Origin: Zygaena filipendulae
Lineage: Eukaryota > Arthropoda > Insecta > Lepidoptera > Zygaenidae
Length of the DNA stretch: 64,000 nucleotides
NCBI GenBank assembly: GCA_907165275.2
Contig: OU015669.1
Coordinates: 2,006,501 to 2,070,500, forward strand
Direction of reading: 5' to 3'
The notes under the pieces are model-generated. The model saw only the letters and a program-made list of their open reading frames with translations. It was not told the origin of the DNA and did no database searches. The translations under genes were made by a program, and so were the position numbers. Positions 1 through 64,000 of the stretch are shown here, piece by piece (position 1 is the stretch's first letter; each line of letters starts with the position of its first letter).

Positions 1-1
1 G

Positions 2-101
2 TAAGCTACAATTTACAAGTAAAAAGCTGGCAACATTAGGTAGATATTGCCAAAAATCAAAAGGCGTTGCCAGCTTTTTACCTATTGTAACTTGTAGTTT
101 A
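2..101. repeat. foldback hairpin inside Harbinger C
   Basis: A nearly perfect inverted repeat of about 100 bp. The left arm contains AAAAAGCTGGCAAC and the right arm its complement GTTGCCAGCTTTTT, and the outer ends are TAAGCTACAA and its near-complement. It lies between the two back-to-back splice acceptors of element C, so it looks like a tiny MITE or foldback that landed in a non-coding spot. The second copy is at 39087-39186. Confidence 0.75.
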
Positions 102-156
102 GATAAACGGTCTCCAGGTGCAAATGACATTCACGTGAACAAACATTTTTTTACAG

Positions 157-797
157 TTGAAATATTGAAGAAAAAATGGAAGAATATAAAAGACCATTAC
201 AGAAAGGAACTTAAGAAAATTCCACCAACTCGATCAGGAGATGCTGGTAATGATATCGTATCTAGTTGGAAACATTTCCGTCAAATGTCTTTCATGAGAG
301 ACCAAATTCAGCCTAGCCGAAGTGAATCTAATATCACTAATGAACTAACAAGTGACAGTGATGAAAACGATGATACGCAAGACTCTCGAAGTGATATAAA
401 TGTCGCATCACCGTTGTCGAGCATAGCAGTATCTTCACCAGCACACTCTCCGGCTCCATCTTCAGTTCCATCAACTTCAAGTCGAGGAAAAAAGAGGAAA
501 TCAGCTAACGAACTGCGCTCTGAATTCTTGGAAATAGAAAAAAAGCGACTTTTACTACTTCAGAACAAAGAAAGTACACGCAATACCACACAAGAAGCGC
601 CAAAATCAGACGATTATCATTATCTGATGAGCTTACTTCCACAACTTGAACACTTCAAAGGGATTCAAAAGTTGCGAGTCAGAAACAAAATAAATTCCAT
701 TATTATGGCCGAGCTACAACAAGAAAGTTTTCCAGATCCTTATATGACACAATATGGTCATCATAGTACACCGCAAGATAATTTGAATAACTACTGA
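157..797 (+). CDS. MADF/BESS protein, exon 2 (partial gene)
   Basis: Second exon of the DNA-binding accessory gene of Harbinger C; exon 1 lies left of the window. The exon opens after a TTTTTTTACAG acceptor in phase 1, as in the complete copy at 38031-39882. It encodes the second half of the MADF domain (LKKKWKNIKDHYRKELKK, then a SWKHFRQMSFM segment), a long Ser/Pro/Asp-rich linker, a Lys/Arg-rich stretch and a C-terminal BESS-like motif around DDYHYLMSLLPQLEHFKG. MADF domains are Myb-related DNA-binding folds and BESS motifs mediate protein contacts. The protein probably acts in the nucleus with the transposase. The reading frame is intact. Confidence 0.85.
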
Positions 798-872
798 TTC
801 TTTTTTATTTCTGTAATTAAAAGTTGATTCTTATTAAAAGTTTAATTATTATTAAAAGTTTTGATTTCTTAC

Positions 873-1153
873 CTCAAAGTCAATATAAGTTTCTGCTCAG
901 GAGATATGGTTAATGGAATAAAGTTAGTTGATGTTTTCGATAACTGTGTTTTTACGGCATTTAATATGTAATCAAAAGTTGTTATTGTCATTCGAGTGTA
1001 ATCATAAAATTTATCTTCATAATTTCGAAGCCTTTCGTATAAAGTATAAAATTCTCCATGCCTATACCGATCACTATTGATATCGTGGCGATTGGTTTTA
1101 GAAAAAAAAAGGTCCCACTTTATATAAGCACTAGCTTCCAAATAATCCGACAT
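873..1153 (-). CDS. Harbinger transposase, exon 1 (partial gene)
   Basis: First exon of the family C transposase on the minus strand, from ATG at 1153 to a donor (GAG/GTAAGAA) after 873. The roughly 94 residues contain the usual N-terminal region of HARBI1-like proteins (GEFYTLYERLRNYEDKFYDY, then TTFDYIL). The catalytic DDE exon lies left of the window and can be seen in the second copy (38203-39067). The frame is open. The first exon lies downstream of the MADF exon on the opposite strand, so the two genes point toward each other and interlock. Confidence 0.85.
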
Positions 1154-1304
1154 TATTATTGTTTATAATATCGCACGAGGTAGATACGTCCGGACCGCTC
1201 AATCGCCCCGCTGCTACTGTGTTCATCCATTGAAATGTGCGTTTTCCGCATGACCCGCCACCCACTCCCGCTGCCCGCCCCGCGCCACTGTAATTGCACA
1301 CTAA

Positions 1305-1571
1305 TATATATAAATCACGTGTCACGCTGTTTGTCCGCGATGGACTCCGAAACTACTGAATCGATTGTGATGAAATTTGGTGACTATGTTGTATTTGGTC
1401 CAACTTAAAAGATTGGATAGTTTTTTTCCCGGAATTCCCGCGGGAACTCCACCACTAATGTGGGGAACAGCTAATCACCTTAAACTACTGGGGGTAGAGT
1501 AGAGTACTTTTTCCCGCAACCTCCGCGGGAACTCCGAAATTACCGCGGATGAAATCGCGGCGGACAGCTAG
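1305..1571 (+). mobile_element. Helitron-like 3' end fragment
   Basis: A GC-rich segment with repeated CCGCGGGAACTCC-type motifs ends in CCGCGGATGAAATCGCGG, a short hairpin, followed by CAGCTAGT. A hairpin shortly before CTAG/T is the typical 3' terminus of Helitrons. There is no Rep/helicase coding sequence, so this would be a non-autonomous fragment. Harbinger C copy 1 sits directly to its left and may have cut it. Confidence 0.5.
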
Positions 1572-2329
1572 TAGTTTTATATAATAGACATGATATATGC
1601 AAAGTATATTTTACTATTGTGTATCAGGCTTGAACGATACCTTTTTTCTTTAAGTATCTTAGAACACTCATTGAAATCTGCAACGCATTGATATCCATCT
1701 GTAAATCCACTGAGGCTTACGCGTTTGCGCTGTAGAGATGGGCATGGGCTGAAAGATTTAAAACAGGTGCCAGCTTCGCTCGTAGACGTCTATCATTGAT
1801 ATCCATTTGTAAATCCACTGAGGCACACATTTGTGCTGTAGAAATGGGCATCGGCTGAAAGATTTAGAACAAGTGCTAACTTTGTTCGTAGACGTCCGTA
1901 AAGGCCATTCTTAGCCAAGAGACAAAACAGTGTAAAGTACTTCATACTCAACAACTTTAGTTTTGAAACATGAAGAAAAACTATACCTACTGACTTTAGA
2001 AACTTCCTCGCTTGCTTTTATAGCAGTCGATTGTTGAATAACCGGTAAGCAAAAATTCGGGGGTATTTACTGCGATATTTTTACTTTTTTAACTTTTTGT
2101 TGTTTACTAACCGGTACCAGCCTAAGATATTTCCGTCGCTCACTTCATCTTGATGATTGAATTGTTCCTTGTATTTGACTAATTAGTTACCTACATTAAC
2201 AGTTTAGATTTAAGGAAATAAAACACACACTGGCTGTACGAAGACATTACTCAAGAGACGTATATTCTTGTTTTTTTTTTTAACATAGTGGCATAGACAT
2301 AGACAGCATGGACGTGGTTGCGATTAAAT
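1572..2329. other. AT-rich spacer with a diverged 108-bp direct repeat
   Basis: No gene is recognisable. Two diverged direct copies, 1687-1794 and 1795-about 1900, share ATTGATATCCAT, AAATCCACTGAGG, a TGTAGA-ATGGGCAT block and CGTAGACGTC. The remainder is AT-rich. Because the Copia pol relic ends just to the right on the minus strand, this stretch may include that element's 3' untranslated region or LTR, but I cannot show paired LTRs. Confidence 0.45.
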
Positions 2330-2569
2330 ATTTCAACATCCTCCCTTTAAGCGCTAACCCCATAGCTCTTGAACATTTTTGAATCTTCATCTGCGAAGTG
2401 GATTTTGTCAGAATATCAGCCACCATACTCTCGGTACCAACATATTTAACTTCTATTTCTTTTTGAATATTTTACTCTCGAAGAAAATGATATTTTATAT
2501 CAATGTGGGAAATCTATACGATTACTGAAAGGAAACACTAACAAACTGAAAAACAATACTTTAATCACT

Positions 2570-3319
2570 TTAATAATTGTTATAATATAATAAACTAGTT
2601 ACGCAATTATCAACATAAGACTGCCTTAATTTATTAGCAGTATTACAGTTAAAATTTCGAAGATGATGTAATATGGTCGCAGACAAGAGATAAGGACTAG
2701 TAGTAACCCCAAACACAACACGCCGATGGCGAAAGGTCCTTAAAACTTTGGGCAACTCGTTAATGTCACGCCACCACAGAAACTTACGGTCATACGGATA
2801 CAGAGAAATTTGTAAGAAAGCTTTTTTATATCGGCAGTTACACCTATCTTATTTTTGCGAAATTGTAACAATAACTTTGGTATTAATTCAATTAAATTAG
2901 TTCCTCTCTTATCTGACGCGCACGCATCGAAAACTGGTCTTATTTTTGTTGTTGTGCTCGCCTCCTTAACTACCGCGTGGTGCGGTAAATAATGACCGAT
3001 CTGAGGACCGTCATTAAGTACTTCTTCAATTATATCTGAATCTAACCACTCTCTAAAAACTTTTATCATAATCATCTAAGATACCTAAGTGTGTTTATCT
3101 AGAAGAGGTCGATTTTAGTCTTCTTAATGCTAAATTGTAGTTAGACTCTAAAATTTTAGAAGTATCTTTCCATAGCAAACTCACTTCATACCGTCCTTCA
3201 TAGTTAATCTTAATCGTGATTTCAAAGAAGTTTTGGACTTCTGATTCTATTAACTTTTGACTTTTCACCTCGGCTTCGTCTTTTATCCCTAACGTTTCTA
3301 ATTCCCAAAAGTCAGTCAC
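2570..3319 (-). pseudogene. BEL/Pao reverse transcriptase fragment
   Basis: Three minus-strand pieces (3319-3095, 3075-2740, 2755-2570) in different frames. The first has the Pao-type region before RT (FWELETLGI, then FFEITIKINYEGRYEVSLLW). The second has GHYLPHHAVVKE, KIRPVFDACAS and NKIGVTADIKK, the start of the RT fingers/palm. The third has FGVTTSPYLLSATILHHL and SYVDNCVTSL, which contains the YVDN variant of the catalytic box. Frameshifts separate the pieces. The order and motifs fit BEL/Pao elements, not Gypsy or Copia. Confidence 0.8.
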
Positions 3320-3324
3320 GTCAC

Positions 3325-3597
3325 ATGAACAAGAAGAGTGTAGAGTTGCCGTTAGGGCTAGTGATGGATATCCTTGAGGATGCAGATGGGCATAGAAGAG
3401 TTGTCAAAGTAAAGACAGCAGCAGGAGAACGTTTAAGAGCAATCCAGGCGATCTATCCCTTGGAGTTATCAGCCGATGAGCATACTGTGTTGGGGAGTGG
3501 TGCCCGCCCCCCGCGGCCTGTTGTCTCTACAACGCGATCTCCTACTAAAACACGTTCTGGTCGGCTCATTAAAGTACCGGACAGATTTCATTTTTAA
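3325..3597 (+). pseudogene. BEL/Pao polyprotein C-terminus (DUF5641-like)
   Basis: An 80-90 residue plus-strand frame ends in TAA shortly before the LTR at 3684. The segment PLGLVMDILEDADGHRRVVK, then VKTAAGERLRA and IYPLEL, matches the small domain that follows integrase in BEL/Pao polyproteins. It lies head-to-head with the RT fragment on the other strand, so an inversion junction sits near 3320. Integrase itself is missing. Confidence 0.75.
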
Positions 3598-3965
3598 TTT
3601 GTGTTAATTTAATTTTGTTTGTATATGACGCATTGTTAAACTATGTAAACTGTATGTATCCTCATGCGCCATGGTGGGGAGGATGTTGAGAACTCCTTTT
3701 TGGTTATTTTTATTTTTTATATATATTTCTAAATTTGAACATTGACAATATAATGAAACAAAAAAGGGTAATGGGATTTCGAGAATCTTGTTGAGATTAT
3801 TGATTTTATAGGAACACTACATTATTATATTATAACAGTTATTAAAGTGATTAAAGTATTGTTTTTCAGTTTGTTAGTGTTTCCTTTCAGTAATCGTATA
3901 GATTTCCCACAATCAATATCCTTGTTGCGGGCACAGTAGGACTCTGTACCTGCAAATGAGGCAGC

Positions 3966-4447
3966 TTGACTAATGTCCTATCCATAAAAAATATAAAAAA
4001 TAAAATAAAACGCACATGACCATCAAAAAAAAAAGAATATCAAAAAAAGGGAAAATCATCAAATTTTTCTAAGTTTCCAGCTGTAATTATCGCGTTTTGG
4101 GATAATTTGTAATTTTTTTCTGCCAATATTAATTGTTAGAGGTTGCTTCGACTGATTGTTAACATTATACAAAAAAAAATGTCTGCACTTCGAGCACAGA
4201 CCACTTAATTTAATTGTTTTTTCTGAACCGAAAAATTTCTTGCTATTTTAACCAGCTGTAGTATAAAAAAAATGTATGGGACTTGTGCGGCAAACTACTT
4301 CAAAAAGTTGCCTATTTAATGACGATTTTAAAATGGTACGAATTAATGAATTTACTTTACAAAATTGGGAGATATTAATTTTCTTAAATATAAAATTTAA
4401 AACACTGGCGGCTCTCTTCACTGTTATGCAGTTTCGAGAAATAAAGG
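3966..4447. other. AT-rich stretch, nothing recognised
   Basis: A sequence rich in A and T runs with no convincing gene, repeat pair or RNA. The last bases (about 4405-4447) may encode a degraded upstream part of the P-like transposase that follows, but a stop codon lies in frame. Confidence 0.4.
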
Positions 4448-4786
4448 GGTAGTAGATTTACCAAAGAGGAAAAAGTTATAGCACTCAGTATTTTTAAAAT
4501 GGGCCCAAGGGCCTACAGATATTTAAATAAAATATTTATTTTGCCATCAGTGGCAATACTAAGCAGAATGATATCCAAAGCATCTTTGAATGCTGGACTT
4601 AATGATAATATAATCAATCAATTAAAGAAAAGGCTACAGACAATGAATACCGATGATAGACTCTGCACTTTAATTTTTGATGAGATGGCACTAATGACTC
4701 ATTTCGATTTTAAGGGCCGATCTGGTCGCCAAACTTCAAAAAAGTACATTGTTTTTTTCCATTTTTCGTCATCATTTCTGAAGTAG
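4448..4786 (+). pseudogene. P-element / THAP9-type transposase fragment
   Basis: About 112 codons are open. GSRFTKEEKVIALSIFK is followed by RAYRYLNKIFILPS and then by RLCTLIFDEMALMTHFDF. This is the conserved core of P-element-like (THAP9) transposases: the region before and around the first catalytic Asp, in the LIFDEM motif. The N-terminal THAP domain, GTP-binding segment and C-terminus are absent. The frame stops soon after the DEM motif. It is probably an exon-sized relic and not functional. Confidence 0.7.
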
Positions 4787-5219
4787 GGAGAATGGAAAAA
4801 ATATATGGTGTAGCGGGAGCAGGATAGATGATATGGCTCGACCGCCACCAAAGGGGAAGCTTCCCGCCGGGCGAGGTGTTATGCCCGGGGAACCGCGGCT
4901 CCGACTGTAGATCGTCGGAGGTCGTATATGCAGCGCATATTATGTGAAAACTTCGTTAGCGCGATTCACGTAGTTAGTATTCGTCGCTTCATTGTAGTTC
5001 GTGACTTGTGGCGTAGAGGTCGCCACAATGGTTTGATGGTACAGATTCTATCACCATCTCATACCACTTCTCGATTAGTAGGACATACAGGAGGTAGTTA
5101 TAGCCTAATCACCTCAAGCAAATTCTCAATTTTTCAGAGTATACGGCAGGAACATTGTTTTGTGAGTTCAAGCCGAATTTGTAATGTTTTGCTTCTCTTA
5201 AATAAAAAATTATATTAAA
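4787..5219. other. unrecognised segment
   Basis: The part at 4820-4930 is GC-rich (GCTTCCCGCCGGGCGAGG, GGGGAACCGCGG), the remainder mixed. A short open frame at 4928-5218 has no recognisable domain, and I do not call it a gene. I see no RNA fold that I can defend. Confidence 0.3.
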
Positions 5220-5405
5220 CCTGTGTTTTTACATACCTTTAAATAAGACTGAAGAACATGAATAAGTGCTCTGCATGTATCCATAATGGCTTTACTAATG
5301 GCAGCTGGGGACATTATGACTGAAAATTTCAGGCATTCAATAGTTCTGGTTCTGCAGCCAACTGCCTTCATTGTGGCCAACACAACGAATTCTGGTCTCA
5401 AGGCA
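5220..5405 (-). pseudogene. Harbinger (HARBI1-like) transposase exon
   Basis: A minus-strand exon-like segment. Its translation contains KFSVIMSPAAISKAIMDTC followed by RALIHVLQSYLK, then a clean donor AAG/GTATGTAAA at 5219. This is the helix-turn-helix-like region that precedes the first catalytic Asp in ISL2EU/PIF-type transposases. The neighbouring exons are not present on either side, so it is a stray exon. It belongs to a different family from element E to the right, whose transposase lies on plus. Confidence 0.6.
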
Positions 5406-6177
5406 AGTTACCAGAATTAAAATCTCAGTCGTCGGAGTGTCTAGTCAGCACGAAACAAGGGGGTCTACTCTAATTCAACGAAAAACGCAATTTCGTTGAA
5501 ATTTCGTTCGTTCCTTCCCATGGTTCTATTCGTTTCGAAATTTCGTTGAATCTTCGTTTACTGACGTTTTAATTCTCTAACGGCCGCACTCAAAGTCGAC
5601 TTTAATGATTTTTTAAATCAAAGCTGCCGCAATCAGAGACGTTCAGTAAATTAATGTTAACACGTTGACGGACAGTAACGTCCACAGACGTATAGGTATT
5701 AAAAGTGATACGACAGTACGCCCGTTGACGTCTAAGTTCTTACACGAATAAAATCAGTACGCCACACGACGACCGATTTTTCATAATATCTTTAGGGAGG
5801 GCATATCTTACTGTCACCAAAGATGTAGCTAAGACTCTCGTACTGACAGAGCACAAGTTAAAAAAATTCATTCGAAGAAAGTACTTTCACGCACACATCC
5901 ATATTTTTATAATCCCCTCCATACGCACACTACGCTCGTGGGCGTCGTAGTTACAAACGATCATTCTAGTAGTGCGCCGCTGCGGTGCGCCCGCTTCTCG
6001 CCAAGTGTTTTCGCGCGTAATTTTTTTTAGAAAGTGAGTATTGTTTGATTTCTTAGTATTTTTATTGATTTATGCATACAAAATACTAATTCAAGTATTG
6101 TGTGTACAACATGTGTTCGTAATATATGTTTTGAATATGATTTTGTTGTACCAAATTTGAAACTAATGATTTTGCAG

Positions 6178-6565
6178 ATGTTTGAAAAGGAACAGAAACG
6201 GATTCAAGACCTATTTGATGCTGCTTCTACCCCTGAATCGAGTGAGGATCCTTTCGCTGATGACGGAGAATACGGAACTGACGGTGAATATGTACCTTCT
6301 GGTGGTAGTTCGAGTTCTGAGAATGAAACTCAAGACTCACGGAGAAGATGCAAATGATGATGATGACGAAGATACATCATGAAGATTTAGTGCTAGAAAT
6401 AATACAAGAACCTTTTCCATTGACAGTTAGCGTGCCTATAAATGACGAAGCATGCCCTATTGCGTCCCAAGACATCTCTATTCAGGGTAACTCGTCTATG
6501 CCTCCTCTCCCTGTTAGTCCTAGGAGATCGGACACGGACATACCTGTTACAGACGAAGAATGGTC
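6178..6565 (+). pseudogene. piggyBac transposase, N-terminal part
   Basis: Starts at the ATG following TTTTGCAG. It encodes MFEKEQKRIQDLF, then an acidic Ser-rich stretch (DDGEYGTDGEY, SSSSENE) and later DIPVTDEEW, the usual disordered acidic N-terminus before the DDE_Tnp_1_7 domain. The frame must change twice, near 6346 and 6382, to keep the acidic and then hydrophobic content, so the copy has at least two frameshifts. The Trp codon at the end lies in the LINE-A target duplication AATGGTC, and the gene resumes at 33756. Confidence 0.75.
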
Positions 6566-9135
6566 ATCACTAACATCGATGGACTCACCCCTGATAAAGA
6601 GCTAATATGTGCTATTGTTTCGTCTACTAGCGTCAAATTTCTCTGCTGTGTCGTGTATTTACCACCTAGTTACAAAGATGACCAGTATATCGGCGTTTTG
6701 AATGTATTGGAGTCAGTTATATGCACTTATTCACAATTAGACGTCTTGATTATTGGTGATTTTAATTTAAAATCATGTAGTTCGTCCATTAAAACGCATT
6801 ATAATAATTTTTGTGAATTATGTACACTCCGTCAACACAATGGTATTTGCAATGACTACGGCGATATGTTAGATCTAGTGTTGTGCGGCCTGCCGTCCGA
6901 GCGTGTGCGCGTCGCCGGTGATATCGAGCCGCTGGTCGCCCCCGACGCATACCACCCGCCCCTCCAGGTTACACTGCGCATGCCGCGCGGGCGCTGTCCC
7001 CCGCCGCCGCCGCCCTCCCCCCCGCCGCCGCCGCGGGACCGTGCTGTGCAATTTGCTCCAGATTGGAATTTTCGTAGGGCAGATCTAAGTACATTATATT
7101 CATCACTTTCTTGCATAGACTGGTCAGACCTAACGCAATCGAAGGTGTTAACGCCGCGCCGCTACAGATATTTTTTATTCTAAAATCAACTCGTGTTTAA
7201 ATGACTACGTTCCTATTAAAAGGCGCTGTGTGCTTACGCCTAGGTATACTTATCCTGTTTGGTTTACACCTGACGTAATACGTAACATAAGACTTTCACC
7301 ATAAACGGTTCAAGAAACAGGGTAAAGAATTTAATAGGCAATTATTTAAATACTACCGTACTTTGGTTAAACAGCAAATTAAAATAGCGTACAAACAATA
7401 CATGGCATGGCTCGAAAATAACTTGTGTAATGACTCTACTTTGTTTTGGACTTTTGTCAGAAACCAGCGTGGGGACAAACACAGATATGATCACTTCTCA
7501 TACGGTGACAAGGTGGTGACCGGGCAAGACGCTGCGGATTCATTCGCTGACTATTTTTCTTCCGTTTTCCAAAGCGTGATTCCGAGGTGTGACGCTGACG
7601 AGGCGCAGCGCGGTGCGGCGGGCTGGGACTCGGCGCGCGTCGCCATCGACGGCGTCGACGAAGCGGACGTGCGCCGTGCTGCGCGTCGTCTGAAGCCGCG
7701 TTCGGCTGCGGGACCAGATGCTATTCCACCGTTCCTGGTTAAGGATTGCATATCTGTGTTTATGAGCCCACTCCTCCACATATTCAACCTGTCATTGATG
7801 TCTTCTATCTATCCACATGTGTGGAAAACATCCTGCGTAACGCCGGTTCCGAAGAGCAGTTCTAGCAAGGATGTCATAGACTATAGGCCTATAGCCGTCC
7901 TCTCTGTCTTCGGCAAATTGTTTGAAATCATTTTGAATGCGCGTATAAGTTCTCAGATTCGCTCGACGTTGATAGAAAATCAACACGGATTCAGAGCTGG
8001 TAGATCGACCACAACTAACCACGTCAACTTTTCCAGTTATGTCGCAGCCGAAATGGATGCTGGCAGACAAGTTGATGTGACGTACTTTGATTGTAAAACT
8101 TTCGATCGAGTGGATAATGACATACTGCTTGGAAAGCTGGCTGATGAAGGATTCACTCCTAAACTTCTCCAGTTCTTTGCCAACTATCTCAGCAATAGAG
8201 CACAGTATGTCAAGGTATCAGGATACTATTCTTCTCTCTACTTCACACGGTCGGGAGTAAGCCTGGGTAGTACGCTTGGGCCTACCCTGTTCCTAGTGAT
8301 GATAAACGATTTGCCGAGGGCAGCGAGGGTGGCTGTGTCTTTGTTATTCGCGGATGATTTAAAGCTGTTCCTCGGGGTGAAAAACGTAGCTGACTGCGAC
8401 TCTCTCCAGCGAGACATCGATGCGATTGAGCAGTGGAGTGAGGACAACCGCCTGCTCTTCAATGCCAACAAGTGCAAAGTGATCAGTTTAACTCGCTCTC
8501 GATCGCCACTTCTTTATAACTACCACCTCAAAAGCGGCGCCCTCGAGCGCGTCACTAAGATCCGGGACTTGGGACTTACCGTTGACTCACAATTTAACTT
8601 CAGGGACCACGTGACTGACATAAGTACTAAAGCACATAAGACCTTGGGCTTCATATTTCGTACATGCAACGACTTTCATAACGTCAATGTTGCCATCACG
8701 TTGTTTAACGCGTACGTACGTAGTAAATTGGAATACGACGCAGTAGTTTGGGATCCGTACGAGGCTAAATACATTATAATGTTAGAGAAAGTACAGCGCA
8801 AATTCGCCAGATATCTGTACAAAAAACTGTATCGGTATTACCCCTATTTATACCCATCATCTTTTGTAGCGGGAATGGTCGGTCTCAATACTTTAGAATT
8901 TAGACGCAAGATTCTTCTGGTTATCCATTTTTATAATCTTCTGCACAACGTAATTGATAACTCCCCTGCTTTGGAGCGGATTGCACTGTACGTCCCCAAC
9001 AACTACACTCGCGGCTGCGGCGGCGGGGGCGGCGGGGGTGGCGGGGGCGCGCGCCGTGTGCGCCCGCTGCTCGCGCCGGCCGTGTCGCATACGCGGCGCG
9101 CCGGCCACGCGCCGCACGCTCGGGCCGCGGACTTA
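6566..9135 (+). pseudogene. LINE-A ORF2: endonuclease remnant and reverse transcriptase
   Basis: The 5' end is within the apurinic-type endonuclease (VVYLPPSYKDDQY, then LDVLIIGDFNLKS, later LVAPDAYHPPLQV). The RT follows with AAGPDAIPPFLVKD, VIDYRPIAVLSVFGKLFE, NQHGFRAGRST, FDCKTFDRV, GVSLGSTLGP and the catalytic FADDLKLF. Frameshifts at about 7160 and 7300 break the linker. Two GC-rich tracts stand out, a poly-Pro run (6990-7035) and a poly-Gly run (9014-9052). The C-terminus continues after H1 and H2 at 33588. It would have copied RNA into DNA at nicked target sites; it is now dead. Confidence 0.85.
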
Positions 9136-9390
9136 GGGCCTTTTCAGTGCGACGCGGATGACCTACGCGGACGTCCGCGACGGACTGTAAAATGTATGAA
9201 ACCTTACAGCGCGTTCAGAGCGACGCGGAGCTGTCCGCGTCGCGGAGAGCTATCCGCGCGCGGTCGTAATCGCTCCGCGCCTCTCCTCCGCGTCGCGGAT
9301 GTCCGCGGGCGGACGGTGCTTGGTTCTAATGTATTTGTTCAGTGCTCGGCGGACAGTCGCGCGGAGCGGACGTAAGGCACTGTCGTTGTC

Positions 9391-11247
9391 ATGGCGGCTG
9401 CGTCAAATGTGCAAACCGAGAGGGTTATACAAGAAGTACGACTTCGACCATGTCTTTGGAATCTCCGCGATAATTCGTATAAAAATAAAGACGCGAAATT
9501 AAAGGCATGGATAGATGTTTGCGAAGCTGTTTGTCCGAATTTCGGAGATAGTTCAGGTGAAGAAAAAAAACAAATCGGTAAGTAATTTTTATTGAAACAT
9601 CTGTGTTATCTAATAAATATAACTATTTTGCCAAGGTAAAGATCCTTCATTTGAGACAAAGTAATTTGCAAAATTATCTCTTATTGTATTGCCCGATCGT
9701 GTACTGTCATTAATGCGAGCATTGTAATCTGTAAATCCAGCTACAATCATAGCGTCTTCTTCCGTATAACCATCGCGTACTCTAATGAAATTGTGTAAAA
9801 TGTAGCACGCTTTGATTAAAATTTGTGCAAATGATGTTGATACATTGATAGATCTTTGGAATATTGCAAATTTGTTTGTCAATATACCAAAACTCGATTC
9901 TATGTATCGGCGTGCACGACTTAACCTGTAATTAAATATTTTTTTTTTGTGTGTCAAATTTGTACGCGCGTATGGACGAAGTATAGTATTGGAAATTCCA
10001 AAAGCTGCGTCTGCTACAATGACATGTGGCTGTGGGTTGATAGATGTGCCTGGTAATAATTTTGGAGGTGGCAAATTTAGATCATCTCGTTCAAGTCTAT
10101 GAAATAACGAACTTTTCTTGAACACATTAGCGTCTGCTTCGCTGCCACAAGCCCCTACATTTACATAGGTAAAACAGTAATTGGCATCACACATTGCAAG
10201 TAAAATAATAGAATAAAATTGCTTATGGTTGAAAAATACGGATCCACTTTCTTTTGGGCACGTGATTCTGGTATGCTTTCCGTCAAGGGCACCTACGCAA
10301 TTGGGAAAATTGGCGTCCCTTTCAAAGCCAAGTGCTATTTTATTCCAAAAATTTGGATCAGGTTCAGGCAGACATTCGTTTTTCAAAATTTCCCATATTA
10401 ATGAGCATACTTCTTCAATAATGTATTTAATTGTGGATAGCCCCAATCGATAACTTAAATGCAAATCAGACATTCTTGACCCAGTAGTCAGGTACCTGCA
10501 ACAAAAAAAAGTGTGTATTAAATAAGTAAAGTTACTAGCATGTGTTATTTTACTATTTATAATATTATTTAATTTACAGAAAAAGCTGTTCAGTTAAGAT
10601 GGAAGACAGCTCGTGATGCATACATGAAGTGTAGAGCAAATCTTAAGACATCAAAGTCCGTTTCTGCAGGGGGTGTAAAAAAGAAGTATATTTTTTTCGA
10701 TATAATGACGTTTTTGGAAGACACAAAGGACTTTGAACCCACACATGAAAGTATGGCTTCAACATCGTCGCAGAGCTCCCAAAATGTTGCTTCAACGTCA
10801 TCGCAAAACTCGCAAAGTATTTTACCTATTACCACGACCCCGGACTTGCCATCAACAGAAGAAACATTTCAGACACCTGTGCTGGCTTCTCCAAAACCGT
10901 GGCAGAGAAAAAAAAAGAGATGTATGACAGACTTTGAGTCACAATTATTGAAAATAATAGAAAAGAATGACACTTCCACCACAAACTCTGCGTCGTCTAC
11001 GGCTCTTAAAGACGATGACTTCAATTTTTTTAATTCCCTAGCACCTATTATAAACGATTTCGATAATTATAAAAAATTGTTATTCCGAACTAGAATACTG
11101 GAGCTAGCTATGGAAATTAGAGGTCCAGCTATGAACTCGCCCAGCACATCTGCATCAACCGCTACCAACGATTTACCTCAATTATCAGGGAGTGATGTGG
11201 ACGAGTCTTTAGAAAGCTGGCAACACGGTGATTACACTGCATTGTAA
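9391..11247 (+). CDS. MADF/BESS accessory protein of H1 (two exons)
   Basis: Exon 1 is 9391-9577 (ATG in GTCATGG to donor CG/GTAAGT), exon 2 is 10580-11247 (acceptor AATTTACAG). The intron is phase 1 and about 1 kb long, and it contains the whole catalytic exon of the transposase on the other strand. The roughly 285-residue product starts with a MADF domain split by the intron (LRPCLWNLRDNSYKNKD and AWIDVCEAV; then VQLRWKTARDAYMKC and YIFFDIMTFLED). A Ser/Thr/Gln-rich linker, a basic KRKKKR-like patch and a BESS-like motif (FNFFNSLAPIINDFDNYKKL) follow. It is likely a nuclear DNA-binding partner of the transposase. No breaks seen. Confidence 0.85.
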
Positions 11248-11634
11248 TTAATTACATAATTACATTTTAAATTGATTATAAAATTTTAATTAAAAATTTT
11301 TTTTTCATTTATTTAACCTTTAAATTTAAGTACCTACTTACCTAATTGTTACAGCCAATCTCTCCCGCGAACATATGGGCTTCTTGTATATATCGCAACG
11401 CATTAAAGATGGCTCTAGTTTCGCATGCAACTCTTCAAATGTCCTAATGGACATCTTGAAATATTTGAAGAATTTCATTTCGTCATCCTGCAAGTCCGAA
11501 AACAAGGATACAAATTCTCCTTTAAGAAGTCTTTTCTCAACCAGTGGATGCACATTAAATCTTCTACCATGGCGTCTTCTTCTTCTGTTGTTTAATAAAT
11601 AGGCCGCAATCACCAAATTCAAAGTTTTATCCAT
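9610..11634 (-). CDS. Harbinger transposase of H1 (two exons)
   Basis: Exon 1 runs 11634-11342 (minus) and ends in a GTAAGT donor. Exon 2 runs 10495-9610 after acceptor TGCAG and starts with the typical YLTTG. Together they make about 390 residues, the usual HARBI1 length. Exon 1 has an Arg-rich N-terminus (RRRRRHGRRF) and the FKMSIRTFEELHAKL helix. Exon 2 has the DDE core: VGALDGKH (first Asp), VIVADAAFG (second Asp) and IESSFGIL (Glu), with NYRLSRARRYIES between. It catalyses element excision and insertion at TWA targets. The intron holds all of MADF exon 2. Frames are open. Confidence 0.9.
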
Positions 11635-13190
11635 GACACTGTACCACTCTCGATCACGATCCGCATCGCACTGAACGACGAATTCATCCGCGACGGACGC
11701 AAAACCTCATCCGCGTGCGGACGGTCCGCGTCGCACTGAAAAGAGCCTTAGGGTCAATTCACACGTACCACAACCACACCACAGCCACAACCACACCACA
11801 ACGACGCCACGTGGTCGGGCGTATATTTGTATTGAAAATGAATGTACAATTTACACGTGCCACATTTTGCCGTTGTTATCAACCACCTGTGTAATACGAC
11901 CACATCGCGACCACATCGCAACCACATCGCGACGGCAACGCCACCACCGGCGGCGGCACCGCGGCCACATCGCCACGACATGACGTTGTGACGACACAAT
12001 AAAGTCTAGCAAAATTTTTTTGGTTCTAAATAAATGTATAAAAGATAGTTAAAAGTATAGGAAATAGCGAAATACATACATTAAATTACGTTAAAAACCT
12101 ATTAGAGGATGTTCCGGAACAAATTAAACTATAAGTAAAAATTTGTATGTTTTTGATAAATAACTCCTAAACTAAAAGAGTTAGGACAAAAGGTTATATG
12201 AAAGAAAATGCTTATATTAGTGAGTTCTAAATGTATGTTGAGTCTCAAGATTATAGGAGCAAGTTGAAAAAGACGATTTCCTCCCCCACCTCACCTCAGG
12301 CGTCTCGGAATTAACAGGGCTGAACGCACCGCCAGTATCCACGACGCCACCGTATGCGGGGAAGAGCGAGAAAAGTGTCCGAAAGACAAAAAGGTCTAAT
12401 GAGGAAATAAGTTGATAGATGTGTGAAAATAGATGAACGAGCATGGGGGGAGTCATGAACGGACACATAAAATAATATTTTTGCGCATTTATCAAATATA
12501 AAATTTATTTTCTCATATAGATTTTTAAATAATATTATCATGCAAAAAACGTCGTGATCGTGCGGGCTGCACATAAATCGTATAAACGGCTTATGTTAAA
12601 GTCCGGAAATGCATTATACATTCGTGAGAGTGTCATAAGCGAATACGATCAACATATTTTATATATAAAATTGCTCATTACACACGAGTTGCGTTGTGCA
12701 AAGGTGAATGTGCGCGAATGCGATACCTATTTGGAAGTTGCATGGAAGCGTATATGGGCCGATGCGCTCCGCGAACGAGGTGTTTTGAGGAAAAACTGTA
12801 TTGATTTATATCATTACAGTAGACGGTTCGTTATGAATAGTCTATAAAATAAACGCGTTATGCTTGGCGCGAAATATAGTCATTGTGCAATTGTCCGTTA
12901 GGACGATTCGTGCAGAGACATAACGATATTCGACAGTACGCTTGGCGTTCGGGATACGTTGTGCAGAGGCGAGCGCGCGCATGCACGGCGATCGAGTGTG
13001 TGTAAGCGTGGGCCGATGCGCTTCGTGACGAGATGCCAGATGTATTGTGTTTATCATACGATAGACGGTTCGTTAAGAATAGTCTATAAAATCACTATTG
13101 GTACGCAGCTAGCTGCATCCAAACCTTTCTTTTTTTTACAAATATTGATCGGCAAGCGCGCACCGAGACATTGTCAGGGCGCGGTTGACC

Positions 13191-13722
13191 ATTAGACGGT
13201 TCGTAAGAATAGTCTATAAAAACGCTGCCAGAGCGCAGTTGCAAGATAGACGGTTCGTTATGAATAGTCTATAAAATATTCGCGTAGTGCATGACGCGAA
13301 ACACTGATGGAGCGCAGTGAGTCATTAGACGGTTCGTAAGAATAGTCTATAAAAACGCTGCCAGAGCGCAGTTGCAAGATAGACGGTTCGTTATGAATAG
13401 TCTATAAAATATTCGCGTAGTGCATGACGCGAAACACTGATGGAGCGCAGTGAGTCATTAGACGGTTCGTAAGAATAGTCTATAAAAACGCTGCCAGAGC
13501 GCAGTTGCAAGATAGACGGTTCGTTATGAATAGTCTATAAAATATTCGCGTAGTGCATGACGCGAAACACTGATGGGGCGCAGTGAGTCATTAGACGGTT
13601 CGTAAGAATAGTCTATAAAAACGCTGCCAGAGCGCAGTTGCAAGATAGACGGTTCGTTATGAATAGTCTATAAAATATTCGCGTAGTGCATGACGCGAAA
13701 CACTGTTGGGGCGCAGTGGATC
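13191..13722 (+). repeat. four 133-bp tandem repeats in 5' LTR
   Basis: Units begin at 13191, 13324, 13457 and 13590, with a diverged start of a fifth at 13723. Each unit carries two short hairpins of the form TAGAC, a loop GGTTCGT(T)A..AATA, GTCTA, directly followed by TATAAAA. The spacers contain GCGCAGTTG and TGACGCGAAACAC. Single copies of the hairpin/TATA module also lie at about 12819 and 13059. Confidence 0.9.
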
Positions 13723-15380
13723 ATTAGATGGTTCGTTATGAATAATCTAAATGAGCGTAAAAACGCAGAGTGAATAAATGTTTTGTGCGAGGGTCTATCA
13801 GCGCGCGGTAGTCCGTTAGGATAACGTGGGCGTAGACTAAAAACATTTATCACAAGGAAGGTCAAACAAAGAGATTGTGTATGGTTTGTAATTTTATTAG
13901 ATGAATTATAAATCATCTCAATACTGAATAAGGCTTGAATCAAACGTGTTGCAGTGACGGTGCTCTGATCCTAACCGATTAGGCATCGCGCGTCACGAGC
14001 GTACGACGGTGTAGATGGGTGGAAGTCCGCACCTTGAGTCGTCTGCGCCGAGGCGGGTTTCGTTGCACATGTATTGTATCTTGCCTCTTGAATAACTACG
14101 CCTTCCGTGTTATTCAAGTCACATAAACTACGAATGCGGCAAATAAGAGACGTGGGTCCTCATTCCTACACTAAGGAAGAGTTGATCGCTCTCTATCCTT
14201 TCTTTTCTTTACAAATATAGTTGGCCAATGCGCGCTGATTTACGATTGCAGGCTGTGGAGACAGACTGGAGCTACTGTGTGTGACTCGCAACCGCATGTA
14301 TGCTTATGTAGGTCTCAACGCTTTGCGATCGAGACAGTTGTGCAGCGGTTATGTGTATACAAATGTTCTGATGTGGCAGAACAAGTTGGATGCCCTAGTG
14401 GGTTCACAAGGGCGAGAGAGATTCAACTCAATTCAAAGCTACGGCTAATACTGCTTGCAGTAAAATAGAGAGTTCGACAGCTGAAGTTCCAGGTTCCAGT
14501 GGAGATTGGTTCCATACCACACATACAATTTTGGATCACTGTGCTGGGGTTCGGTTGTGGCGTGTCCATCTTCCAACCCTGGTCTGCGGACTGGCACATA
14601 TTCAAGGGCCCACCATAGCTCCAACGCGACGGTAGTCTTCGGACTAGGGACGTACAGTCTCCTCACTGGATTCCTGAAATGGATGCTGGTGAATGATCTA
14701 CAAAATTATGCTCAGCCTCGTGAAACATGGGGGGGGGTGGCAGCTGCTTTAAGCAGGAGGATGGCCACCACCGTGGAGTAGCGCAGGACGGGGCTACGCC
14801 GCCTTCCAGGAAGTAATCTTGATTGCTAATAAAATATAAGATATTAATAACCAAGATTATTGTCTTTGGAAGCCAAATTTACAGTAGGTTAGGTCAAAAC
14901 CCTAGTACGTCGTTCGGGAAATGTGTTTTCAACACATTACATTCCCCTATAAGTCTATCGGTGCGTGTGTTATCACGACCAAATATGTGATTCAAATTGC
15001 AACATGGAATCCATCATTGGAGTCTCTCTACCACCGAGTGGAACATGAATATGAAAGAGTGGCGCTGCCCAGAGCGCAGATCATAACTGGGAAACAATCC
15101 ACTAAACACAAGCTAGGCAAACTGTAGGGATAGTTAGACATTAGGGACCAAAACCCTAAACTAAAAATAACCAGTCAAACTAATAGTTAGAATTAGAACA
15201 AAACTCTGAAATAGGGAATTAGGCCGGGAAACAATAAAATAACATACCGAACCAATTAGGGAGGTAGACAAATAAACTAAATAAAAATAGATCATCCACC
15301 TAGGGCTAAATTGTTAGGACGTCTAGGTAGAATAGATCATCCATCTAAAGCAAAAATCATAAAATCGTCTAGGTAAATTT

Positions 15381-15527
15381 CGGGTAGGTACGTTTAGGTA
15401 TTAGACCGTTCGTGTATTGAAATCGTTCACGGGTAGGTACGCCTAGGTATTAGACTGTTCGTGTATTGAAATCGTTCGCGGGTAGGTACGCCCAGGTATT
15501 AGACTGTTCGTGTATTGAAATCGTTCA
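15381..15527 (+). repeat. three 49-bp tandem repeats in 5' LTR
   Basis: Units start at 15381, 15430 and 15479. Each contains CGGGTAGGTACG, AGGTATTAGAC and GTTCGTGTATTGAAATCGTT. The same array is in the 3' LTR at 24499-24645. TTAGAC...GTTCG resembles the TAGACGGTTCG core of the larger repeats, so the two arrays may share an origin. Confidence 0.85.
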
Positions 15528-15764
15528 TGTGTAGGGCTAACTAGGTTTTGCGCCGTTCGTGTATCGAATCTAAAATTAGATAAATTTAAATAAAACTAAT
15601 TATGCAAATACTTAAACGATAGTTCAATCTCAACCTAAAAGAATCATGGGTTATACGAAAACAACTAAAATAGAGTTCTAACCACTAGACAATCAGGCCG
15701 AATAATTAAAAAGTAGATAAAAAAGGGACATCTAACATTCGCGAGGGGTGGGTAAGTTACAAAT

Positions 15765-15782
15765 TGGTGCCGTGACCAGGAT
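15765..15782 (+). promoter_or_regulatory. Gypsy1 primer-binding site (tRNA-His)
   Basis: TGGTGCCGTGACCAGGAT starts three bases after the 5' LTR. It is complementary to a tRNA 3' end of the form TCCTGGTCACGGCA plus CCA, which fits histidine tRNA (acceptor arm GCCGTGA). The assignment rests on remembered tRNA sequence, not a search. Confidence 0.75.
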
Positions 15783-16188
15783 TCCTAAACAATTAAATAA
15801 AAATCGGAATCTTCATGGCTAGTTAAAGTAAATTTCAAGTAGGGGTAAAACCCTACAAATTGTTGTCCGTGAAATGGAAAGGCTTTGAAATTGAACTTTG
15901 GTTATAAAGTATTTGCAGTATTATGTGAGGGTCTAGGAAGGTAGCTGAAGTTAGAGTTTTTCCTTGTTACAGATCGCTTAGGAGAGTTCGAGGGGATCTA
16001 AAGTAAAGTCTTAAATTGTGTAAATAAAACCTTTGAAAGGTTAATTAGTTAGTGATAGTGTTATAATAATAAGTGAAATTTTAAACAAGAATAAAACTTT
16101 TAGTTCGAGAGTTAGAAAACTTTTCAGTTCAGTTTAAAAATAGTGTAAGTGTAAAATTTTTATAAACTGTTAGAATTAAAACTTTAAG
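15783..16188 (+). other. Gypsy1 leader before gag
   Basis: An AT-rich leader of about 400 bases with no frame of note. It should contain RNA packaging signals, but none can be recognised from sequence alone. Confidence 0.5.
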
Positions 16189-17193
16189 ATGAACAAGAGG
16201 GAAGGTGATAGTTCGGAAGCAGAAAATAGTGACACTGAAGGGGTCGTGGTTGACGTAGATAATGGTGAACCTCCGCGAAAACGTAAATGCATTGAAGTTC
16301 AGGATAGTCAGTCGACGAAAGACAAAAATTATACGCGACTCTATAAATTAATTAAACGTACAACGCAACGATTGCAAAATAATATAGACGAACTCGGACA
16401 AGAGATTAGACAAGCTAAAGAAATCGGCGGAAATTTTCAAGAGAATTCGTTAGGAAGCACTGAACCCGATGTTCAAGAAAAAGTTATTTATGTTAGTGAC
16501 ATTTCAAATCTACAACAAGACAAACCGAAGTTTAGTTCAGCTGCGAAGGCACATCCGGTTACGTTCATAGAAGATTTAGAGTCTTATTTCGAAAAACGCC
16601 GCGATACAAAGGGCCGCGAAGTACAAATAGCGATAGATTGTCTCAAGTCGGAAGCGAAAGATTGGGCTAGAATATACAAAGACGCTTGGTTCAATTTTGC
16701 GGATTTTAAACGAGAGTTCTTAGAAACATATTGGGGAAAGCCGGAACAAGATAAGATACGTAGGGAAATCGCGTATAATAAATGGGATAAGGAAAAATGT
16801 CCTAAAATGACGGATCATTTGATTAAGTTAGTCGGTCAAGCTAAAATGTTAACTAGGCAAATACCCGAAGAAGACTTAGTATCGGACATCATTAAACATT
16901 TTCCTACGAACGTTCAAGATCTTTGGTTCTGGTCGAAAAATCAAACAATCGCGGAAGTAACAAAATTTTTAAGAACGTTGGACGATAATAGGATCGAGGA
17001 AAAACGGGCTCCTAGATATCAAAATTATAAATCAAATAATAACGAAAATTGGAAAAGGGAAGCGCAAACTAAATATAGAAGGGAATGGAAGAAGCCTAGC
17101 GAGGTGAAACCAAATAAATTAACGTCAACTATGACTTCGGCTAGTGTAGAAACAGTTCGTGAAGTAGAAGAAAATTCAAATTTAAACAATTAG
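16189..17193 (+). CDS. gag: Gypsy1 Gag
   Basis: A 334-residue capsid-type protein. The N-terminus is acidic with a basic patch (PPRKRKC, a possible nuclear localisation signal) and a predicted coiled region (KLIKRTTQRLQNNIDELGQE). The retrotransposon Gag core follows (FIEDLESYFEKR, CLKSEAKDWARIY, FKREFLETYWG, LVGQAKMLTRQIPEEDLVSD). No CCHC zinc knuckle is visible; the C-terminus is simply basic. Gag proteins assemble into cytoplasmic particles holding element RNA. The frame ends in TAG at 17191-17193, preceded by a slippery heptamer. The open frame is undamaged. Confidence 0.88.
   Translation: MNKREGDSSEAENSDTEGVVVDVDNGEPPRKRKCIEVQDSQSTKDKNYTRLYKLIKRTTQRLQNNIDELGQEIRQAKEIGGNFQENSLGSTEPDVQEKVIYVSDISNLQQDKPKFSSAAKAHPVTFIEDLESYFEKRRDTKGREVQIAIDCLKSEAKDWARIYKDAWFNFADFKREFLETYWGKPEQDKIRREIAYNKWDKEKCPKMTDHLIKLVGQAKMLTRQIPEEDLVSDIIKHFPTNVQDLWFWSKNQTIAEVTKFLRTLDDNRIEEKRAPRYQNYKSNNNENWKREAQTKYRREWKKPSEVKPNKLTSTMTSASVETVREVEENSNLNN
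17181..17187 (+). promoter_or_regulatory. -1 ribosomal frameshift site T_TTA_AAC
   Basis: TTTAAAC lies in the gag frame as T TTA AAC, one codon before the gag stop TAG (17191-17193). This is the textbook heptamer for -1 frameshifting. A -1 slip leads directly into the open pol frame (AAA CAA TTA GTG GCT...), which has no ATG near its start. I did not verify a downstream pseudoknot. Confidence 0.8.
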
Positions 17194-20100
17194 TGGCTGC
17201 GAAGAGGATTCCGGTCGTAGTCAACGGTTTAAGGAATCGAGGTTACGAAATAATGCACAAGATGGGATGGCGTCCAGGAGAGAAGTTAGGGAAAAATTTA
17301 AACGGACTTTATAAACCAATAGTGTTAGGCGGTCAAAATCATAAGGAAGGGTTAGGGTATGGACTTAGTGATATGAAACGTAAATTTGTAAAACTTTTAC
17401 AAAATAGACCAAATAAATTAGATCAAAGCGTGCTAGTCTCGGAAGGAAACGTTAAAACTGTATTAAATGAAACACAGAGAGAGGTAGAAATCTTAGAAAA
17501 TGTTAGGTGCGAAATTAAGGTTAACATATTTACTTTTGAGATAGAGGCACTTTTAGACACCGGTAGTGATATTACTTGTTTGTCAGAGGAACTATGGTTA
17601 GAAATTAAAAACAAAAATCAAAATTTACCAGTAATGCCAGTAAAGGCTATTCAGATTAGGGGCGTTTTAGGTCAGAAAAGTTCCAAGATACAACAAATAG
17701 TATTACTACCTGTTAAAATAGATGATATAATAATAGAAACAAATTTCTTAATTATTCCTAAATTAGTATGTCCTTTGATACTCGGGTTCGATTGGCTAAA
17801 AACAAATAATGTTCTTATAGATTTGAGTGCAGGTCGGTTAGGCATGAGTATTGTTAGGGATTCTAAAGAGTACTTTTTCAAGTTGTTTCAAAGGAACATC
17901 GTCGCGGTTAATAACGTTGTAAATTCTGCAAGTTTTGATAGCATTTTTGCAAACATTAAAATCGGTTGTAAATTGAACGAAGCAAATGAAATGACTTTAA
18001 AAGGAATTTTAAAGACATTTTCATCGATGTTTTCAGAACAACTTGGGCGTGCTAATTGTTATGAACATAAAATTGAGATGATAGATGAAAAACCCATCGT
18101 TATTAGGTCTTATCCAATTTCGTATACTTATAGGGCTAAATTACAAGCAAAATTAGATGAGTTAGAAGAGTCTGGTATAATTACTAGAATGTCTACGCCG
18201 TATAGCAGTCCTTTAACTTTCACTTTGAAAAAAGATGGTTCAATTAGAGTACTGTTAGACGCGCGAGGCATAAATAAAAAGATGATAGGCGAAACCGAAA
18301 AACCTCCAATGCAGTTAGACGTATTAAATTCTTTTCACGGTGCTAAGTATATAACAACAATTGATTTAAATAATGCTTATTTTCAAATTCCAATCAGTAA
18401 AGAAAGTAGGAAGTATACCGGTTTCACATTTAATGGTAGATCTTATGTTTATAACGTTCTTCCGCAAGGCTTGAAAACATCGGTAGGGAGTTTTAGTCGG
18501 GCAATGGATAAAATATTAGGACCAGATGTTAGGGAGTTTTGCGTCAATTATTTGGATGACTTAGCAATCATAACAGCAGGTTCTTTAGATTTACACTTTG
18601 AACACATCCAAATAGTTCTCGGAAAACTACATAAGGCAGGTATGACTTGCAACTTACAAAAGTGCGAGTTTATCTGCAAAGAAATTAAAATGTTAGGGTT
18701 TATAATATCGACGGACGGTATACGTACAGATCCGGAAAAATTAAAAAGTATTAGAGAGTTCCCACAACCAAAAAAGTTAAAACAATTACGCGCATTCTTA
18801 GGGCTTTGCAATTTTTATCGTAGGTTCATTCGCGACTATAGTACATTAATTTTACCTTTATGTAAGTTGTTGAAAAAACAACAAGCATGGAAGTGGGGTA
18901 GTGGGGAACAAAGGGCGTTTGAGTTATTAAAGGCTAGGTTTATAGAAACGATAATGTTACATCATCCAGATTTTAATAAACCATATTATTTGCAAACAGA
19001 TAGTTCGGGTATAGGGCTAGCCGGGGTACTTTATCAATTAGATGACAAAAATGAAATGCGAATATTAGGGTATCATAGTAAAACGTTAAAGGGGCCGGAA
19101 TTAAATTGGACTGTCACGGAACAGGAATTTTACGCGATAATTAGCAGTATCAAAAAGTTTGAAACATATTTACGGGGAGCTAAATTTACGATTAAAACAG
19201 ATCATAAGGCGTTAACATTTATTAAAAACTGGAAGTTGTATAATAGTAGGGTTACGCGTTGGATATTATATTTAGAGCAATTCGATTATAAGGTAGAACA
19301 CATAACAGGTAGGCAAAATTTAATTGCGGACATTCTGTCGAGGTATCTACCAGCTAGTAATCAAATTCAAGAGGATAGGGAAAAATGTTTCGAGATATTA
19401 TACATGCAAGCCGCGGAAAATGTAGATCTTAGGGAAAAATTAAATAAATTGTCGGAATTACAATTATTAGATGAAGAAATTAAAATTATTAGAGAGCGGA
19501 TAGGGCGAATAGAAGTTGCACAAAGTAGGGCTGATAGGATTACTTTGCGTTGTAAATTACGAAATAATATTTTATATTACAATCCAAGGGAGACGCGTAA
19601 GGAGGTCGTGTATTTACCGAAAAGTTTAGCTAATGAAGTAATAGATCAGGTACATTTGGAGATGGGTCATCAGGGTGCTTATAAAATAATCAAATACATT
19701 AGGGATAGATTTTATTGGGGTTCACTTACAAAAGATGTTAGGAAAAGAGTTAAAGTATGTCATGTTTGTCAAATGTCGAAAAGCGAAAATATAAAATATG
19801 TAGGGCCGTGTCAATCAATACTGTCTAAGGACATAGGAGATATAGTTATGGCAGATCTTTACGGGCCGTTACCAACGGGTAATCTCGGAGCCAGGTTTAT
19901 AATAGTGTTTCAGGATTCGTTTAGTAAATTCGTTAAATTATATTCATTGAAAAATGCAACCGGGAAAAGCGTTTTAACAAAATTTAAACATTTTGCGGAT
20001 TTAATTAAACCAAAAGCTATTATGACGGATAATGGAAAGCAGTTTATTAGTATAGTCTGGAAAGAAGGTGTTAGAGCGCTAGGTTGTAAACCAATTTATA

Positions 20101-20642
20101 CGACAGTTAGAAATCCTAGACCAAATACTGTAGAGCGGGTAAACAAGGAGCTGGGTAGATTGTTCAGGACTTATTGTCAAACAAACCATAAGTCATGGCC
20201 ATCTATCTTGCCGACCTTAGAAGAATTATATAATAATAGTCATCACGATAGCACAGGATTCACACCGTGTGAAATTATGTACGGCGAATCAAACAAAATC
20301 ACATTTGACGATAAACTTAACCTCGAAAGAGAACCCTTAAATTTGGCACAAGTTAGAAATTTAGTTCGGGAAAATCTAAAAAATGCAAGTTTGACACGTC
20401 GTACAAAATACGATAAAAAACATAAATTAATTTTGTTTCAAGTAGGAGACTTAGTAAAAATCCGTAAGGATAATAGGTCAATTAAAAATAGGAAAGAAAC
20501 TAAAAAGTTTGAATACTTGTATGAGGGACCCTATGTAGTGGCAGCGGTGCCTTATAATAATGTATACACGTTACACGATGTAGACACCGGAATTTTAAAA
20601 GGAAATTATAACGCGATACATTTATATAAATATTATAAATAA
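17193..20642 (+). CDS. pol: Gypsy1 Pol with N-terminal G-patch
   Basis: About 1,149 residues, entered by -1 frameshift. Residues 14-57 form a G-patch (RGYEIMHKMGWRPGEKLGK, then GLYKPI, and a second glycine-rich HKEGLGYG), a nucleic-acid-binding module. Domains in order: aspartic protease (LLDTGSDITC, about 120-129), reverse transcriptase (IDLNNAYFQIPI; LPQGLKTSVGSFSRAMD; YLDDLAII at 453-460), RNase H (LQTDSSGIGLAG near 601; TDHKALTF), integrase zinc finger (H..H then CHVCQMSK), integrase core (ADLYGPL; MTDNGKQF; PNTVERVNKEL giving D, D, E) and a chromatin-facing C-terminal barrel. No stops or frameshifts. It copies RNA to DNA and integrates it. The G-patch before the protease is the odd feature. 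Confidence 0.92.
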   Translation: MAAKRIPVVVNGLRNRGYEIMHKMGWRPGEKLGKNLNGLYKPIVLGGQNHKEGLGYGLSDMKRKFVKLLQNRPNKLDQSVLVSEGNVKTVLNETQREVEILENVRCEIKVNIFTFEIEALLDTGSDITCLSEELWLEIKNKNQNLPVMPVKAIQIRGVLGQKSSKIQQIVLLPVKIDDIIIETNFLIIPKLVCPLILGFDWLKTNNVLIDLSAGRLGMSIVRDSKEYFFKLFQRNIVAVNNVVNSASFDSIFANIKIGCKLNEANEMTLKGILKTFSSMFSEQLGRANCYEHKIEMIDEKPIVIRSYPISYTYRAKLQAKLDELEESGIITRMSTPYSSPLTFTLKKDGSIRVLLDARGINKKMIGETEKPPMQLDVLNSFHGAKYITTIDLNNAYFQIPISKESRKYTGFTFNGRSYVYNVLPQGLKTSVGSFSRAMDKILGPDVREFCVNYLDDLAIITAGSLDLHFEHIQIVLGKLHKAGMTCNLQKCEFICKEIKMLGFIISTDGIRTDPEKLKSIREFPQPKKLKQLRAFLGLCNFYRRFIRDYSTLILPLCKLLKKQQAWKWGSGEQRAFELLKARFIETIMLHHPDFNKPYYLQTDSSGIGLAGVLYQLDDKNEMRILGYHSKTLKGPELNWTVTEQEFYAIISSIKKFETYLRGAKFTIKTDHKALTFIKNWKLYNSRVTRWILYLEQFDYKVEHITGRQNLIADILSRYLPASNQIQEDREKCFEILYMQAAENVDLREKLNKLSELQLLDEEIKIIRERIGRIEVAQSRADRITLRCKLRNNILYYNPRETRKEVVYLPKSLANEVIDQVHLEMGHQGAYKIIKYIRDRFYWGSLTKDVRKRVKVCHVCQMSKSENIKYVGPCQSILSKDIGDIVMADLYGPLPTGNLGARFIIVFQDSFSKFVKLYSLKNATGKSVLTKFKHFADLIKPKAIMTDNGKQFISIVWKEGVRALGCKPIYTTVRNPRPNTVERVNKELGRLFRTYCQTNHKSWPSILPTLEELYNNSHHDSTGFTPCEIMYGESNKITFDDKLNLEREPLNLAQVRNLVRENLKNASLTRRTKYDKKHKLILFQVGDLVKIRKDNRSIKNRKETKKFEYLYEGPYVVAAVPYNNVYTLHDVDTGILKGNYNAIHLYKYYK

Positions 20643-21104
20643 TAAGTTCTAGGAGGCTTATGTCTAGCTAAAGTAATTTAAGTATAAAACATTTGTTTTT
20701 CTATAGTAGAGTGTTTAGTTAATGCGGAGAGTGTAGCAATTTATGTATCTTAAATAAGGTCTTGTTTGTAAATTTATTTTGACTAAATAAATTGGGTCAG
20801 GGAGAAATGACTCAAACACATTCAAATAGGCGTATCAGTATAATTCAAAATTCAAAACAATTTGCGGCAAAACTACACTCAAAATTCTTGTCTGGCGAAC
20901 TGAAACAACGTATCATACTAAATTGAGGACAGCGTTTGGAATACGTTCGATACGTTAAAAATTATATTGATTACTTAGTGGATGTGGTTGGAGGGGCGTT
21001 GGGGCGGTCGTTTCCCAAGAACCAAAATAAATTTATAATATAATTAGTTGTTAGTAGATTAAAAGTTTAATTCCACAGTGTTTCATTAAACTTTGGGGGG
21101 GGAT
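20643..21104 (+). other. Gypsy1 3' untranslated region and polypurine tract
   Basis: There is no env-like frame between pol and the 3' LTR. The stretch ends in ACTTTGGGGGGGGAT immediately before the LTR at 21105, a purine run that would prime plus-strand DNA synthesis. Confidence 0.8.
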
Positions 21105-24100
21105 TGTGACGACACAATAAAGTCTAGCAAAATTTTTTTGGTTCTAAATAAATGTATAAAAGATAGTTAAAAGTATAGGAAATAGCGAAATACATACATT
21201 AAATTACGTTAAAAACCTATTAGAGGATGTTCCGGAACAAATTAAACTATAAGTAAAAATTTGTATGTTTTTGATAAATAACTCCTAAACTAAAAGAGTT
21301 AGGACAAAAGGTTATATGAAAGAAAATGCTTATATTAGTGAGTTCTAAATGTATGTTGAGTCTCAAGATTATAGGAGCAAGTTGAAAAAGACGATTTCCT
21401 CCCCCACCTCACCTCAGGCGTCTCGGAATTAACAGGGCTGAACGCACCGCCAGTATCCACGACGCCACCGTATGCGGGGAAGAGCGAGAAAAGTGTCCGA
21501 AAGACAAAAAGGTCTAATGAGGAAATAAGTTGATAGATGTGTGAAAATAGATGAACGAGCATGGGGGGAGTCATGAACGGACACATAAAATAATATTTTT
21601 GCGCATTTATCAAATATAAAATTTATTTTCTCATATAGATTTTTAAATAATATTATCATGCAAAAAACGTCGTGATCGTGCGGGCTGCACATAAATCGTA
21701 TAAACGGCTTATGTTAAAGTCCGGAAATGCATTATACATTCGTGAGAGTGTCATAAGCGAATACGATCAACATATTTTATATATAAAATTGCTCATTACA
21801 CACGAGTTGCGTTGTGCAAAGGTGAATGTGCGCGAATGCGATACCTATTTGGAAGTTGCATGGAAGCGTATATGGGCCGATGCGCTCCGCGAACGAGGTG
21901 TTTTGAGGAAAAACTGTATTGATTTATATCATTACAGTAGACGGTTCGTTATGAATAGTCTATAAAATAAACGCGTTATGCTTGGCGCGAAATATAGTCA
22001 TTGTGCAATTGTCCGTTAGGACGATTCGTGCAGAGACATAACGATATTCGACAGTACGCTAGGCGTTCGGGATACGTTGTGCAGAGGCGAGCGCGCGCAT
22101 GCACGGCGATCGAGTGTGTGTAAGCGTGGGCCGATGCGCTTCGTGACGAGATGCCAGATGTATTGTGTTTATCATACGATAGACGGTTCGTTAAGAATAG
22201 TCTATAAAATCACTATTGGTACGCAGCTAGCTGCATCCAAACCTTTCTTTTTTTTACAAATATTGATCGGCAAGCGCGCACCGAGACATTGTCAGGGCGC
22301 GGTTGACCATTAGACGGTTCGTAAGAATAGTCTATAAAAACGCTGCCAGAGCGCAGTTGCAAGATAGACGGTTCGTTATGAATAGTCTATAAAATATTCG
22401 CGTAGTGCATGACGCGAAACACTGATGGAGCGCAGTGAGTCATTAGACGGTTCGTAAGAATAGTCTATAAAAACGCTGCCAGAGCGCAGTTGCAAGATAG
22501 ACGGTTCGTTATGAATAGTCTATAAAATATTCGCGTAGTGCATGACGCGAAACACTGATGGAGCGCAGTGAGTCATTAGACGGTTCGTAAGAATAGTCTA
22601 TAAAAACGCTGCCAGAGCGCAGTTGCAAGATAGACGGTTCGTTATGAATAGTCTATAAAATATTCGCGTAGTGCATGACGCGAAACACTGATGGGGCGCA
22701 GTGAGTCATTAGACGGTTCGTAAGAATAGTCTATAAAAACGCTGCCAGAGCGCAGTTGCAAGATAGACGGTTCGTTATGAATAGTCTATAAAATATTCGC
22801 GTAGTGCATGACGCGAAACACTGTTGGGGCGCAGTGGATCATTAGATGGTTCGTTATGAATAATCTAAATGAGCGTAAAAACGCAGAGTGAATAAATGTT
22901 TTGTGCGAGGGTCTATCAGCGCGCGGTAGTCCGTTAGGATAACGTGGGCGTAGACTAAAAACATTTATCACAAGGAAGGTCAAACAAAGAGATTGTGTAT
23001 GGTTTGTAATTTTATTAGATGAATTATAAATCATCTCAATACTGAATAAGGCTTGAATCAAACGTGTTGCAGTGACGGTGCTCTGATCCTAACCGATTAG
23101 GCATCGCGCGTCACGAGCGTACGACGGTGTAGATGGGTGGAAGTCCGCACCTTGAGTCGTCTGCGCCGAGGCGGGTTTCGTTGCACATGTATTGTATCTT
23201 GCCTCTTGAATAACTACGCCTTCCGTGTTATTCAAGTCACATAAACTACGAATGCGGCAAATAAGAGACGTGGGTCCTCATTCCTACACTAAGGAAGAGT
23301 TGATCGCTCTCTATCCTTTCTTTTCTTTACAAATATAGTTGGCCAATGCGCGCTGATTTACGATTGCAGGCTGTGGAGACAGACTGGAGCTACTGTGTGT
23401 GACTCGCAACCGCATGTATGCTTATGTAGGTCTCAACGCTTTGCGATCGAGACAGTTGTGCAGCGGTTATGTGTATACAAATGTTCTGATGTGGCAGAAC
23501 AAGTTGGATGCCCTAGTGGGTTCACAAGGGCGAGAGAGATTCAACTCAATTCAAAGCTACGGCTAATACTGCTTGCAGTAAAATAGAGAGTTCGACAGCT
23601 GAAGTTCCAGGTTCCAGTGGAGATTGGTTCCATACCACACATACAATTTTGGATCACTGTGCTGGGGTTCGGTTGTGGCGTGTCCATCTTCCAACCCTGG
23701 TCTGCGGACTGGCACATATTCAAGGGCCCACCATAGCTCCAACGCGACGGTAGTCTTCGGACTAGGGACGTACAGTCTCCTCACTGGATTCCTGAAATGG
23801 ATGCTGGTGAATGATCTACAAAATTATGCTCAGCCTCGTGAAACATGGGGGGGGGTGGCAGCTGCTTTAAGCAGGAGGATGGCCACCACCGTGGAGTAGC
23901 GCAGGACGGGGCTACGCCGCCTTCCAGGAAGTAATCTTGATTGCTAATAAAATATAAGATATTAATAACCAAGATTATTGTCTTTGGAAGCCAAATTTAC
24001 AGTAGGTTAGGTCAAAACCCTAGTACGTCGTTCGGGAAATGTGTTTTCAACACATTACATTCCCCTATAAGTCTATCGGTGCGTGTGTTATCACGACCAA

Positions 24101-24879
24101 ATATGTGATTCAAATTGCAACATGGAATCCATCATTGGAGTCTCTCTACCACCGAGTGGAACATGAATATGAAAGAGTGGCGCTGCCCAGAGCGCAGATC
24201 ATAACTGGGAAACAATCCACTAAACACAAGCTAGGCAAACTGTAGGGATAGTTAGACATTAGGGACCAAAACCCTAAACTAAAAATAACCAGTCAAACTA
24301 ATAGTTAGAATTAGAACAAAACTCTGAAATAGGGAATTAGGCCGGGAAACAATAAAATAACATACCGAACCAATTAGGGAGGTAGACAAATAAACTAAAT
24401 AAAAATAGATCATCCACCTAGGGCTAAATTGTTAGGACGTCTAGGTAGAATAGATCATCCATCTAAAGCAAAAATCATAAAATCGTCTAGGTAAATTTCG
24501 GGTAGGTACGTTTAGGTATTAGACCGTTCGTGTATTGAAATCGTTCACGGGTAGGTACGCCTAGGTATTAGACTGTTCGTGTATTGAAATCGTTCGCGGG
24601 TAGGTACGCCCAGGTATTAGACTGTTCGTGTATTGAAATCGTTCATGTGTAGGGCTAACTAGGTTTTGCGCCGTTCGTGTATCGAATCTAAAATTAGATA
24701 AATTTAAATAAAACTAATTATGCAAATACTTAAACGATAGTTCAATCTCAACCTAAAAGAATCATGGGTTATACGAAAACAACTAAAATAGAGTTCTAAC
24801 CACTAGACAATCAGGCCGAATAATTAAAAAGTAGATAAAAAAGGGACATCTAACATTCGCGAGGGGTGGGTAAGTTACA
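21105..24879 (+). repeat. Gypsy1 3' LTR
   Basis: The same as the 5' LTR with offset 9,118. The 133-bp array is at 22309-22840 and the 49-bp array at 24499-24645. It is followed by the ACGT duplication and the remainder of the H2 left arm. Confidence 0.92.
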
Positions 24880-24970
24880 ACGTCATTAACAGCGCGCGCC
24901 TAGATGGCGCCTGCGCTCCCCCCTTTCATTCTGCGTTGTACTGAGTTGCCGGGCGGTTGTGCGAAAAATT

Positions 24971-27579
24971 ATGTCAGACTCCGAGACTTTTGACACGGAT
25001 ATGTTTATTGAGGAGATTCGCAATTTGCCATGCATTTGGGATCAAAGGACAGAGGAGTATTCTAATCGCATATTAAAAAACAAAGCATGGGAAAACCTTT
25101 GCATGAAGTTTTATGAAGATTTTGATAATAAGGAAACAAAAGAAAAAAACCAGTGTGGTAAGTTTATTAATTACTATTTATTAAACCGAGTATACCTAAC
25201 AACACCATTCACGCTTTATTGTACTGCCACGATAATTCACCTTCAGGGCTCACAAAATAGTCGGCAAATTCATTTCTAACAGAATCTGCTCGAATCCCGT
25301 CATGACTTTGATCAAAGGAATGCATTCGTAACAAATTTGAAGTTACCGATAAAGTGTCATCGAATTTATAGCCATCTCGCTTGCGTACTATATTATGTAA
25401 TACGACACATGCTTTCACTATGTCTGTTGCAAATTCAACTGACACGTTAATTGGCCTATGCAATATTCGCCATTTGTTAGTCAAAATTCCAAAGGAACAT
25501 TCCACATATCTTCGTGCTCGTGATAATCTATAGTTAAAAACACGTTTTTTCATTGTTAATTGCTTGCCGCTGTATGGTCGCAGCAAATGTTTGTGTAATC
25601 CAAAGGCTTCATCGCCAATGAATACCATAGGCAAGGGCCTACCTACAGGGCTAATTGCTTGCGGTCCAGGTAGATCTAAATCATCTCTTTCCATTGCATC
25701 ATATAAACTGCAGTCCCTCCAAATAGTTGAATCAGAAGTTTTACCGTAGGCTCCTACATCAACATACACGAATAAATAATCGGCGTCACATACGGCCATT
25801 AAAACAATAGAAAAGAAATGTTTATAATTAAAGAATAATGAACCACTGCGTGGTGGATGAATAATCCTAATATGTTTCCCATCTACAGCCCCTAAGCAGT
25901 TTGGAAAATTTGCTTTCTTTTTAAATTTGTTCGCAATATCAAGCCACATTGTTTTAGTACATGTTGGTAAATGAATAGGCTGTAATTTATCCCAAATCAG
26001 GCGGCACACGTCGTGGACAATTTTGCTGGCAGTTGAAGTACCACATTTAAACAAATCGGCGAGATCTTCAAACGAACACCCCGATGCCAAATATCTGTAA
26101 CAAAAAAAATTAAAAACAAATAATAATGAAATGGAATTATGGAATTATACAGGGTGTTACAAAATGTTGAAATAAATAACACTGGGGTCATTGTACTGTA
26201 CTCATGAATATGAACAACTTTTACTGTGGGAACACATCGAAATCGTAAAAAATCAGCTGTTTCATACATTTAGGTTATATAGGTATATGTATCCCCATAG
26301 TAAAAGTAGCTCGTGTTGAAGAGTACAACGACCCCTTAAAGTATTAGGTATTTCAACCTTTTTTAACACCATTCAATAGGCTGATGATATTTTAGGAAAT
26401 GATCGATCTTACATTATACTGGACTAATATAAAATAAATCCAGTTAATTTTAATATGGTAAAATTAAAAAAAATGTAAAATATTAAATACCACTTGTGTA
26501 TATATTACATAACGTGTAGTCCACGCGGGTAGAAAGCTAGTACATTAAATAATTATATTACGCTTTCAAAAAGCGCTTATGCCACCGGTATAAGAAAAAC
26601 TAATCATTTATCAAACCACATAAAGCTTGGCTGTCATAAATTTAAGAATAACTTGAAACTATCAACATGGATATTTAACTATACACAAATTATCTTCAAT
26701 ACTGAGTTCATTTTAATATGATCTGATCACTGTAATTTCGATATTGTAAAATATTATTATTATTATTTTATGTTATTTTCAAATTTAACCACCAACTTTT
26801 CTACAAATTTCAATTTAACAATTAATTTTTCAGCTGCCAACTTACAAAGAAAATGGAAAAGCTTAAGAGACTCTTTCAACAGAGACCTTAAAAAACAAAA
26901 TTCACAGAGAAGCGGTTCAGCAGGTAGTTCAAAGCGATACTACTACTTTAGTCAATTATTATTTTTGAAGTCATTGTCTGAAAATCGAAATACAACATCA
27001 TCTCTACCAGTACAAAACAAAGACGATGACATCGAACAAATCGATAATGAAGACGATAATACTACTGAAACGAGTGACTCTGAAGTTTGGAAGAGACCAA
27101 CAAATATCCAAAGAAAAAAAGATGATGCAGAATATGGGTTAATAAAAAAAATAACAAGTCATTTGAGCGATCAAGTAACTGCACATACTCGTACACAGGA
27201 ACCTGACAAGTCCTGTGACAGTGATATGCATTTTTTGCTATCTTTATACGATAGATTTAAGACCATTCGCGGTGATTGGAAACTGAATGCTCAGATAGAA
27301 ATATTGAATGTAATTCAAAAATATCACACACCTACAACTACACGTAATGATAATTACAGTGAATATGGACAGGGGTATACGACACCAGCGTACCAACCGT
27401 ACGAGCGACCATCAACAGCTAGGTATCGGCCGGATATGGAAACAGGCTCTCCACAGCTTCGCAATTTGCGTACTGCATCCACACCAAGAGATATTTCAGT
27501 ACCAGAATCTCCACTCAGCGTCTCTTCTCAGGCTTCAAACTATAATGATCCGATTATAACGGATATTTTCGGAGATTAA
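24971..27579 (+). CDS. MADF/BESS accessory protein of H2 (two exons)
   Basis: Exon 1 is 24971-25157 (ATG in AATTATGTC, donor TGTG/GTAAGT) and exon 2 is 26834-27579 (acceptor TTTTTCAG). The intron is phase 1 and holds the entire catalytic transposase exon on minus plus a foldback MITE. The roughly 310-residue product has a MADF domain split by the intron (FIEEIRNLPCIWDQRTEEYS, AWENLCMKFYEDF; then NLQRKWKSLRDSFNRDLKK and YYYFSQLLFLKS), an acidic linker (DDDIEQIDNEDDN), a BESS-like motif (MHFLLSLYDRFKTIRGDWKL) and a Thr/Ser/Pro-rich tail. The upstream region was separated from the left terminus by Gypsy1, so expression may be altered although the frame is open. Confidence 0.85.
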
Positions 27580-28191
27580 CTGATTACCTACTCTGTTGAT
27601 TTTTGAATTCCAAAATAAATAAAAATATATAAGTACGTTCTTTGTTTTCGCCTTCCTATCCTCCCTACCACAGTTGCAAATTAACTCATTGGCAAAATTT
27701 TTTTAATTAAAGTGGCGCTAGTGCCGCGAGCAAAACCAGGTAGGTACGGCCTCTTAATTTGCACCTGTATTTTATATTTTATAAATTAGTTTCATCTGCC
27801 CGGTGAGTCTGTCCCGGTAGATGGAACTAATTATATTTTCTAAGTACTTAAAAATAATTAACTATGAAAAAAAATTTACTCACCTCAATGTCATTGCCAG
27901 ACGTTCAACAGATGGTATGCTTTTTCTCATGACCGTGTCTTTTTTTTGCAACTCACTATTCAGTTCGTTTAACAAGTAGTCAAATGTATCCTTGTTCATT
28001 CTAAATTTTTTATAAAATTTCTTCTTGAACCTTCGAATTTTAGGATAATCAGTACGAAATTGGCCTTGACTTTTGTTTTCCAATAAAGGATGTACCCAAT
28101 AAATTCTATTTCGACGAATACGCTGATGTCGTCGTCTTCTTCTTATTAATAAAAGCCATAGCAAGGATAGCAACAACAATCTTTCCTCCAT
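25209..28191 (-). CDS. Harbinger transposase of H2 (two exons)
   Basis: Exon 1 is 28191-27884 (donor GAG/GTGAGT) and exon 2 is 26094-25209 (acceptor GTTACAG). About 397 residues. Exon 1 has a Leu-rich start, an Arg/His patch (RRRRRHQRIRR) and FRMNKDTFDYLLNEL. Exon 2 has YLASGCSFEDLADLFKCG, LGAVDGKHIRI (Asp 1), VFIGDEAFG (Asp 2) and YVECSFGIL (Glu). The C-terminus ends with the conserved RNEFADYF-type helix. The intron contains MADF exon 2. Both exons are open. LINE-B sits just upstream of the start (from 28229), so the promoter side is disrupted. Confidence 0.9.
26153..26370. mobile_element. foldback MITE in H2 intron
   Basis: About 218 bp with ends GGTGTTACAAAATGTTGAAA and, on the minus strand, GGTGTTAAAAAAGGTTGAAA. 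The interior is also palindromic: GGGGTCATTGTACT pairs with AGTACAACGACCCC, and ACTTTTACTGTGGG with CCCATAGTAAAAGT. No coding sequence. It lies in the shared non-coding interval between the two facing acceptors. Confidence 0.75.
26371..26833. other. intronic spacer with possible Helitron end
   Basis: Mostly AT-rich non-coding intron. CCACGCGGGTAGAAAGCTAGT at 26521-26541 resembles the 3' end of lepidopteran Helitron fragments (a GC-rich tract, then CTAGT), but the hairpin is weak. Confidence 0.35.
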
Positions 28192-28624
28192 GACTACGTT
28201 CAGTCAAGCCGTGTTTCCTCTACGAAAGTCGGAGTATAATAATAATAATAATAATAATAATTCTTTATTTGAACAAAGTAGAAGTACAAAAACAGGTTAG
28301 AACGTTAATACCTGCTTTAGTTAAAAACTGTGTTGCAGATATTAACGCTCACCCTCGTAATTATGATACAAAGAAATTATCTTATTTTAAATACATAATT
28401 TGCACTTAATTTTGATAAAGATAATAACAATCAATGTACGCTTACAATCAATTGGTTAAAATTTGATTTATGTAACCAAGGCGAACAACAGAAGGAAAAG
28501 GATATATTATCTTCAACACTTGGTAACCACAAAAGTGAGATTGGGTATAAAGGAAATTTCATCATAAATAAGTTAGGAATTGATAATAAAATACATAAAG
28601 CCACAATACGCAACAATAAAATGC

Positions 28625-31555
28625 TCATACCTTCAAGAGGTTCTCCGTCTCTAAGAAGTTGAGCGAACCAAGCCACATTGTGACCTTACGTTTGACCTCT
28701 CTTATTGTGAGGGGATAAATTAGTAAAGTCCTATTTACTCTATTATAAAGAAGGGGACCCAGAAAGCAAAAGTGTCTACTTGCAAATGCTGTCCTGATGT
28801 GAAATGGCGTACAAACCAGGTCAGATCGACGAGTGTTCAAGATAAAAGAGGGATCAAAGATTTGGGCTGAATGTTTGCGGAGGATAACTCGCAGTATAAA
28901 GAGTTTGCGAACTGTTAGGACATTCCACAGAGAATACAACTCATGTGAAGGAAACCTTCTGGGTTTAGACGCCATAACCTTGAGCAACCCTCTCTGAGCT
29001 CTCTCCACCCGAAGCATTCTAGACACGCCACAACCACCCCAAGCTGTGATACAATAGGTTAAGGTGGACTGAGCCAGGGCACAATATACGGTCTTTAAAG
29101 TTGCAAAATCAGCCACAGCTCTGAGTTTCTTAAAAATAATCATCAGTCTTCTGGTTCTCGATACAATTTGTTCTATTTGCTGGTTCCAGCTAAGTGTACA
29201 GTCAATCATGACACCAAGATATTTAACATGCTCAGCTCTAATAACCTGGTGGCACACACAGTTACTAGAGTGTGAATCTTGGCAAGAGTGAAATTTAATA
29301 GAAAAGGAGTTTGGAGGAAGGGAGGATCTGATAGGAGCAAAAGCAATGAATCTAGTTTTGGAGAAGTTTAATGTCAACAGGTTTGTAGAAAGCCAAACTG
29401 CGACGGTGCCTAGGGCAGATTCCGCATGATCCCGGACATCATCCCAACTCACACCATGAATAAGTAGAGCAGTGTCGTCAGCATATGTTATTATGCGACA
29501 GTTTGGTAGTTCCAAGTGACAGAGATAGTTGATGTAAATATTAAAAAGAGTAGGACCAAGGACACTACCCTGTGGAACACCAAAAGAGAGAGAAGCCTCG
29601 CCACTCATGTACTCCCCGATGACAACTTGCTGAGATCGATCAGAGAGGTAACTTTTAAAAAGATCCAGCAAAACACCTCGAACGCCACAGTGCTCCAATT
29701 TGTCAAGTAACAGTGGAACAGAAACAGTATCAAACGCTTTAGCTAAATCCAGAAAAATACACAGACTTTTAAGTTTCATGTTACCATTTTGGGCAATACT
29801 CTCAGTGAGATCCAACACAGCATCTTCAGCTGACTTACCACTTCTGAATCCATATTGATTATCGGCTATAATGTTATTTTTTTCCAAGAACTCGACCAGT
29901 CTATAATTTAGAATTTTTTCAAATAATTTTGAAAAAGTAGTAAGAATTGAAATTGGCCTATAATTAGAGACAATGTCTCTGTCTCCATTCTTGTAAACCG
30001 GGTGTATAAGAGCCTTTTTAAAAACACGGGGAAAAGTACCCTGACAAAGACACAGATTAAACACATGTGTAAGGACAGGAACAAGTGTATGCCTCCCTGA
30101 TTTTACAAATTCAGTAGAGATGTAGTCCCACCCTACAGCGCTAGAATCTTTTAGCGCCAAAATAAACCTCTCAACTTCCCCATTGTCCACCTCAAATAAA
30201 GACATCGAGTTCAACAGATTCGAAGGATGATTAGGTGGAGAAGGAAGAGAGACGTTAGTAGAGGAGGCAGCAGCTACTTTTGAAGCTAAATCTGCACCTA
30301 CATTGGCAAAATAAGAGTTTACGGCATTAAGAGAAGAGATAGGATCAGGAGAATCACTCAATAGTTGCCTAGAATGTTGTTTATTCGGATTCAGATTAGT
30401 GATTTCCTTAATTTTCTGCCAAGTTGCTTTGACATTGCCGCTGGCTCGCTGCAATTCACTTTGGTCATATACTTTTTTTACCTTTTTCAAAAGATTATTA
30501 CAAAAATTTTTGTACCTGGAATATGATAGTCTCAAAACTAAGTTATTCGGATTTTTTTTACATTTGAGATACAACTTATCACGATGACGAATGCAACGAA
30601 GAAGACCAGGTGTAACCCAGGGTGTTAAAATTCTCTTTTTAGACGCTATTTGTATAGATGAGGTATTATTGTTTATGATATTTCCGACAGTTTTGACCAA
30701 ATTTTCCGCCGCCGTCTCAGCTTCCCGGCACAGCAAGATATCAGAAAAGTCAGAACATTCCAAATCGCAGAGAGCAGACGGTATATTGAGACGTTTAAAA
30801 TTAGATTTTGCAGAGCGGGGCCCAACTTTGAGGTCACTACAAAAAAGGATAGGAGCATGGTCGGTGATCAGGGAGTCTAAGACAATAGTAGTAGAGTCCC
30901 GCTTACTCCTGAGTACGACATGATCAATACAATTACTCAAACGTGTAGGAAGTAAGTGAGTAGGAAGTAGGGCATGTGAGGCTAATAAATCTAAATATTC
31001 ATCTGCGTTAGAGTCAGTGTTGTCAGGCATGATGTTAATATTAAGATCGCCAATAATAGCAGCGGTAGTGAAAGAGCACAGATCATGTAATAAATTATCA
31101 AGCGATTCAGTAAAGTGAGTGGCATTTCTAAACGAGGGAGAGCGATACAACGCAACAACGGCAATATCATTACCAAATTTTAGTATAAGGCCATCTGCAT
31201 CTGTAATATTTGCCTGAATTATAGTGCAATTCAGGGATTTCCGAACATAGGCAACGACGCCACCATTTTGATTGGTATAATCTGATTTATATGAAACATA
31301 ATCAGGTAATGAGGGAACAATCAAAGATTTACTGAGCCAACATTCAGAAAGGACAATTACATCAAGTCTACAGCCGAATCTAGACAGCAAAACCAATAAT
31401 TTGTCAAAGTTACAATTTATACTTCTAATGTTTACATGGAGAATGGTTAATGAATTACTGTAGTGGTTCAGGTATGATTGGCAACATTCAGGCGAGGCGG
31501 TATAAAATTTGGAAACATTTATTTGTTCAATTTCTGCGTGAAGATTACTATTCAT
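28625..31555 (-). CDS. LINE-B ORF2: endonuclease and reverse transcriptase
   Basis: 976 residues, uninterrupted. The N-terminal third is an apurinic-type endonuclease: LTILHVNIRSINCNFDKL (the N of the metal site), VIVLSECWLS (E), GGVVAYVRK, AAIIGDLNINI (D, N) and LITDHAPILF (DH). The RT has NYRPISILTTFSKLFEKIL, ADNQYGFRSGKSAEDAVLDL, IFLDLAKAFDTV (Asp), FGVPQGSVLGPTLFNIYIN and YADDTALLIHG (catalytic DD). A thumb and a short C-terminus with KYLGVMIDCTLSW follow. No RNase H is apparent. The layout fits the Jockey/CR1 group. It nicks target DNA and copies its RNA there. It may still be functional. Confidence 0.9.
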   Translation of the reverse strand: MNSNLHAEIEQINVSKFYTASPECCQSYLNHYSNSLTILHVNIRSINCNFDKLLVLLSRFGCRLDVIVLSECWLSKSLIVPSLPDYVSYKSDYTNQNGGVVAYVRKSLNCTIIQANITDADGLILKFGNDIAVVALYRSPSFRNATHFTESLDNLLHDLCSFTTAAIIGDLNINIMPDNTDSNADEYLDLLASHALLPTHLLPTRLSNCIDHVVLRSKRDSTTIVLDSLITDHAPILFCSDLKVGPRSAKSNFKRLNIPSALCDLECSDFSDILLCREAETAAENLVKTVGNIINNNTSSIQIASKKRILTPWVTPGLLRCIRHRDKLYLKCKKNPNNLVLRLSYSRYKNFCNNLLKKVKKVYDQSELQRASGNVKATWQKIKEITNLNPNKQHSRQLLSDSPDPISSLNAVNSYFANVGADLASKVAAASSTNVSLPSPPNHPSNLLNSMSLFEVDNGEVERFILALKDSSAVGWDYISTEFVKSGRHTLVPVLTHVFNLCLCQGTFPRVFKKALIHPVYKNGDRDIVSNYRPISILTTFSKLFEKILNYRLVEFLEKNNIIADNQYGFRSGKSAEDAVLDLTESIAQNGNMKLKSLCIFLDLAKAFDTVSVPLLLDKLEHCGVRGVLLDLFKSYLSDRSQQVVIGEYMSGEASLSFGVPQGSVLGPTLFNIYINYLCHLELPNCRIITYADDTALLIHGVSWDDVRDHAESALGTVAVWLSTNLLTLNFSKTRFIAFAPIRSSLPPNSFSIKFHSCQDSHSSNCVCHQVIRAEHVKYLGVMIDCTLSWNQQIEQIVSRTRRLMIIFKKLRAVADFATLKTVYCALAQSTLTYCITAWGGCGVSRMLRVERAQRGLLKVMASKPRRFPSHELYSLWNVLTVRKLFILRVILRKHSAQIFDPSFILNTRRSDLVCTPFHIRTAFASRHFCFLGPLLYNRVNRTLLIYPLTIREVKRKVTMWLGSLNFLETENLLKV

Positions 31556-31967
31556 TAAGAAAAACCGAAGTTAAGCCATTGAACCATACAATAGTCTTAA
31601 AAGAAGGGTAATAAAGAACTGAGAAGTTACAATCAAGGAAAAAAACCAATGCAGCCACCAACCAAACAAAGAATGGACAGGAGGGTTTCGAAGTGAGATA
31701 TTTGAATATTTTTACATAGTGTGGCAAATAGAGAACATAGGGTTCATGTATATAATCAACAAAAACTAGGATGTAAGGTAAACATAAATAAACTTTTCTT
31801 TTTAAAGTGTGATGTGGAATAATTCGATATATGATAAGTTTTGTATAAGAATAATTATCGTGTGTAGCGTACCATAATAAAATTAAGAGTTTAAATAAAG
31901 TGCAAACGTAAAGGATGAGTAGATGTAGACTGTGACACGTGCCAAGACTATATAAAACAATTACTAG

Positions 31968-32906
31968 TCAGTTATGGTTTTTTAATTTTAACAAATCGTT
32001 TTCGTTATTAATTATGGTATGCGGTGCTCCGTCTTTTCTGCGCAGAAAAATTCTTCCACCTGTCACCCAACAGAAACTATAATTATTTTCTCTCGCAAAT
32101 TCGCGTGCCAAAAAGAACAATTTCTTCATTTTGAATGATAAATTTTCGGATATATAAATATATTTGGCCGGACCAGCAATTCTCATAGATTCCGTAGATA
32201 GCCTGGAGTTTTCCTTGTTGTATTTTTTATACATTTTGATAATTTTATCTTTTATTAACACACTAGTAAAATCGACTATGATCGTAGATTTTGTGGGTTC
32301 CTTTGTTTTTATACGAAAAATATCCCTGATTTGGAATGGCTCGATCTGGATGTTCAATATTTTTCCAATGCTAGTGACAGTGTCTAAAAGAGACTCCTTA
32401 GTTTCGGGTTGACTCGGAAGGATATTTCTTATTTCGACACAAGTCGATCTCAAGCCGCGTTCAAAATGTTCAACTTTTTCTTCTAGTGAATTAATGTATT
32501 TTAAGTTATTTTGCCTATCTAGTTCTAAATTCGTAATCTGCAGAGTTAAATTGTCGTATCTTTGGCTTAGGAACTCCATAGAAGTGTGAATGTCAGCATT
32601 TTGGCGTTTAATCTCTTCAACATAGGAGTAAAGTTTATCAAACTTAGTTTCTTGTTTGTCCATAAATTCTTGAAACATTGAACGCATATCCGACATGAAC
32701 TTTGACATTTCAGTTTTTGTTTTGTCGTAGCTATTTGTACGCTTGCGTTTGATACGTAAGTTGGCATTAGACTCCTCAATATCCATGGTACTGCCGTCAG
32801 ATGTACACGCACTGTCTAAGACCGGATCCGAGGCGCAGTGTTGTAAAGGTTTCGATTTCACATTATGAGTAATTGAAGCGCTCCTGAGTGACATGCCGAG
32901 AATCAA
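31968..32906 (-). CDS. LINE-B ORF1: coiled-coil RNA-binding protein
   Basis: 312 residues, open. The N-terminus has a basic LRIKRKRTNSYDK patch. A long heptad-rich coiled coil covers roughly residues 60-150 (SMFQEFMDKQETKFDKLYSY through LEEKVEHFERG). The C-terminal half (VTSIGKILNIQIEP, IRDIFRIK, STIIVDFTSVLIKDKIIK, YISENLSFKMKKLFFLAR, WVTGGRIFLRR) resembles the FP/L1-ORF1-like nucleic-acid-binding fold found in many CR1-group ORF1 proteins. There is no zinc knuckle. It probably trimerises through the coil and coats element RNA. The start could also be the ATG 12 bases further in. Confidence 0.75.
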   Translation of the reverse strand: MILGMSLRSASITHNVKSKPLQHCASDPVLDSACTSDGSTMDIEESNANLRIKRKRTNSYDKTKTEMSKFMSDMRSMFQEFMDKQETKFDKLYSYVEEIKRQNADIHTSMEFLSQRYDNLTLQITNLELDRQNNLKYINSLEEKVEHFERGLRSTCVEIRNILPSQPETKESLLDTVTSIGKILNIQIEPFQIRDIFRIKTKEPTKSTIIVDFTSVLIKDKIIKMYKKYNKENSRLSTESMRIAGPAKYIYISENLSFKMKKLFFLAREFARENNYSFCWVTGGRIFLRRKDGAPHTIINNENDLLKLKNHN

Positions 32907-33058
32907 GATAGTACTAGGGGACGAGAAATAGTGTGAAGTTTACGAGAGGAAAAACTACGAATGCGATTGGTGGTTAAATTTAATTGTCTTGTATTAAGTG
33001 CAACACCCGCTGTTTATATTGGATTTAAAAAAAATGTAACGCCCACAAGTAGGAGTAT

Positions 33059-33379
33059 CCGACTGTTACCCACACATGCAATACAGAAGATGGTAGAATG
33101 TCACTGCGTACACGCATGGAACACACCAGCAATACTACGTGTACGATGCACAGATGTAGGAAATACAACAGGTGGTTGTCAGTTGGCACTATGAATGAGC
33201 ACATGTAGGTGGGGACTATAGTATCAACGATGCGCCCGCGCACACACAGCACTCAGAGTAGCAATAAGCACTTTACTAGTTATTCACTCCTAGTAAACTA
33301 ACTACCAAATGAATTTTATAATAATTAAAATATATTTTTATTAAAAAACTTTAGAGTCCTTGCACACGTCAACTCAATA
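33059..33379. other. junction between LINE-B and the H2 right arm
   Basis: About 320 bases without a recognisable gene. Short frames here have no known domain. It may be H2 subterminal DNA or LINE-B 5' untranslated sequence, depending on the true LINE-B start. Confidence 0.3.
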
Positions 33380-33587
33380 CCGAGATCCGAGGGGAAGAGT
33401 ATAACTGCACATGACCACGTGGTTACCACATCGCAACGACAGCGACAACGCAACCACATCGACATTTTGTCGGTACCACAACGCAACTGCAAAAAGCCGC
33501 TGCGACACTATTCACACGTAACCACAGCTTGACCACATTTTGTCGCTGCCACGTGGTGTGGTTGTGGTACGTGTGAATTGACACTTA

Positions 33588-33701
33588 CTGAACGCACTGC
33601 TCGCCTACTCACCTGGCACTGATATATTTGCCGACAGTCTATCAACAGTGGTTGCAAATGCCATTATGTTTCTAAGTCAATCGGACTATCTAACGCTGTA
33701 A
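33588..33701 (+). pseudogene. LINE-A ORF2 C-terminal end
   Basis: Directly after the TTA at 33585-33587 the LINE-A frame resumes in the same phase as before H1. It is open for 37 codons (LNALLAYSPGTDIF and further) to a TAA at 33699-33701. The remaining 54 bases are the 3' untranslated region and the (TAAA)n tail. The continuation confirms that H1 and H2 were inserted in one codon. Confidence 0.85.
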
Positions 33702-33755
33702 TCCATATGGGCACTTACCTGTATTTACAGTGAAATTTCTATAAATAAATAAATA

Positions 33756-35338
33756 AATGGTCGAATACAGTAACAGAAATACCAGATTTTAATTTTGATA
33801 GCTCTCAGTGTGGTGTAACCGTAAATGTTGATAACTTGAATCAAATTATTGACTTCTTTTACCTCATATTCCCAAAAAATTACATAGAATATCTGGTGAA
33901 CTGTACTAACAATTATGGGAACGCTCTATGCAAAAGTAATAAACCTCATACCAGAAATAGCCGCAAAACAGTATATCGTGAAGTCACTTGTGAAGAAATG
34001 ATGAAATTTCTTGGACTTTGCCTTCTCAAAGGGCACACAAAATTTCCTAAACAACGAAACATGTTTTCACTATCTGATCCGCTATATTATCATCCGATAT
34101 TTAGTTTTATAATGTCAGGACGAAGATGTGAGCAAATTTTGCGCTGCATCAGTGCATCGGAAGTAGATGCAAAAGGAGAAAATAAGATTATACAATTTAT
34201 TGAAATGATGACACTAAACTTTCGTAAAATTTACAACCCTGGTGAAGAATTGTCACTAGATGAGTCGCTTCTTTTGTTTCGGGGTCGTTTGCATTTCCGT
34301 CAGTACATCAAGTCAAAAAAAGCTCGCTACGGCATCAAATTCTACGAACTCACTACATACGATGGCTATGTGCTAAATGTAAAAATGTACTCGGGAAAGG
34401 AAGCGACAGAACAGACCATGGGTGGAAGTCAGTCTAAAACAGAAAACCTTGTAATGAGTCTAATGAGTCCTTATTTGCTACGTGGACATCATCTTTTTAT
34501 GGATAACTTCTATAACTCTGTGAATTTATCACAGAAATTGATCGACTTGAAAACTCATTGCACCGGCACACTGCGTTCAAATCGTAAAGGAAACCCTAAA
34601 TCCATTGTGGCGAAAAAATTGAAGAGAGGTGAACATGTATGGGCACGCAAGAACAAGGTATATGTTTCAAAGTGGAAGGATAAACGTCCAGTCCTGATGA
34701 TTACCACTAAGACATATCCTTCGATTGTGGAAGTAAGAAACAGATTTGGCAAGACCAGGTTGAAACCTGCAGAGGTTGAAATATATAACAGGTATATGTC
34801 CGGTATTGATCGGTCTGATCAAATGATTTCGTACTACTCATGTCCCCGCAAAACCATTAGATGGTATAAAAAGGTACTGTTTCACTTTCTGGATATAGCG
34901 GTATGGAATGCATACTTTCTATTCAAAAAATATAAAAAAAACAATTCTCACGCATACCACTACGTAAACTTCCGTGAAGAATTGATCAAAGTAATGATTG
35001 AGCTCAATAAAAATATAAAAGGAATTGATATGGTAAATAAAGGCAGCATTTATGATAATAGGAGATTCCAGCCCAGCCAGCCCAGTACATCATATGCTCC
35101 TCACCCTACAGACTGTTCTGTAACCGATAATAATATAATGGGTGGTCACTGGCCAGAACAAATGTTGTCTCGACCTGGAGTAAAGAAAAAGTTCGCCTTC
35201 CTGAAGTGTAAAGTGTGTACAAAAAAAAATATTCGTAGAGAAACAAGCTATGGTTGTAAAGGTTGCCCAGATAAACCTCCATTATGCCCATCTTGCTTCG
35301 AAGTTTATCATAAAAGTATCAGTAGTACTAATCCTTAA
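33756..35338 (+). pseudogene. piggyBac transposase, catalytic part
   Basis: The frame resumes after LINE-A and is open for about 525 codons to a TAA at 35336-35338. It contains the full DDE_Tnp_1_7 domain: EEMMKFLGLCLLKG, the first catalytic Asp in ELSLDESLLLFRGRL, the second in HHLFMDNFYNSV, the third in NRYMSGIDRSDQM, and PRKTIRWYKKVLFHFLDIA. A cysteine-rich C-terminal domain follows (KCKVCTKKNIRRETSYGCKG, then CPSCFEVYH), which binds the element ends. This part has no break; the gene is dead because of LINE-A and the frameshifts in the N-terminal part. piggyBac enzymes cut and paste at TTAA. Confidence 0.9.
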
Positions 35339-35886
35339 ACTGATGGATAAAACGGTGCTCAATAAGTTGATTGGATTAGATTATTAGATATAACAGATTT
35401 TGATATCAAGTTCCTTCCGTAACTAATAAAAAGACTGATTATGATTAATAATGTTCAATTAATAATGTTGATTTTTAGAGATATATTTCGCTGTTAATTT
35501 TTTTGAGTTTTGTGGAATTACAATGATTATTCTGTCAAACTATATTTTGTTTATCAATCGATTATAATAAATGTAAAAACTTCCACTAGTTACCTATGTG
35601 GCAATAAAAGTACTAAATTTTGAGTTTTAAAGCTACTTTTTATTCACTTACCGTCACAAAAAACACTGACGCCTGAAGGCGTAGTGCACAATGCATACTA
35701 TATTGCGATGTTAAATATGACACTACGGATAAAAACGTATACGCCTAAGAACGTACTGTCACATCGTTACATGTAATATTTAATCTATGTGACAGAACGC
35801 CTTATGACGTTTACGCCTAGATCCGTTCTGTCATATATTCTATTTTACTTACTATGCGTTGTGACACTACGTTCAGTAAATTAATG
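35339..35886 (+). repeat. piggyBac 3' region with subterminal repeats
   Basis: After the transposase comes AT-rich sequence and then, from about 35667, a set of inverted and direct motifs (ACGCCTGAAGGCGTAG, ACGTATACGCCTAAGAACG, GTGACAGAACGCC, GACGTTTACGCCTAGATCCG). They resemble ACAGTACGCC/GTTGACGTC motifs at the left end (5661-5780). These are candidate transposase binding sites. Confidence 0.6.
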
Positions 35887-36169
35887 TTAATTGGCATTTA
35901 ACAAGATGTAACTTAATTAGTTAAATGCCAATTAACATTAATTTATTAAACTTGTCTGATTGCGGCAGTTTTGTTTTAAAAATCTATACTTAACTAAGTA
36001 ATCATTAAAGTCGACTCTGAGTGCGGTGGTAAGCTACTCTAATCTAAGTTACGAACGAAAGTTGAAGTTGTACACATGATTTTTTGGAATTTTAACCTCA
36101 AATTGAAAAAACCAAAAGTGTTACCTTTTGATTTTCGTTTTAGTCGATTTCGGTAAAAAAATAATTAAA

Positions 36170-36653
36170 ATGGCTACGAGACAGCTTTTAATCGTGGCTG
36201 CTTTGCGTGAAGAACGTTTAGAGCGTAGAAGGAACCGGCGCCGCCTGCGCAATCAATTAAATATTTCAAATATTCCCGATCTAGAATTTGTAGGAAATTA
36301 CAGACTCAGTCGGGAATTACTCGAGGAGTTGTGCCATGAAATAGTGCCTTTAATGCCTCCAAAGGCAAGACGTCATGAAATCGAGCCCACACTTAAAGTG
36401 TAAATAATTATTTTATAACTTGCTTTAATGAAATTTTCCGTTCACAACCCTCAATTTCAGGTACTTACTGCTTTGAACTTTTACGCCCGAGGAAGTTACC
36501 AAGGGTATATGGGGCAAAATATGGATGGGCCCCGTGGCACAGCAGACAGTGTCTCGTTGTTTACAGGAGGTAACAACTGTACTTAATGCATCTCACATAC
36601 TAAGGAAGCACATAAGATTCCCATAAAATAGGAATGAAAGGAATCTTATTAAG
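36170..36653 (+). pseudogene. Harbinger E transposase, exons 1-2
   Basis: Exon 1 (36170-36397) encodes MATRQLLIVAALREERLERR, then NYRLSRELLEEL and PLMPPKARRHEIEPTLK, the HARBI1 N-terminus. A GTGTAAAT donor follows. Exon 2 starts at 36461 after CAATTTCAG (VLTALNFYARGSYQ). Near 36534 the frame slips by one base, after which QQTVSRCLQEVTTVLNA and RNERNLIKRK are readable with an in-frame TAA. Catalytic exons are absent. A 129-bp piece of exon 2 is tandemly duplicated (36537-36794). Confidence 0.7.
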
Positions 36654-36794
36654 CGGAAGTAAGTAGCACAGCAGACAGTGTCTCGTTGTTTACAGGAGGT
36701 AACAACTGTACTTAATGCACCTCACATACTAAGGAAGCACATAGGATTCCCACAAAATAGGAATGAAAGGAATCTTACTAAGCGGAAGTAAGTA
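36537..36794 (+). repeat. 129-bp tandem duplication of a transposase exon segment
   Basis: Units 36537-36665 and 36666-36794 differ at a few positions (for example CATCTCAC against CACCTCAC, and CCCATAAAA against CCCACAAAA). Both contain the same HARBI1 coding segment. In the second unit the codon that is TAA in the first reads CAA, so the first unit's stop arose after, or independently of, the duplication. Confidence 0.85.
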
Positions 36795-37179
36795 CTTACA
36801 ATTTACAAAAGGTGTGCAAAGAGTAGGCCCGGGGGCACCTGTCGAGCGCTGAATTTGAATTTTTTTTATTTATTTATTACGCTTTCGGCGCTTGTCATAC
36901 AAGATTTACTACACTACACAAATAACAATTTTATTTAATACAATACGCGCGCGGCAAAATCTCTAATCCAAATAGAGTGTATGTATGTACGTTTGACACG
37001 TTACCGCCCGGTCGCCCGCACTTGAAGCAAAATGATCTCTAAGTCAATAGAGTGTAAGTTCATTTGAAATGGGCGCACGGCGCGGCGCCTGTGCGTCTGT
37101 CATAGGCGAGTAATTGCGCCCTTTGACATTGCCGCCCGGTCGCTATTTGTTAGATTTCTTAAAATCATGCGATATTGAA
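36795..37179. other. spacer with LINE-like tail and GC-rich repeats
   Basis: TTTTTTTTATTTATTTATTACGC at about 36857 looks like the reversed tail of an old LINE. Further on, TTACCGCCCGGTCGCC (about 37000) recurs as TTGCCGCCCGGTCGCT (about 37130). No gene. This may be the left flank of element D before B was inserted, which I cannot prove. Confidence 0.35.
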
Positions 37180-38030
37180 TTAGGCTTCTATCAGACAGAG
37201 AGCGGTCACGCGGTCAAGCGTTCAAGCGGTCAGTTTTGCGTTCTCCGTGTTATATTACGTTACATAGAGCCCGCGCACACAGAGGGCGGTCAGGAGTTCT
37301 GAGTTCTGAGTTCCGCGTTCGCCGTTCATTACAATGTACCGAGTCTATAACTACAACGCACACAGCGGGCAGTCTGACCGCGGCGGTCAAAGCGGAACGT
37401 CGCGTTCTAAGAGTTCTTTTCCCGCCAAGACAAGGAACGCCTGAACGCCGCGATGTCTGAAGTTGCAAACACGGAAAAGTTAATTGAATTGGTTAGGGAA
37501 AGGAGATTAATATACGATTTAAGTGATGTAAACTATAAAAACCGCGACAAAAAAGCCGAAGCTTGGCTTGAAATTGCCACAGAAATGGGATTTGGAGAGA
37601 GTAAGTAAAACATCACATTGTAATAATAATTTTATATTTCAATCATTTGGATTGACAATTGGTATATATACCTACCTATTGATTAAAATAAGCGATATAT
37701 TCGTCCCGAATTGCATACGCTGTATAGTTGGTTCTGTTCATATTTGTTCGCTGAAAATTTTGAAAGCCGGTACTGCGTTGATCATTGTTTATGTCTCGGT
37801 CATCATCATAGATGTGACAATCTCCTTTTACTCTAAAAGTGTGCAATTACAGTGGCGGCGGGGCGGGCAGCGGAATCCGCTGGCGGGTAACGCAAACACA
37901 TAGTTTTTGACTAAGGTGCACCAAGTGCGGGCGGGGCGGGTGAGCGGAAATCGCAGCGGGACAAGCGGGTGTTGCGAGCGTGGCGGGTGGACGCAAGTCA
38001 GTATGCGTTTCCCGCTCGATTTGTTCGGAC

Positions 38031-39882
38031 ATGCCGCTGACGACTGAAGATTTAATAAGTGCCGTATTGGCTCGGCCACCTTTGTGGAATTCTAGTGATT
38101 CAAATCATTCGAATCGACAAGTAATTAAAAAACTGTGGGAAGAAATAAAAATAATAAGCGGAGATTCTGATGGTAATTAACTTTTATTAGTTATTTTCAT
38201 TGTTATAATAAAGTATTAAAATAATCAGTAAAGTCACTTCGTACTGCTCTAGCCCTCGCTGTAGAGCTATTGTTTTGTCTAGAACTTGATGCTGAGTTTG
38301 TTGAATATATTTGATTGATTAAATGCATATGGCGATCGGCGTGAACATCTTTAGTCATAGTGATGTTATGAAGCAAACATGCAGTTTTTATTATTAGGCG
38401 TGCATGTTTAACATTTGTTTCTATAGATTTATTAAGAATTCGCCATTTGGCACACAGAATTCCGAATGCACATTCAACGCACTTTCTGGCCCTTGATAGC
38501 CTCTTGTTAAATACTTCTTTGTTGTGGTCGAGGTTTCTTTGAGGATATGGGCGCATGAGGTATTCTTTTAATGGGTAAGCTTCATCGCCAATCAAGACCA
38601 AGGGTAGCTGCTTGTCGGTGCCTGGAAGCGTTTGAGGAGGTGGCATATTGAACCTGTGGTTTTCTAATTGTTTATTTAATCTTGAGTAGTGGAACGTGCC
38701 ACCATCACTCTGTTTGCCTCGACCACCAACTTCAACTACGATAAACTTTTTATCAGCATCAGCAACTGCTTGAAGCACTAAAGAAAAAAACTTTCGGTAG
38801 TTAAAGTATTCAGATCCTGAATGTTTAGGTTTCTTTATACGACAGTGCTTTCCGTCAACTGACCCGATGCAGTTCGGAAATTGCCATTTTTCATAATAGT
38901 CATTTGCTATTTTCTTCAATTGTTCCATTGTAGGTTGAGGCATGTGTATATGTACTAACTGATCCCAGATTGCTTCACAAGTGGTATATATAATTTTGCC
39001 AACAGTAGTCGCTCCTAATCGGAAGGAAAAAGCTAGTGCTTTGAATGACATTCCCGTAGACAAGTACCTGCAAATAAATAGTACAGTAAGCTACAATTTA
39101 CAAGTAAAAAGCTGGCAACATTAGGTAGATATTGCCAAAAATCAAAAGGCGTTGCCAGCTTTTTACCTATTGTAACTTGTAGTTTAGATAAACGGTCTCC
39201 AGGTGCAAATGACATTCACGTGAACAAACATTTTTTTACAGTTGAAATATTGAAGAAAAAATGGAAGAATATAAAAGACCATTACAGAAAGGAACTTAAG
39301 AAAATTCCACCAACTCGATCAGGAGATGCTGGTAATGATATCGTATCTAGTTGGAAACATTTCCGTCAAATGTCTTTCATGAGAGACCAAATTCAGCCTA
39401 GCCGAAGTGAATCTAATATCACTAATGAACTAACAAGTGACAGTGATGAAAACGATGATACGCAAGACTCTCGAAGTGATATAAATGTCGCATCACCGTT
39501 GTCGAGCATAGCAGTATCTTCACCAGCACACTCTCCGGCTCCATCTTCAGTTCCATCAACTTCAAGTCGAGGAAAAAAGAGGAAATCAGCTAACGAACTG
39601 CGCTCTGAATTCTTGGAAATAGAAAAAAAGCGACTTTTACTACTTCAGAACAAAGAAAGTACACGCAATACCACACAAGAAGCGCCAAAATCAGACGATT
39701 ATCATTATCTGATGAGCTTACTTCCACAACTTGAACACTTCAAAGGGATTCAAAAGTTGCGAGTCAGAAACAAAATAAATTCCATTATTATGGCCGAGCT
39801 GCAACAAGAAAGTTTTCCAGATCCTTATATGACACAATATGGTCATCATAGTACACCGCAAGATAATTTGAATAACTACTGA
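38031..39882 (+). CDS. MADF/BESS accessory protein of C (two exons)
   Basis: Exon 1 is 38031-38172 (ATG in GGACATGCC, donor GATG/GTAATT) and exon 2 is 39242-39882 (acceptor TTTTTTTACAG), joined in phase 1, about 261 residues. MADF: LISAVLARPPLWNSSDSNHS and IKKLWEEI from exon 1, then VEILKKKWKNIKDHYRKEL and WKHFRQMSFMRD from exon 2. The middle is rich in Ser, Asp and Pro. A KRLLLLQNKE helix and a BESS-like motif (YHYLMSLLPQLEHFKGIQK) follow. Its intron encloses transposase exon 2. The expected role is binding the GGGCGGGCAGCGG subterminal repeats or bringing in the transposase, by analogy with Harbinger Myb-like partners. Confidence 0.88.
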
Positions 39883-40238
39883 TTCTTTTTTATTTCTGTA
39901 ATTAAAAGTTGATTCTTATTAAAAGTTTAATTATTATTAAAAGTTTTGATTTCTTACCTCAAAGTCAATATAAGTTTCTGCTCAGGAGATATGGTTAATG
40001 GAATAAAGTTAGTTGATGTTTTCGATAACTGTGTTTTTACGGCATTTAATATGTAATCAAAAGTTGTTATTGTCATTCGAGTGTAATCATAAAATTTATC
40101 TTCATAATTTCGAAGCCTTTCGTATAAAGTATAAAATTCTCCATGCCTATACCGATCACTATTGATATCGTGGCGATTGGTTTTAGAAAAAAAAAGGTCC
40201 CACTTTATATAAGCACTAGCTTCCAAATAATCCGACAT
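38203..40238 (-). CDS. Harbinger transposase of C (two exons)
   Basis: Exon 1 is 40238-39958 and exon 2 is 39067-38203, joined GAG/G as Arg-Tyr-Leu, about 381 residues. Exon 2 motifs: YLSTGMSFKALAFSFRLGAT (helix-turn-helix-like), CIGSVDGKHCRIKKP (Asp 1), LVLIGDEAYPLKEYLMRPYP (Asp 2), CVECAFGILCAKWRIL (Glu) and AVRSDFTDYF at the end. All catalytic residues are present and there are no stops. It is probably the active enzyme that moved both C copies. Its intron contains MADF exon 2 and the foldback hairpin. Confidence 0.92.
39087..39186. repeat. foldback hairpin inside Harbinger C, copy 2
   Basis: The same 100-bp inverted repeat as at 2-101. It lies between the transposase exon 2 acceptor (ends at 39068) and the MADF exon 2 acceptor (ends at 39241). 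That explains why these acceptors are 174 bp apart here but 26-91 bp apart in A, B, D and H1. Confidence 0.75.
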
Positions 40239-42534
40239 TATTATTGTTTATAATATCGCACGAGGTAGATACGTCCGGACCGCTCAATCGCCCCGCTGCT
40301 ACTGTGTTCATCCATTGAAATGTGCGTTTTCCGCATGACCCGCCACCCACTCCCGCTGCCCGCCCCGCGCCACTGTAATTGCACACTAAGGTAATTGTGT
40401 AAACAACACGCTGCTTTTACAACATCAACGACAGTGTCTACATTGAGTTCCAATGGCTTAAAAAATACCCGCCATTTTTGAGCCAAAATGCCAAATGTGC
40501 TCTCTACTACACGTCTTGCACTACTGAGTCTCTTATTATATGTCCTTTTTCTTTCATCCTGTATGGTTACATTAGTTGGGAAAGGTCTCATCAAAAATGT
40601 TTCTAATTTGAAACCGCCATCTCCAATAAAAACGTGAGGGACTGGCTTTTCTCGACCTGGTAACGGCTTTGACCCGGGAATGTTCAGCTGATTGTTAACA
40701 ATTTTTTGATAGAATGACGTCCTTTGGAAAACCGTACTGTCACTATCTTTTCCATAACTGCCAACATCAATCAAAATAAATTTGTAATCTGGATCCACCA
40801 CTGCAAGCAACACAATAGAGAATCTTTGTTTATAGCAAAAATGTAATGTTCCCGTATTAGGTGGGCATTTTATATAAACATGTTTTCCATCGATACTGCC
40901 AATACAATTTGGAAATCTCCACTTCTCACAGCTTCTGCCTCCTTCCATGTTTTTTCAGTCGGCTCTGCCATATATAGTGGTTGTAATGTGTTCCATATAA
41001 CTTTACTTACTTCCTTCACTATTTTACCAACTGTTGTAAATCCCATACGGTATGAATGGCCAATTGTTTTAAACGTATCTCCTGTAGCAAGGTACCTGAA
41101 ACATTTTTTTTTTGTTTTTAGGTAAAGTATGGATAGCCAAGTGGAAGAGTCTGAGGGATAACTACAACAAGTACAAGAAAAATAATGAATCTTCTACAGG
41201 CCAGGCTTATAAAAAGTATAAGTCTTGGCCATGGGCTTCGCAATTGAGGTTTTTAGACGATTTTAATTTTAGAAGACAAACAGAAAGTAATAGTGAGCGT
41301 TCTCCAGCCAACGATTATACCACTGTTACAGCCGACACAGAGAACTCTACGATGAATGAAACACAAAATACTACACATTCTGAAGTTTCTGTATATGCAA
41401 CTGGACCAAGCAAGCAAATTACGAGAAAACGAATAAAAACGAGCACAGACCCCAGTGATAGTGATAAAATACTAGAATATTTAAAAAATAAAGATGAAAA
41501 AAAAGCCAAAATGGATGGAGTCGATCATTTTTTTTTAAGTTATGCACAAACTTTTAAGACATTCACACCTAGAATGCAAAGTATGGTAAAGCTAGAAATG
41601 GCTTCTCTATTTGCCCGGTACGAGCTACAACTGGTAGAAGGGAGTGATGCAATTGCTTCTCAAGTTGCACCGCGATCAGTCAATCAAAAAGGCCTTGCAG
41701 CTCTACACCTAATTCGGAGTCGGTTCCAAGTCCCTATGATCAGAGTTCAAGTTCGTGGGCCGTTCCTAGCCCTGTTTCTCAACAGTTTCCGGAACCTGGT
41801 AATGCATCTAATCAAGAAAATAGGGTGTTTTACGTCCTTTCACCACAATCAACTCCAACAATTCAAACAGCTAGTCCACCACCGCAGCCACAGTTGACTG
41901 GAAACCTAAGAAATATTACGAAAACATTTCTAAATGAACGTTTCGTATATTTTGTTATTAATTTACTTTAATGTCTTTTCTTATCATTAATAAATAAATA
42001 CATACCTTAGAAATACAGCCAGCCTTTCTTTTGATGAAACACATTTTCTCCAGTTAGTATTTTGTTTTTCGATAGCAGGTTTTATGATGTTATACAATTC
42101 ATTAAAACTATTAATCGACATTCGAAAATAAACATAGAATCTTTGTTCATCTTTAAGTAAATCCTGAAAAATATTACTAAATTCGCCTTGTTCTTCTCGC
42201 GTTGTGTTAATTGGGTGCACCCAATACTTCCTTTTCTTTTTAGAAGCTGCTAAGCTCCACAATAACAATAGTTCTTCATCGGATGATGAACTTTCTAGTG
42301 ACATGTTGCACGTCCATAGACTCAAATGAAACTAGAACGCGAGAATTTGAACGCCGCTTGTGTGCGTTGGAACTCTTGAGCGGTCAACGGTCACTAGAAC
42401 GTAGAACTCTGACCGCTCTCTGTGTGTTCACGCTCATAGATATACTCACAGAGGAGGCATCCTGACCGCGTCGGTCAAGTAGAACGCAGCGTTCGCGCGT
42501 TCATTGCTGTTTCGGAGACCAAATTGGAAGGAAG

Positions 42535-44766
42535 ATGGAGACCGAAAAGCTAATTATGTTAGTACGTGAAAGGCGTATTATACGATGCGAAGGATAAAGA
42601 TTATAAAAACCGAGGAATCGTAGCCGAAGCATGGTTGGAAATTGCCAGAGAAATGGGAAACGAAAATGGTAAGCCATAAAATAGTGTTTTGAGAACATGT
42701 ATTTATTGCCACTCGTTCAAAAACTACCTACTTTTTTTAAGGAAAATAGAAAGGTATTTTTACTAGCTAGGTTTTGTAGAATAACAATAAAACCTCAGTC
42801 ACAATATATTTTATTACCTACATCGTTATTCCAGCCAAAATTTAAAGTCGAACCACAGATCAGTAAAGTTACGAATGAAAAAGAATAACCTGCCAACACT
42901 AAAGAGACTGTAATGCATATAATACTTCTTGTAATACCTTATTTATGATACATACTTTTATACCTACATATAGTAGTATAGTAGTATGCAGAAGTAATTT
43001 GTTGGTAGATACATAATGAAGCAGTTTGACACTTATTATATTAATGTTGACTAAAATATGAAATAAAGTGTTCACGAACTTCATATGCTGTCATATTACT
43101 TCTCTGGGCATTTGGTGCGAAATCATTAAAAGATCGGGCATTCATATAGTAACGACGAACCATATCCTCATCTACCACTTTGTTGTCCCCCTTAATTCTG
43201 AGGTAGTTGTGTAAGCAACACGCAGCTTTTATAACTTCGTTTGTTGTTTCTGTGCTTAGTTCAATTTCATTCATAAAAACCCTCCATTTCTGAGCCAAAA
43301 TTCCGAATGCACTCTCAACTATACGCCGTGCACCACAAAGTCTGCGATTATAATTTGCTTTTCTATGGTCCCGAATTACTATGTCAGTAGGAAATGGTCT
43401 CATTAAAAAATTTTCTAACTTGAAACTACCATCTCCTAGAAATACGTGAGGCACAGGTACTTCCATCCCTGGCAATGGCTTTGGTGGTGGTATATTAAGC
43501 TCATTGTCAATCAACTTCTTGTAAAAGACAGAATTTTGAAAAATTGTGCTGTCACTGTCTTTGCCGTAACTACCTACGTCAATCATAATAAATTTATAAT
43601 CAGAGTCCACCACTGCCAGCAATACTGTTGAGAATTTTTGTTTATGACAATAATGCAAAGACCCCGTGTTGGATGGGCATTTTATTGTTACATGTTTGCC
43701 ATCTATACTGCCTAGACAATTTGGAAATCTCCATCTTTCATGAAATCCGATGACAGACTGCTTCCACATTTCTTCAGACGGGAATGGCATGTATGTTGGT
43801 TGTAGATTTTTCACAATTGCACTACATGTTTCCTTGATTATTGTTGTAACAGTAGATTTTCCCATACAATATGAATTGCTTATTGTGGATGAGTAATCTC
43901 CAGTGGCAAGATACCTGAAACAAATATAAAAATACAAATATATTAATAACAAGTTTGTTATAAATGTGCAAATCCGAATTGATCGTCGTTCATATTTGTT
44001 TACAGGTAAACAATGGGCTACTAAATGGAAAAGCTTGAGAGAAAATTATAAGAAGTTCAAAAAGTCAACAGAAACGGCTTTTGGATCTGCATATAAAAAA
44101 TACAAAAATTGGCCTTGGGCAGATCAGCTGCGCTTTCTAGATGATACCATTGCACTGAATGAAACTGATAGTAATATTAACAGTGAAAATAGCAACAGCA
44201 TTTCACAAGTTTCTGACTCAACCAACCAACCAAGTCCAAGTAACAGTGTTGATTTGCGAGATTCTGTCTCGGACTCTGAGAACCTCTCCCGTCCCGGTTC
44301 CAGTAATAGTATTTACTCTAGAAATTCTGCCAAAAATAAAAACATAACACAAAAAGGTGATTCAGATCCACAACAGCAACTGTTAAAATATTTACACGAG
44401 AAGAATCTTAACAAGAGAAAACTTGATGATATTGATTATTTATTTCAAAGTTATGCGACTTCTATGAAAAAAATTCCGGCTCGCATGTAAAGTATGCTCA
44501 AATTAGATATGGCAACATTATTTGCAAAATATGAAATGCAAATCCAAGATAATATAAATATAACTCCAGTCAATTCACCACCAACTAACTTGTCTACTGC
44601 AGATTCCATATCATATAAGTATTCATCCGAAGACAGTATGTTACAAGATGTTGAAGACTTACAAGGTCTGGCTGAATTGTCATCACGCGAAATGGATGAA
44701 TTATTACATGATACACAACATGTTCAGTCAAATGAAGTAAATCAAGACCAAAATACGTATATCTGA
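42535..44766 (+). pseudogene. MADF/BESS accessory gene of B (broken)
   Basis: Exon 1 is 42535-42668 with donor AATG/GTAAGC. Compared with A it lacks two bases near 42575 (in CGTATTATACGATG), which shifts the frame before YKNRGIVAEAWLEIAREMG. Exon 2 opens at 44006 after TGTTTACAG (KQWATKWKSLRENYKKFKK, NWPWADQLRFLDD). It has an in-frame TAA at 44488-44490 where A has CAA (RMQSM), then continues in the same frame (LKLDMATLFAKYEMQIQD) to a stop at 44766. So there is one frameshift and one nonsense change. Confidence 0.8.
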
Positions 44767-45165
44767 ATTTTCCTGAGCTTAGACGGTGTTATGAAGAAGC
44801 CGCTGAAGTAATTAATAATGATAATGAATAATTCTTAAGAATATACATTAATTTGTTTAAGGAATAAAGTAACTTACCGCAAACATACCACCAATCTTTC
44901 TTTTGCTCCAGTTAGTATCTTGTTTAAGTAAGTCATGTTTAATTTTGTCATACAGCTCATTGAAGGAATTAAATGTCATCCGAAAAGAATTATAAAAAAT
45001 TTCTTCGTCATTAACCCATTTAGAAAAAAGTCTATGAAATTCTCCATGTTGTTCTCTATCCTTATTTACTGGGCGCACCCAGTATTTTCTTTTCCGTCTT
45101 GACGCTGATAATGACCACAAAATCAATAATTCGTCTTCTGAAGAAGAACTATCGTCAAAAAACAT
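43041..45165 (-). pseudogene. Harbinger transposase of B (exon 1 damaged)
   Basis: Exon 2, 43914-43041, is fully open: YLATGDYSSTISNSYCMGK, CLGSIDGKHVTIKCP (Asp 1), VFLGDGSFKLENFLMRPFP (Asp 2) and IVESAFGILAQKW (Glu), ending with VREHFISYF. Exon 1, 45165-44878 (DDSSSSEDELLILWSLSAS, KRKYWVRPVNKDREQHGEF, SFRMTFNSFNELYDKI), has lost about 14-16 bases near 44910 relative to A, so the frame at the splice donor no longer joins exon 2. The catalytic exon alone would be intact. Confidence 0.8.
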
Positions 45166-45497
45166 GGTGACACTAGTGGTACCGCGTGGACCGTTCAACA
45201 GCGGGGTTCGTGAGCAATTGCCCGCTCGAACGCAGAACGCGAACGCAGAACGCTTGACCGCGTGACCGCTCTCTGTCTGATAGGAGCCTAAAATTGGTGC
45301 GATGCGCTGAGTTCATGCTGTGCTATATCACGCGCCGCCCTTTTCCTCCTCCCTCACCCCCGGCCGAAAGCGAAACCAGCGACACAACACGTCTGGACAC
45401 GATCCTGTGTGTGCCTGCGACGGATTTGCACTGGCGCCAAAAGATTGTTTTTGTCGTAGTTTTTCTCTTTTGTAGATCTAGGATCTAGGATTACAAC

Positions 45498-46687
45498 ATG
45501 GAACACTTTATAGAGAGTGTAAGAAAATATCCGTGCCTGTGGAACACTACAACAGAACAGTACAAAAATAATGCATTGAAGGATGCAGCGTGGAGAAAAG
45601 TAAAACAAGAGTGTGATCTCCCCGACAGTGAGTAAATATTTTATTTAAAACAGTTATTTTGCATACGAGATAATTGATCCTGTACACGTGTGTTTTGCCA
45701 TGAGACTCGTCCGATAGTATTAAAATATCGGCAAAATTCTTCCCGGATGAAAAAATTTTCATTGGAATATGTGAAACCGCAGTGAGTCAAAGGTATTAGT
45801 TGGTTGGTATTAAGTGGCTCTCTGGTAGTGCTGTTATAGTATTTGTTTTCAATTAGAATATTATGTAACACGCACGTGGCTTTAACAATTATGTCAACAA
45901 GTTGAACACGGCACTCAAAAGGACGCCTATATGGAGAGTATAGTTTAGTTGCCAATAATCCAAATGTGTGTTCTATTACTTGGCGTGCCCTTGACAACCG
46001 GTAGTTGAAAATTCTTCTTGAATCGGTTACTTTATTTTTTGGGTAAGCACGCATTATATGTCTTTCAAGAGGGAAAGCTTCATCCCCCACAAGAACGTAC
46101 GGTATTTCTGGGCCTCCATTATAAAGTGGCTCATCGAGAGGTTAATTTAATTGGTCAGTTCTTAATTTTTGTCCAAAAATACTGTCATTTAAAATCCCGC
46201 CATCACTAAAACGACCCATAGACCCAACATCAATATAAAGTAATCTGTTGTTTGCATCAGCCACCGCCAATAAGACAATTGAAAATATTTTTTTGTAATT
46301 GTAAAAATCGGTACCAGAGTTTGGAGGTGCTTGTATTTTAACTGCTTTCCATCAATTGCACCTATGCAATGATCAAATTGGGTTATATTTTTAAAATCAG
46401 CAGCAATATTTTTCCAGTTCTCTGTAGTTGGCTCTCTTAACACCAATGGTTGAAGATGAATCCATAAAGCGTTGCTAACTTCTTCAACAATACCAGATAT
46501 TATACTTATTCCCATTCTGTAGCTATATCCCATAGAAGTAAAAGAGTCAACTGCAGCCAAAAACCTGAAAAAAAAATTAATAATTAACTATTATGTTTCA
46601 GTCAAAGAAGCAAAGAACATGTGGAAAAAATTAAGAGATGGATATAGACAAGCACTCGGTAGGAAAAAATGTACAACAGCAGGCGAA
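45498..46687 (+). pseudogene. MADF gene of D (truncated by F)
   Basis: Exon 1 is 45498-45627 (MEHFIESVRKYPCLWNTTTE, then ALKDAAWRKVKQECDL) with donor GACA/GTGAGT. Exon 2 starts at 46602 after GTTTCAG (KEAKNMWKKLRDGYRQALG, then RKKCTTAG) and is lost about 85 bases later where F begins. Phase 1 junction as in the others. The MADF domain is therefore split and incomplete. Confidence 0.75.
45641..46564 (-). pseudogene. Harbinger transposase of D, catalytic exon (frameshifted)
   Basis: The exon starts at 46564 after TTTTTTTCAG. The first part (46560-46189) has YSYRMGISIISGIVEEVSNA, HCIGAIDGKQ (Asp 1; Gln where relatives have His) and a readable but slipped stretch near 46330. The second part (46090-45641) has MGDEAFPLERHIMRAYPKNK (Asp 2) and VIEHTFGLLATKL (Glu). 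Between them (46090-46189) some bases are missing or shifted. Exon 1 would lie to the right and is not visible near F. Confidence 0.75.
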
Positions 46688-48663
46688 TCGCGGTAATAAA
46701 AAATATGATGAAACGTCTACGCTTCGTTTGCGTTTCAGCTCTAGTTGAGTTCCATTTTAGTTCCAGCCAGTGCGAAATTTCGTATCGCGGTAAAGTTCAC
46801 GCGCAAGCTAAGATGAAACTCAGATCGAACGCAACTCGAACACAAGGGTATTAGAAATGTTAGAGATGTAACCACAGTATTCACATCGTTACCGCTATTT
46901 TTATACAATCGATGGTCGACTTAGTGGTTTTTTGTCGCCGCACTGGCTTTGACAGCTAACATTGACAGATGTTTCGAAAAAGCGAACAAAGAATTAATTT
47001 ATTTGAATGTTTTAAAACTTGAGTCGTATGGTTTGAAGTGGTTCCAATAGTTTCAAGTGGTTCTACGTATTCTCAGTGGTATGGAATTTATACTCCCATA
47101 CAATTTATGCCAGTCGTGCTTTAGCTATTGTAAGTGTAACTTTGGTAAGTGATTTTATACTACCTACCTTTCTTGTTTGAAATTGAAAACGATGAAACTT
47201 TTAGATGAAATCATGTAACCCTTACTGTTTTTTAGATATACCATAAAATGGAAATCAGCCGGAGACACAACACAGTCCGTCAGCTAGAGGTGATGGTAGA
47301 GTTTTTGGAAGCACATCCAGACCTCGCCCTCGGTCGCGTAAGATCTAAAGAAGCAAGGGCAGTGGCGCAGAGACTGTGGCAGGAGTGCGCGGAATCCCTC
47401 AATGCTTTGGGACCGGCGAGGACCGGAAAGGAGTGGTCAAAGGTATGTTGTTTTAGACTAAATTTAAAATTATATGATATGTGTGAAATAGTGTAAATAC
47501 TCTACACTGTACCTAGAGGTTACATACTTTGTGTGGTCAACTATCAAAACTTTAAAACTTAATAATGTAGGTACAGGGTAAAATTAAGAACATGACCCGC
47601 ACAAAGAATTTCACCTTTAAAATTATGAAGAATTGATTTGTTTAAATGTAACTCACAAAAATTCTTTATAAAAATGTTACAGGTGTGGAATGACCAAAAA
47701 ACAAAAGTTAGAACAAAGTTAGTTAATATTAATGCCAGTCACCGGGCTACTGGTGGAGGTCCCAGCAATGCTCCAACTTTAACACGTTTACTGCGTAACA
47801 GGCCGATATCGGCCTGCCGCGGTACTTGAACTGGTGCGGACGAAGAAAACTATGTCCCTCTCGCTTGTGCGAAACGATTATCTCAGGTGTTTGTAAAAAT
47901 TCGACAGAGACAAATATATATTTCATCTTGCGGTAAATGCCGTAGTTGTTCCCCATCAAAACATAACGGCAGGCTTTTATTGACCTACCACGCACTGACG
48001 GTGAAAAAACATCCGCGAGTGCGGCAGTGGGCCTATTTCGGCCCGCCCTCCCACCAGGCAGCTGGCGACCCGATACCGCACAGAGCGCGCGCCCCGCCAG
48101 TTAGTGTTGTGCTATCTAACAGCTCTGTCGTAGCGTCCGATATTATCAACAATGGCAAGCAATAAAAGAAAAATACAAATTTTGGAAAATAGAGTAATTC
48201 GCCCTGCAGTTATTGACAGTGATAGTGACAGCAGTGAAGAAATATTTTCCACTAAGAAAACTAAAAAGGATTTGGAAACAAATGTGCACGGAAAACAAAG
48301 CACAAGCGGTAAGTTTTATTTACTACCTACACATATCAACATATCAGCCTTAGACGCATAATGACGTGGGGATTTTTTATGTAATACCATCCTTTATGAA
48401 AAAGATTATTCTTAACACTTTCATTGCATTTTAATGATTTATTTTCAACAGTTGATGTCGAGAAAATTTAGTTTTTTTGAACATCTTTTCAATTGAACCA
48501 TAATCCGTCCGCTTTTACCCCAACACTCCTTTTTCTCGCTAAATAAGACACAATAAGAGTCACAGTAAACTTTTTTTGTCAACAGCGGACGTTTTCAGTA
48601 GCCCCAGTGGAAGAAAATTTCATATTCTTAAACCAGTCTCGTTTTCACATGTAACTAAAACAG

Positions 48664-48893
48664 GTATGTCTTAATTTAAATAATTTATTTGCTTTTAGTG
48701 TTATAGTTTCTGCTGAGCATCTATTGACAGATATCTCTCTCTCTCTATCTCTCAAAATTTCATATTTTATTTAATTTTTTAATTATATTATATTATGCGT
48801 GAAAGAGTAGCAAACATCCATACATCTAAACTTTCACATTTATAATATTAGTGTAGATTAATTTTATTCCACTTACCTTTTTTTGCATTACAG
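48664..48893. other. intron with CT microsatellite
   Basis: Non-coding intron of the unidentified gene. A CTCTCTCTCTATCTCTC tract lies at about 48734-48751 and the remainder is AT-rich. Confidence 0.5.
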
Positions 48894-49142
48894 AATGTAA
48901 AAATAAACCTTTACTGCACTGTGCTCGTATCGGCTGATTGTAAATAAAAGAAACTGTTTCTGACAAATCTATAGTTGTTTATTTCTGTGTTCACGAGCTT
49001 ACTGTGTAGTACTTAAAGTTAGTTTACAAGGTGCGCGAGCGCACGCCGCAGAGGCTAGGAGGGGTCTGTCGAGACCGCGGCTCGCATTCATTAGCATAAC
49101 CAAAAGTAGTGCGTCAGCGTACAAGATTGCTGAGACGCTACA

Positions 49143-49929
49143 TCATTCCCCCCTTTTTCTAAAATTTTTGAGGAACAAAAAATTTTCCAAAACCTGTTAC
49201 GCTAAAATTTATATAAAACAAAACAAAACGCATACACTATACCCTTAAATTAAAACATTCACATTTCGCGCGACCGTCTCACTTTTCGCTAAACAATAAC
49301 ACGGTGTATCATTACATGAGTAGGTACATGGTCGCTTATTGCGCTCTCTATGTTACAGAGTTATACATTGAATTTTTTACCATTCGATATACTATATAAA
49401 TATTAACATCTTATATCTATAGTATACGACTACAAATTCGGTATCTATTAAATTGTTAAATTTGCCATCCAATTGAAAAGTCATTGCTCCAAAAAATAAA
49501 AAATATATGCTAACTCATCATTGTGTCAAAATGCACAACTGGCCAGTTTGTACATTGCAACACAATAATGTTTTATGCAATATTCTGTACCTAATCTAAA
49601 ACACTAAACATGCAAACCATACATTTTAAAAAAATAGGTTTTATAATTAAACACATAGTACACAAAGACTCTGCAATATTATATAGGTATTCTCATAATA
49701 TTACCATACATGTGTGATTGCGTAATGTACGACGCAAAAAACGCTGCGCTGCGAATAACTCTTTGCGAGTATCATCGCATGCAGTGATGCTACGCTTTCA
49801 AACAAAACAAAATATTGAACGAACGTAATGTCGTGAACACAAGTGTTATCTAATACATATATATTACTGACAAAAAAAACTGAACAAAAGTAATATCGTA
49901 GACAAAAGTGTTACATATTATCTATATTA
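49143..49929 (-). other. Gypsy2 3' untranslated region and polypurine tract
   Basis: AT-rich, no env-like frame. On the minus strand it ends in AAAAAGGGGGGAATGA directly before the LTR at 49142, the expected polypurine tract. Confidence 0.75.
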
Positions 49930-52900
49930 TTAACAATCTATGTCGTCGAAAAATCGTGTTCTCTTCACTACTCGTCCACTTCGCGTGACGTAAGGTAACT
50001 TCTCCTTGGAGGAAACAGGATTTTTCGAACGATTCTTATTTACTATAACATCCGCAGTAACATTTAAATTTTCATCGTTCTCTACCACTGACTCGTCATC
50101 CAGTACAAAAGCTGGTTTCAATCGATCGATCGAAATGCATGTTTCTCTGTTCGGAAATTCGACTACATAATGCTTGTCTCTCCTTCTTATGACGCGGTAA
50201 GGGCCTTCATAAGGAGGTTGTAACGGTTTACGGACGAAATCGTTCCGAACGAAAACATATTTACACGTTTTCAACTCTGGATGAATAAAGGTAGTACGTT
50301 TCCTATTACTTCGAATAGAGGTTCTAAAGTTGCGTATTGTTTCTCGCAATTTACCTACATATGTTAGTATATCGTATTCTTGATTCGGAGAATAAAAATC
50401 ACCTGGTAACCTCACAGTTTTTCCGTACGTTAACTCTGCGGCGCTATATCCGGTATCACTCCTAACAGCTGTTCGCAAGCCTAATAAAACTGTAGGTAAT
50501 TCGTCAATCCAGGAATTTGAATCTAATCTAGCCATTAAAGCTACTTTCATCGATCTATGCCATCTCTCCACTATTCCATTACTCTGTGGATGGTACGCTG
50601 TGGTACGTATCTTTTGTATACCCATTACCTTCATTAATTCCTTAAACAAATCGCTCTCGAATTGCCTGCCCTGGTCACTCGTAAGTTTAACAGGACAACC
50701 AAAACGTGAAATCCATGTCTCGAATAACGCTTTCGCTACGTTTTCAGCTGTAATTTCTTTCAAAGGAATGGCTTCCGGCCATCTGGTAAATCTATCAATT
50801 ATCGTAAGGCAATACCTAAAACCATCTTCAGAGATTCGCAACGGGCCTACAATATCTATGTGTATGTGCTCGAATCTATCCTGTGTGGGAAACTGTCCCA
50901 AGTCTGAGATAGTATGTCTCTGAATTTTCGCTTTCTGACATGCTACACAGGTCTTGGACCACCTGCTTACATCTTTATTCAGCCCTGGCCAGAAATACTT
51001 CTGCGAGACTAATTTCTTTGACGCTCTAATGCCAGGGTGGCTTAAATTATGTACACTATCAAAAGCTTTCCGCCTGAAATTTTCAGGTAAATAAGGACGA
51101 ACTCTATCTGTTGAAATCTCGCAATAGATCGGTTTATTACATATCGGACTTTGCAATTTCTTTAAGCGTACGTGACTATTACATTGCTTTCCAGTCGCTA
51201 GAATATGTGTAATATAATCGTCTGCTTCCTGTGCCGTGGCTAATTCTAGGTAGTCGATAGGCGCTGGACAAAACAACTCGGCGACACGTGAAAGCGAGTC
51301 AGCAACTACATTGCTCAACCCGGTAACGTGTCGGATGTCAGTTGTGAACTCACTAATAAACAATAAATGTCTCATGCGCCTCGGCGTTTCATTACTACTA
51401 TTTAATTTTGAAAAAACGTAAGTCAAAGGTTTATGATCAGTAAATATAATTAATTCTCTACCCTCGAATAACTTCCTGAAATACTGAACTGCCATGTAAA
51501 TTGCTAAAAGTTCGCGATCATAAGTACTATACTTCCTCTGTGTATCCGACAACTTCTTAGAGAAATAACCTAACGGTAACCATTTTCCGTCAATCTGTTG
51601 TTGTAATACCGCACCTACACAAGTATCTGATGCGTCACACATTAAAGATATGGGAACATCGCAACGAGGATGTGACAATGTAACTGCCTTTTGCAGGTCG
51701 AGCTTACATTTATCAAACGCTTCGTTCGCTTTACTATCCCACTGTACCTTAGTCTTATCGCGTTTCTTCGAATGATGTATATACTTATTAAGTTCCATTT
51801 GCGACTCTACTGCGTGTGGAATGTGTCCTCTATAAAAATTAACCATACCTAAAAATCGCCTTAATTCTTCAACCGTCTGAGGTTTAGGAAAATCTATTAT
51901 CGCCTGCACTCTGGACTGCAAAGGTGTAATTCCACTACGGGTGACTTCAAATCCCAAAAAACTTACTTTTTCCTGTCCGAATTCGCATTTCGAGAGATTA
52001 ATAGTAATTCCGAATTCGCTAAACCTCTTGAATATAGCCTCTAGATGCTCTACATGCTGTTGTTCGTTATCGCTAGCTATGATTACGTCATCAATATAGG
52101 AAAACAAAAAATCTAACCCTGCTAGTACAGTTGTGCTCATAAATCGCTGAAACGTTTGAGCTGCGTTCCTTAAACCGAAACTCATTCTGGTGAACTCGAA
52201 TAATCCGAACGGTGTGATTATCGCGGTTTTTTCTACGTCGTCAGGATGAATCGGTATAAAATGATAAGCTCTATTAATATCTAACTTAGTAAATATAGTT
52301 TTGTTCGCGAGTATATATGTAAAATCATGCAACCTAGGTATTGGATAACGGTCAGGTTTAGTTTTCGCGTTAAGACTTCTGTAATCACCACAAGGTCTTA
52401 ACTGGCCATTAGCTTTAGGTACACAATGTAAAGCACTAGACCACGGACTTTTACTAGGCCTGCATATGCCCAACTCCTGCATGACTCGAAACTCTTCCTT
52501 AACTCTAAGGTAGCGATCAGGCGGTAACGGCCTTACCCGCGCGTGTACCGGCGATCCGGTCGTTTCGATGTAATGAAAAACCGAATGCTTCGGGGGCTCC
52601 TTGAAAGATGTGGGCCTAGTAATATCCGGATACTTAGATATAACATCCTGATATTTATGATTACACTCTAAGGTTTTTAAAGAGGGTTGTAAACTACTTA
52701 CAATAGAGGTTACAACGTTCAAATTCGTGACCTGATCGATCAGCTTCCGGGCTCCTACGTCCACCAGCAGCTTGTGGAAGCTCAGGAAGTCGGCGCCGAT
52801 AATGGGTTGCTGTACATCCGCGATAATAAATTCCCAACGAAACACACGTCGTAATTTTAAGTTCAGCACTAACGATTTAACACCATAAGTCTTTATCGGC

Positions 52901-53130
52901 GTACCATTCGCTGCATAGAGTTTATAAGCACATTCCGACGGTAATTTGTTTTTCTTCGTCACCGGAATCACGGAAACGTCGGCTCCGGTATCCACTAAAA
53001 AATTTAATCCGCTGTTCTTATCGTATACACATAGGCGGTTCGTTGGAGCAACGGTGCAAATTTCCGCCGACTGTTGCACCGTCCCTAGTTTTCCGATTTC
53101 TTCTTTTTCCACGCACACGGCTCTATACAC
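49930..53130 (-). CDS. pol: Gypsy2 Pol
   Basis: About 1,066 residues in the -1 frame relative to gag, overlapping its end by about 46 bases. Protease: [14 protein letters not shown]. Reverse transcriptase: [48 protein letters not shown]. RNase [45 protein letters not shown]. Integrase: zinc finger ([10 protein letters not shown]), [22 protein letters not shown] and [14 protein letters not shown] for D, D, E. A C-terminal barrel ([19 protein letters not shown]) follows. No interruption. The catalytic set is complete. The relationship appears closest to the Mdg3-like lineages, judged from the gag zinc motif and the primer. Confidence 0.92.
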
Positions 53131-53900
53131 TTTCGCGCTTTATCCGCGTATCGAAAGTGATAAAAACATAGCCAATCGGAATCTCGTGGAGTCCGACGCA
53201 CGGAAACGCTCCTATCCCTTGATCTCGTGCTTCGGCGGAAACCTGGACGGCGAGATGACCTCGGCGATTCCCGGTTACCTAGCTTATTAAGACGCGCGTT
53301 AAGTTTCGCGATTTCCGCCAGAATCGTTGTCTCGTTCGCCGTCGGGGATTCCGGTTGCTGCGATACTGCCGCAACGGTGCTGCTCTTGGCTGCTTCTAAA
53401 ACGTCGTCTGCGACCGACGCTAACTTAGCCAAGTCCTTGGTCTCTGTTACCGCAAGCACGGCTCGAACTGTGGCTGGCAATAGATTCTGCCATAGCACTC
53501 TCAAGGTGTCATCCGGCAGCTTGTCGCGTGCCAGAGCTCTCATCTTCCGAAGCAGTTGAGTTGGCTTCTGGTCGCCGAGCTCCATCTCGCTGACCAATTT
53601 CTCTATCTGCCGGTGTTTGGAGTCTTCGAAAATCTTGAGTAATTTAGCTTTAAGCGCTTCGTATTTATTGGTTTGTGGCGGATCTTCTAAAAAATCGGTA
53701 ATTTGCCCGATTACGTCAGCGCTTAATTTTGATACCACCAGGTCGAACTTGGAGACATCCCCTAGTCTCTGCGGCGCCAGCACCGCTTCAATTCTGTAGA
53801 ACCATAGTCTGGGGTGTCTCGTCCAGAACTCGGGAATAGTCGATGCCAGCGAAATCGCCGAGATATCGATTATCTCGCGCGTTGTCTTCTCTTCAGCCAT
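53085..53900 (-). CDS. gag: Gypsy2 Gag
   Basis: 271 residues. The capsid-like core ([80 protein letters not shown]) is followed by an Ala/Glu helix, an Arg/Ser-rich segment ([15 protein letters not shown]) and an unusual zinc motif, [20 protein letters not shown]. This CX2H...CX3C form is typical of some insect Gypsy groups. The stop follows a Lys run (WKKKKSEN). The pol frame overlaps in -1, and no perfect slippery heptamer is visible at the overlap. Confidence 0.85.
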
Positions 53901-54000
53901 TTCGATAGAATTCGAATATTCGGTAAAAACTCACGAATAAGCACGTAGTCTATCGCCAAAAATCCGTAGGTTGATCACGAAAAATCACTTAGGTAGATTG

Positions 54001-54018
54001 ATCACGTCGGGGTCACCA
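54001..54018 (-). promoter_or_regulatory. Gypsy2 primer-binding site (tRNA-Trp)
   Basis: On the minus strand TGGTGACCCCGACGTGAT follows the 5' LTR after one base. It is complementary to the 3' end of tryptophan tRNA (ATCACGTCGGGGTCA plus CCA), as I remember it. Confidence 0.75.
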
Positions 54019-54795
54019 CTTTACTGCACGGTGCTCGTATCGGCTGATTGTAAATAAAAGAAACTGTTTCTGACAAATCTATAGTTGTTTATTTCTGTGT
54101 TCACGAGCTTACTGTGTAGTACTTAAAGTTAGTTTACAAGGTGCGCGAGCGCACGCCGCAGAGGCTAGGAGGGGTCTGTCGAGACCGCGGCTCGCATTCA
54201 TTAGCATAACCAAAAGTAGTGCGTCAGCGTACAAGATTGCTGAGACGCTACAAACCTACACCACAGACATCAAAAGGATTGTCTTCGCCTAGCTCATCGT
54301 CATTGGAACGATTTAGTATGTATAGCTCAAGAGGATGCAGTCCTTCGCTAAACAATATATCAGCTTCTAAGCTTATGCACGGCATCAAAATAGATGAAAG
54401 CGAATATCATGACTTGATAAATCTAAGAAACGATAATAAAAAGATAAAAAAGAAAAATGAAATATGTAGAAAGGAAAGATCCAAAGACAAAACTTACATT
54501 CACTTATTCTTTTGAAGACAGTATGTCGCAAGGGTTAACTGAAAGTAATGAAAATTGTGTTTTTTATGACGAAGAACGTAATAAACAGTTTGAAGAAAAT
54601 GAAAGACAGAAAGAAACACTTAATGACGAAGCAGAGAGAGAGAAAGAAACAGAAAATGTTGATGTAGAAGATGTAGAAGAGAGAGAGGAAGAAACAGGAA
54701 ATGCTGAAGAGGAAGATGAAGATGCAGAGAGAGAGGAAGAAACGGAAAATACTGAGGAGGAAGATGAAGAGCAGGAAAGTAGAATCTACACATAA

Positions 54796-55054
54796 TATAA
54801 CTAGGTAACTAGAATCTACACATAATATATTTAAATTTGAGTCACACATCTGAAAAAAGTAAGTTAATAATTATAATTTAAGCTACCTACTTAAATAAAT
54901 ACACATATACATACATACCTACTACATTTAATATTTTTAATTATAAATTACTACTACTATTACCTACTAATTACTGACATAAATTGGAAATTATCAATGC
55001 AAGTATTTTCAGTAAGACAACATTAATTAATTATGTAAACGTAACATTACTCAC
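54796..55054. other. AT-rich spacer of F
   Basis: Contains two nearby direct copies of AGAATCTACACATAATATA (54779 and 54812) and TACATACATACCTACTAC-type simple sequence. No gene. Further catalytic exons of the F transposase would be expected here or to the left but are absent. Confidence 0.4.
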
Positions 55055-55480
55055 TATCAAAACATTTAAAGAATGGTACCCTTTTCTGTTCAAAAATCTC
55101 TCTTCGTGGTGATGGGGACGCACTATTGCCACATGGGTACCATCCACACAAGCCAACAGTCCGGGCATCTTAAACTTCCTGTAAAACCTAAACATAACTG
55201 TTGAAATAGTTGTTTGAAATAAAGAAACCATATTATAATTAACTTTTAGTTTTATTTTCACTGCATACACCTTTTTTTTTTCTTTACGACGCTTCGAGGA
55301 GAAATCAAAGACAAAGCCATAGACTATAGGTAATATTGATTTCACACACTGCACGAGACATTTATCCAATAATCCTATAGATGGCGCTACATGCTTTTTA
55401 TTTTGCATATTATAAGATTATAAATTTACCCAATTACAACACGCCTCCTTAAATTTATAATCTTACAACCTTTTAATTAA

Positions 55481-58400
55481 TTAAAATAATCTTAACTCTA
55501 ATCTGTTCTTCAAAAATTTTGTCTTATCTAAACTTTTAGTTAACATGTCTGCCAAATTAAATTTTGTATCAATTTTTACAATATCAATTATTTTCTTTTC
55601 ATAGTTCTCATTTATGTAATGATACTGCACTTCGATGTGTTTTGAATTTTTTGTAAAGTTGCCGTATTTGGCTATTGCTACTGCACCTGAGTTGTCTACA
55701 TACAATTTTATTGGATCACAAAATTTTACATTAAATGATTCACTAAGTAAGTTCCTAATAAAAAGTACTTCAGTCACTGCCTCTGACATAGCAGTATACT
55801 CTGCAAAAGTTGAGCATTTAGTTACTGTATTTTGTTTGCGTGTTTTCCAGAAAATTAAGTTTCCAAATAATCTTATAATAAAACCAGTAGTAGATTTTCT
55901 ATCAACATTATCTCCTGCATAGTCAGAATCTACCATACAATCCAATATATTATCAGTATCTACACTACTATAGTATGTCAACTTTAAATCCTTAGTTTTA
56001 TACAAATATTTTAAGATTCTCATTGCATATTTGTAATGTGTTTGGTTATAACAACTTTGGTATCTACTTAAGTAATTAACACTATATGCCACATCTGGCC
56101 TTGTGCCTGTACTAATATACAATAATTCACCAATTATATTTCTGTACTTTATTCTTTCATCTACTTCTCTAGCTTGTTCTAATTTTAGGTTTGTTTCCAT
56201 TGGAGTATCATACAACTTAGTATTTTTCAGATCATATTATGCAGCCAAAGATTCAATATACTTTGTTTGACTTAGAGTCATTGTGCTTTTATCATCACTA
56301 TAATCAATATCTATGCCAATGTAGCTTTTAATTTTACCCAAGTCTTTCATTGCAAATCTTCTCATTAAACTAGTTTTTACATCTTCAATTTTATTTTTAT
56401 CCTTGCTACAGATCAAAAGATCATCGACAAACAATAATATGTATATTGGATCCTTGCTTGCTCTATTAACATATAAACAGTAATCATAGTTACTTCTAAC
56501 AAAATTCAGTGTTGTTATAGATTAATCAAAACACTCATACCATACTCTAGGACTTTCTTTCAGACCATAGAGTGCCTTTTGCAATTTGTAAACTTTATTG
56601 TTGTCAGTTTCATAACCTTCCGGTTGATTTACATATACTTCTGACTTTATAGATGCATTTAAAAAGGCTGTTTCAACATCCATCTGTTCTATAAATAAAT
56701 TACTTTTACAACTGTATGACAATAAAATTTTCAATGTTTGCATTTTTCCTACTGGTGAGTAAACATTTTCAGTGTATTGATTTTGCTGAAATCCTTTTAC
56801 AACTAATCTAGCTTTATAATCATTATTGCTTTTCCTTCTAAAGACCCACTTTACATCAATAATCTTTTTATCTTTTGGCTTTTCAACAACTTGCCAAGTA
56901 TTATTTTTATTTAAGCTATTTATTTCCTGGTCCATTGCCATTTGCCACTGTTTATGATCATTGGAGTTTATTGCCTCTTCAAATGTATTTGGTACATTTG
57001 CATCAATATGGTTAACATATATAAAATGTGAAATTGGATTACCATATCTAGAAATGGGAATTCTTTTTCTTTTTTTCGATTCTACTATATCCTTGTCATT
57101 AATATCATTTAAATTGTCATTATTCACAGAATCCTTCAAATCATTATTAGAATTGGTCTCATCTACATCAACATAATTTTTATCACATTCGTCACTTGAT
57201 TTATCTATATCACTTGAAGTTGGGTCAATTTCCAAATCTTTGTCTTTCTGATCATCCTGTTTTTCTAAGCAAATCAGTTCAGTATTTTCTTCAACTACTT
57301 GTACGTGCCTAGCATTAATGATTCTATTATTTAACAGAACTCGATAACTATTTTCATTATAGCCTACTAAAACACCTACCTGTGCTTTATCATCCCATTT
57401 ACTTTTTCTTAAAACTTCAGGTACCCTGACAAAAACCCTACTTCCATAAATTTTTAAATGCTCGACATTTGGTTTTATTTTAAAAAATATTTCATAAGGA
57501 GTTTTATTTTCTACTATATTTGCAATGGTTCGGTTTTTTAAATATGCTGCTGTTTTTATAGCCTCAGGCCAATACCTCCTGTGAATTTTAGCTTCTCTCA
57601 TTAAACACCTACCTATGTCCATAACAGATCTATTATATCTTTCCGCTACTCCATTTAATTCATGGACATAGGGTGGACATGGTAACAACTCTATACCTTT
57701 TTTCTTTATAAAATTATAAATATCCTTGTTTAAGTATTCTTTGCCATTGTCACACTGTATTTTCTTAACTTTTTTGTTGAATTTATTTTCTACTAAATTT
57801 ACAAATTCTATAAAACAATTAGCAACTTCACTTTTACTTTTAATACAGAATATCCTTGTACATTTACTATAGTCATCAATGAATGTGAGAAAGTATTTTT
57901 CTCCACCAAAACCAATTGTGTTATGTGGACCGTTCAAATCAGTATGAATTAAATCTAAAATTTCAGTAGTTTTTGTTCTATTATTTTCAAAAGGTACATT
58001 ACTCATTTTACTCTGAATACAATTTGAACATTTCATGTCCGTGCTTTCAATCTTATCAGGCAAACCATCTACTAATTTATTGTTCACTAATTTACTTAAA
58101 TATTGAAAATTTACATGACCAAGTGCCCTATGCCATTTCTCCTTTTGAGTTAAGTTTACTGAATGTGCATACATTTCGTTTTTAGATACATAACCTTTTA
58201 TACAATACAAATTATTTATTTTATCAGCAACAACTATTAGTTCTTTAAGACCATTATAAATTTTTGCATATTCATTTTTAGCTACTATTGTGCAACTTTT
58301 AGTTATCTTTGAAAAACTTAACAAATTTTGCCTAATGCCTTCAACAAAATAAACATTTTTTAAATCCACATGTTTTTCATTATAATAATTCTTAAAGTAC

Positions 58401-58576
58401 ATTTTGACCGTACCTACCTTGGTAGCTTTTAACATTTTACCATCTGGCAGTTTTACATTGACAGGACTTTTCAAACATATAGAGTTATAAAAATATGTAT
58501 CATTATTTATTATATGGTCGGTACACCCACTATCTAAAAGCCAATTAATTTCACTGTTATTATGACATTCTTTCAT
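55481..58576 (-). pseudogene. pol: Copia Pol with two in-frame stops
   Basis: Protease: INWLLDSGCTDH. Integrase: HRALGHVNFQYL, CSNCIQSK, LIHTDLNGP, IQCDNGKEYL, LNGVAERYNRSV (D, D, E). Reverse transcriptase: WQMAMDQEINSLNKNNTW, KWVFRRKSN, DVETAFLNASI, ALYGLKESPRVW, LLFVDDLLICS. RNase H ends with DSDYAGDNVDRKSTTGFI and the NLADMLTKSLD tail. Two TAA stops at 56522-56524 and 56237-56239 interrupt one continuous frame. Both could be single changes from AAA or another sense codon. With LTRs that appear identical, the copy is young but already dead, or it was copied as a defective genome. Confidence 0.88.
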
Positions 58577-58599
58577 TTCAATATGCCCTCGTACCTGAT

Positions 58600-59507
58600 T
58601 TACTTCTGGATTACATACCTCAGCTGTCCATGACTCCGATGAAAAGTTGTTTGAAGATTCACCACTGGACTGACCTTGATCTCTGGAAAGATTTTGACCT
58701 CTGCCTCGGTTATGACCTCTGTAAAATCCACCTCTGTTGTAACCTCTCTGTAGTCGTTGCTGACCTCTATAGAATCCACCTCTATTGTAACCTCTCTGTA
58801 GTTGTTGCTGACCTCTAAAACTTTGTTGTTGTCCTTGAAAATGTCTCTGACCATGCCAACAGTCCTTCTTCAGGTGACCAGTCTTTCCACAGGTAAAGCA
58901 TTTAGCAATAGTTTTGGTTGCAAATGTACTAACATTATTTTTCTTGTCGGACCATATTTTTCTCTTTTATTTTAGAACATACATAATCAACTGTTCTTTG
59001 TTCTTCTGGGATCACATCAAGAAAATCTCCAATATAACTGTAGCTTGGTGGAAGCGCTCTGAGTAGGTATCTTAACTTTTCTTGTTCATCGATTTTTCCT
59101 CCGGCCACTTTGAACTCATTTGTTATTTTTTCAAAATCAACAAAAAAATCTTCTACTGTACTGTAATTGTTTAATTTTATCTCCTCAATTTTTCCTCTAC
59201 ATATTATTTGCATAGCGGTAGACTGTGTTAAATACATCTTGTCAAACTTACTTAACATTTCGTACGCTGTTTTGCATTCACCAATGTATTCCAATTGCTT
59301 ATCCGAAATTGTACTCATTAATATAGTCCTTGCTTTTAAATCCTTCTTTTTCCATACCGCCGCTTCTGCGTTTTCATTTTTAACAATGACAACCTCGTGG
59401 CATTCTTTGTATTCCAACAAAGTTAATAACCTTAATTTCCAGCTTGAATAGTTTGCACCATCAAAAATAGGTATCGTAATATCTTCTATCTTTGCTTGCT
59501 TAGCCAT
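58600..59507 (-). pseudogene. gag: Copia Gag (frameshifted)
   Basis: The first part (59507-58935) is the copia-type Gag core: ITIPIFDGANYSSWKLRLLT, AAVWKKKDLKARTILMSTIS, LNNYSTVEDFFVDFEKITNE, LRYLLRALPPSY. At about 58955 the frame must shift by one base to read the CCHC zinc knuckle (CFTCGKTGHLKKDC). A repetitive RGG/Gln region follows (GYNRGGFYRG twice, then HNRGRGQN) before the protease. RGG repeats suggest RNA binding. Because of the shift, Gag and Pol are not translated as one protein. Confidence 0.8.
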
Positions 59508-60849
59508 TTTGACGATAATTAAGTACTATTAGTGTAAATCGATGTATTTTCACGACAATTATTTTTGTTTCGAACCGGCAACTTAATCACAATTCACACA
59601 ACCACAATTCACACGTAATTATAAATCTTCGTTGCACTTTATTTTACTTATCACACTGAGTTTTTTGTTTTGAACTACGCTCTGCTACCATGTTGAAATA
59701 GTTGTTTGAAATAAAGAAACCATATTATAATTAACTTTTAGTTTTATTTTCACTGCATACACCTTTTTTTTTTCTTTACGACGCTTCGAGGAGAAATCAA
59801 AGACAAAGCCATAGACTATAGGTAATATTGATTTCACACACTGCACGAGACATTTATCCAATAATCCTATAGATGGCGCTACATGCTTTTTATTTTGCAT
59901 ATTATAAGATTATAAATTTACCCAATTACAACAATAACATTGTTCAAAAGTAAGTAGAATGAATTAAATAAATAGTATTTGATTTTATCATTTTTAATAA
60001 TATTAACTTACTCTCTTTCAACTTGTTCTCTTTCATGTTGTTGAAATGGAAATGATATATATTTGTTAATAATTGATGGCCTGTTTAAGGCCATTGTGAC
60101 TTGCCGGATCACTTTGGAGACACTAGATTGTGACACACAGTGTCTCCGATTGTCCGCTACACTGGTCTGATAACACCCGGAAGCATAAAATGACAGTGCA
60201 ATCAACACTTAAAACAAAAAGACCCGATTAAAGTTATCATGTTTTTAGTTAGTAATATGTATAGGCATAGGTAAACTATAGGTTCAATAATAAACAACTA
60301 TACACCTAGGTAAGTATTCTAAAGTCTAGAGCTCTACATGGCTCTATTTTTACAACATAACATGGGTTATTTCTTACCTTTGTTGCCGGATCCAAAGCAT
60401 CAGAACGCAAGGTAGGTGGTAGGTGAGGAGTTAATTCTACTATCAACTCTCGAGCCAAGTCCTTCGATAGTCTATATCTTTTCACAAACATCCTCTCACT
60501 TAGCTTGAAAACTGAAAGACTTTGTCTCGACACTAAATTTAATTGTCGACTCTCCGAGCGAGCCACGGATAAATCGTGCGCGTAAGCACACTCTAATAAC
60601 TCCAAAGATAACATTTTTTTAAGGAAAATAAAAGAAAAAGCACCAAAAGTTCGCGAAACGTTTGAGCAATAGTAGCTTCCTACGAAATGTGGTTCAAACG
60701 TAACTCTTGACAGCAGTTGCGTCTCAGTTGCGTTCGTTGTTCATTTCAACAATCTGTCAAACTAACACCGCGATACGAAAACACCGAAAAGTTGCGTTTC
60801 GTTCGTGTTTCATTTACGTTTCATCTGAGATTATTTACCGCGATCGGGG

Positions 60850-61100
60850 CCCAGGGCAAGCTGCGATTTCAATAAATCTTTGAAAAAATACATACCGGAT
60901 ATAGCCAGTGACCCACAAATATTAGCATCAGACATATATTTTACATCAGAAAATGTGGTGTCGCTACTAAAAGCAATACCAGAAGACAGCTAGTTAGACG
61001 TTCAAATAGAGATTTTGCAGTTTTTTCAGTTGCAGCACAACAGGAGAATAGACAATTATAAACTTCAGCAAACTGCCAAGCAAGTAAATCTGGTGTCAAT
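60850..61100 (+). pseudogene. BESS-like C-terminal fragment (possibly D)
   Basis: An open stretch with one in-frame TAG (60991-60993). It encodes LKKYIPDIASDPQILASDIY, VVSLLKAIPEDS, stop, LDVQIEILQFFQLQ. The last part resembles the BESS motif of H2 (LLSLYDRFKTIRGDWKL, NAQIEIL). It could be the end of the MADF gene of D, cut by F. The link is by position and style only. Confidence 0.4.
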
Positions 61101-61109
61101 TACCAAATA

Positions 61110-61210
61110 ATCCGTCAGAAACCAGGAGTCAGCGACGCACGATACACAATATTCATATTCATTTCATATTCACAATATTCATATTCATATCCTCCCACAC
61201 CCTCACCTAA
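61110..61210. repeat. ATTCAT microsatellite-like tract
   Basis: ATATTCATATTCATTTCAT and similar units repeat between 61137 and 61190, next to the start of the LINE ORF1 fragment. Confidence 0.6.
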
Positions 61211-61217
61211 ATTCAAA

Positions 61218-61644
61218 CCTCCCAAATCTAAACCATCTCTTATTATAACCGCTAAGGAAGAAGTCACCTCTTCTGCCCTTACTCTTGCCTCCCTACGTAA
61301 ATTAGTTACCTTTAAACAAACTAACTTTGCGCCTGCCGCTACCAAACCACTTGAAAATAACAAAATTCTTGTTCAATTCGATCTGGAGGAACAGAGAGAG
61401 TACACCGAACGCCAACTCAACGCTCAAAGCAGTGAGGTCAGGGCTGGAAAACCCAAGAAACTACGTCCCATGTTCATCCTTAAATATATATCCAATTACA
61501 TACCAGCGGAAACCCTAAAAGAAATAATAACTAACCAGAACCCGAATCTAAATCAATACAATTACCAAAAGAATTCCATTTTTATTATAGATTACTGTTT
61601 GGTTCTATATATAGATTATGAAAGTTTTTCGACTTTTAATCAAT
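61218..61644 (+). pseudogene. non-LTR retrotransposon ORF1 fragment
   Basis: An open stretch of about 140 codons: PSLIITAKEEVTSSALTLAS, VTFKQTNFAPAATKPLENNK, FDLEEQREYTERQLNAQSSE, KPKKLRPMFILKYISNYIPA. This pattern is the central region of ORF1/Gag-like proteins of R1/Jockey-type LINEs, before the zinc knuckles. Both ends are truncated, and the zinc knuckles and ORF2 are missing. It is a short dead fragment beside Harbinger J. Confidence 0.65.
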
Positions 61645-62005
61645 AAAAATATATTGTTACATAAGTTTTATACCTTACAGATCAGCTAAATAAATTAAGT
61701 TCATATTTATAGCAATGCCCATTATCCATCCTTAAGCGGGTTGCAGACCAAGAGCTAAGCTAAGTTAGTTTAGCTTAGCTCGCATAGCTGACGCAGTTTT
61801 CCATACTTGTGTGCAGACCGCAAACTATGTGAACTAAGCTATGTGAGCTAACTAAAATATGCGAAGCTATGTTAGTTGTGTATGCCGATGCGCAGCTACG
61901 CGAGCTAAGCTATGTCCCTCCCGCCTTCCCCGCACGCCCTTCGCACATCCTTCGCCAGTGCTGTCCAGTGTCCTTTGTCGTACGCACGGTCGTTTCGTAG
62001 CGAAT

Positions 62006-62143
62006 ATGGAGCAATTTATCGAAGTTGTTAAACAATTTCCTGTGTTATGGTACACACAGTTAAGGACTATCACAATTTAATTAAAAAGGATGTTGTATGG
62101 AAACAAATAGTGGAGGAAATAAGTAATCCAGACATACCAGACG
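62006..62143 (+). pseudogene. MADF exon 1 of J (frameshifted)
   Basis: It begins MEQFIEVVKQFPVLW at the ATG in GAATATGG. At about 62050-62060 the frame must shift by one base to read KDYHNLIKKDVVWKQIVEEI, followed by donor GACG/GTGAGT. In the original frame a TAA appears at 62078. The expected phase-1 junction fails by exactly one base, which supports a single indel. Confidence 0.75.
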
Positions 62144-62306
62144 GTGAGTTTAATTATTTTTTATTTCAAGTTTAATCTAATTTACATTATTAAAATAATT
62201 ACAAAATAACTCTCTGACACGAAATGCTTCTCTAGTTGCTCGTAAGTTGTCGTATTGTACCGATCTTAAAGTTTGCTGTTCTTCAATATTGACGGTATTG
62301 GCGTTA

Positions 62307-62687
62307 CTAGTTGTCGTTCTTGAAGACATTAAATAATTGTGCAACACAGGTAGTCTTTGTAATGACGTCCACTAGTTCCAATTGACATTCAAATGGTCGA
62401 CGAAACACACAAAATCGCGCTGTTAATATGCCGAACGCATTTTCTACTACATTTCGTGCTCTACTGAGACGATAGTTAAAGGTGTTTTTTGCTCTGTTAT
62501 CTAAACATGTACTCCGTGGGTACGGCCTCATAAAGTGTTTTTGTAATGGGAATGCTTGATCACCTATAAACACAAAAGGTGTTGGATCGCCATCAGGCGT
62601 TAAAGGTTTATGATTGGGCAAGTTTAATTGCCCGTTTTGTAATTTGTGGCCAAATGCACTATCTGCAAAAATACCTCCGTCGCTAGC
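62307..62687 (-). pseudogene. Harbinger transposase of J, catalytic exon part
   Basis: From the K junction downward: SDGGIFADSAFGHKLQNGQL, VFIGDQAFPLQKHFMRPYP (Asp 2), FNYRLSRARNVVENAFGILT (Glu) and FECQLELVDVITKTTC. After that the frame slips at about 62350 (VAQLFN instead of the usual VLHN/LHN). The first Asp and exon 1 are on the other side of K, outside the window. Confidence 0.75.
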
Positions 62688-62694
62688 CGGGGTG

Positions 62695-62965
62695 ACACGA
62701 GGCTAGTAAATCAAGCTAGTGAGCCAAGCTAGTGCTGCCAAGCTAGTAAGCTAGTGACACTAGCTTCGTGTAGACGGAACTAGCTTCGTTTACAAGCTAG
62801 TAAGCTAGTGTGGAAGCTAGCAAGCTAGTGCCTCAAGCCAGGATAGTTTAATAGCTTGGGGTTCTATTTTTCAAGCTAGTAGGCGCCCCCCACCACCCGT
62901 TTTACTATCCTGGCTTCGTTACTAGCTTCGTGTCAACCGCGAAGCTAGCGAACCTAAGCTAGTGT
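62695..62965. repeat. GCTAGT/ACTAGC subterminal array
   Basis: Around twenty copies of GCTAGT or its complement (ACTAGC), often as AAGCTAGTAAGCTAGTG, lie in both orientations with short spacers. A local inverted pair, GCCAGGATAG and CTATCCTGGC, lies at 62837 and 62920. It is a candidate binding platform for the THAP protein encoded just downstream. Confidence 0.85.
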
Positions 62966-63156
62966 GCAGTCGGAGAGCGTGGTGAGAGCAAATACTATAT
63001 AAACTCTACCGAGTTAATACGCACAGCTTCGGAACAATTCGGGCAGGAAAGCGACACTAGCGCTGTTAGCGGCAGGAGGTGAACGATTTCATAACTTTGT
63101 GAACTGTGTTCCCGTGTTGACTCCAAAAATTTTGTTTTTATCGAAAATAGTTACTT

Positions 63157-64000
63157 ATGACTGATAAAATGTCTCAAAAAACTTATTCATATGCTCGTGG
63201 CGCAGTCTGTGCTGTATATGGATGTAACAATTATAAATTGGGAAAAGGATCTCAGTCATTTTTCAGAATGCCGAGAGATTTAGAGAGGTTAGTTTTTTGC
63301 TTGGTTATATTTTTGTTCTTCAAGACATGTTGTGTATTTTTGTTTAATAAATTAACTAAAACCGTTTTGTGATTCATTTTTAGATTGAAAAAATGGATCG
63401 TGGCTTGTAAACGAAGCGATTTAGATAGTTTGCTGAAAGCAAAAGATGCCGACTACTTTTATAAAAATTACGTAATTTGTTCGGATCATTTTGAATTAGA
63501 ATGCTTCAGAAATAAGGAGCTATACAGTCAGGGGTGAGTTTGATAATGCTGGAATATGCGATTACCTCATCATTATCTTTATTACTGTACCTAACACAAC
63601 AGAGGACTAAGTATTTACTTACCTATATTTTCTGTTTCAGACTATGGCCAAATTCAATACCAACATTAAATTTGTATAATGTTAACAAAGAACCTCTTAA
63701 AAGAAAGAGTCGATGTGAAGAAAATTTTGTAGAATGTGCAATAAGGTAATGTATTATTAGTAAAAATCATCATACTCATAATTAATTTATTCTCAGCCAT
63801 ATTTCATTCGGTGCTGGATGTAGGCCTCCTCATGCATGCTTTTCTGCTAGTTCACTTTTCATCCTCATCCTGCTACATTTTACTTTAAAACCTATATGTA
63901 TTTTGTTTTGTTGCAGTTCAAAGAAAATTAAGTTAAATTTAGATACAGAGAAGAAGGAAAATGAAGCCCCTTGCACTGTTAGCAGCCTACAAGAGGAAAA
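63157..64000 (+). CDS. THAP-domain protein (5' part, four exons)
   Basis: Exons: 63157-63287, 63384-63533, 63641-63745 and 63917-64000 (open at the window end), all with GT-AG sites. Translation begins MTDKMSQKTYSYARG. The THAP zinc finger is complete: CAVYGCNNYK gives the first Cys pair, FFRMPRD and KKWIVACKR the conserved Pro and Trp, and YVICSDHFELECF the C and H of C2CH. A basic KEPLKRKSR linker and SSKKIKLNLD follow. THAP domains bind specific DNA in the nucleus. The upstream GCTAGT array is an obvious candidate target. A P-element-like transposase domain may follow beyond the window. The start could also be Met-5. Confidence 0.8.

Follow-up and report, generated by a model that had tools for sequence, protein, structure and literature searches.

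Interlocked antisense transposase and MADF-BESS genes in PIF/Harbinger transposons of Zygaena filipendulae

Can the two genes of a mobile element be woven together on opposite strands, so that each intron holds an exon of the other, and would this be an accident of one copy or an inherited design? The question is raised by element C (37838-40387), which lies in the window, i.e., the whole 64,000-nucleotide stretch of Zygaena filipendulae DNA analysed here. Element C is a PIF/Harbinger transposon with the exon order M1+ T2- M2+ T1-, in which each intron contains one exon of the opposite gene, and the four exon coordinates of the original prediction proved right to the base. We consider it highly probable (roughly 0.85) that such elements are two-gene PIF/Harbinger transposons with a derived, stably inherited interlocked architecture, with the mechanism and origin proposed below. 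The features of C are:

37838..37893, left terminal inverted repeat, GC-rich (88% inverted match between 37838-37888 and 40338-40387)
38031..38172, + strand, MADF exon 1 (M1), N-half of the MADF domain; donor G/GTAATT, phase 1
38203..39067, - strand, transposase exon 2 (T2), DDE domain, within the MADF intron; acceptor TTTGCAG/G
39242..39882, + strand, MADF exon 2 (M2), C-half of MADF plus BESS, within the transposase intron; acceptor TTTTACAG
39958..40238, - strand, transposase exon 1 (T1); donor GAG/GTAAGA, phase 2
40333..40387, right terminal inverted repeat, inverted match to the left repeat, then TAA

Both frames of C are intact after splicing: M1 and M2 form a single 260-aa frame (the MADF-BESS gene, + strand), and T1 and T2 a single 381-aa frame (the DDE transposase gene, - strand) that matches PF13359 (DDE_Tnp_4 type, E 1e-29). 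The intron of the former splits the MADF domain (PF10545), of which exon 1 alone covers profile positions 1-33, exon 2 alone 45-84 and the joined frame 1-84 (E 1e-16), and a BESS motif lies downstream of the domain. The terminal inverted repeats are about 50 bp long with 88% identity; a check of the flanks for a 3-bp TWA duplication found TAA on the right and a left TAA 2 bases further out. A second copy, C', is near-identical (1-1304 is 99.9% identical to 39086-40389), and L032 departs from C by 1 mismatch and 21 gap columns in 2237. Such near-identical copies at other places imply that C has probably moved in the past.

All four exons are present in five elements of the window (A, B, C, D and H), and the order is interlocked in every one. 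In J (three exons; T1 was not found), C' (two, the rest lying beyond the window) and K (two, with a weak M1) the remaining exons fit this order, and a profile scan of the whole window yielded no counter-example. The claim that other window elements share the order of C is thus borne out completely for A, B, D and H and partially for J; the labels H1 and H2 of the original prediction are not equated one to one with the A, B, D and H used here. The exons of these elements are:

157..797, + strand, C' MADF exon 2 (second C copy, cut by the window start; coordinates by offset from C)
873..1153, - strand, C' transposase exon 1 (second C copy)
9391..9577, + strand, A MADF exon 1
9610..10495, - strand, A transposase exon 2
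10580..11247, + strand, A MADF exon 2
11342..11634, - strand, A transposase exon 1
24971..25157, + strand, B MADF exon 1
25209..26094, - strand, B transposase exon 2
26834..27579, + strand, B MADF exon 2
27884..28191, - strand, B transposase exon 1
37453..37600, + strand, D MADF exon 1
37676..41095, - strand, D transposase exon 2, broken by the inserted element C and a frameshift
41122..41897, + strand, D MADF exon 2; the gap to the facing transposase exon is 26 nt
42006..42304, - strand, D transposase exon 1
42535..42668, + strand, H MADF exon 1, frameshift
43041..43914, - strand, H transposase exon 2
44006..44490, + strand, H MADF exon 2, to the first stop
44878..45165, - strand, H transposase exon 1, frameshift
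45498..45627, + strand, J MADF exon 1
45641..46564, - strand, J transposase exon 2, frameshifts
46602..46690, + strand, start of J MADF exon 2, weak match
62006..62143, + strand, K MADF exon 1 remnant, weak match
62186..62702, - strand, K transposase exon 2 remnant

Both genes are intact in A, B and C, and H and K carry frameshifts. PF10545 was matched by the spliced genes of A, B, C and D with E-values of 2e-13 to 1e-19, and the Pfam BESS profile scored 22.5 bits in C (cut-off 21) and under the cut-off in A, B and D. Terminal inverted repeats of A, B and J were not cleanly defined among the repeats listed.

Across the same genome, the best-scored candidates (150 of 421 and 150 of 509) gave 61 MADF-DDE pairs no more than 2.5 kb apart, all of them on opposite strands. 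Among these best-scored pairs, 26 of 27 with an N-half MADF match have it 3' of the transposase, 17 of 20 with a C-half match have it 5', and BESS matches, for which all 150 transposase matches were used, are likewise 5' in 35 of 38; we put the exceptions down to other elements, nested or close by, or to a single domain that is cut. The L033 and L034 families are multi-copy. In the fetched pieces of L031 and L037, T1 and M1, respectively, were not found. Since the same two intron positions recur in families whose transposases are only ∼31-47% identical to C, and given these genome-wide tallies, chance is excluded as an explanation of the order.

A second group of elements (class 2: L016, L021, L027, L035 and L015+L029) is interlocked as in class 1, with intron positions that differ in both genes. 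Window scan, genome tallies and this second group agree, and the interlock is conserved more widely than had been claimed. Intron phases are 1 and 2 in class 1, and 0 and 0 at the settled junctions of class 2, among which the MADF junction of L027 is not counted; the statement that all readable MADF introns are phase 1 therefore holds in the window (A, B, C, D and J) and fails at the settled class 2 junctions elsewhere. The second exons of class 2 are assigned to the MADF gene because of their position, strand, mutual similarity and in-phase junctions (L016, L021 and L035). The five of them given to Pfam had no BESS match, and hits by our own BESS profile (L016, L027 and L029) were rejected as circular, the profile having been built with pieces of L016 and L027. 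In the tree, class 2 forms a grade outside class 1, with supports of 0.41-0.85 at the nodes that order it. A search of GTDB contigs gave one match, L001, a eukaryote-like contaminant contig in a bacterial MAG, and two scans of viral contigs gave no relative. The transposase of L001 has neither intron and is placed next to class 2 at low support, which points either to intron loss or to the existence of a non-interlocked relative.

In the mechanism that we propose, each gene would start beside its own terminal repeat, from a putative promoter close to it, and transcription would run inwards. The primary transcript of each gene would cross the 3' exon of the other, to be removed as an antisense intron, and the coding sequence of each would end shortly before the donor site of the other. 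The mature mRNAs would then barely overlap and, if expressed, may yield a transposase and a co-operating MADF-BESS DNA-binding partner. In other Harbingers, transposase and DNA-binding partner have both been reported as required for movement.

Why the arrangement persists is a separate matter. An interlock without function, the frozen and accidental by-product of squeezing two genes into 2.5 kb, inherited because most rearrangements would break both, comes just short of an even chance. The tight packing fits it: MADF donor and transposase stop are 30-75 nt apart in A-D (13 in J, 372 in H), and in A, B and C an AATAAA is squeezed in between. This signal also favours the mechanism proposed above; D, H and J, in which neither AATAAA nor ATTAAA was found within 120 nt of the transposase stop, speak against it. 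Facing exons are 26-91 nt apart in 14 of the 17 elements read, where the acceptors in L022-L039 were picked by eye among candidates; the gap is wider in C (174 nt), L022 (237 nt) and B (739 nt), which counts against our main reading, and the extra sequence tolerated in the latter two also suits an interlock without function. However, the topology is common to two intron classes, for which a single accident is insufficient unless both introns moved later.

Such later movement, from a single interlocked ancestor, is a plausible account of the two classes, with odds somewhat below even. It agrees with class 2 being a grade outside class 1 and with the equal topology of both, but the class change would need codons of both genes to jump over the other gene's exon and introns of phases 1 and 2 both to become phase 0, and at the node supports given above the tree does not settle the order. 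We favour an origin by tandem duplication, in which a plain convergent element would have undergone an internal tandem duplication with its ends inside both genes. The first MADF copy would then have lost its tail, as would the second transposase copy, and the two introns would have appeared together with the interlock in a single event. This is favoured because both introns differ together between the classes, because facing exons mostly lie close together and because ISL2EU-like and HARBI1-like elements are convergent; a direct precursor, which would be a MADF-transposase element of this clade lacking the interlock, was not found. That MADF-type Harbingers acquired the interlock in this way at least twice independently, and that it persists through functional inseparability or self-limitation, is a tentative and rather unlikely extension.

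It is improbable that the interlock is kept for regulation, with convergent transcription giving double-stranded RNA over ∼1.7 kb that would limit activity, or with the dosage of both proteins coupled. Antisense overlap of the primary transcripts is implied by the gene models, which predict it across most of the element, yet the plain convergent order of the ISL2EU-like elements could give such overlap without an interlock. The assertion that neither gene can be lost or swapped alone is not supported: frameshifts or an insertion affect at least one gene of H and of D, T1 was not found in J or in the L031 piece, nor M1 in the L037 piece, and the available part of one article records transposase-only domestications (PMC9710019). 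Finally, it is scarcely credible that the MADF pieces are not exons of one gene but debris of nested elements, abundant as these are in the region (C lies inside D). For class 1 this reading is refuted: splice sites and phases match, the domain is continuous, frames are intact in three families, many copies have the same order, and synonymous change exceeds non-synonymous change. Between D and H, pN and pS are 0.18 vs. 0.71 in the main part of transposase exon 2 (187 codons), 0.25 vs. 0.67 in transposase exon 1 (85 codons) and 0.39 vs. 0.84 in MADF exon 2 (154 codons, saturated); constraint is weaker at codons 1-45 of transposase exon 2 (0.33 vs. 0.50).

Non-interlocked relatives, named in the original prediction as evidence that would speak against it, were found among other Harbingers, and the interlock is kept within one lineage. 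In the same genome, ISL2EU-like elements (L010-L014, L017-L019, L024 and L025) likewise combine a Harbinger-like DDE transposase (Pfam, L010) with a second gene on the opposite strand, but this gene is YqaJ (Pfam on L010 and L013, the other eight by eye) and the two converge tail to tail as large open frames. HARBI1-like elements (L036 and L038) share the DDE transposase with C but differ in having second-gene ORFs 3' of the transposase and convergent with it, with a partial Myb/SANT-like match under the Pfam cut-off in L038 and, judged by eye, a coiled-coil-like ORF truncated where the fetched piece ends in L036. Their transposase open pieces are 22-40 nt apart, leaving no space there for an exon of the other gene. 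The insect PIF/Harbinger transposons and domesticated genes described by Markova et al. (2022) resemble C in their two genes, a DDE transposase and a MADF gene, with several domesticated pairs, and in BPLG2, which has two exons with an intron of 900-1500 bp in most species. They differ in their adjacent layout: in the portion of the article available, pairs adjoin side by side (97 and 179 bp apart in Anopheles gambiae), and the main text does not use the words overlap, opposite, orientation, nested or antisense, nor call the pairs interlocked (PMC9710019). The Medicago MtPH elements, as far as the available text goes, share with C a transposase plus second ORF, TIRs and a 3-bp TSD; their ORFs lie side by side, orf1 being upstream of the transposase in five and downstream in six, and no interlock was found there (PMC2213677). 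As all these pairs are non-interlocked, the interlock marks one lineage and not Harbingers as a whole. A classification of animal overlapping genes, which also concerns transcription units overlapping on opposite strands, distinguishes partial, nested and embedded overlap, with no interlocked class in the part available (PMC2330155); unlike those genes, the present pattern is a feature of a mobile element that recurs in many families. No paper describing the interlock was found; Casola 2007, Sinzelle 2008, Kapitonov and Jurka 2004, Zhang 2004 and Repbase lay outside the search, and the novelty of the interlock is therefore provisional. An architecture that weaves two presumably co-operating genes into each other on opposite strands, and that has survived deep divergence of the mobile element carrying it, would suggest a testable way in which two introns could form simultaneously, and bears on the co-domestication of transposases and partner proteins.

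Annotators seeking a MADF gene beside such a transposase may miss or misread it. Among the homologues listed, transposase exon 1 is absent in 76 of 77 unnamed transposase ORFs (28 of the 77 start after the motif and are uninformative on the exact intron site) and present in 35 of 43 named proteins, and MADF exon 1 is present in none of 29 unnamed MADF ORFs vs. 29 of 32 named; judged by these matches, the intron positions hold across the homologues listed. Two aphid transposase annotations (P0054, chosen for its earlier score, and P0182, found together with it, hence not a random sample) start with the antisense of MADF exon 2, and P0170 with that of transposase exon 2, matches reached by 0 of 60 shuffles each, which favours the interlock. 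The back-translation test covered 25 external ORF extensions, and the other 22, which count against it, were equalled or beaten by at least one of the 60 shuffles, including P0011, P0019 and P0113 (reached by 5-6 of 60) and P0144, although the first residues of the latter match the D antisense exon at 12 of 13. The contigs of P0003 and P0133 are both 2487 long, which hints at both exons on one contig.

Element C, a PIF/Harbinger copy situated within the transposase exon of a second element, D, lies at 37838-40387 between GC-rich inverted repeats and carries a MADF-BESS gene and a DDE transposase gene on opposite strands, with the following exons:

38031-38172, + strand, MADF exon 1
39067-38203, - strand, transposase exon 2
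39242-39882, + strand, MADF exon 2
40238-39958, - strand, transposase exon 1

The intron of each gene holds one exon of the other, an order that had been noted originally and is borne out by GT/AG splice sites at every junction and by the spliced frames, which give 260 aa (a MADF domain divided by the intron, plus a BESS motif) and 381 aa (with a DDE_Tnp_4 domain). In the sequence, the strongest sign that the MADF intron is real is that the domain is incomplete in either MADF exon taken singly.

We ran four exon profiles over six frames of the entire window, and the same interlocked order was the sole one obtained. A, B, C, D and H each retain all four exons, interlocked in 5/5, and partial copies are J with three exons, C' (a second copy of C) with two and K with two, the MADF exon 1 matches of K being weak. 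An isolated HARBI1-like fragment occupies 55049-55240. Family transposases share ∼31-47% identity with that of C, and A, B and C have both genes intact. The MADF intron is in phase 1 in A, B, C, D and J and the transposase intron in phase 2 in A to D; three computed phases deviate, two of them from H and one from K, both of which have frameshifts. Between D and H, synonymous exceeds non-synonymous change in every part compared, which comprised both transposase exons and MADF exon 2: pS 0.71 and pN 0.18 in the main part of transposase exon 2, 0.50 and 0.33 in its first 45 codons, 0.67 and 0.25 in transposase exon 1, and 0.84 and 0.39 (saturated) in MADF exon 2. The window, at C20:2006501-2070500, is insect DNA, its close protein matches being lepidopteran, and in local alignments the transposase and MADF protein of B match Maniola jurtina at 97% and 96%. 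All eight MADF-type copies (A, B, C, C', D, H, J, K; 1-62702) share one orientation, with MADF on the + strand. D, H and J lie almost end to end, and a 65-bp, 89% inverted repeat joins the left end of D (37180-37243) to the right end of H (45228-45291), 8.1 kb apart.

The suggested scoring of exon order across the Harbingers with MADF genes of this 366-Mb genome supported the interlock. Among the best 150 of 421 transposase (PF13359) and the best 150 of 509 MADF (PF10545) candidates, 61 pairs within 2.5 kb were found at 58 transposase matches, on opposite strands in 61/61. Matches to the N-terminal half of MADF lay 3' of the transposase in 26/27 pairs, those to the C-terminal half 5' in 17/20, and full-domain matches 3' in 13/14. 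The five departing pairs comprise the MADF exon 1 of J beside the H transposase, a neighbour's MADF exon 2 on C23, the MADF exon 2 of C inside D, a full-domain match of the next element on C21, and a MADF domain on C1 that a frame change interrupts, the last from an element with other intron positions (class 2, below). With the same 150 transposase matches, 58 BESS matches formed 38 pairs, 35 of them 5' on the opposite strand, 2 on the 3' side and 1 on the transposase strand; the 35 BESS matches with a transposase nearby had one partner of interlocked geometry each, and the three odd pairs were with a second element, neighbouring or enclosing. Harbinger matches cluster on C20 (1.79-2.19 Mb), C21 (2.70-2.89 Mb), C22 (2.37-2.51, 4.90-5.09 and 9.41-9.69 Mb) and C23 (2.94-3.37 Mb), regions that could be TE-dense pericentromeres or piRNA clusters.

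Thirty loci were fetched by place. Eight have intron positions as in C (class 1): L022, L023, L026, L032, L033, L034 and L039 show four exons in interlocked order (transposase exon 1 of L032 is cut by the fetched end), and L031 three exons of this pattern. Seven others represent six class 2 elements, L015 and L029 being neighbouring pieces counted as one, with 50 bases between them unread. In L016, L021, L027, L035 and L015+L029 the entire MADF domain lies in MADF exon 1, transposase exon 1 passes the class 1 intron site to end ∼40 codons beyond, and the transposase intron contains a long second ORF on the MADF strand; that of L029 was recognised only by a BESS profile built in this analysis, which is circular. 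In L037 transposase exon 1, the second ORF and transposase exon 2 were seen. Phase 0 applies to the transposase junctions of L016, L021, L027 and L035 and to the MADF junctions of L016, L021 and L035 (that of L027 was not settled); the original statement that all readable MADF introns are phase 1 holds for the five window elements but not for class 2. Both introns thus differ from class 1, and the weave is shared; the PF10545 tally by itself cannot separate class 2 from a plain convergent order, but the read loci can. The second ORFs form two similarity groups, L016-L027 and L021-L035-L037 (phmmer E ∼1e-7 to 1e-8), and gave no match to Pfam BESS. In a tree rooted on HARBI1-like sequences, class 1 groups as one clade (support 0.94), outside which class 2 makes up a grade with weak resolution.

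A further ten loci are ISL2EU-like; their second gene is convergent, identified as YqaJ by Pfam in L010 and L013 and judged by eye in the other eight, and in L011 and L018 the 3' ends of the two convergent open frames overlap. In the HARBI1-like L036 and L038 the second-gene ORFs seen also sit 3' of the transposase, that of L036 recognised by eye and cut by the fetched end, that of L038 with a partial Myb match below cut-off. The remaining three loci, L020, L028 and L030, are Harbinger-like pieces of other types. The transposase of L001 (JAHZIU010000197.1) has neither intron; this contig is filed under a betaproteobacterial MAG, its Harbinger transposase is eukaryote-like, and it is probably contamination.

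Among 120 listed of 4140 transposase homologues, exon 1 is absent in 76 of 77 unnamed ORFs and present in 35 of 43 named proteins; the start motif occurs in 49 of the unnamed ORFs and is directly preceded by R in 48, as the split codon predicts. For MADF homologues (61/61 listed) exon 1 is present in 0/29 unnamed and 29/32 named. These counts support the presence of both introns in the homologues seen, which come mostly from insects and in part from crustaceans and other groups; by themselves they do not support the interlock. Direct signs of it elsewhere number four: two aphid transposase annotations, P0054 (Uroleucon formosanum) and P0182 (Aphis craccivora), whose first ∼110-148 residues are antisense MADF exon 2, likely a misannotation caused by the interlock, and two contig ORFs, P0170 and P0144, which start with antisense transposase exon 2. 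Another 21 ORF extensions tested for antisense signal were uninformative.

We found no description of the interlock in the available text of PMC9710019, PMC9179366, PMC10027918, PMC2330155, PMC2213677, PMC2528002 and PMC7282668 or in the literature searched, a scope that lies outside key older papers; with this reservation it is apparently new within the known two-gene kind of PIF/Harbinger. Movement of the rice and zebrafish Harbingers needs both proteins (as cited in the available text of PMC9710019). Promoters near each terminal repeat would drive inward transcription of both genes, and each primary transcript is predicted from the gene models to splice out the other gene's exon as an antisense intron. 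A, B and C have an AATAAA within the 30-51 nt that separate the transposase stop from the MADF donor, so that mature mRNAs should barely overlap; none was found within 120 nt of the transposase stop in D, H and J.

As origin we prefer a tandem duplication inside an element with convergent genes, which predicts that the facing exons nearly abut.

Gaps between facing exons (nt); those of fetched loci are computed from printed positions, and L039 is a copy of A
Window elements: D 26, J 37, A 84, H 91, C 174, B 739
Fetched loci: L027 31, L016 36, L035 37, L031 40, L023 42, L026 43, L021 61, L033 75, L034 82, L039 84, L022 237

The gap of B contains inverted repeats, and a perfect 16-bp inverted repeat at 39104-39166, between the facing acceptors of C, may be a small insertion; in both gaps the repeats look like later insertions.

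Elsewhere in the window, a 3.8-kb direct repeat (11986-15762 and 21104-24880, 99.97% identical), itself containing 133-bp-spaced repeats, flanks gag-pol-like ORFs at 16180-20642, an arrangement like that of an LTR element whose LTRs are very long. An uninterrupted 529-aa ORF at 33749-35338 looks, by eye, like a piggyBac-type transposase.
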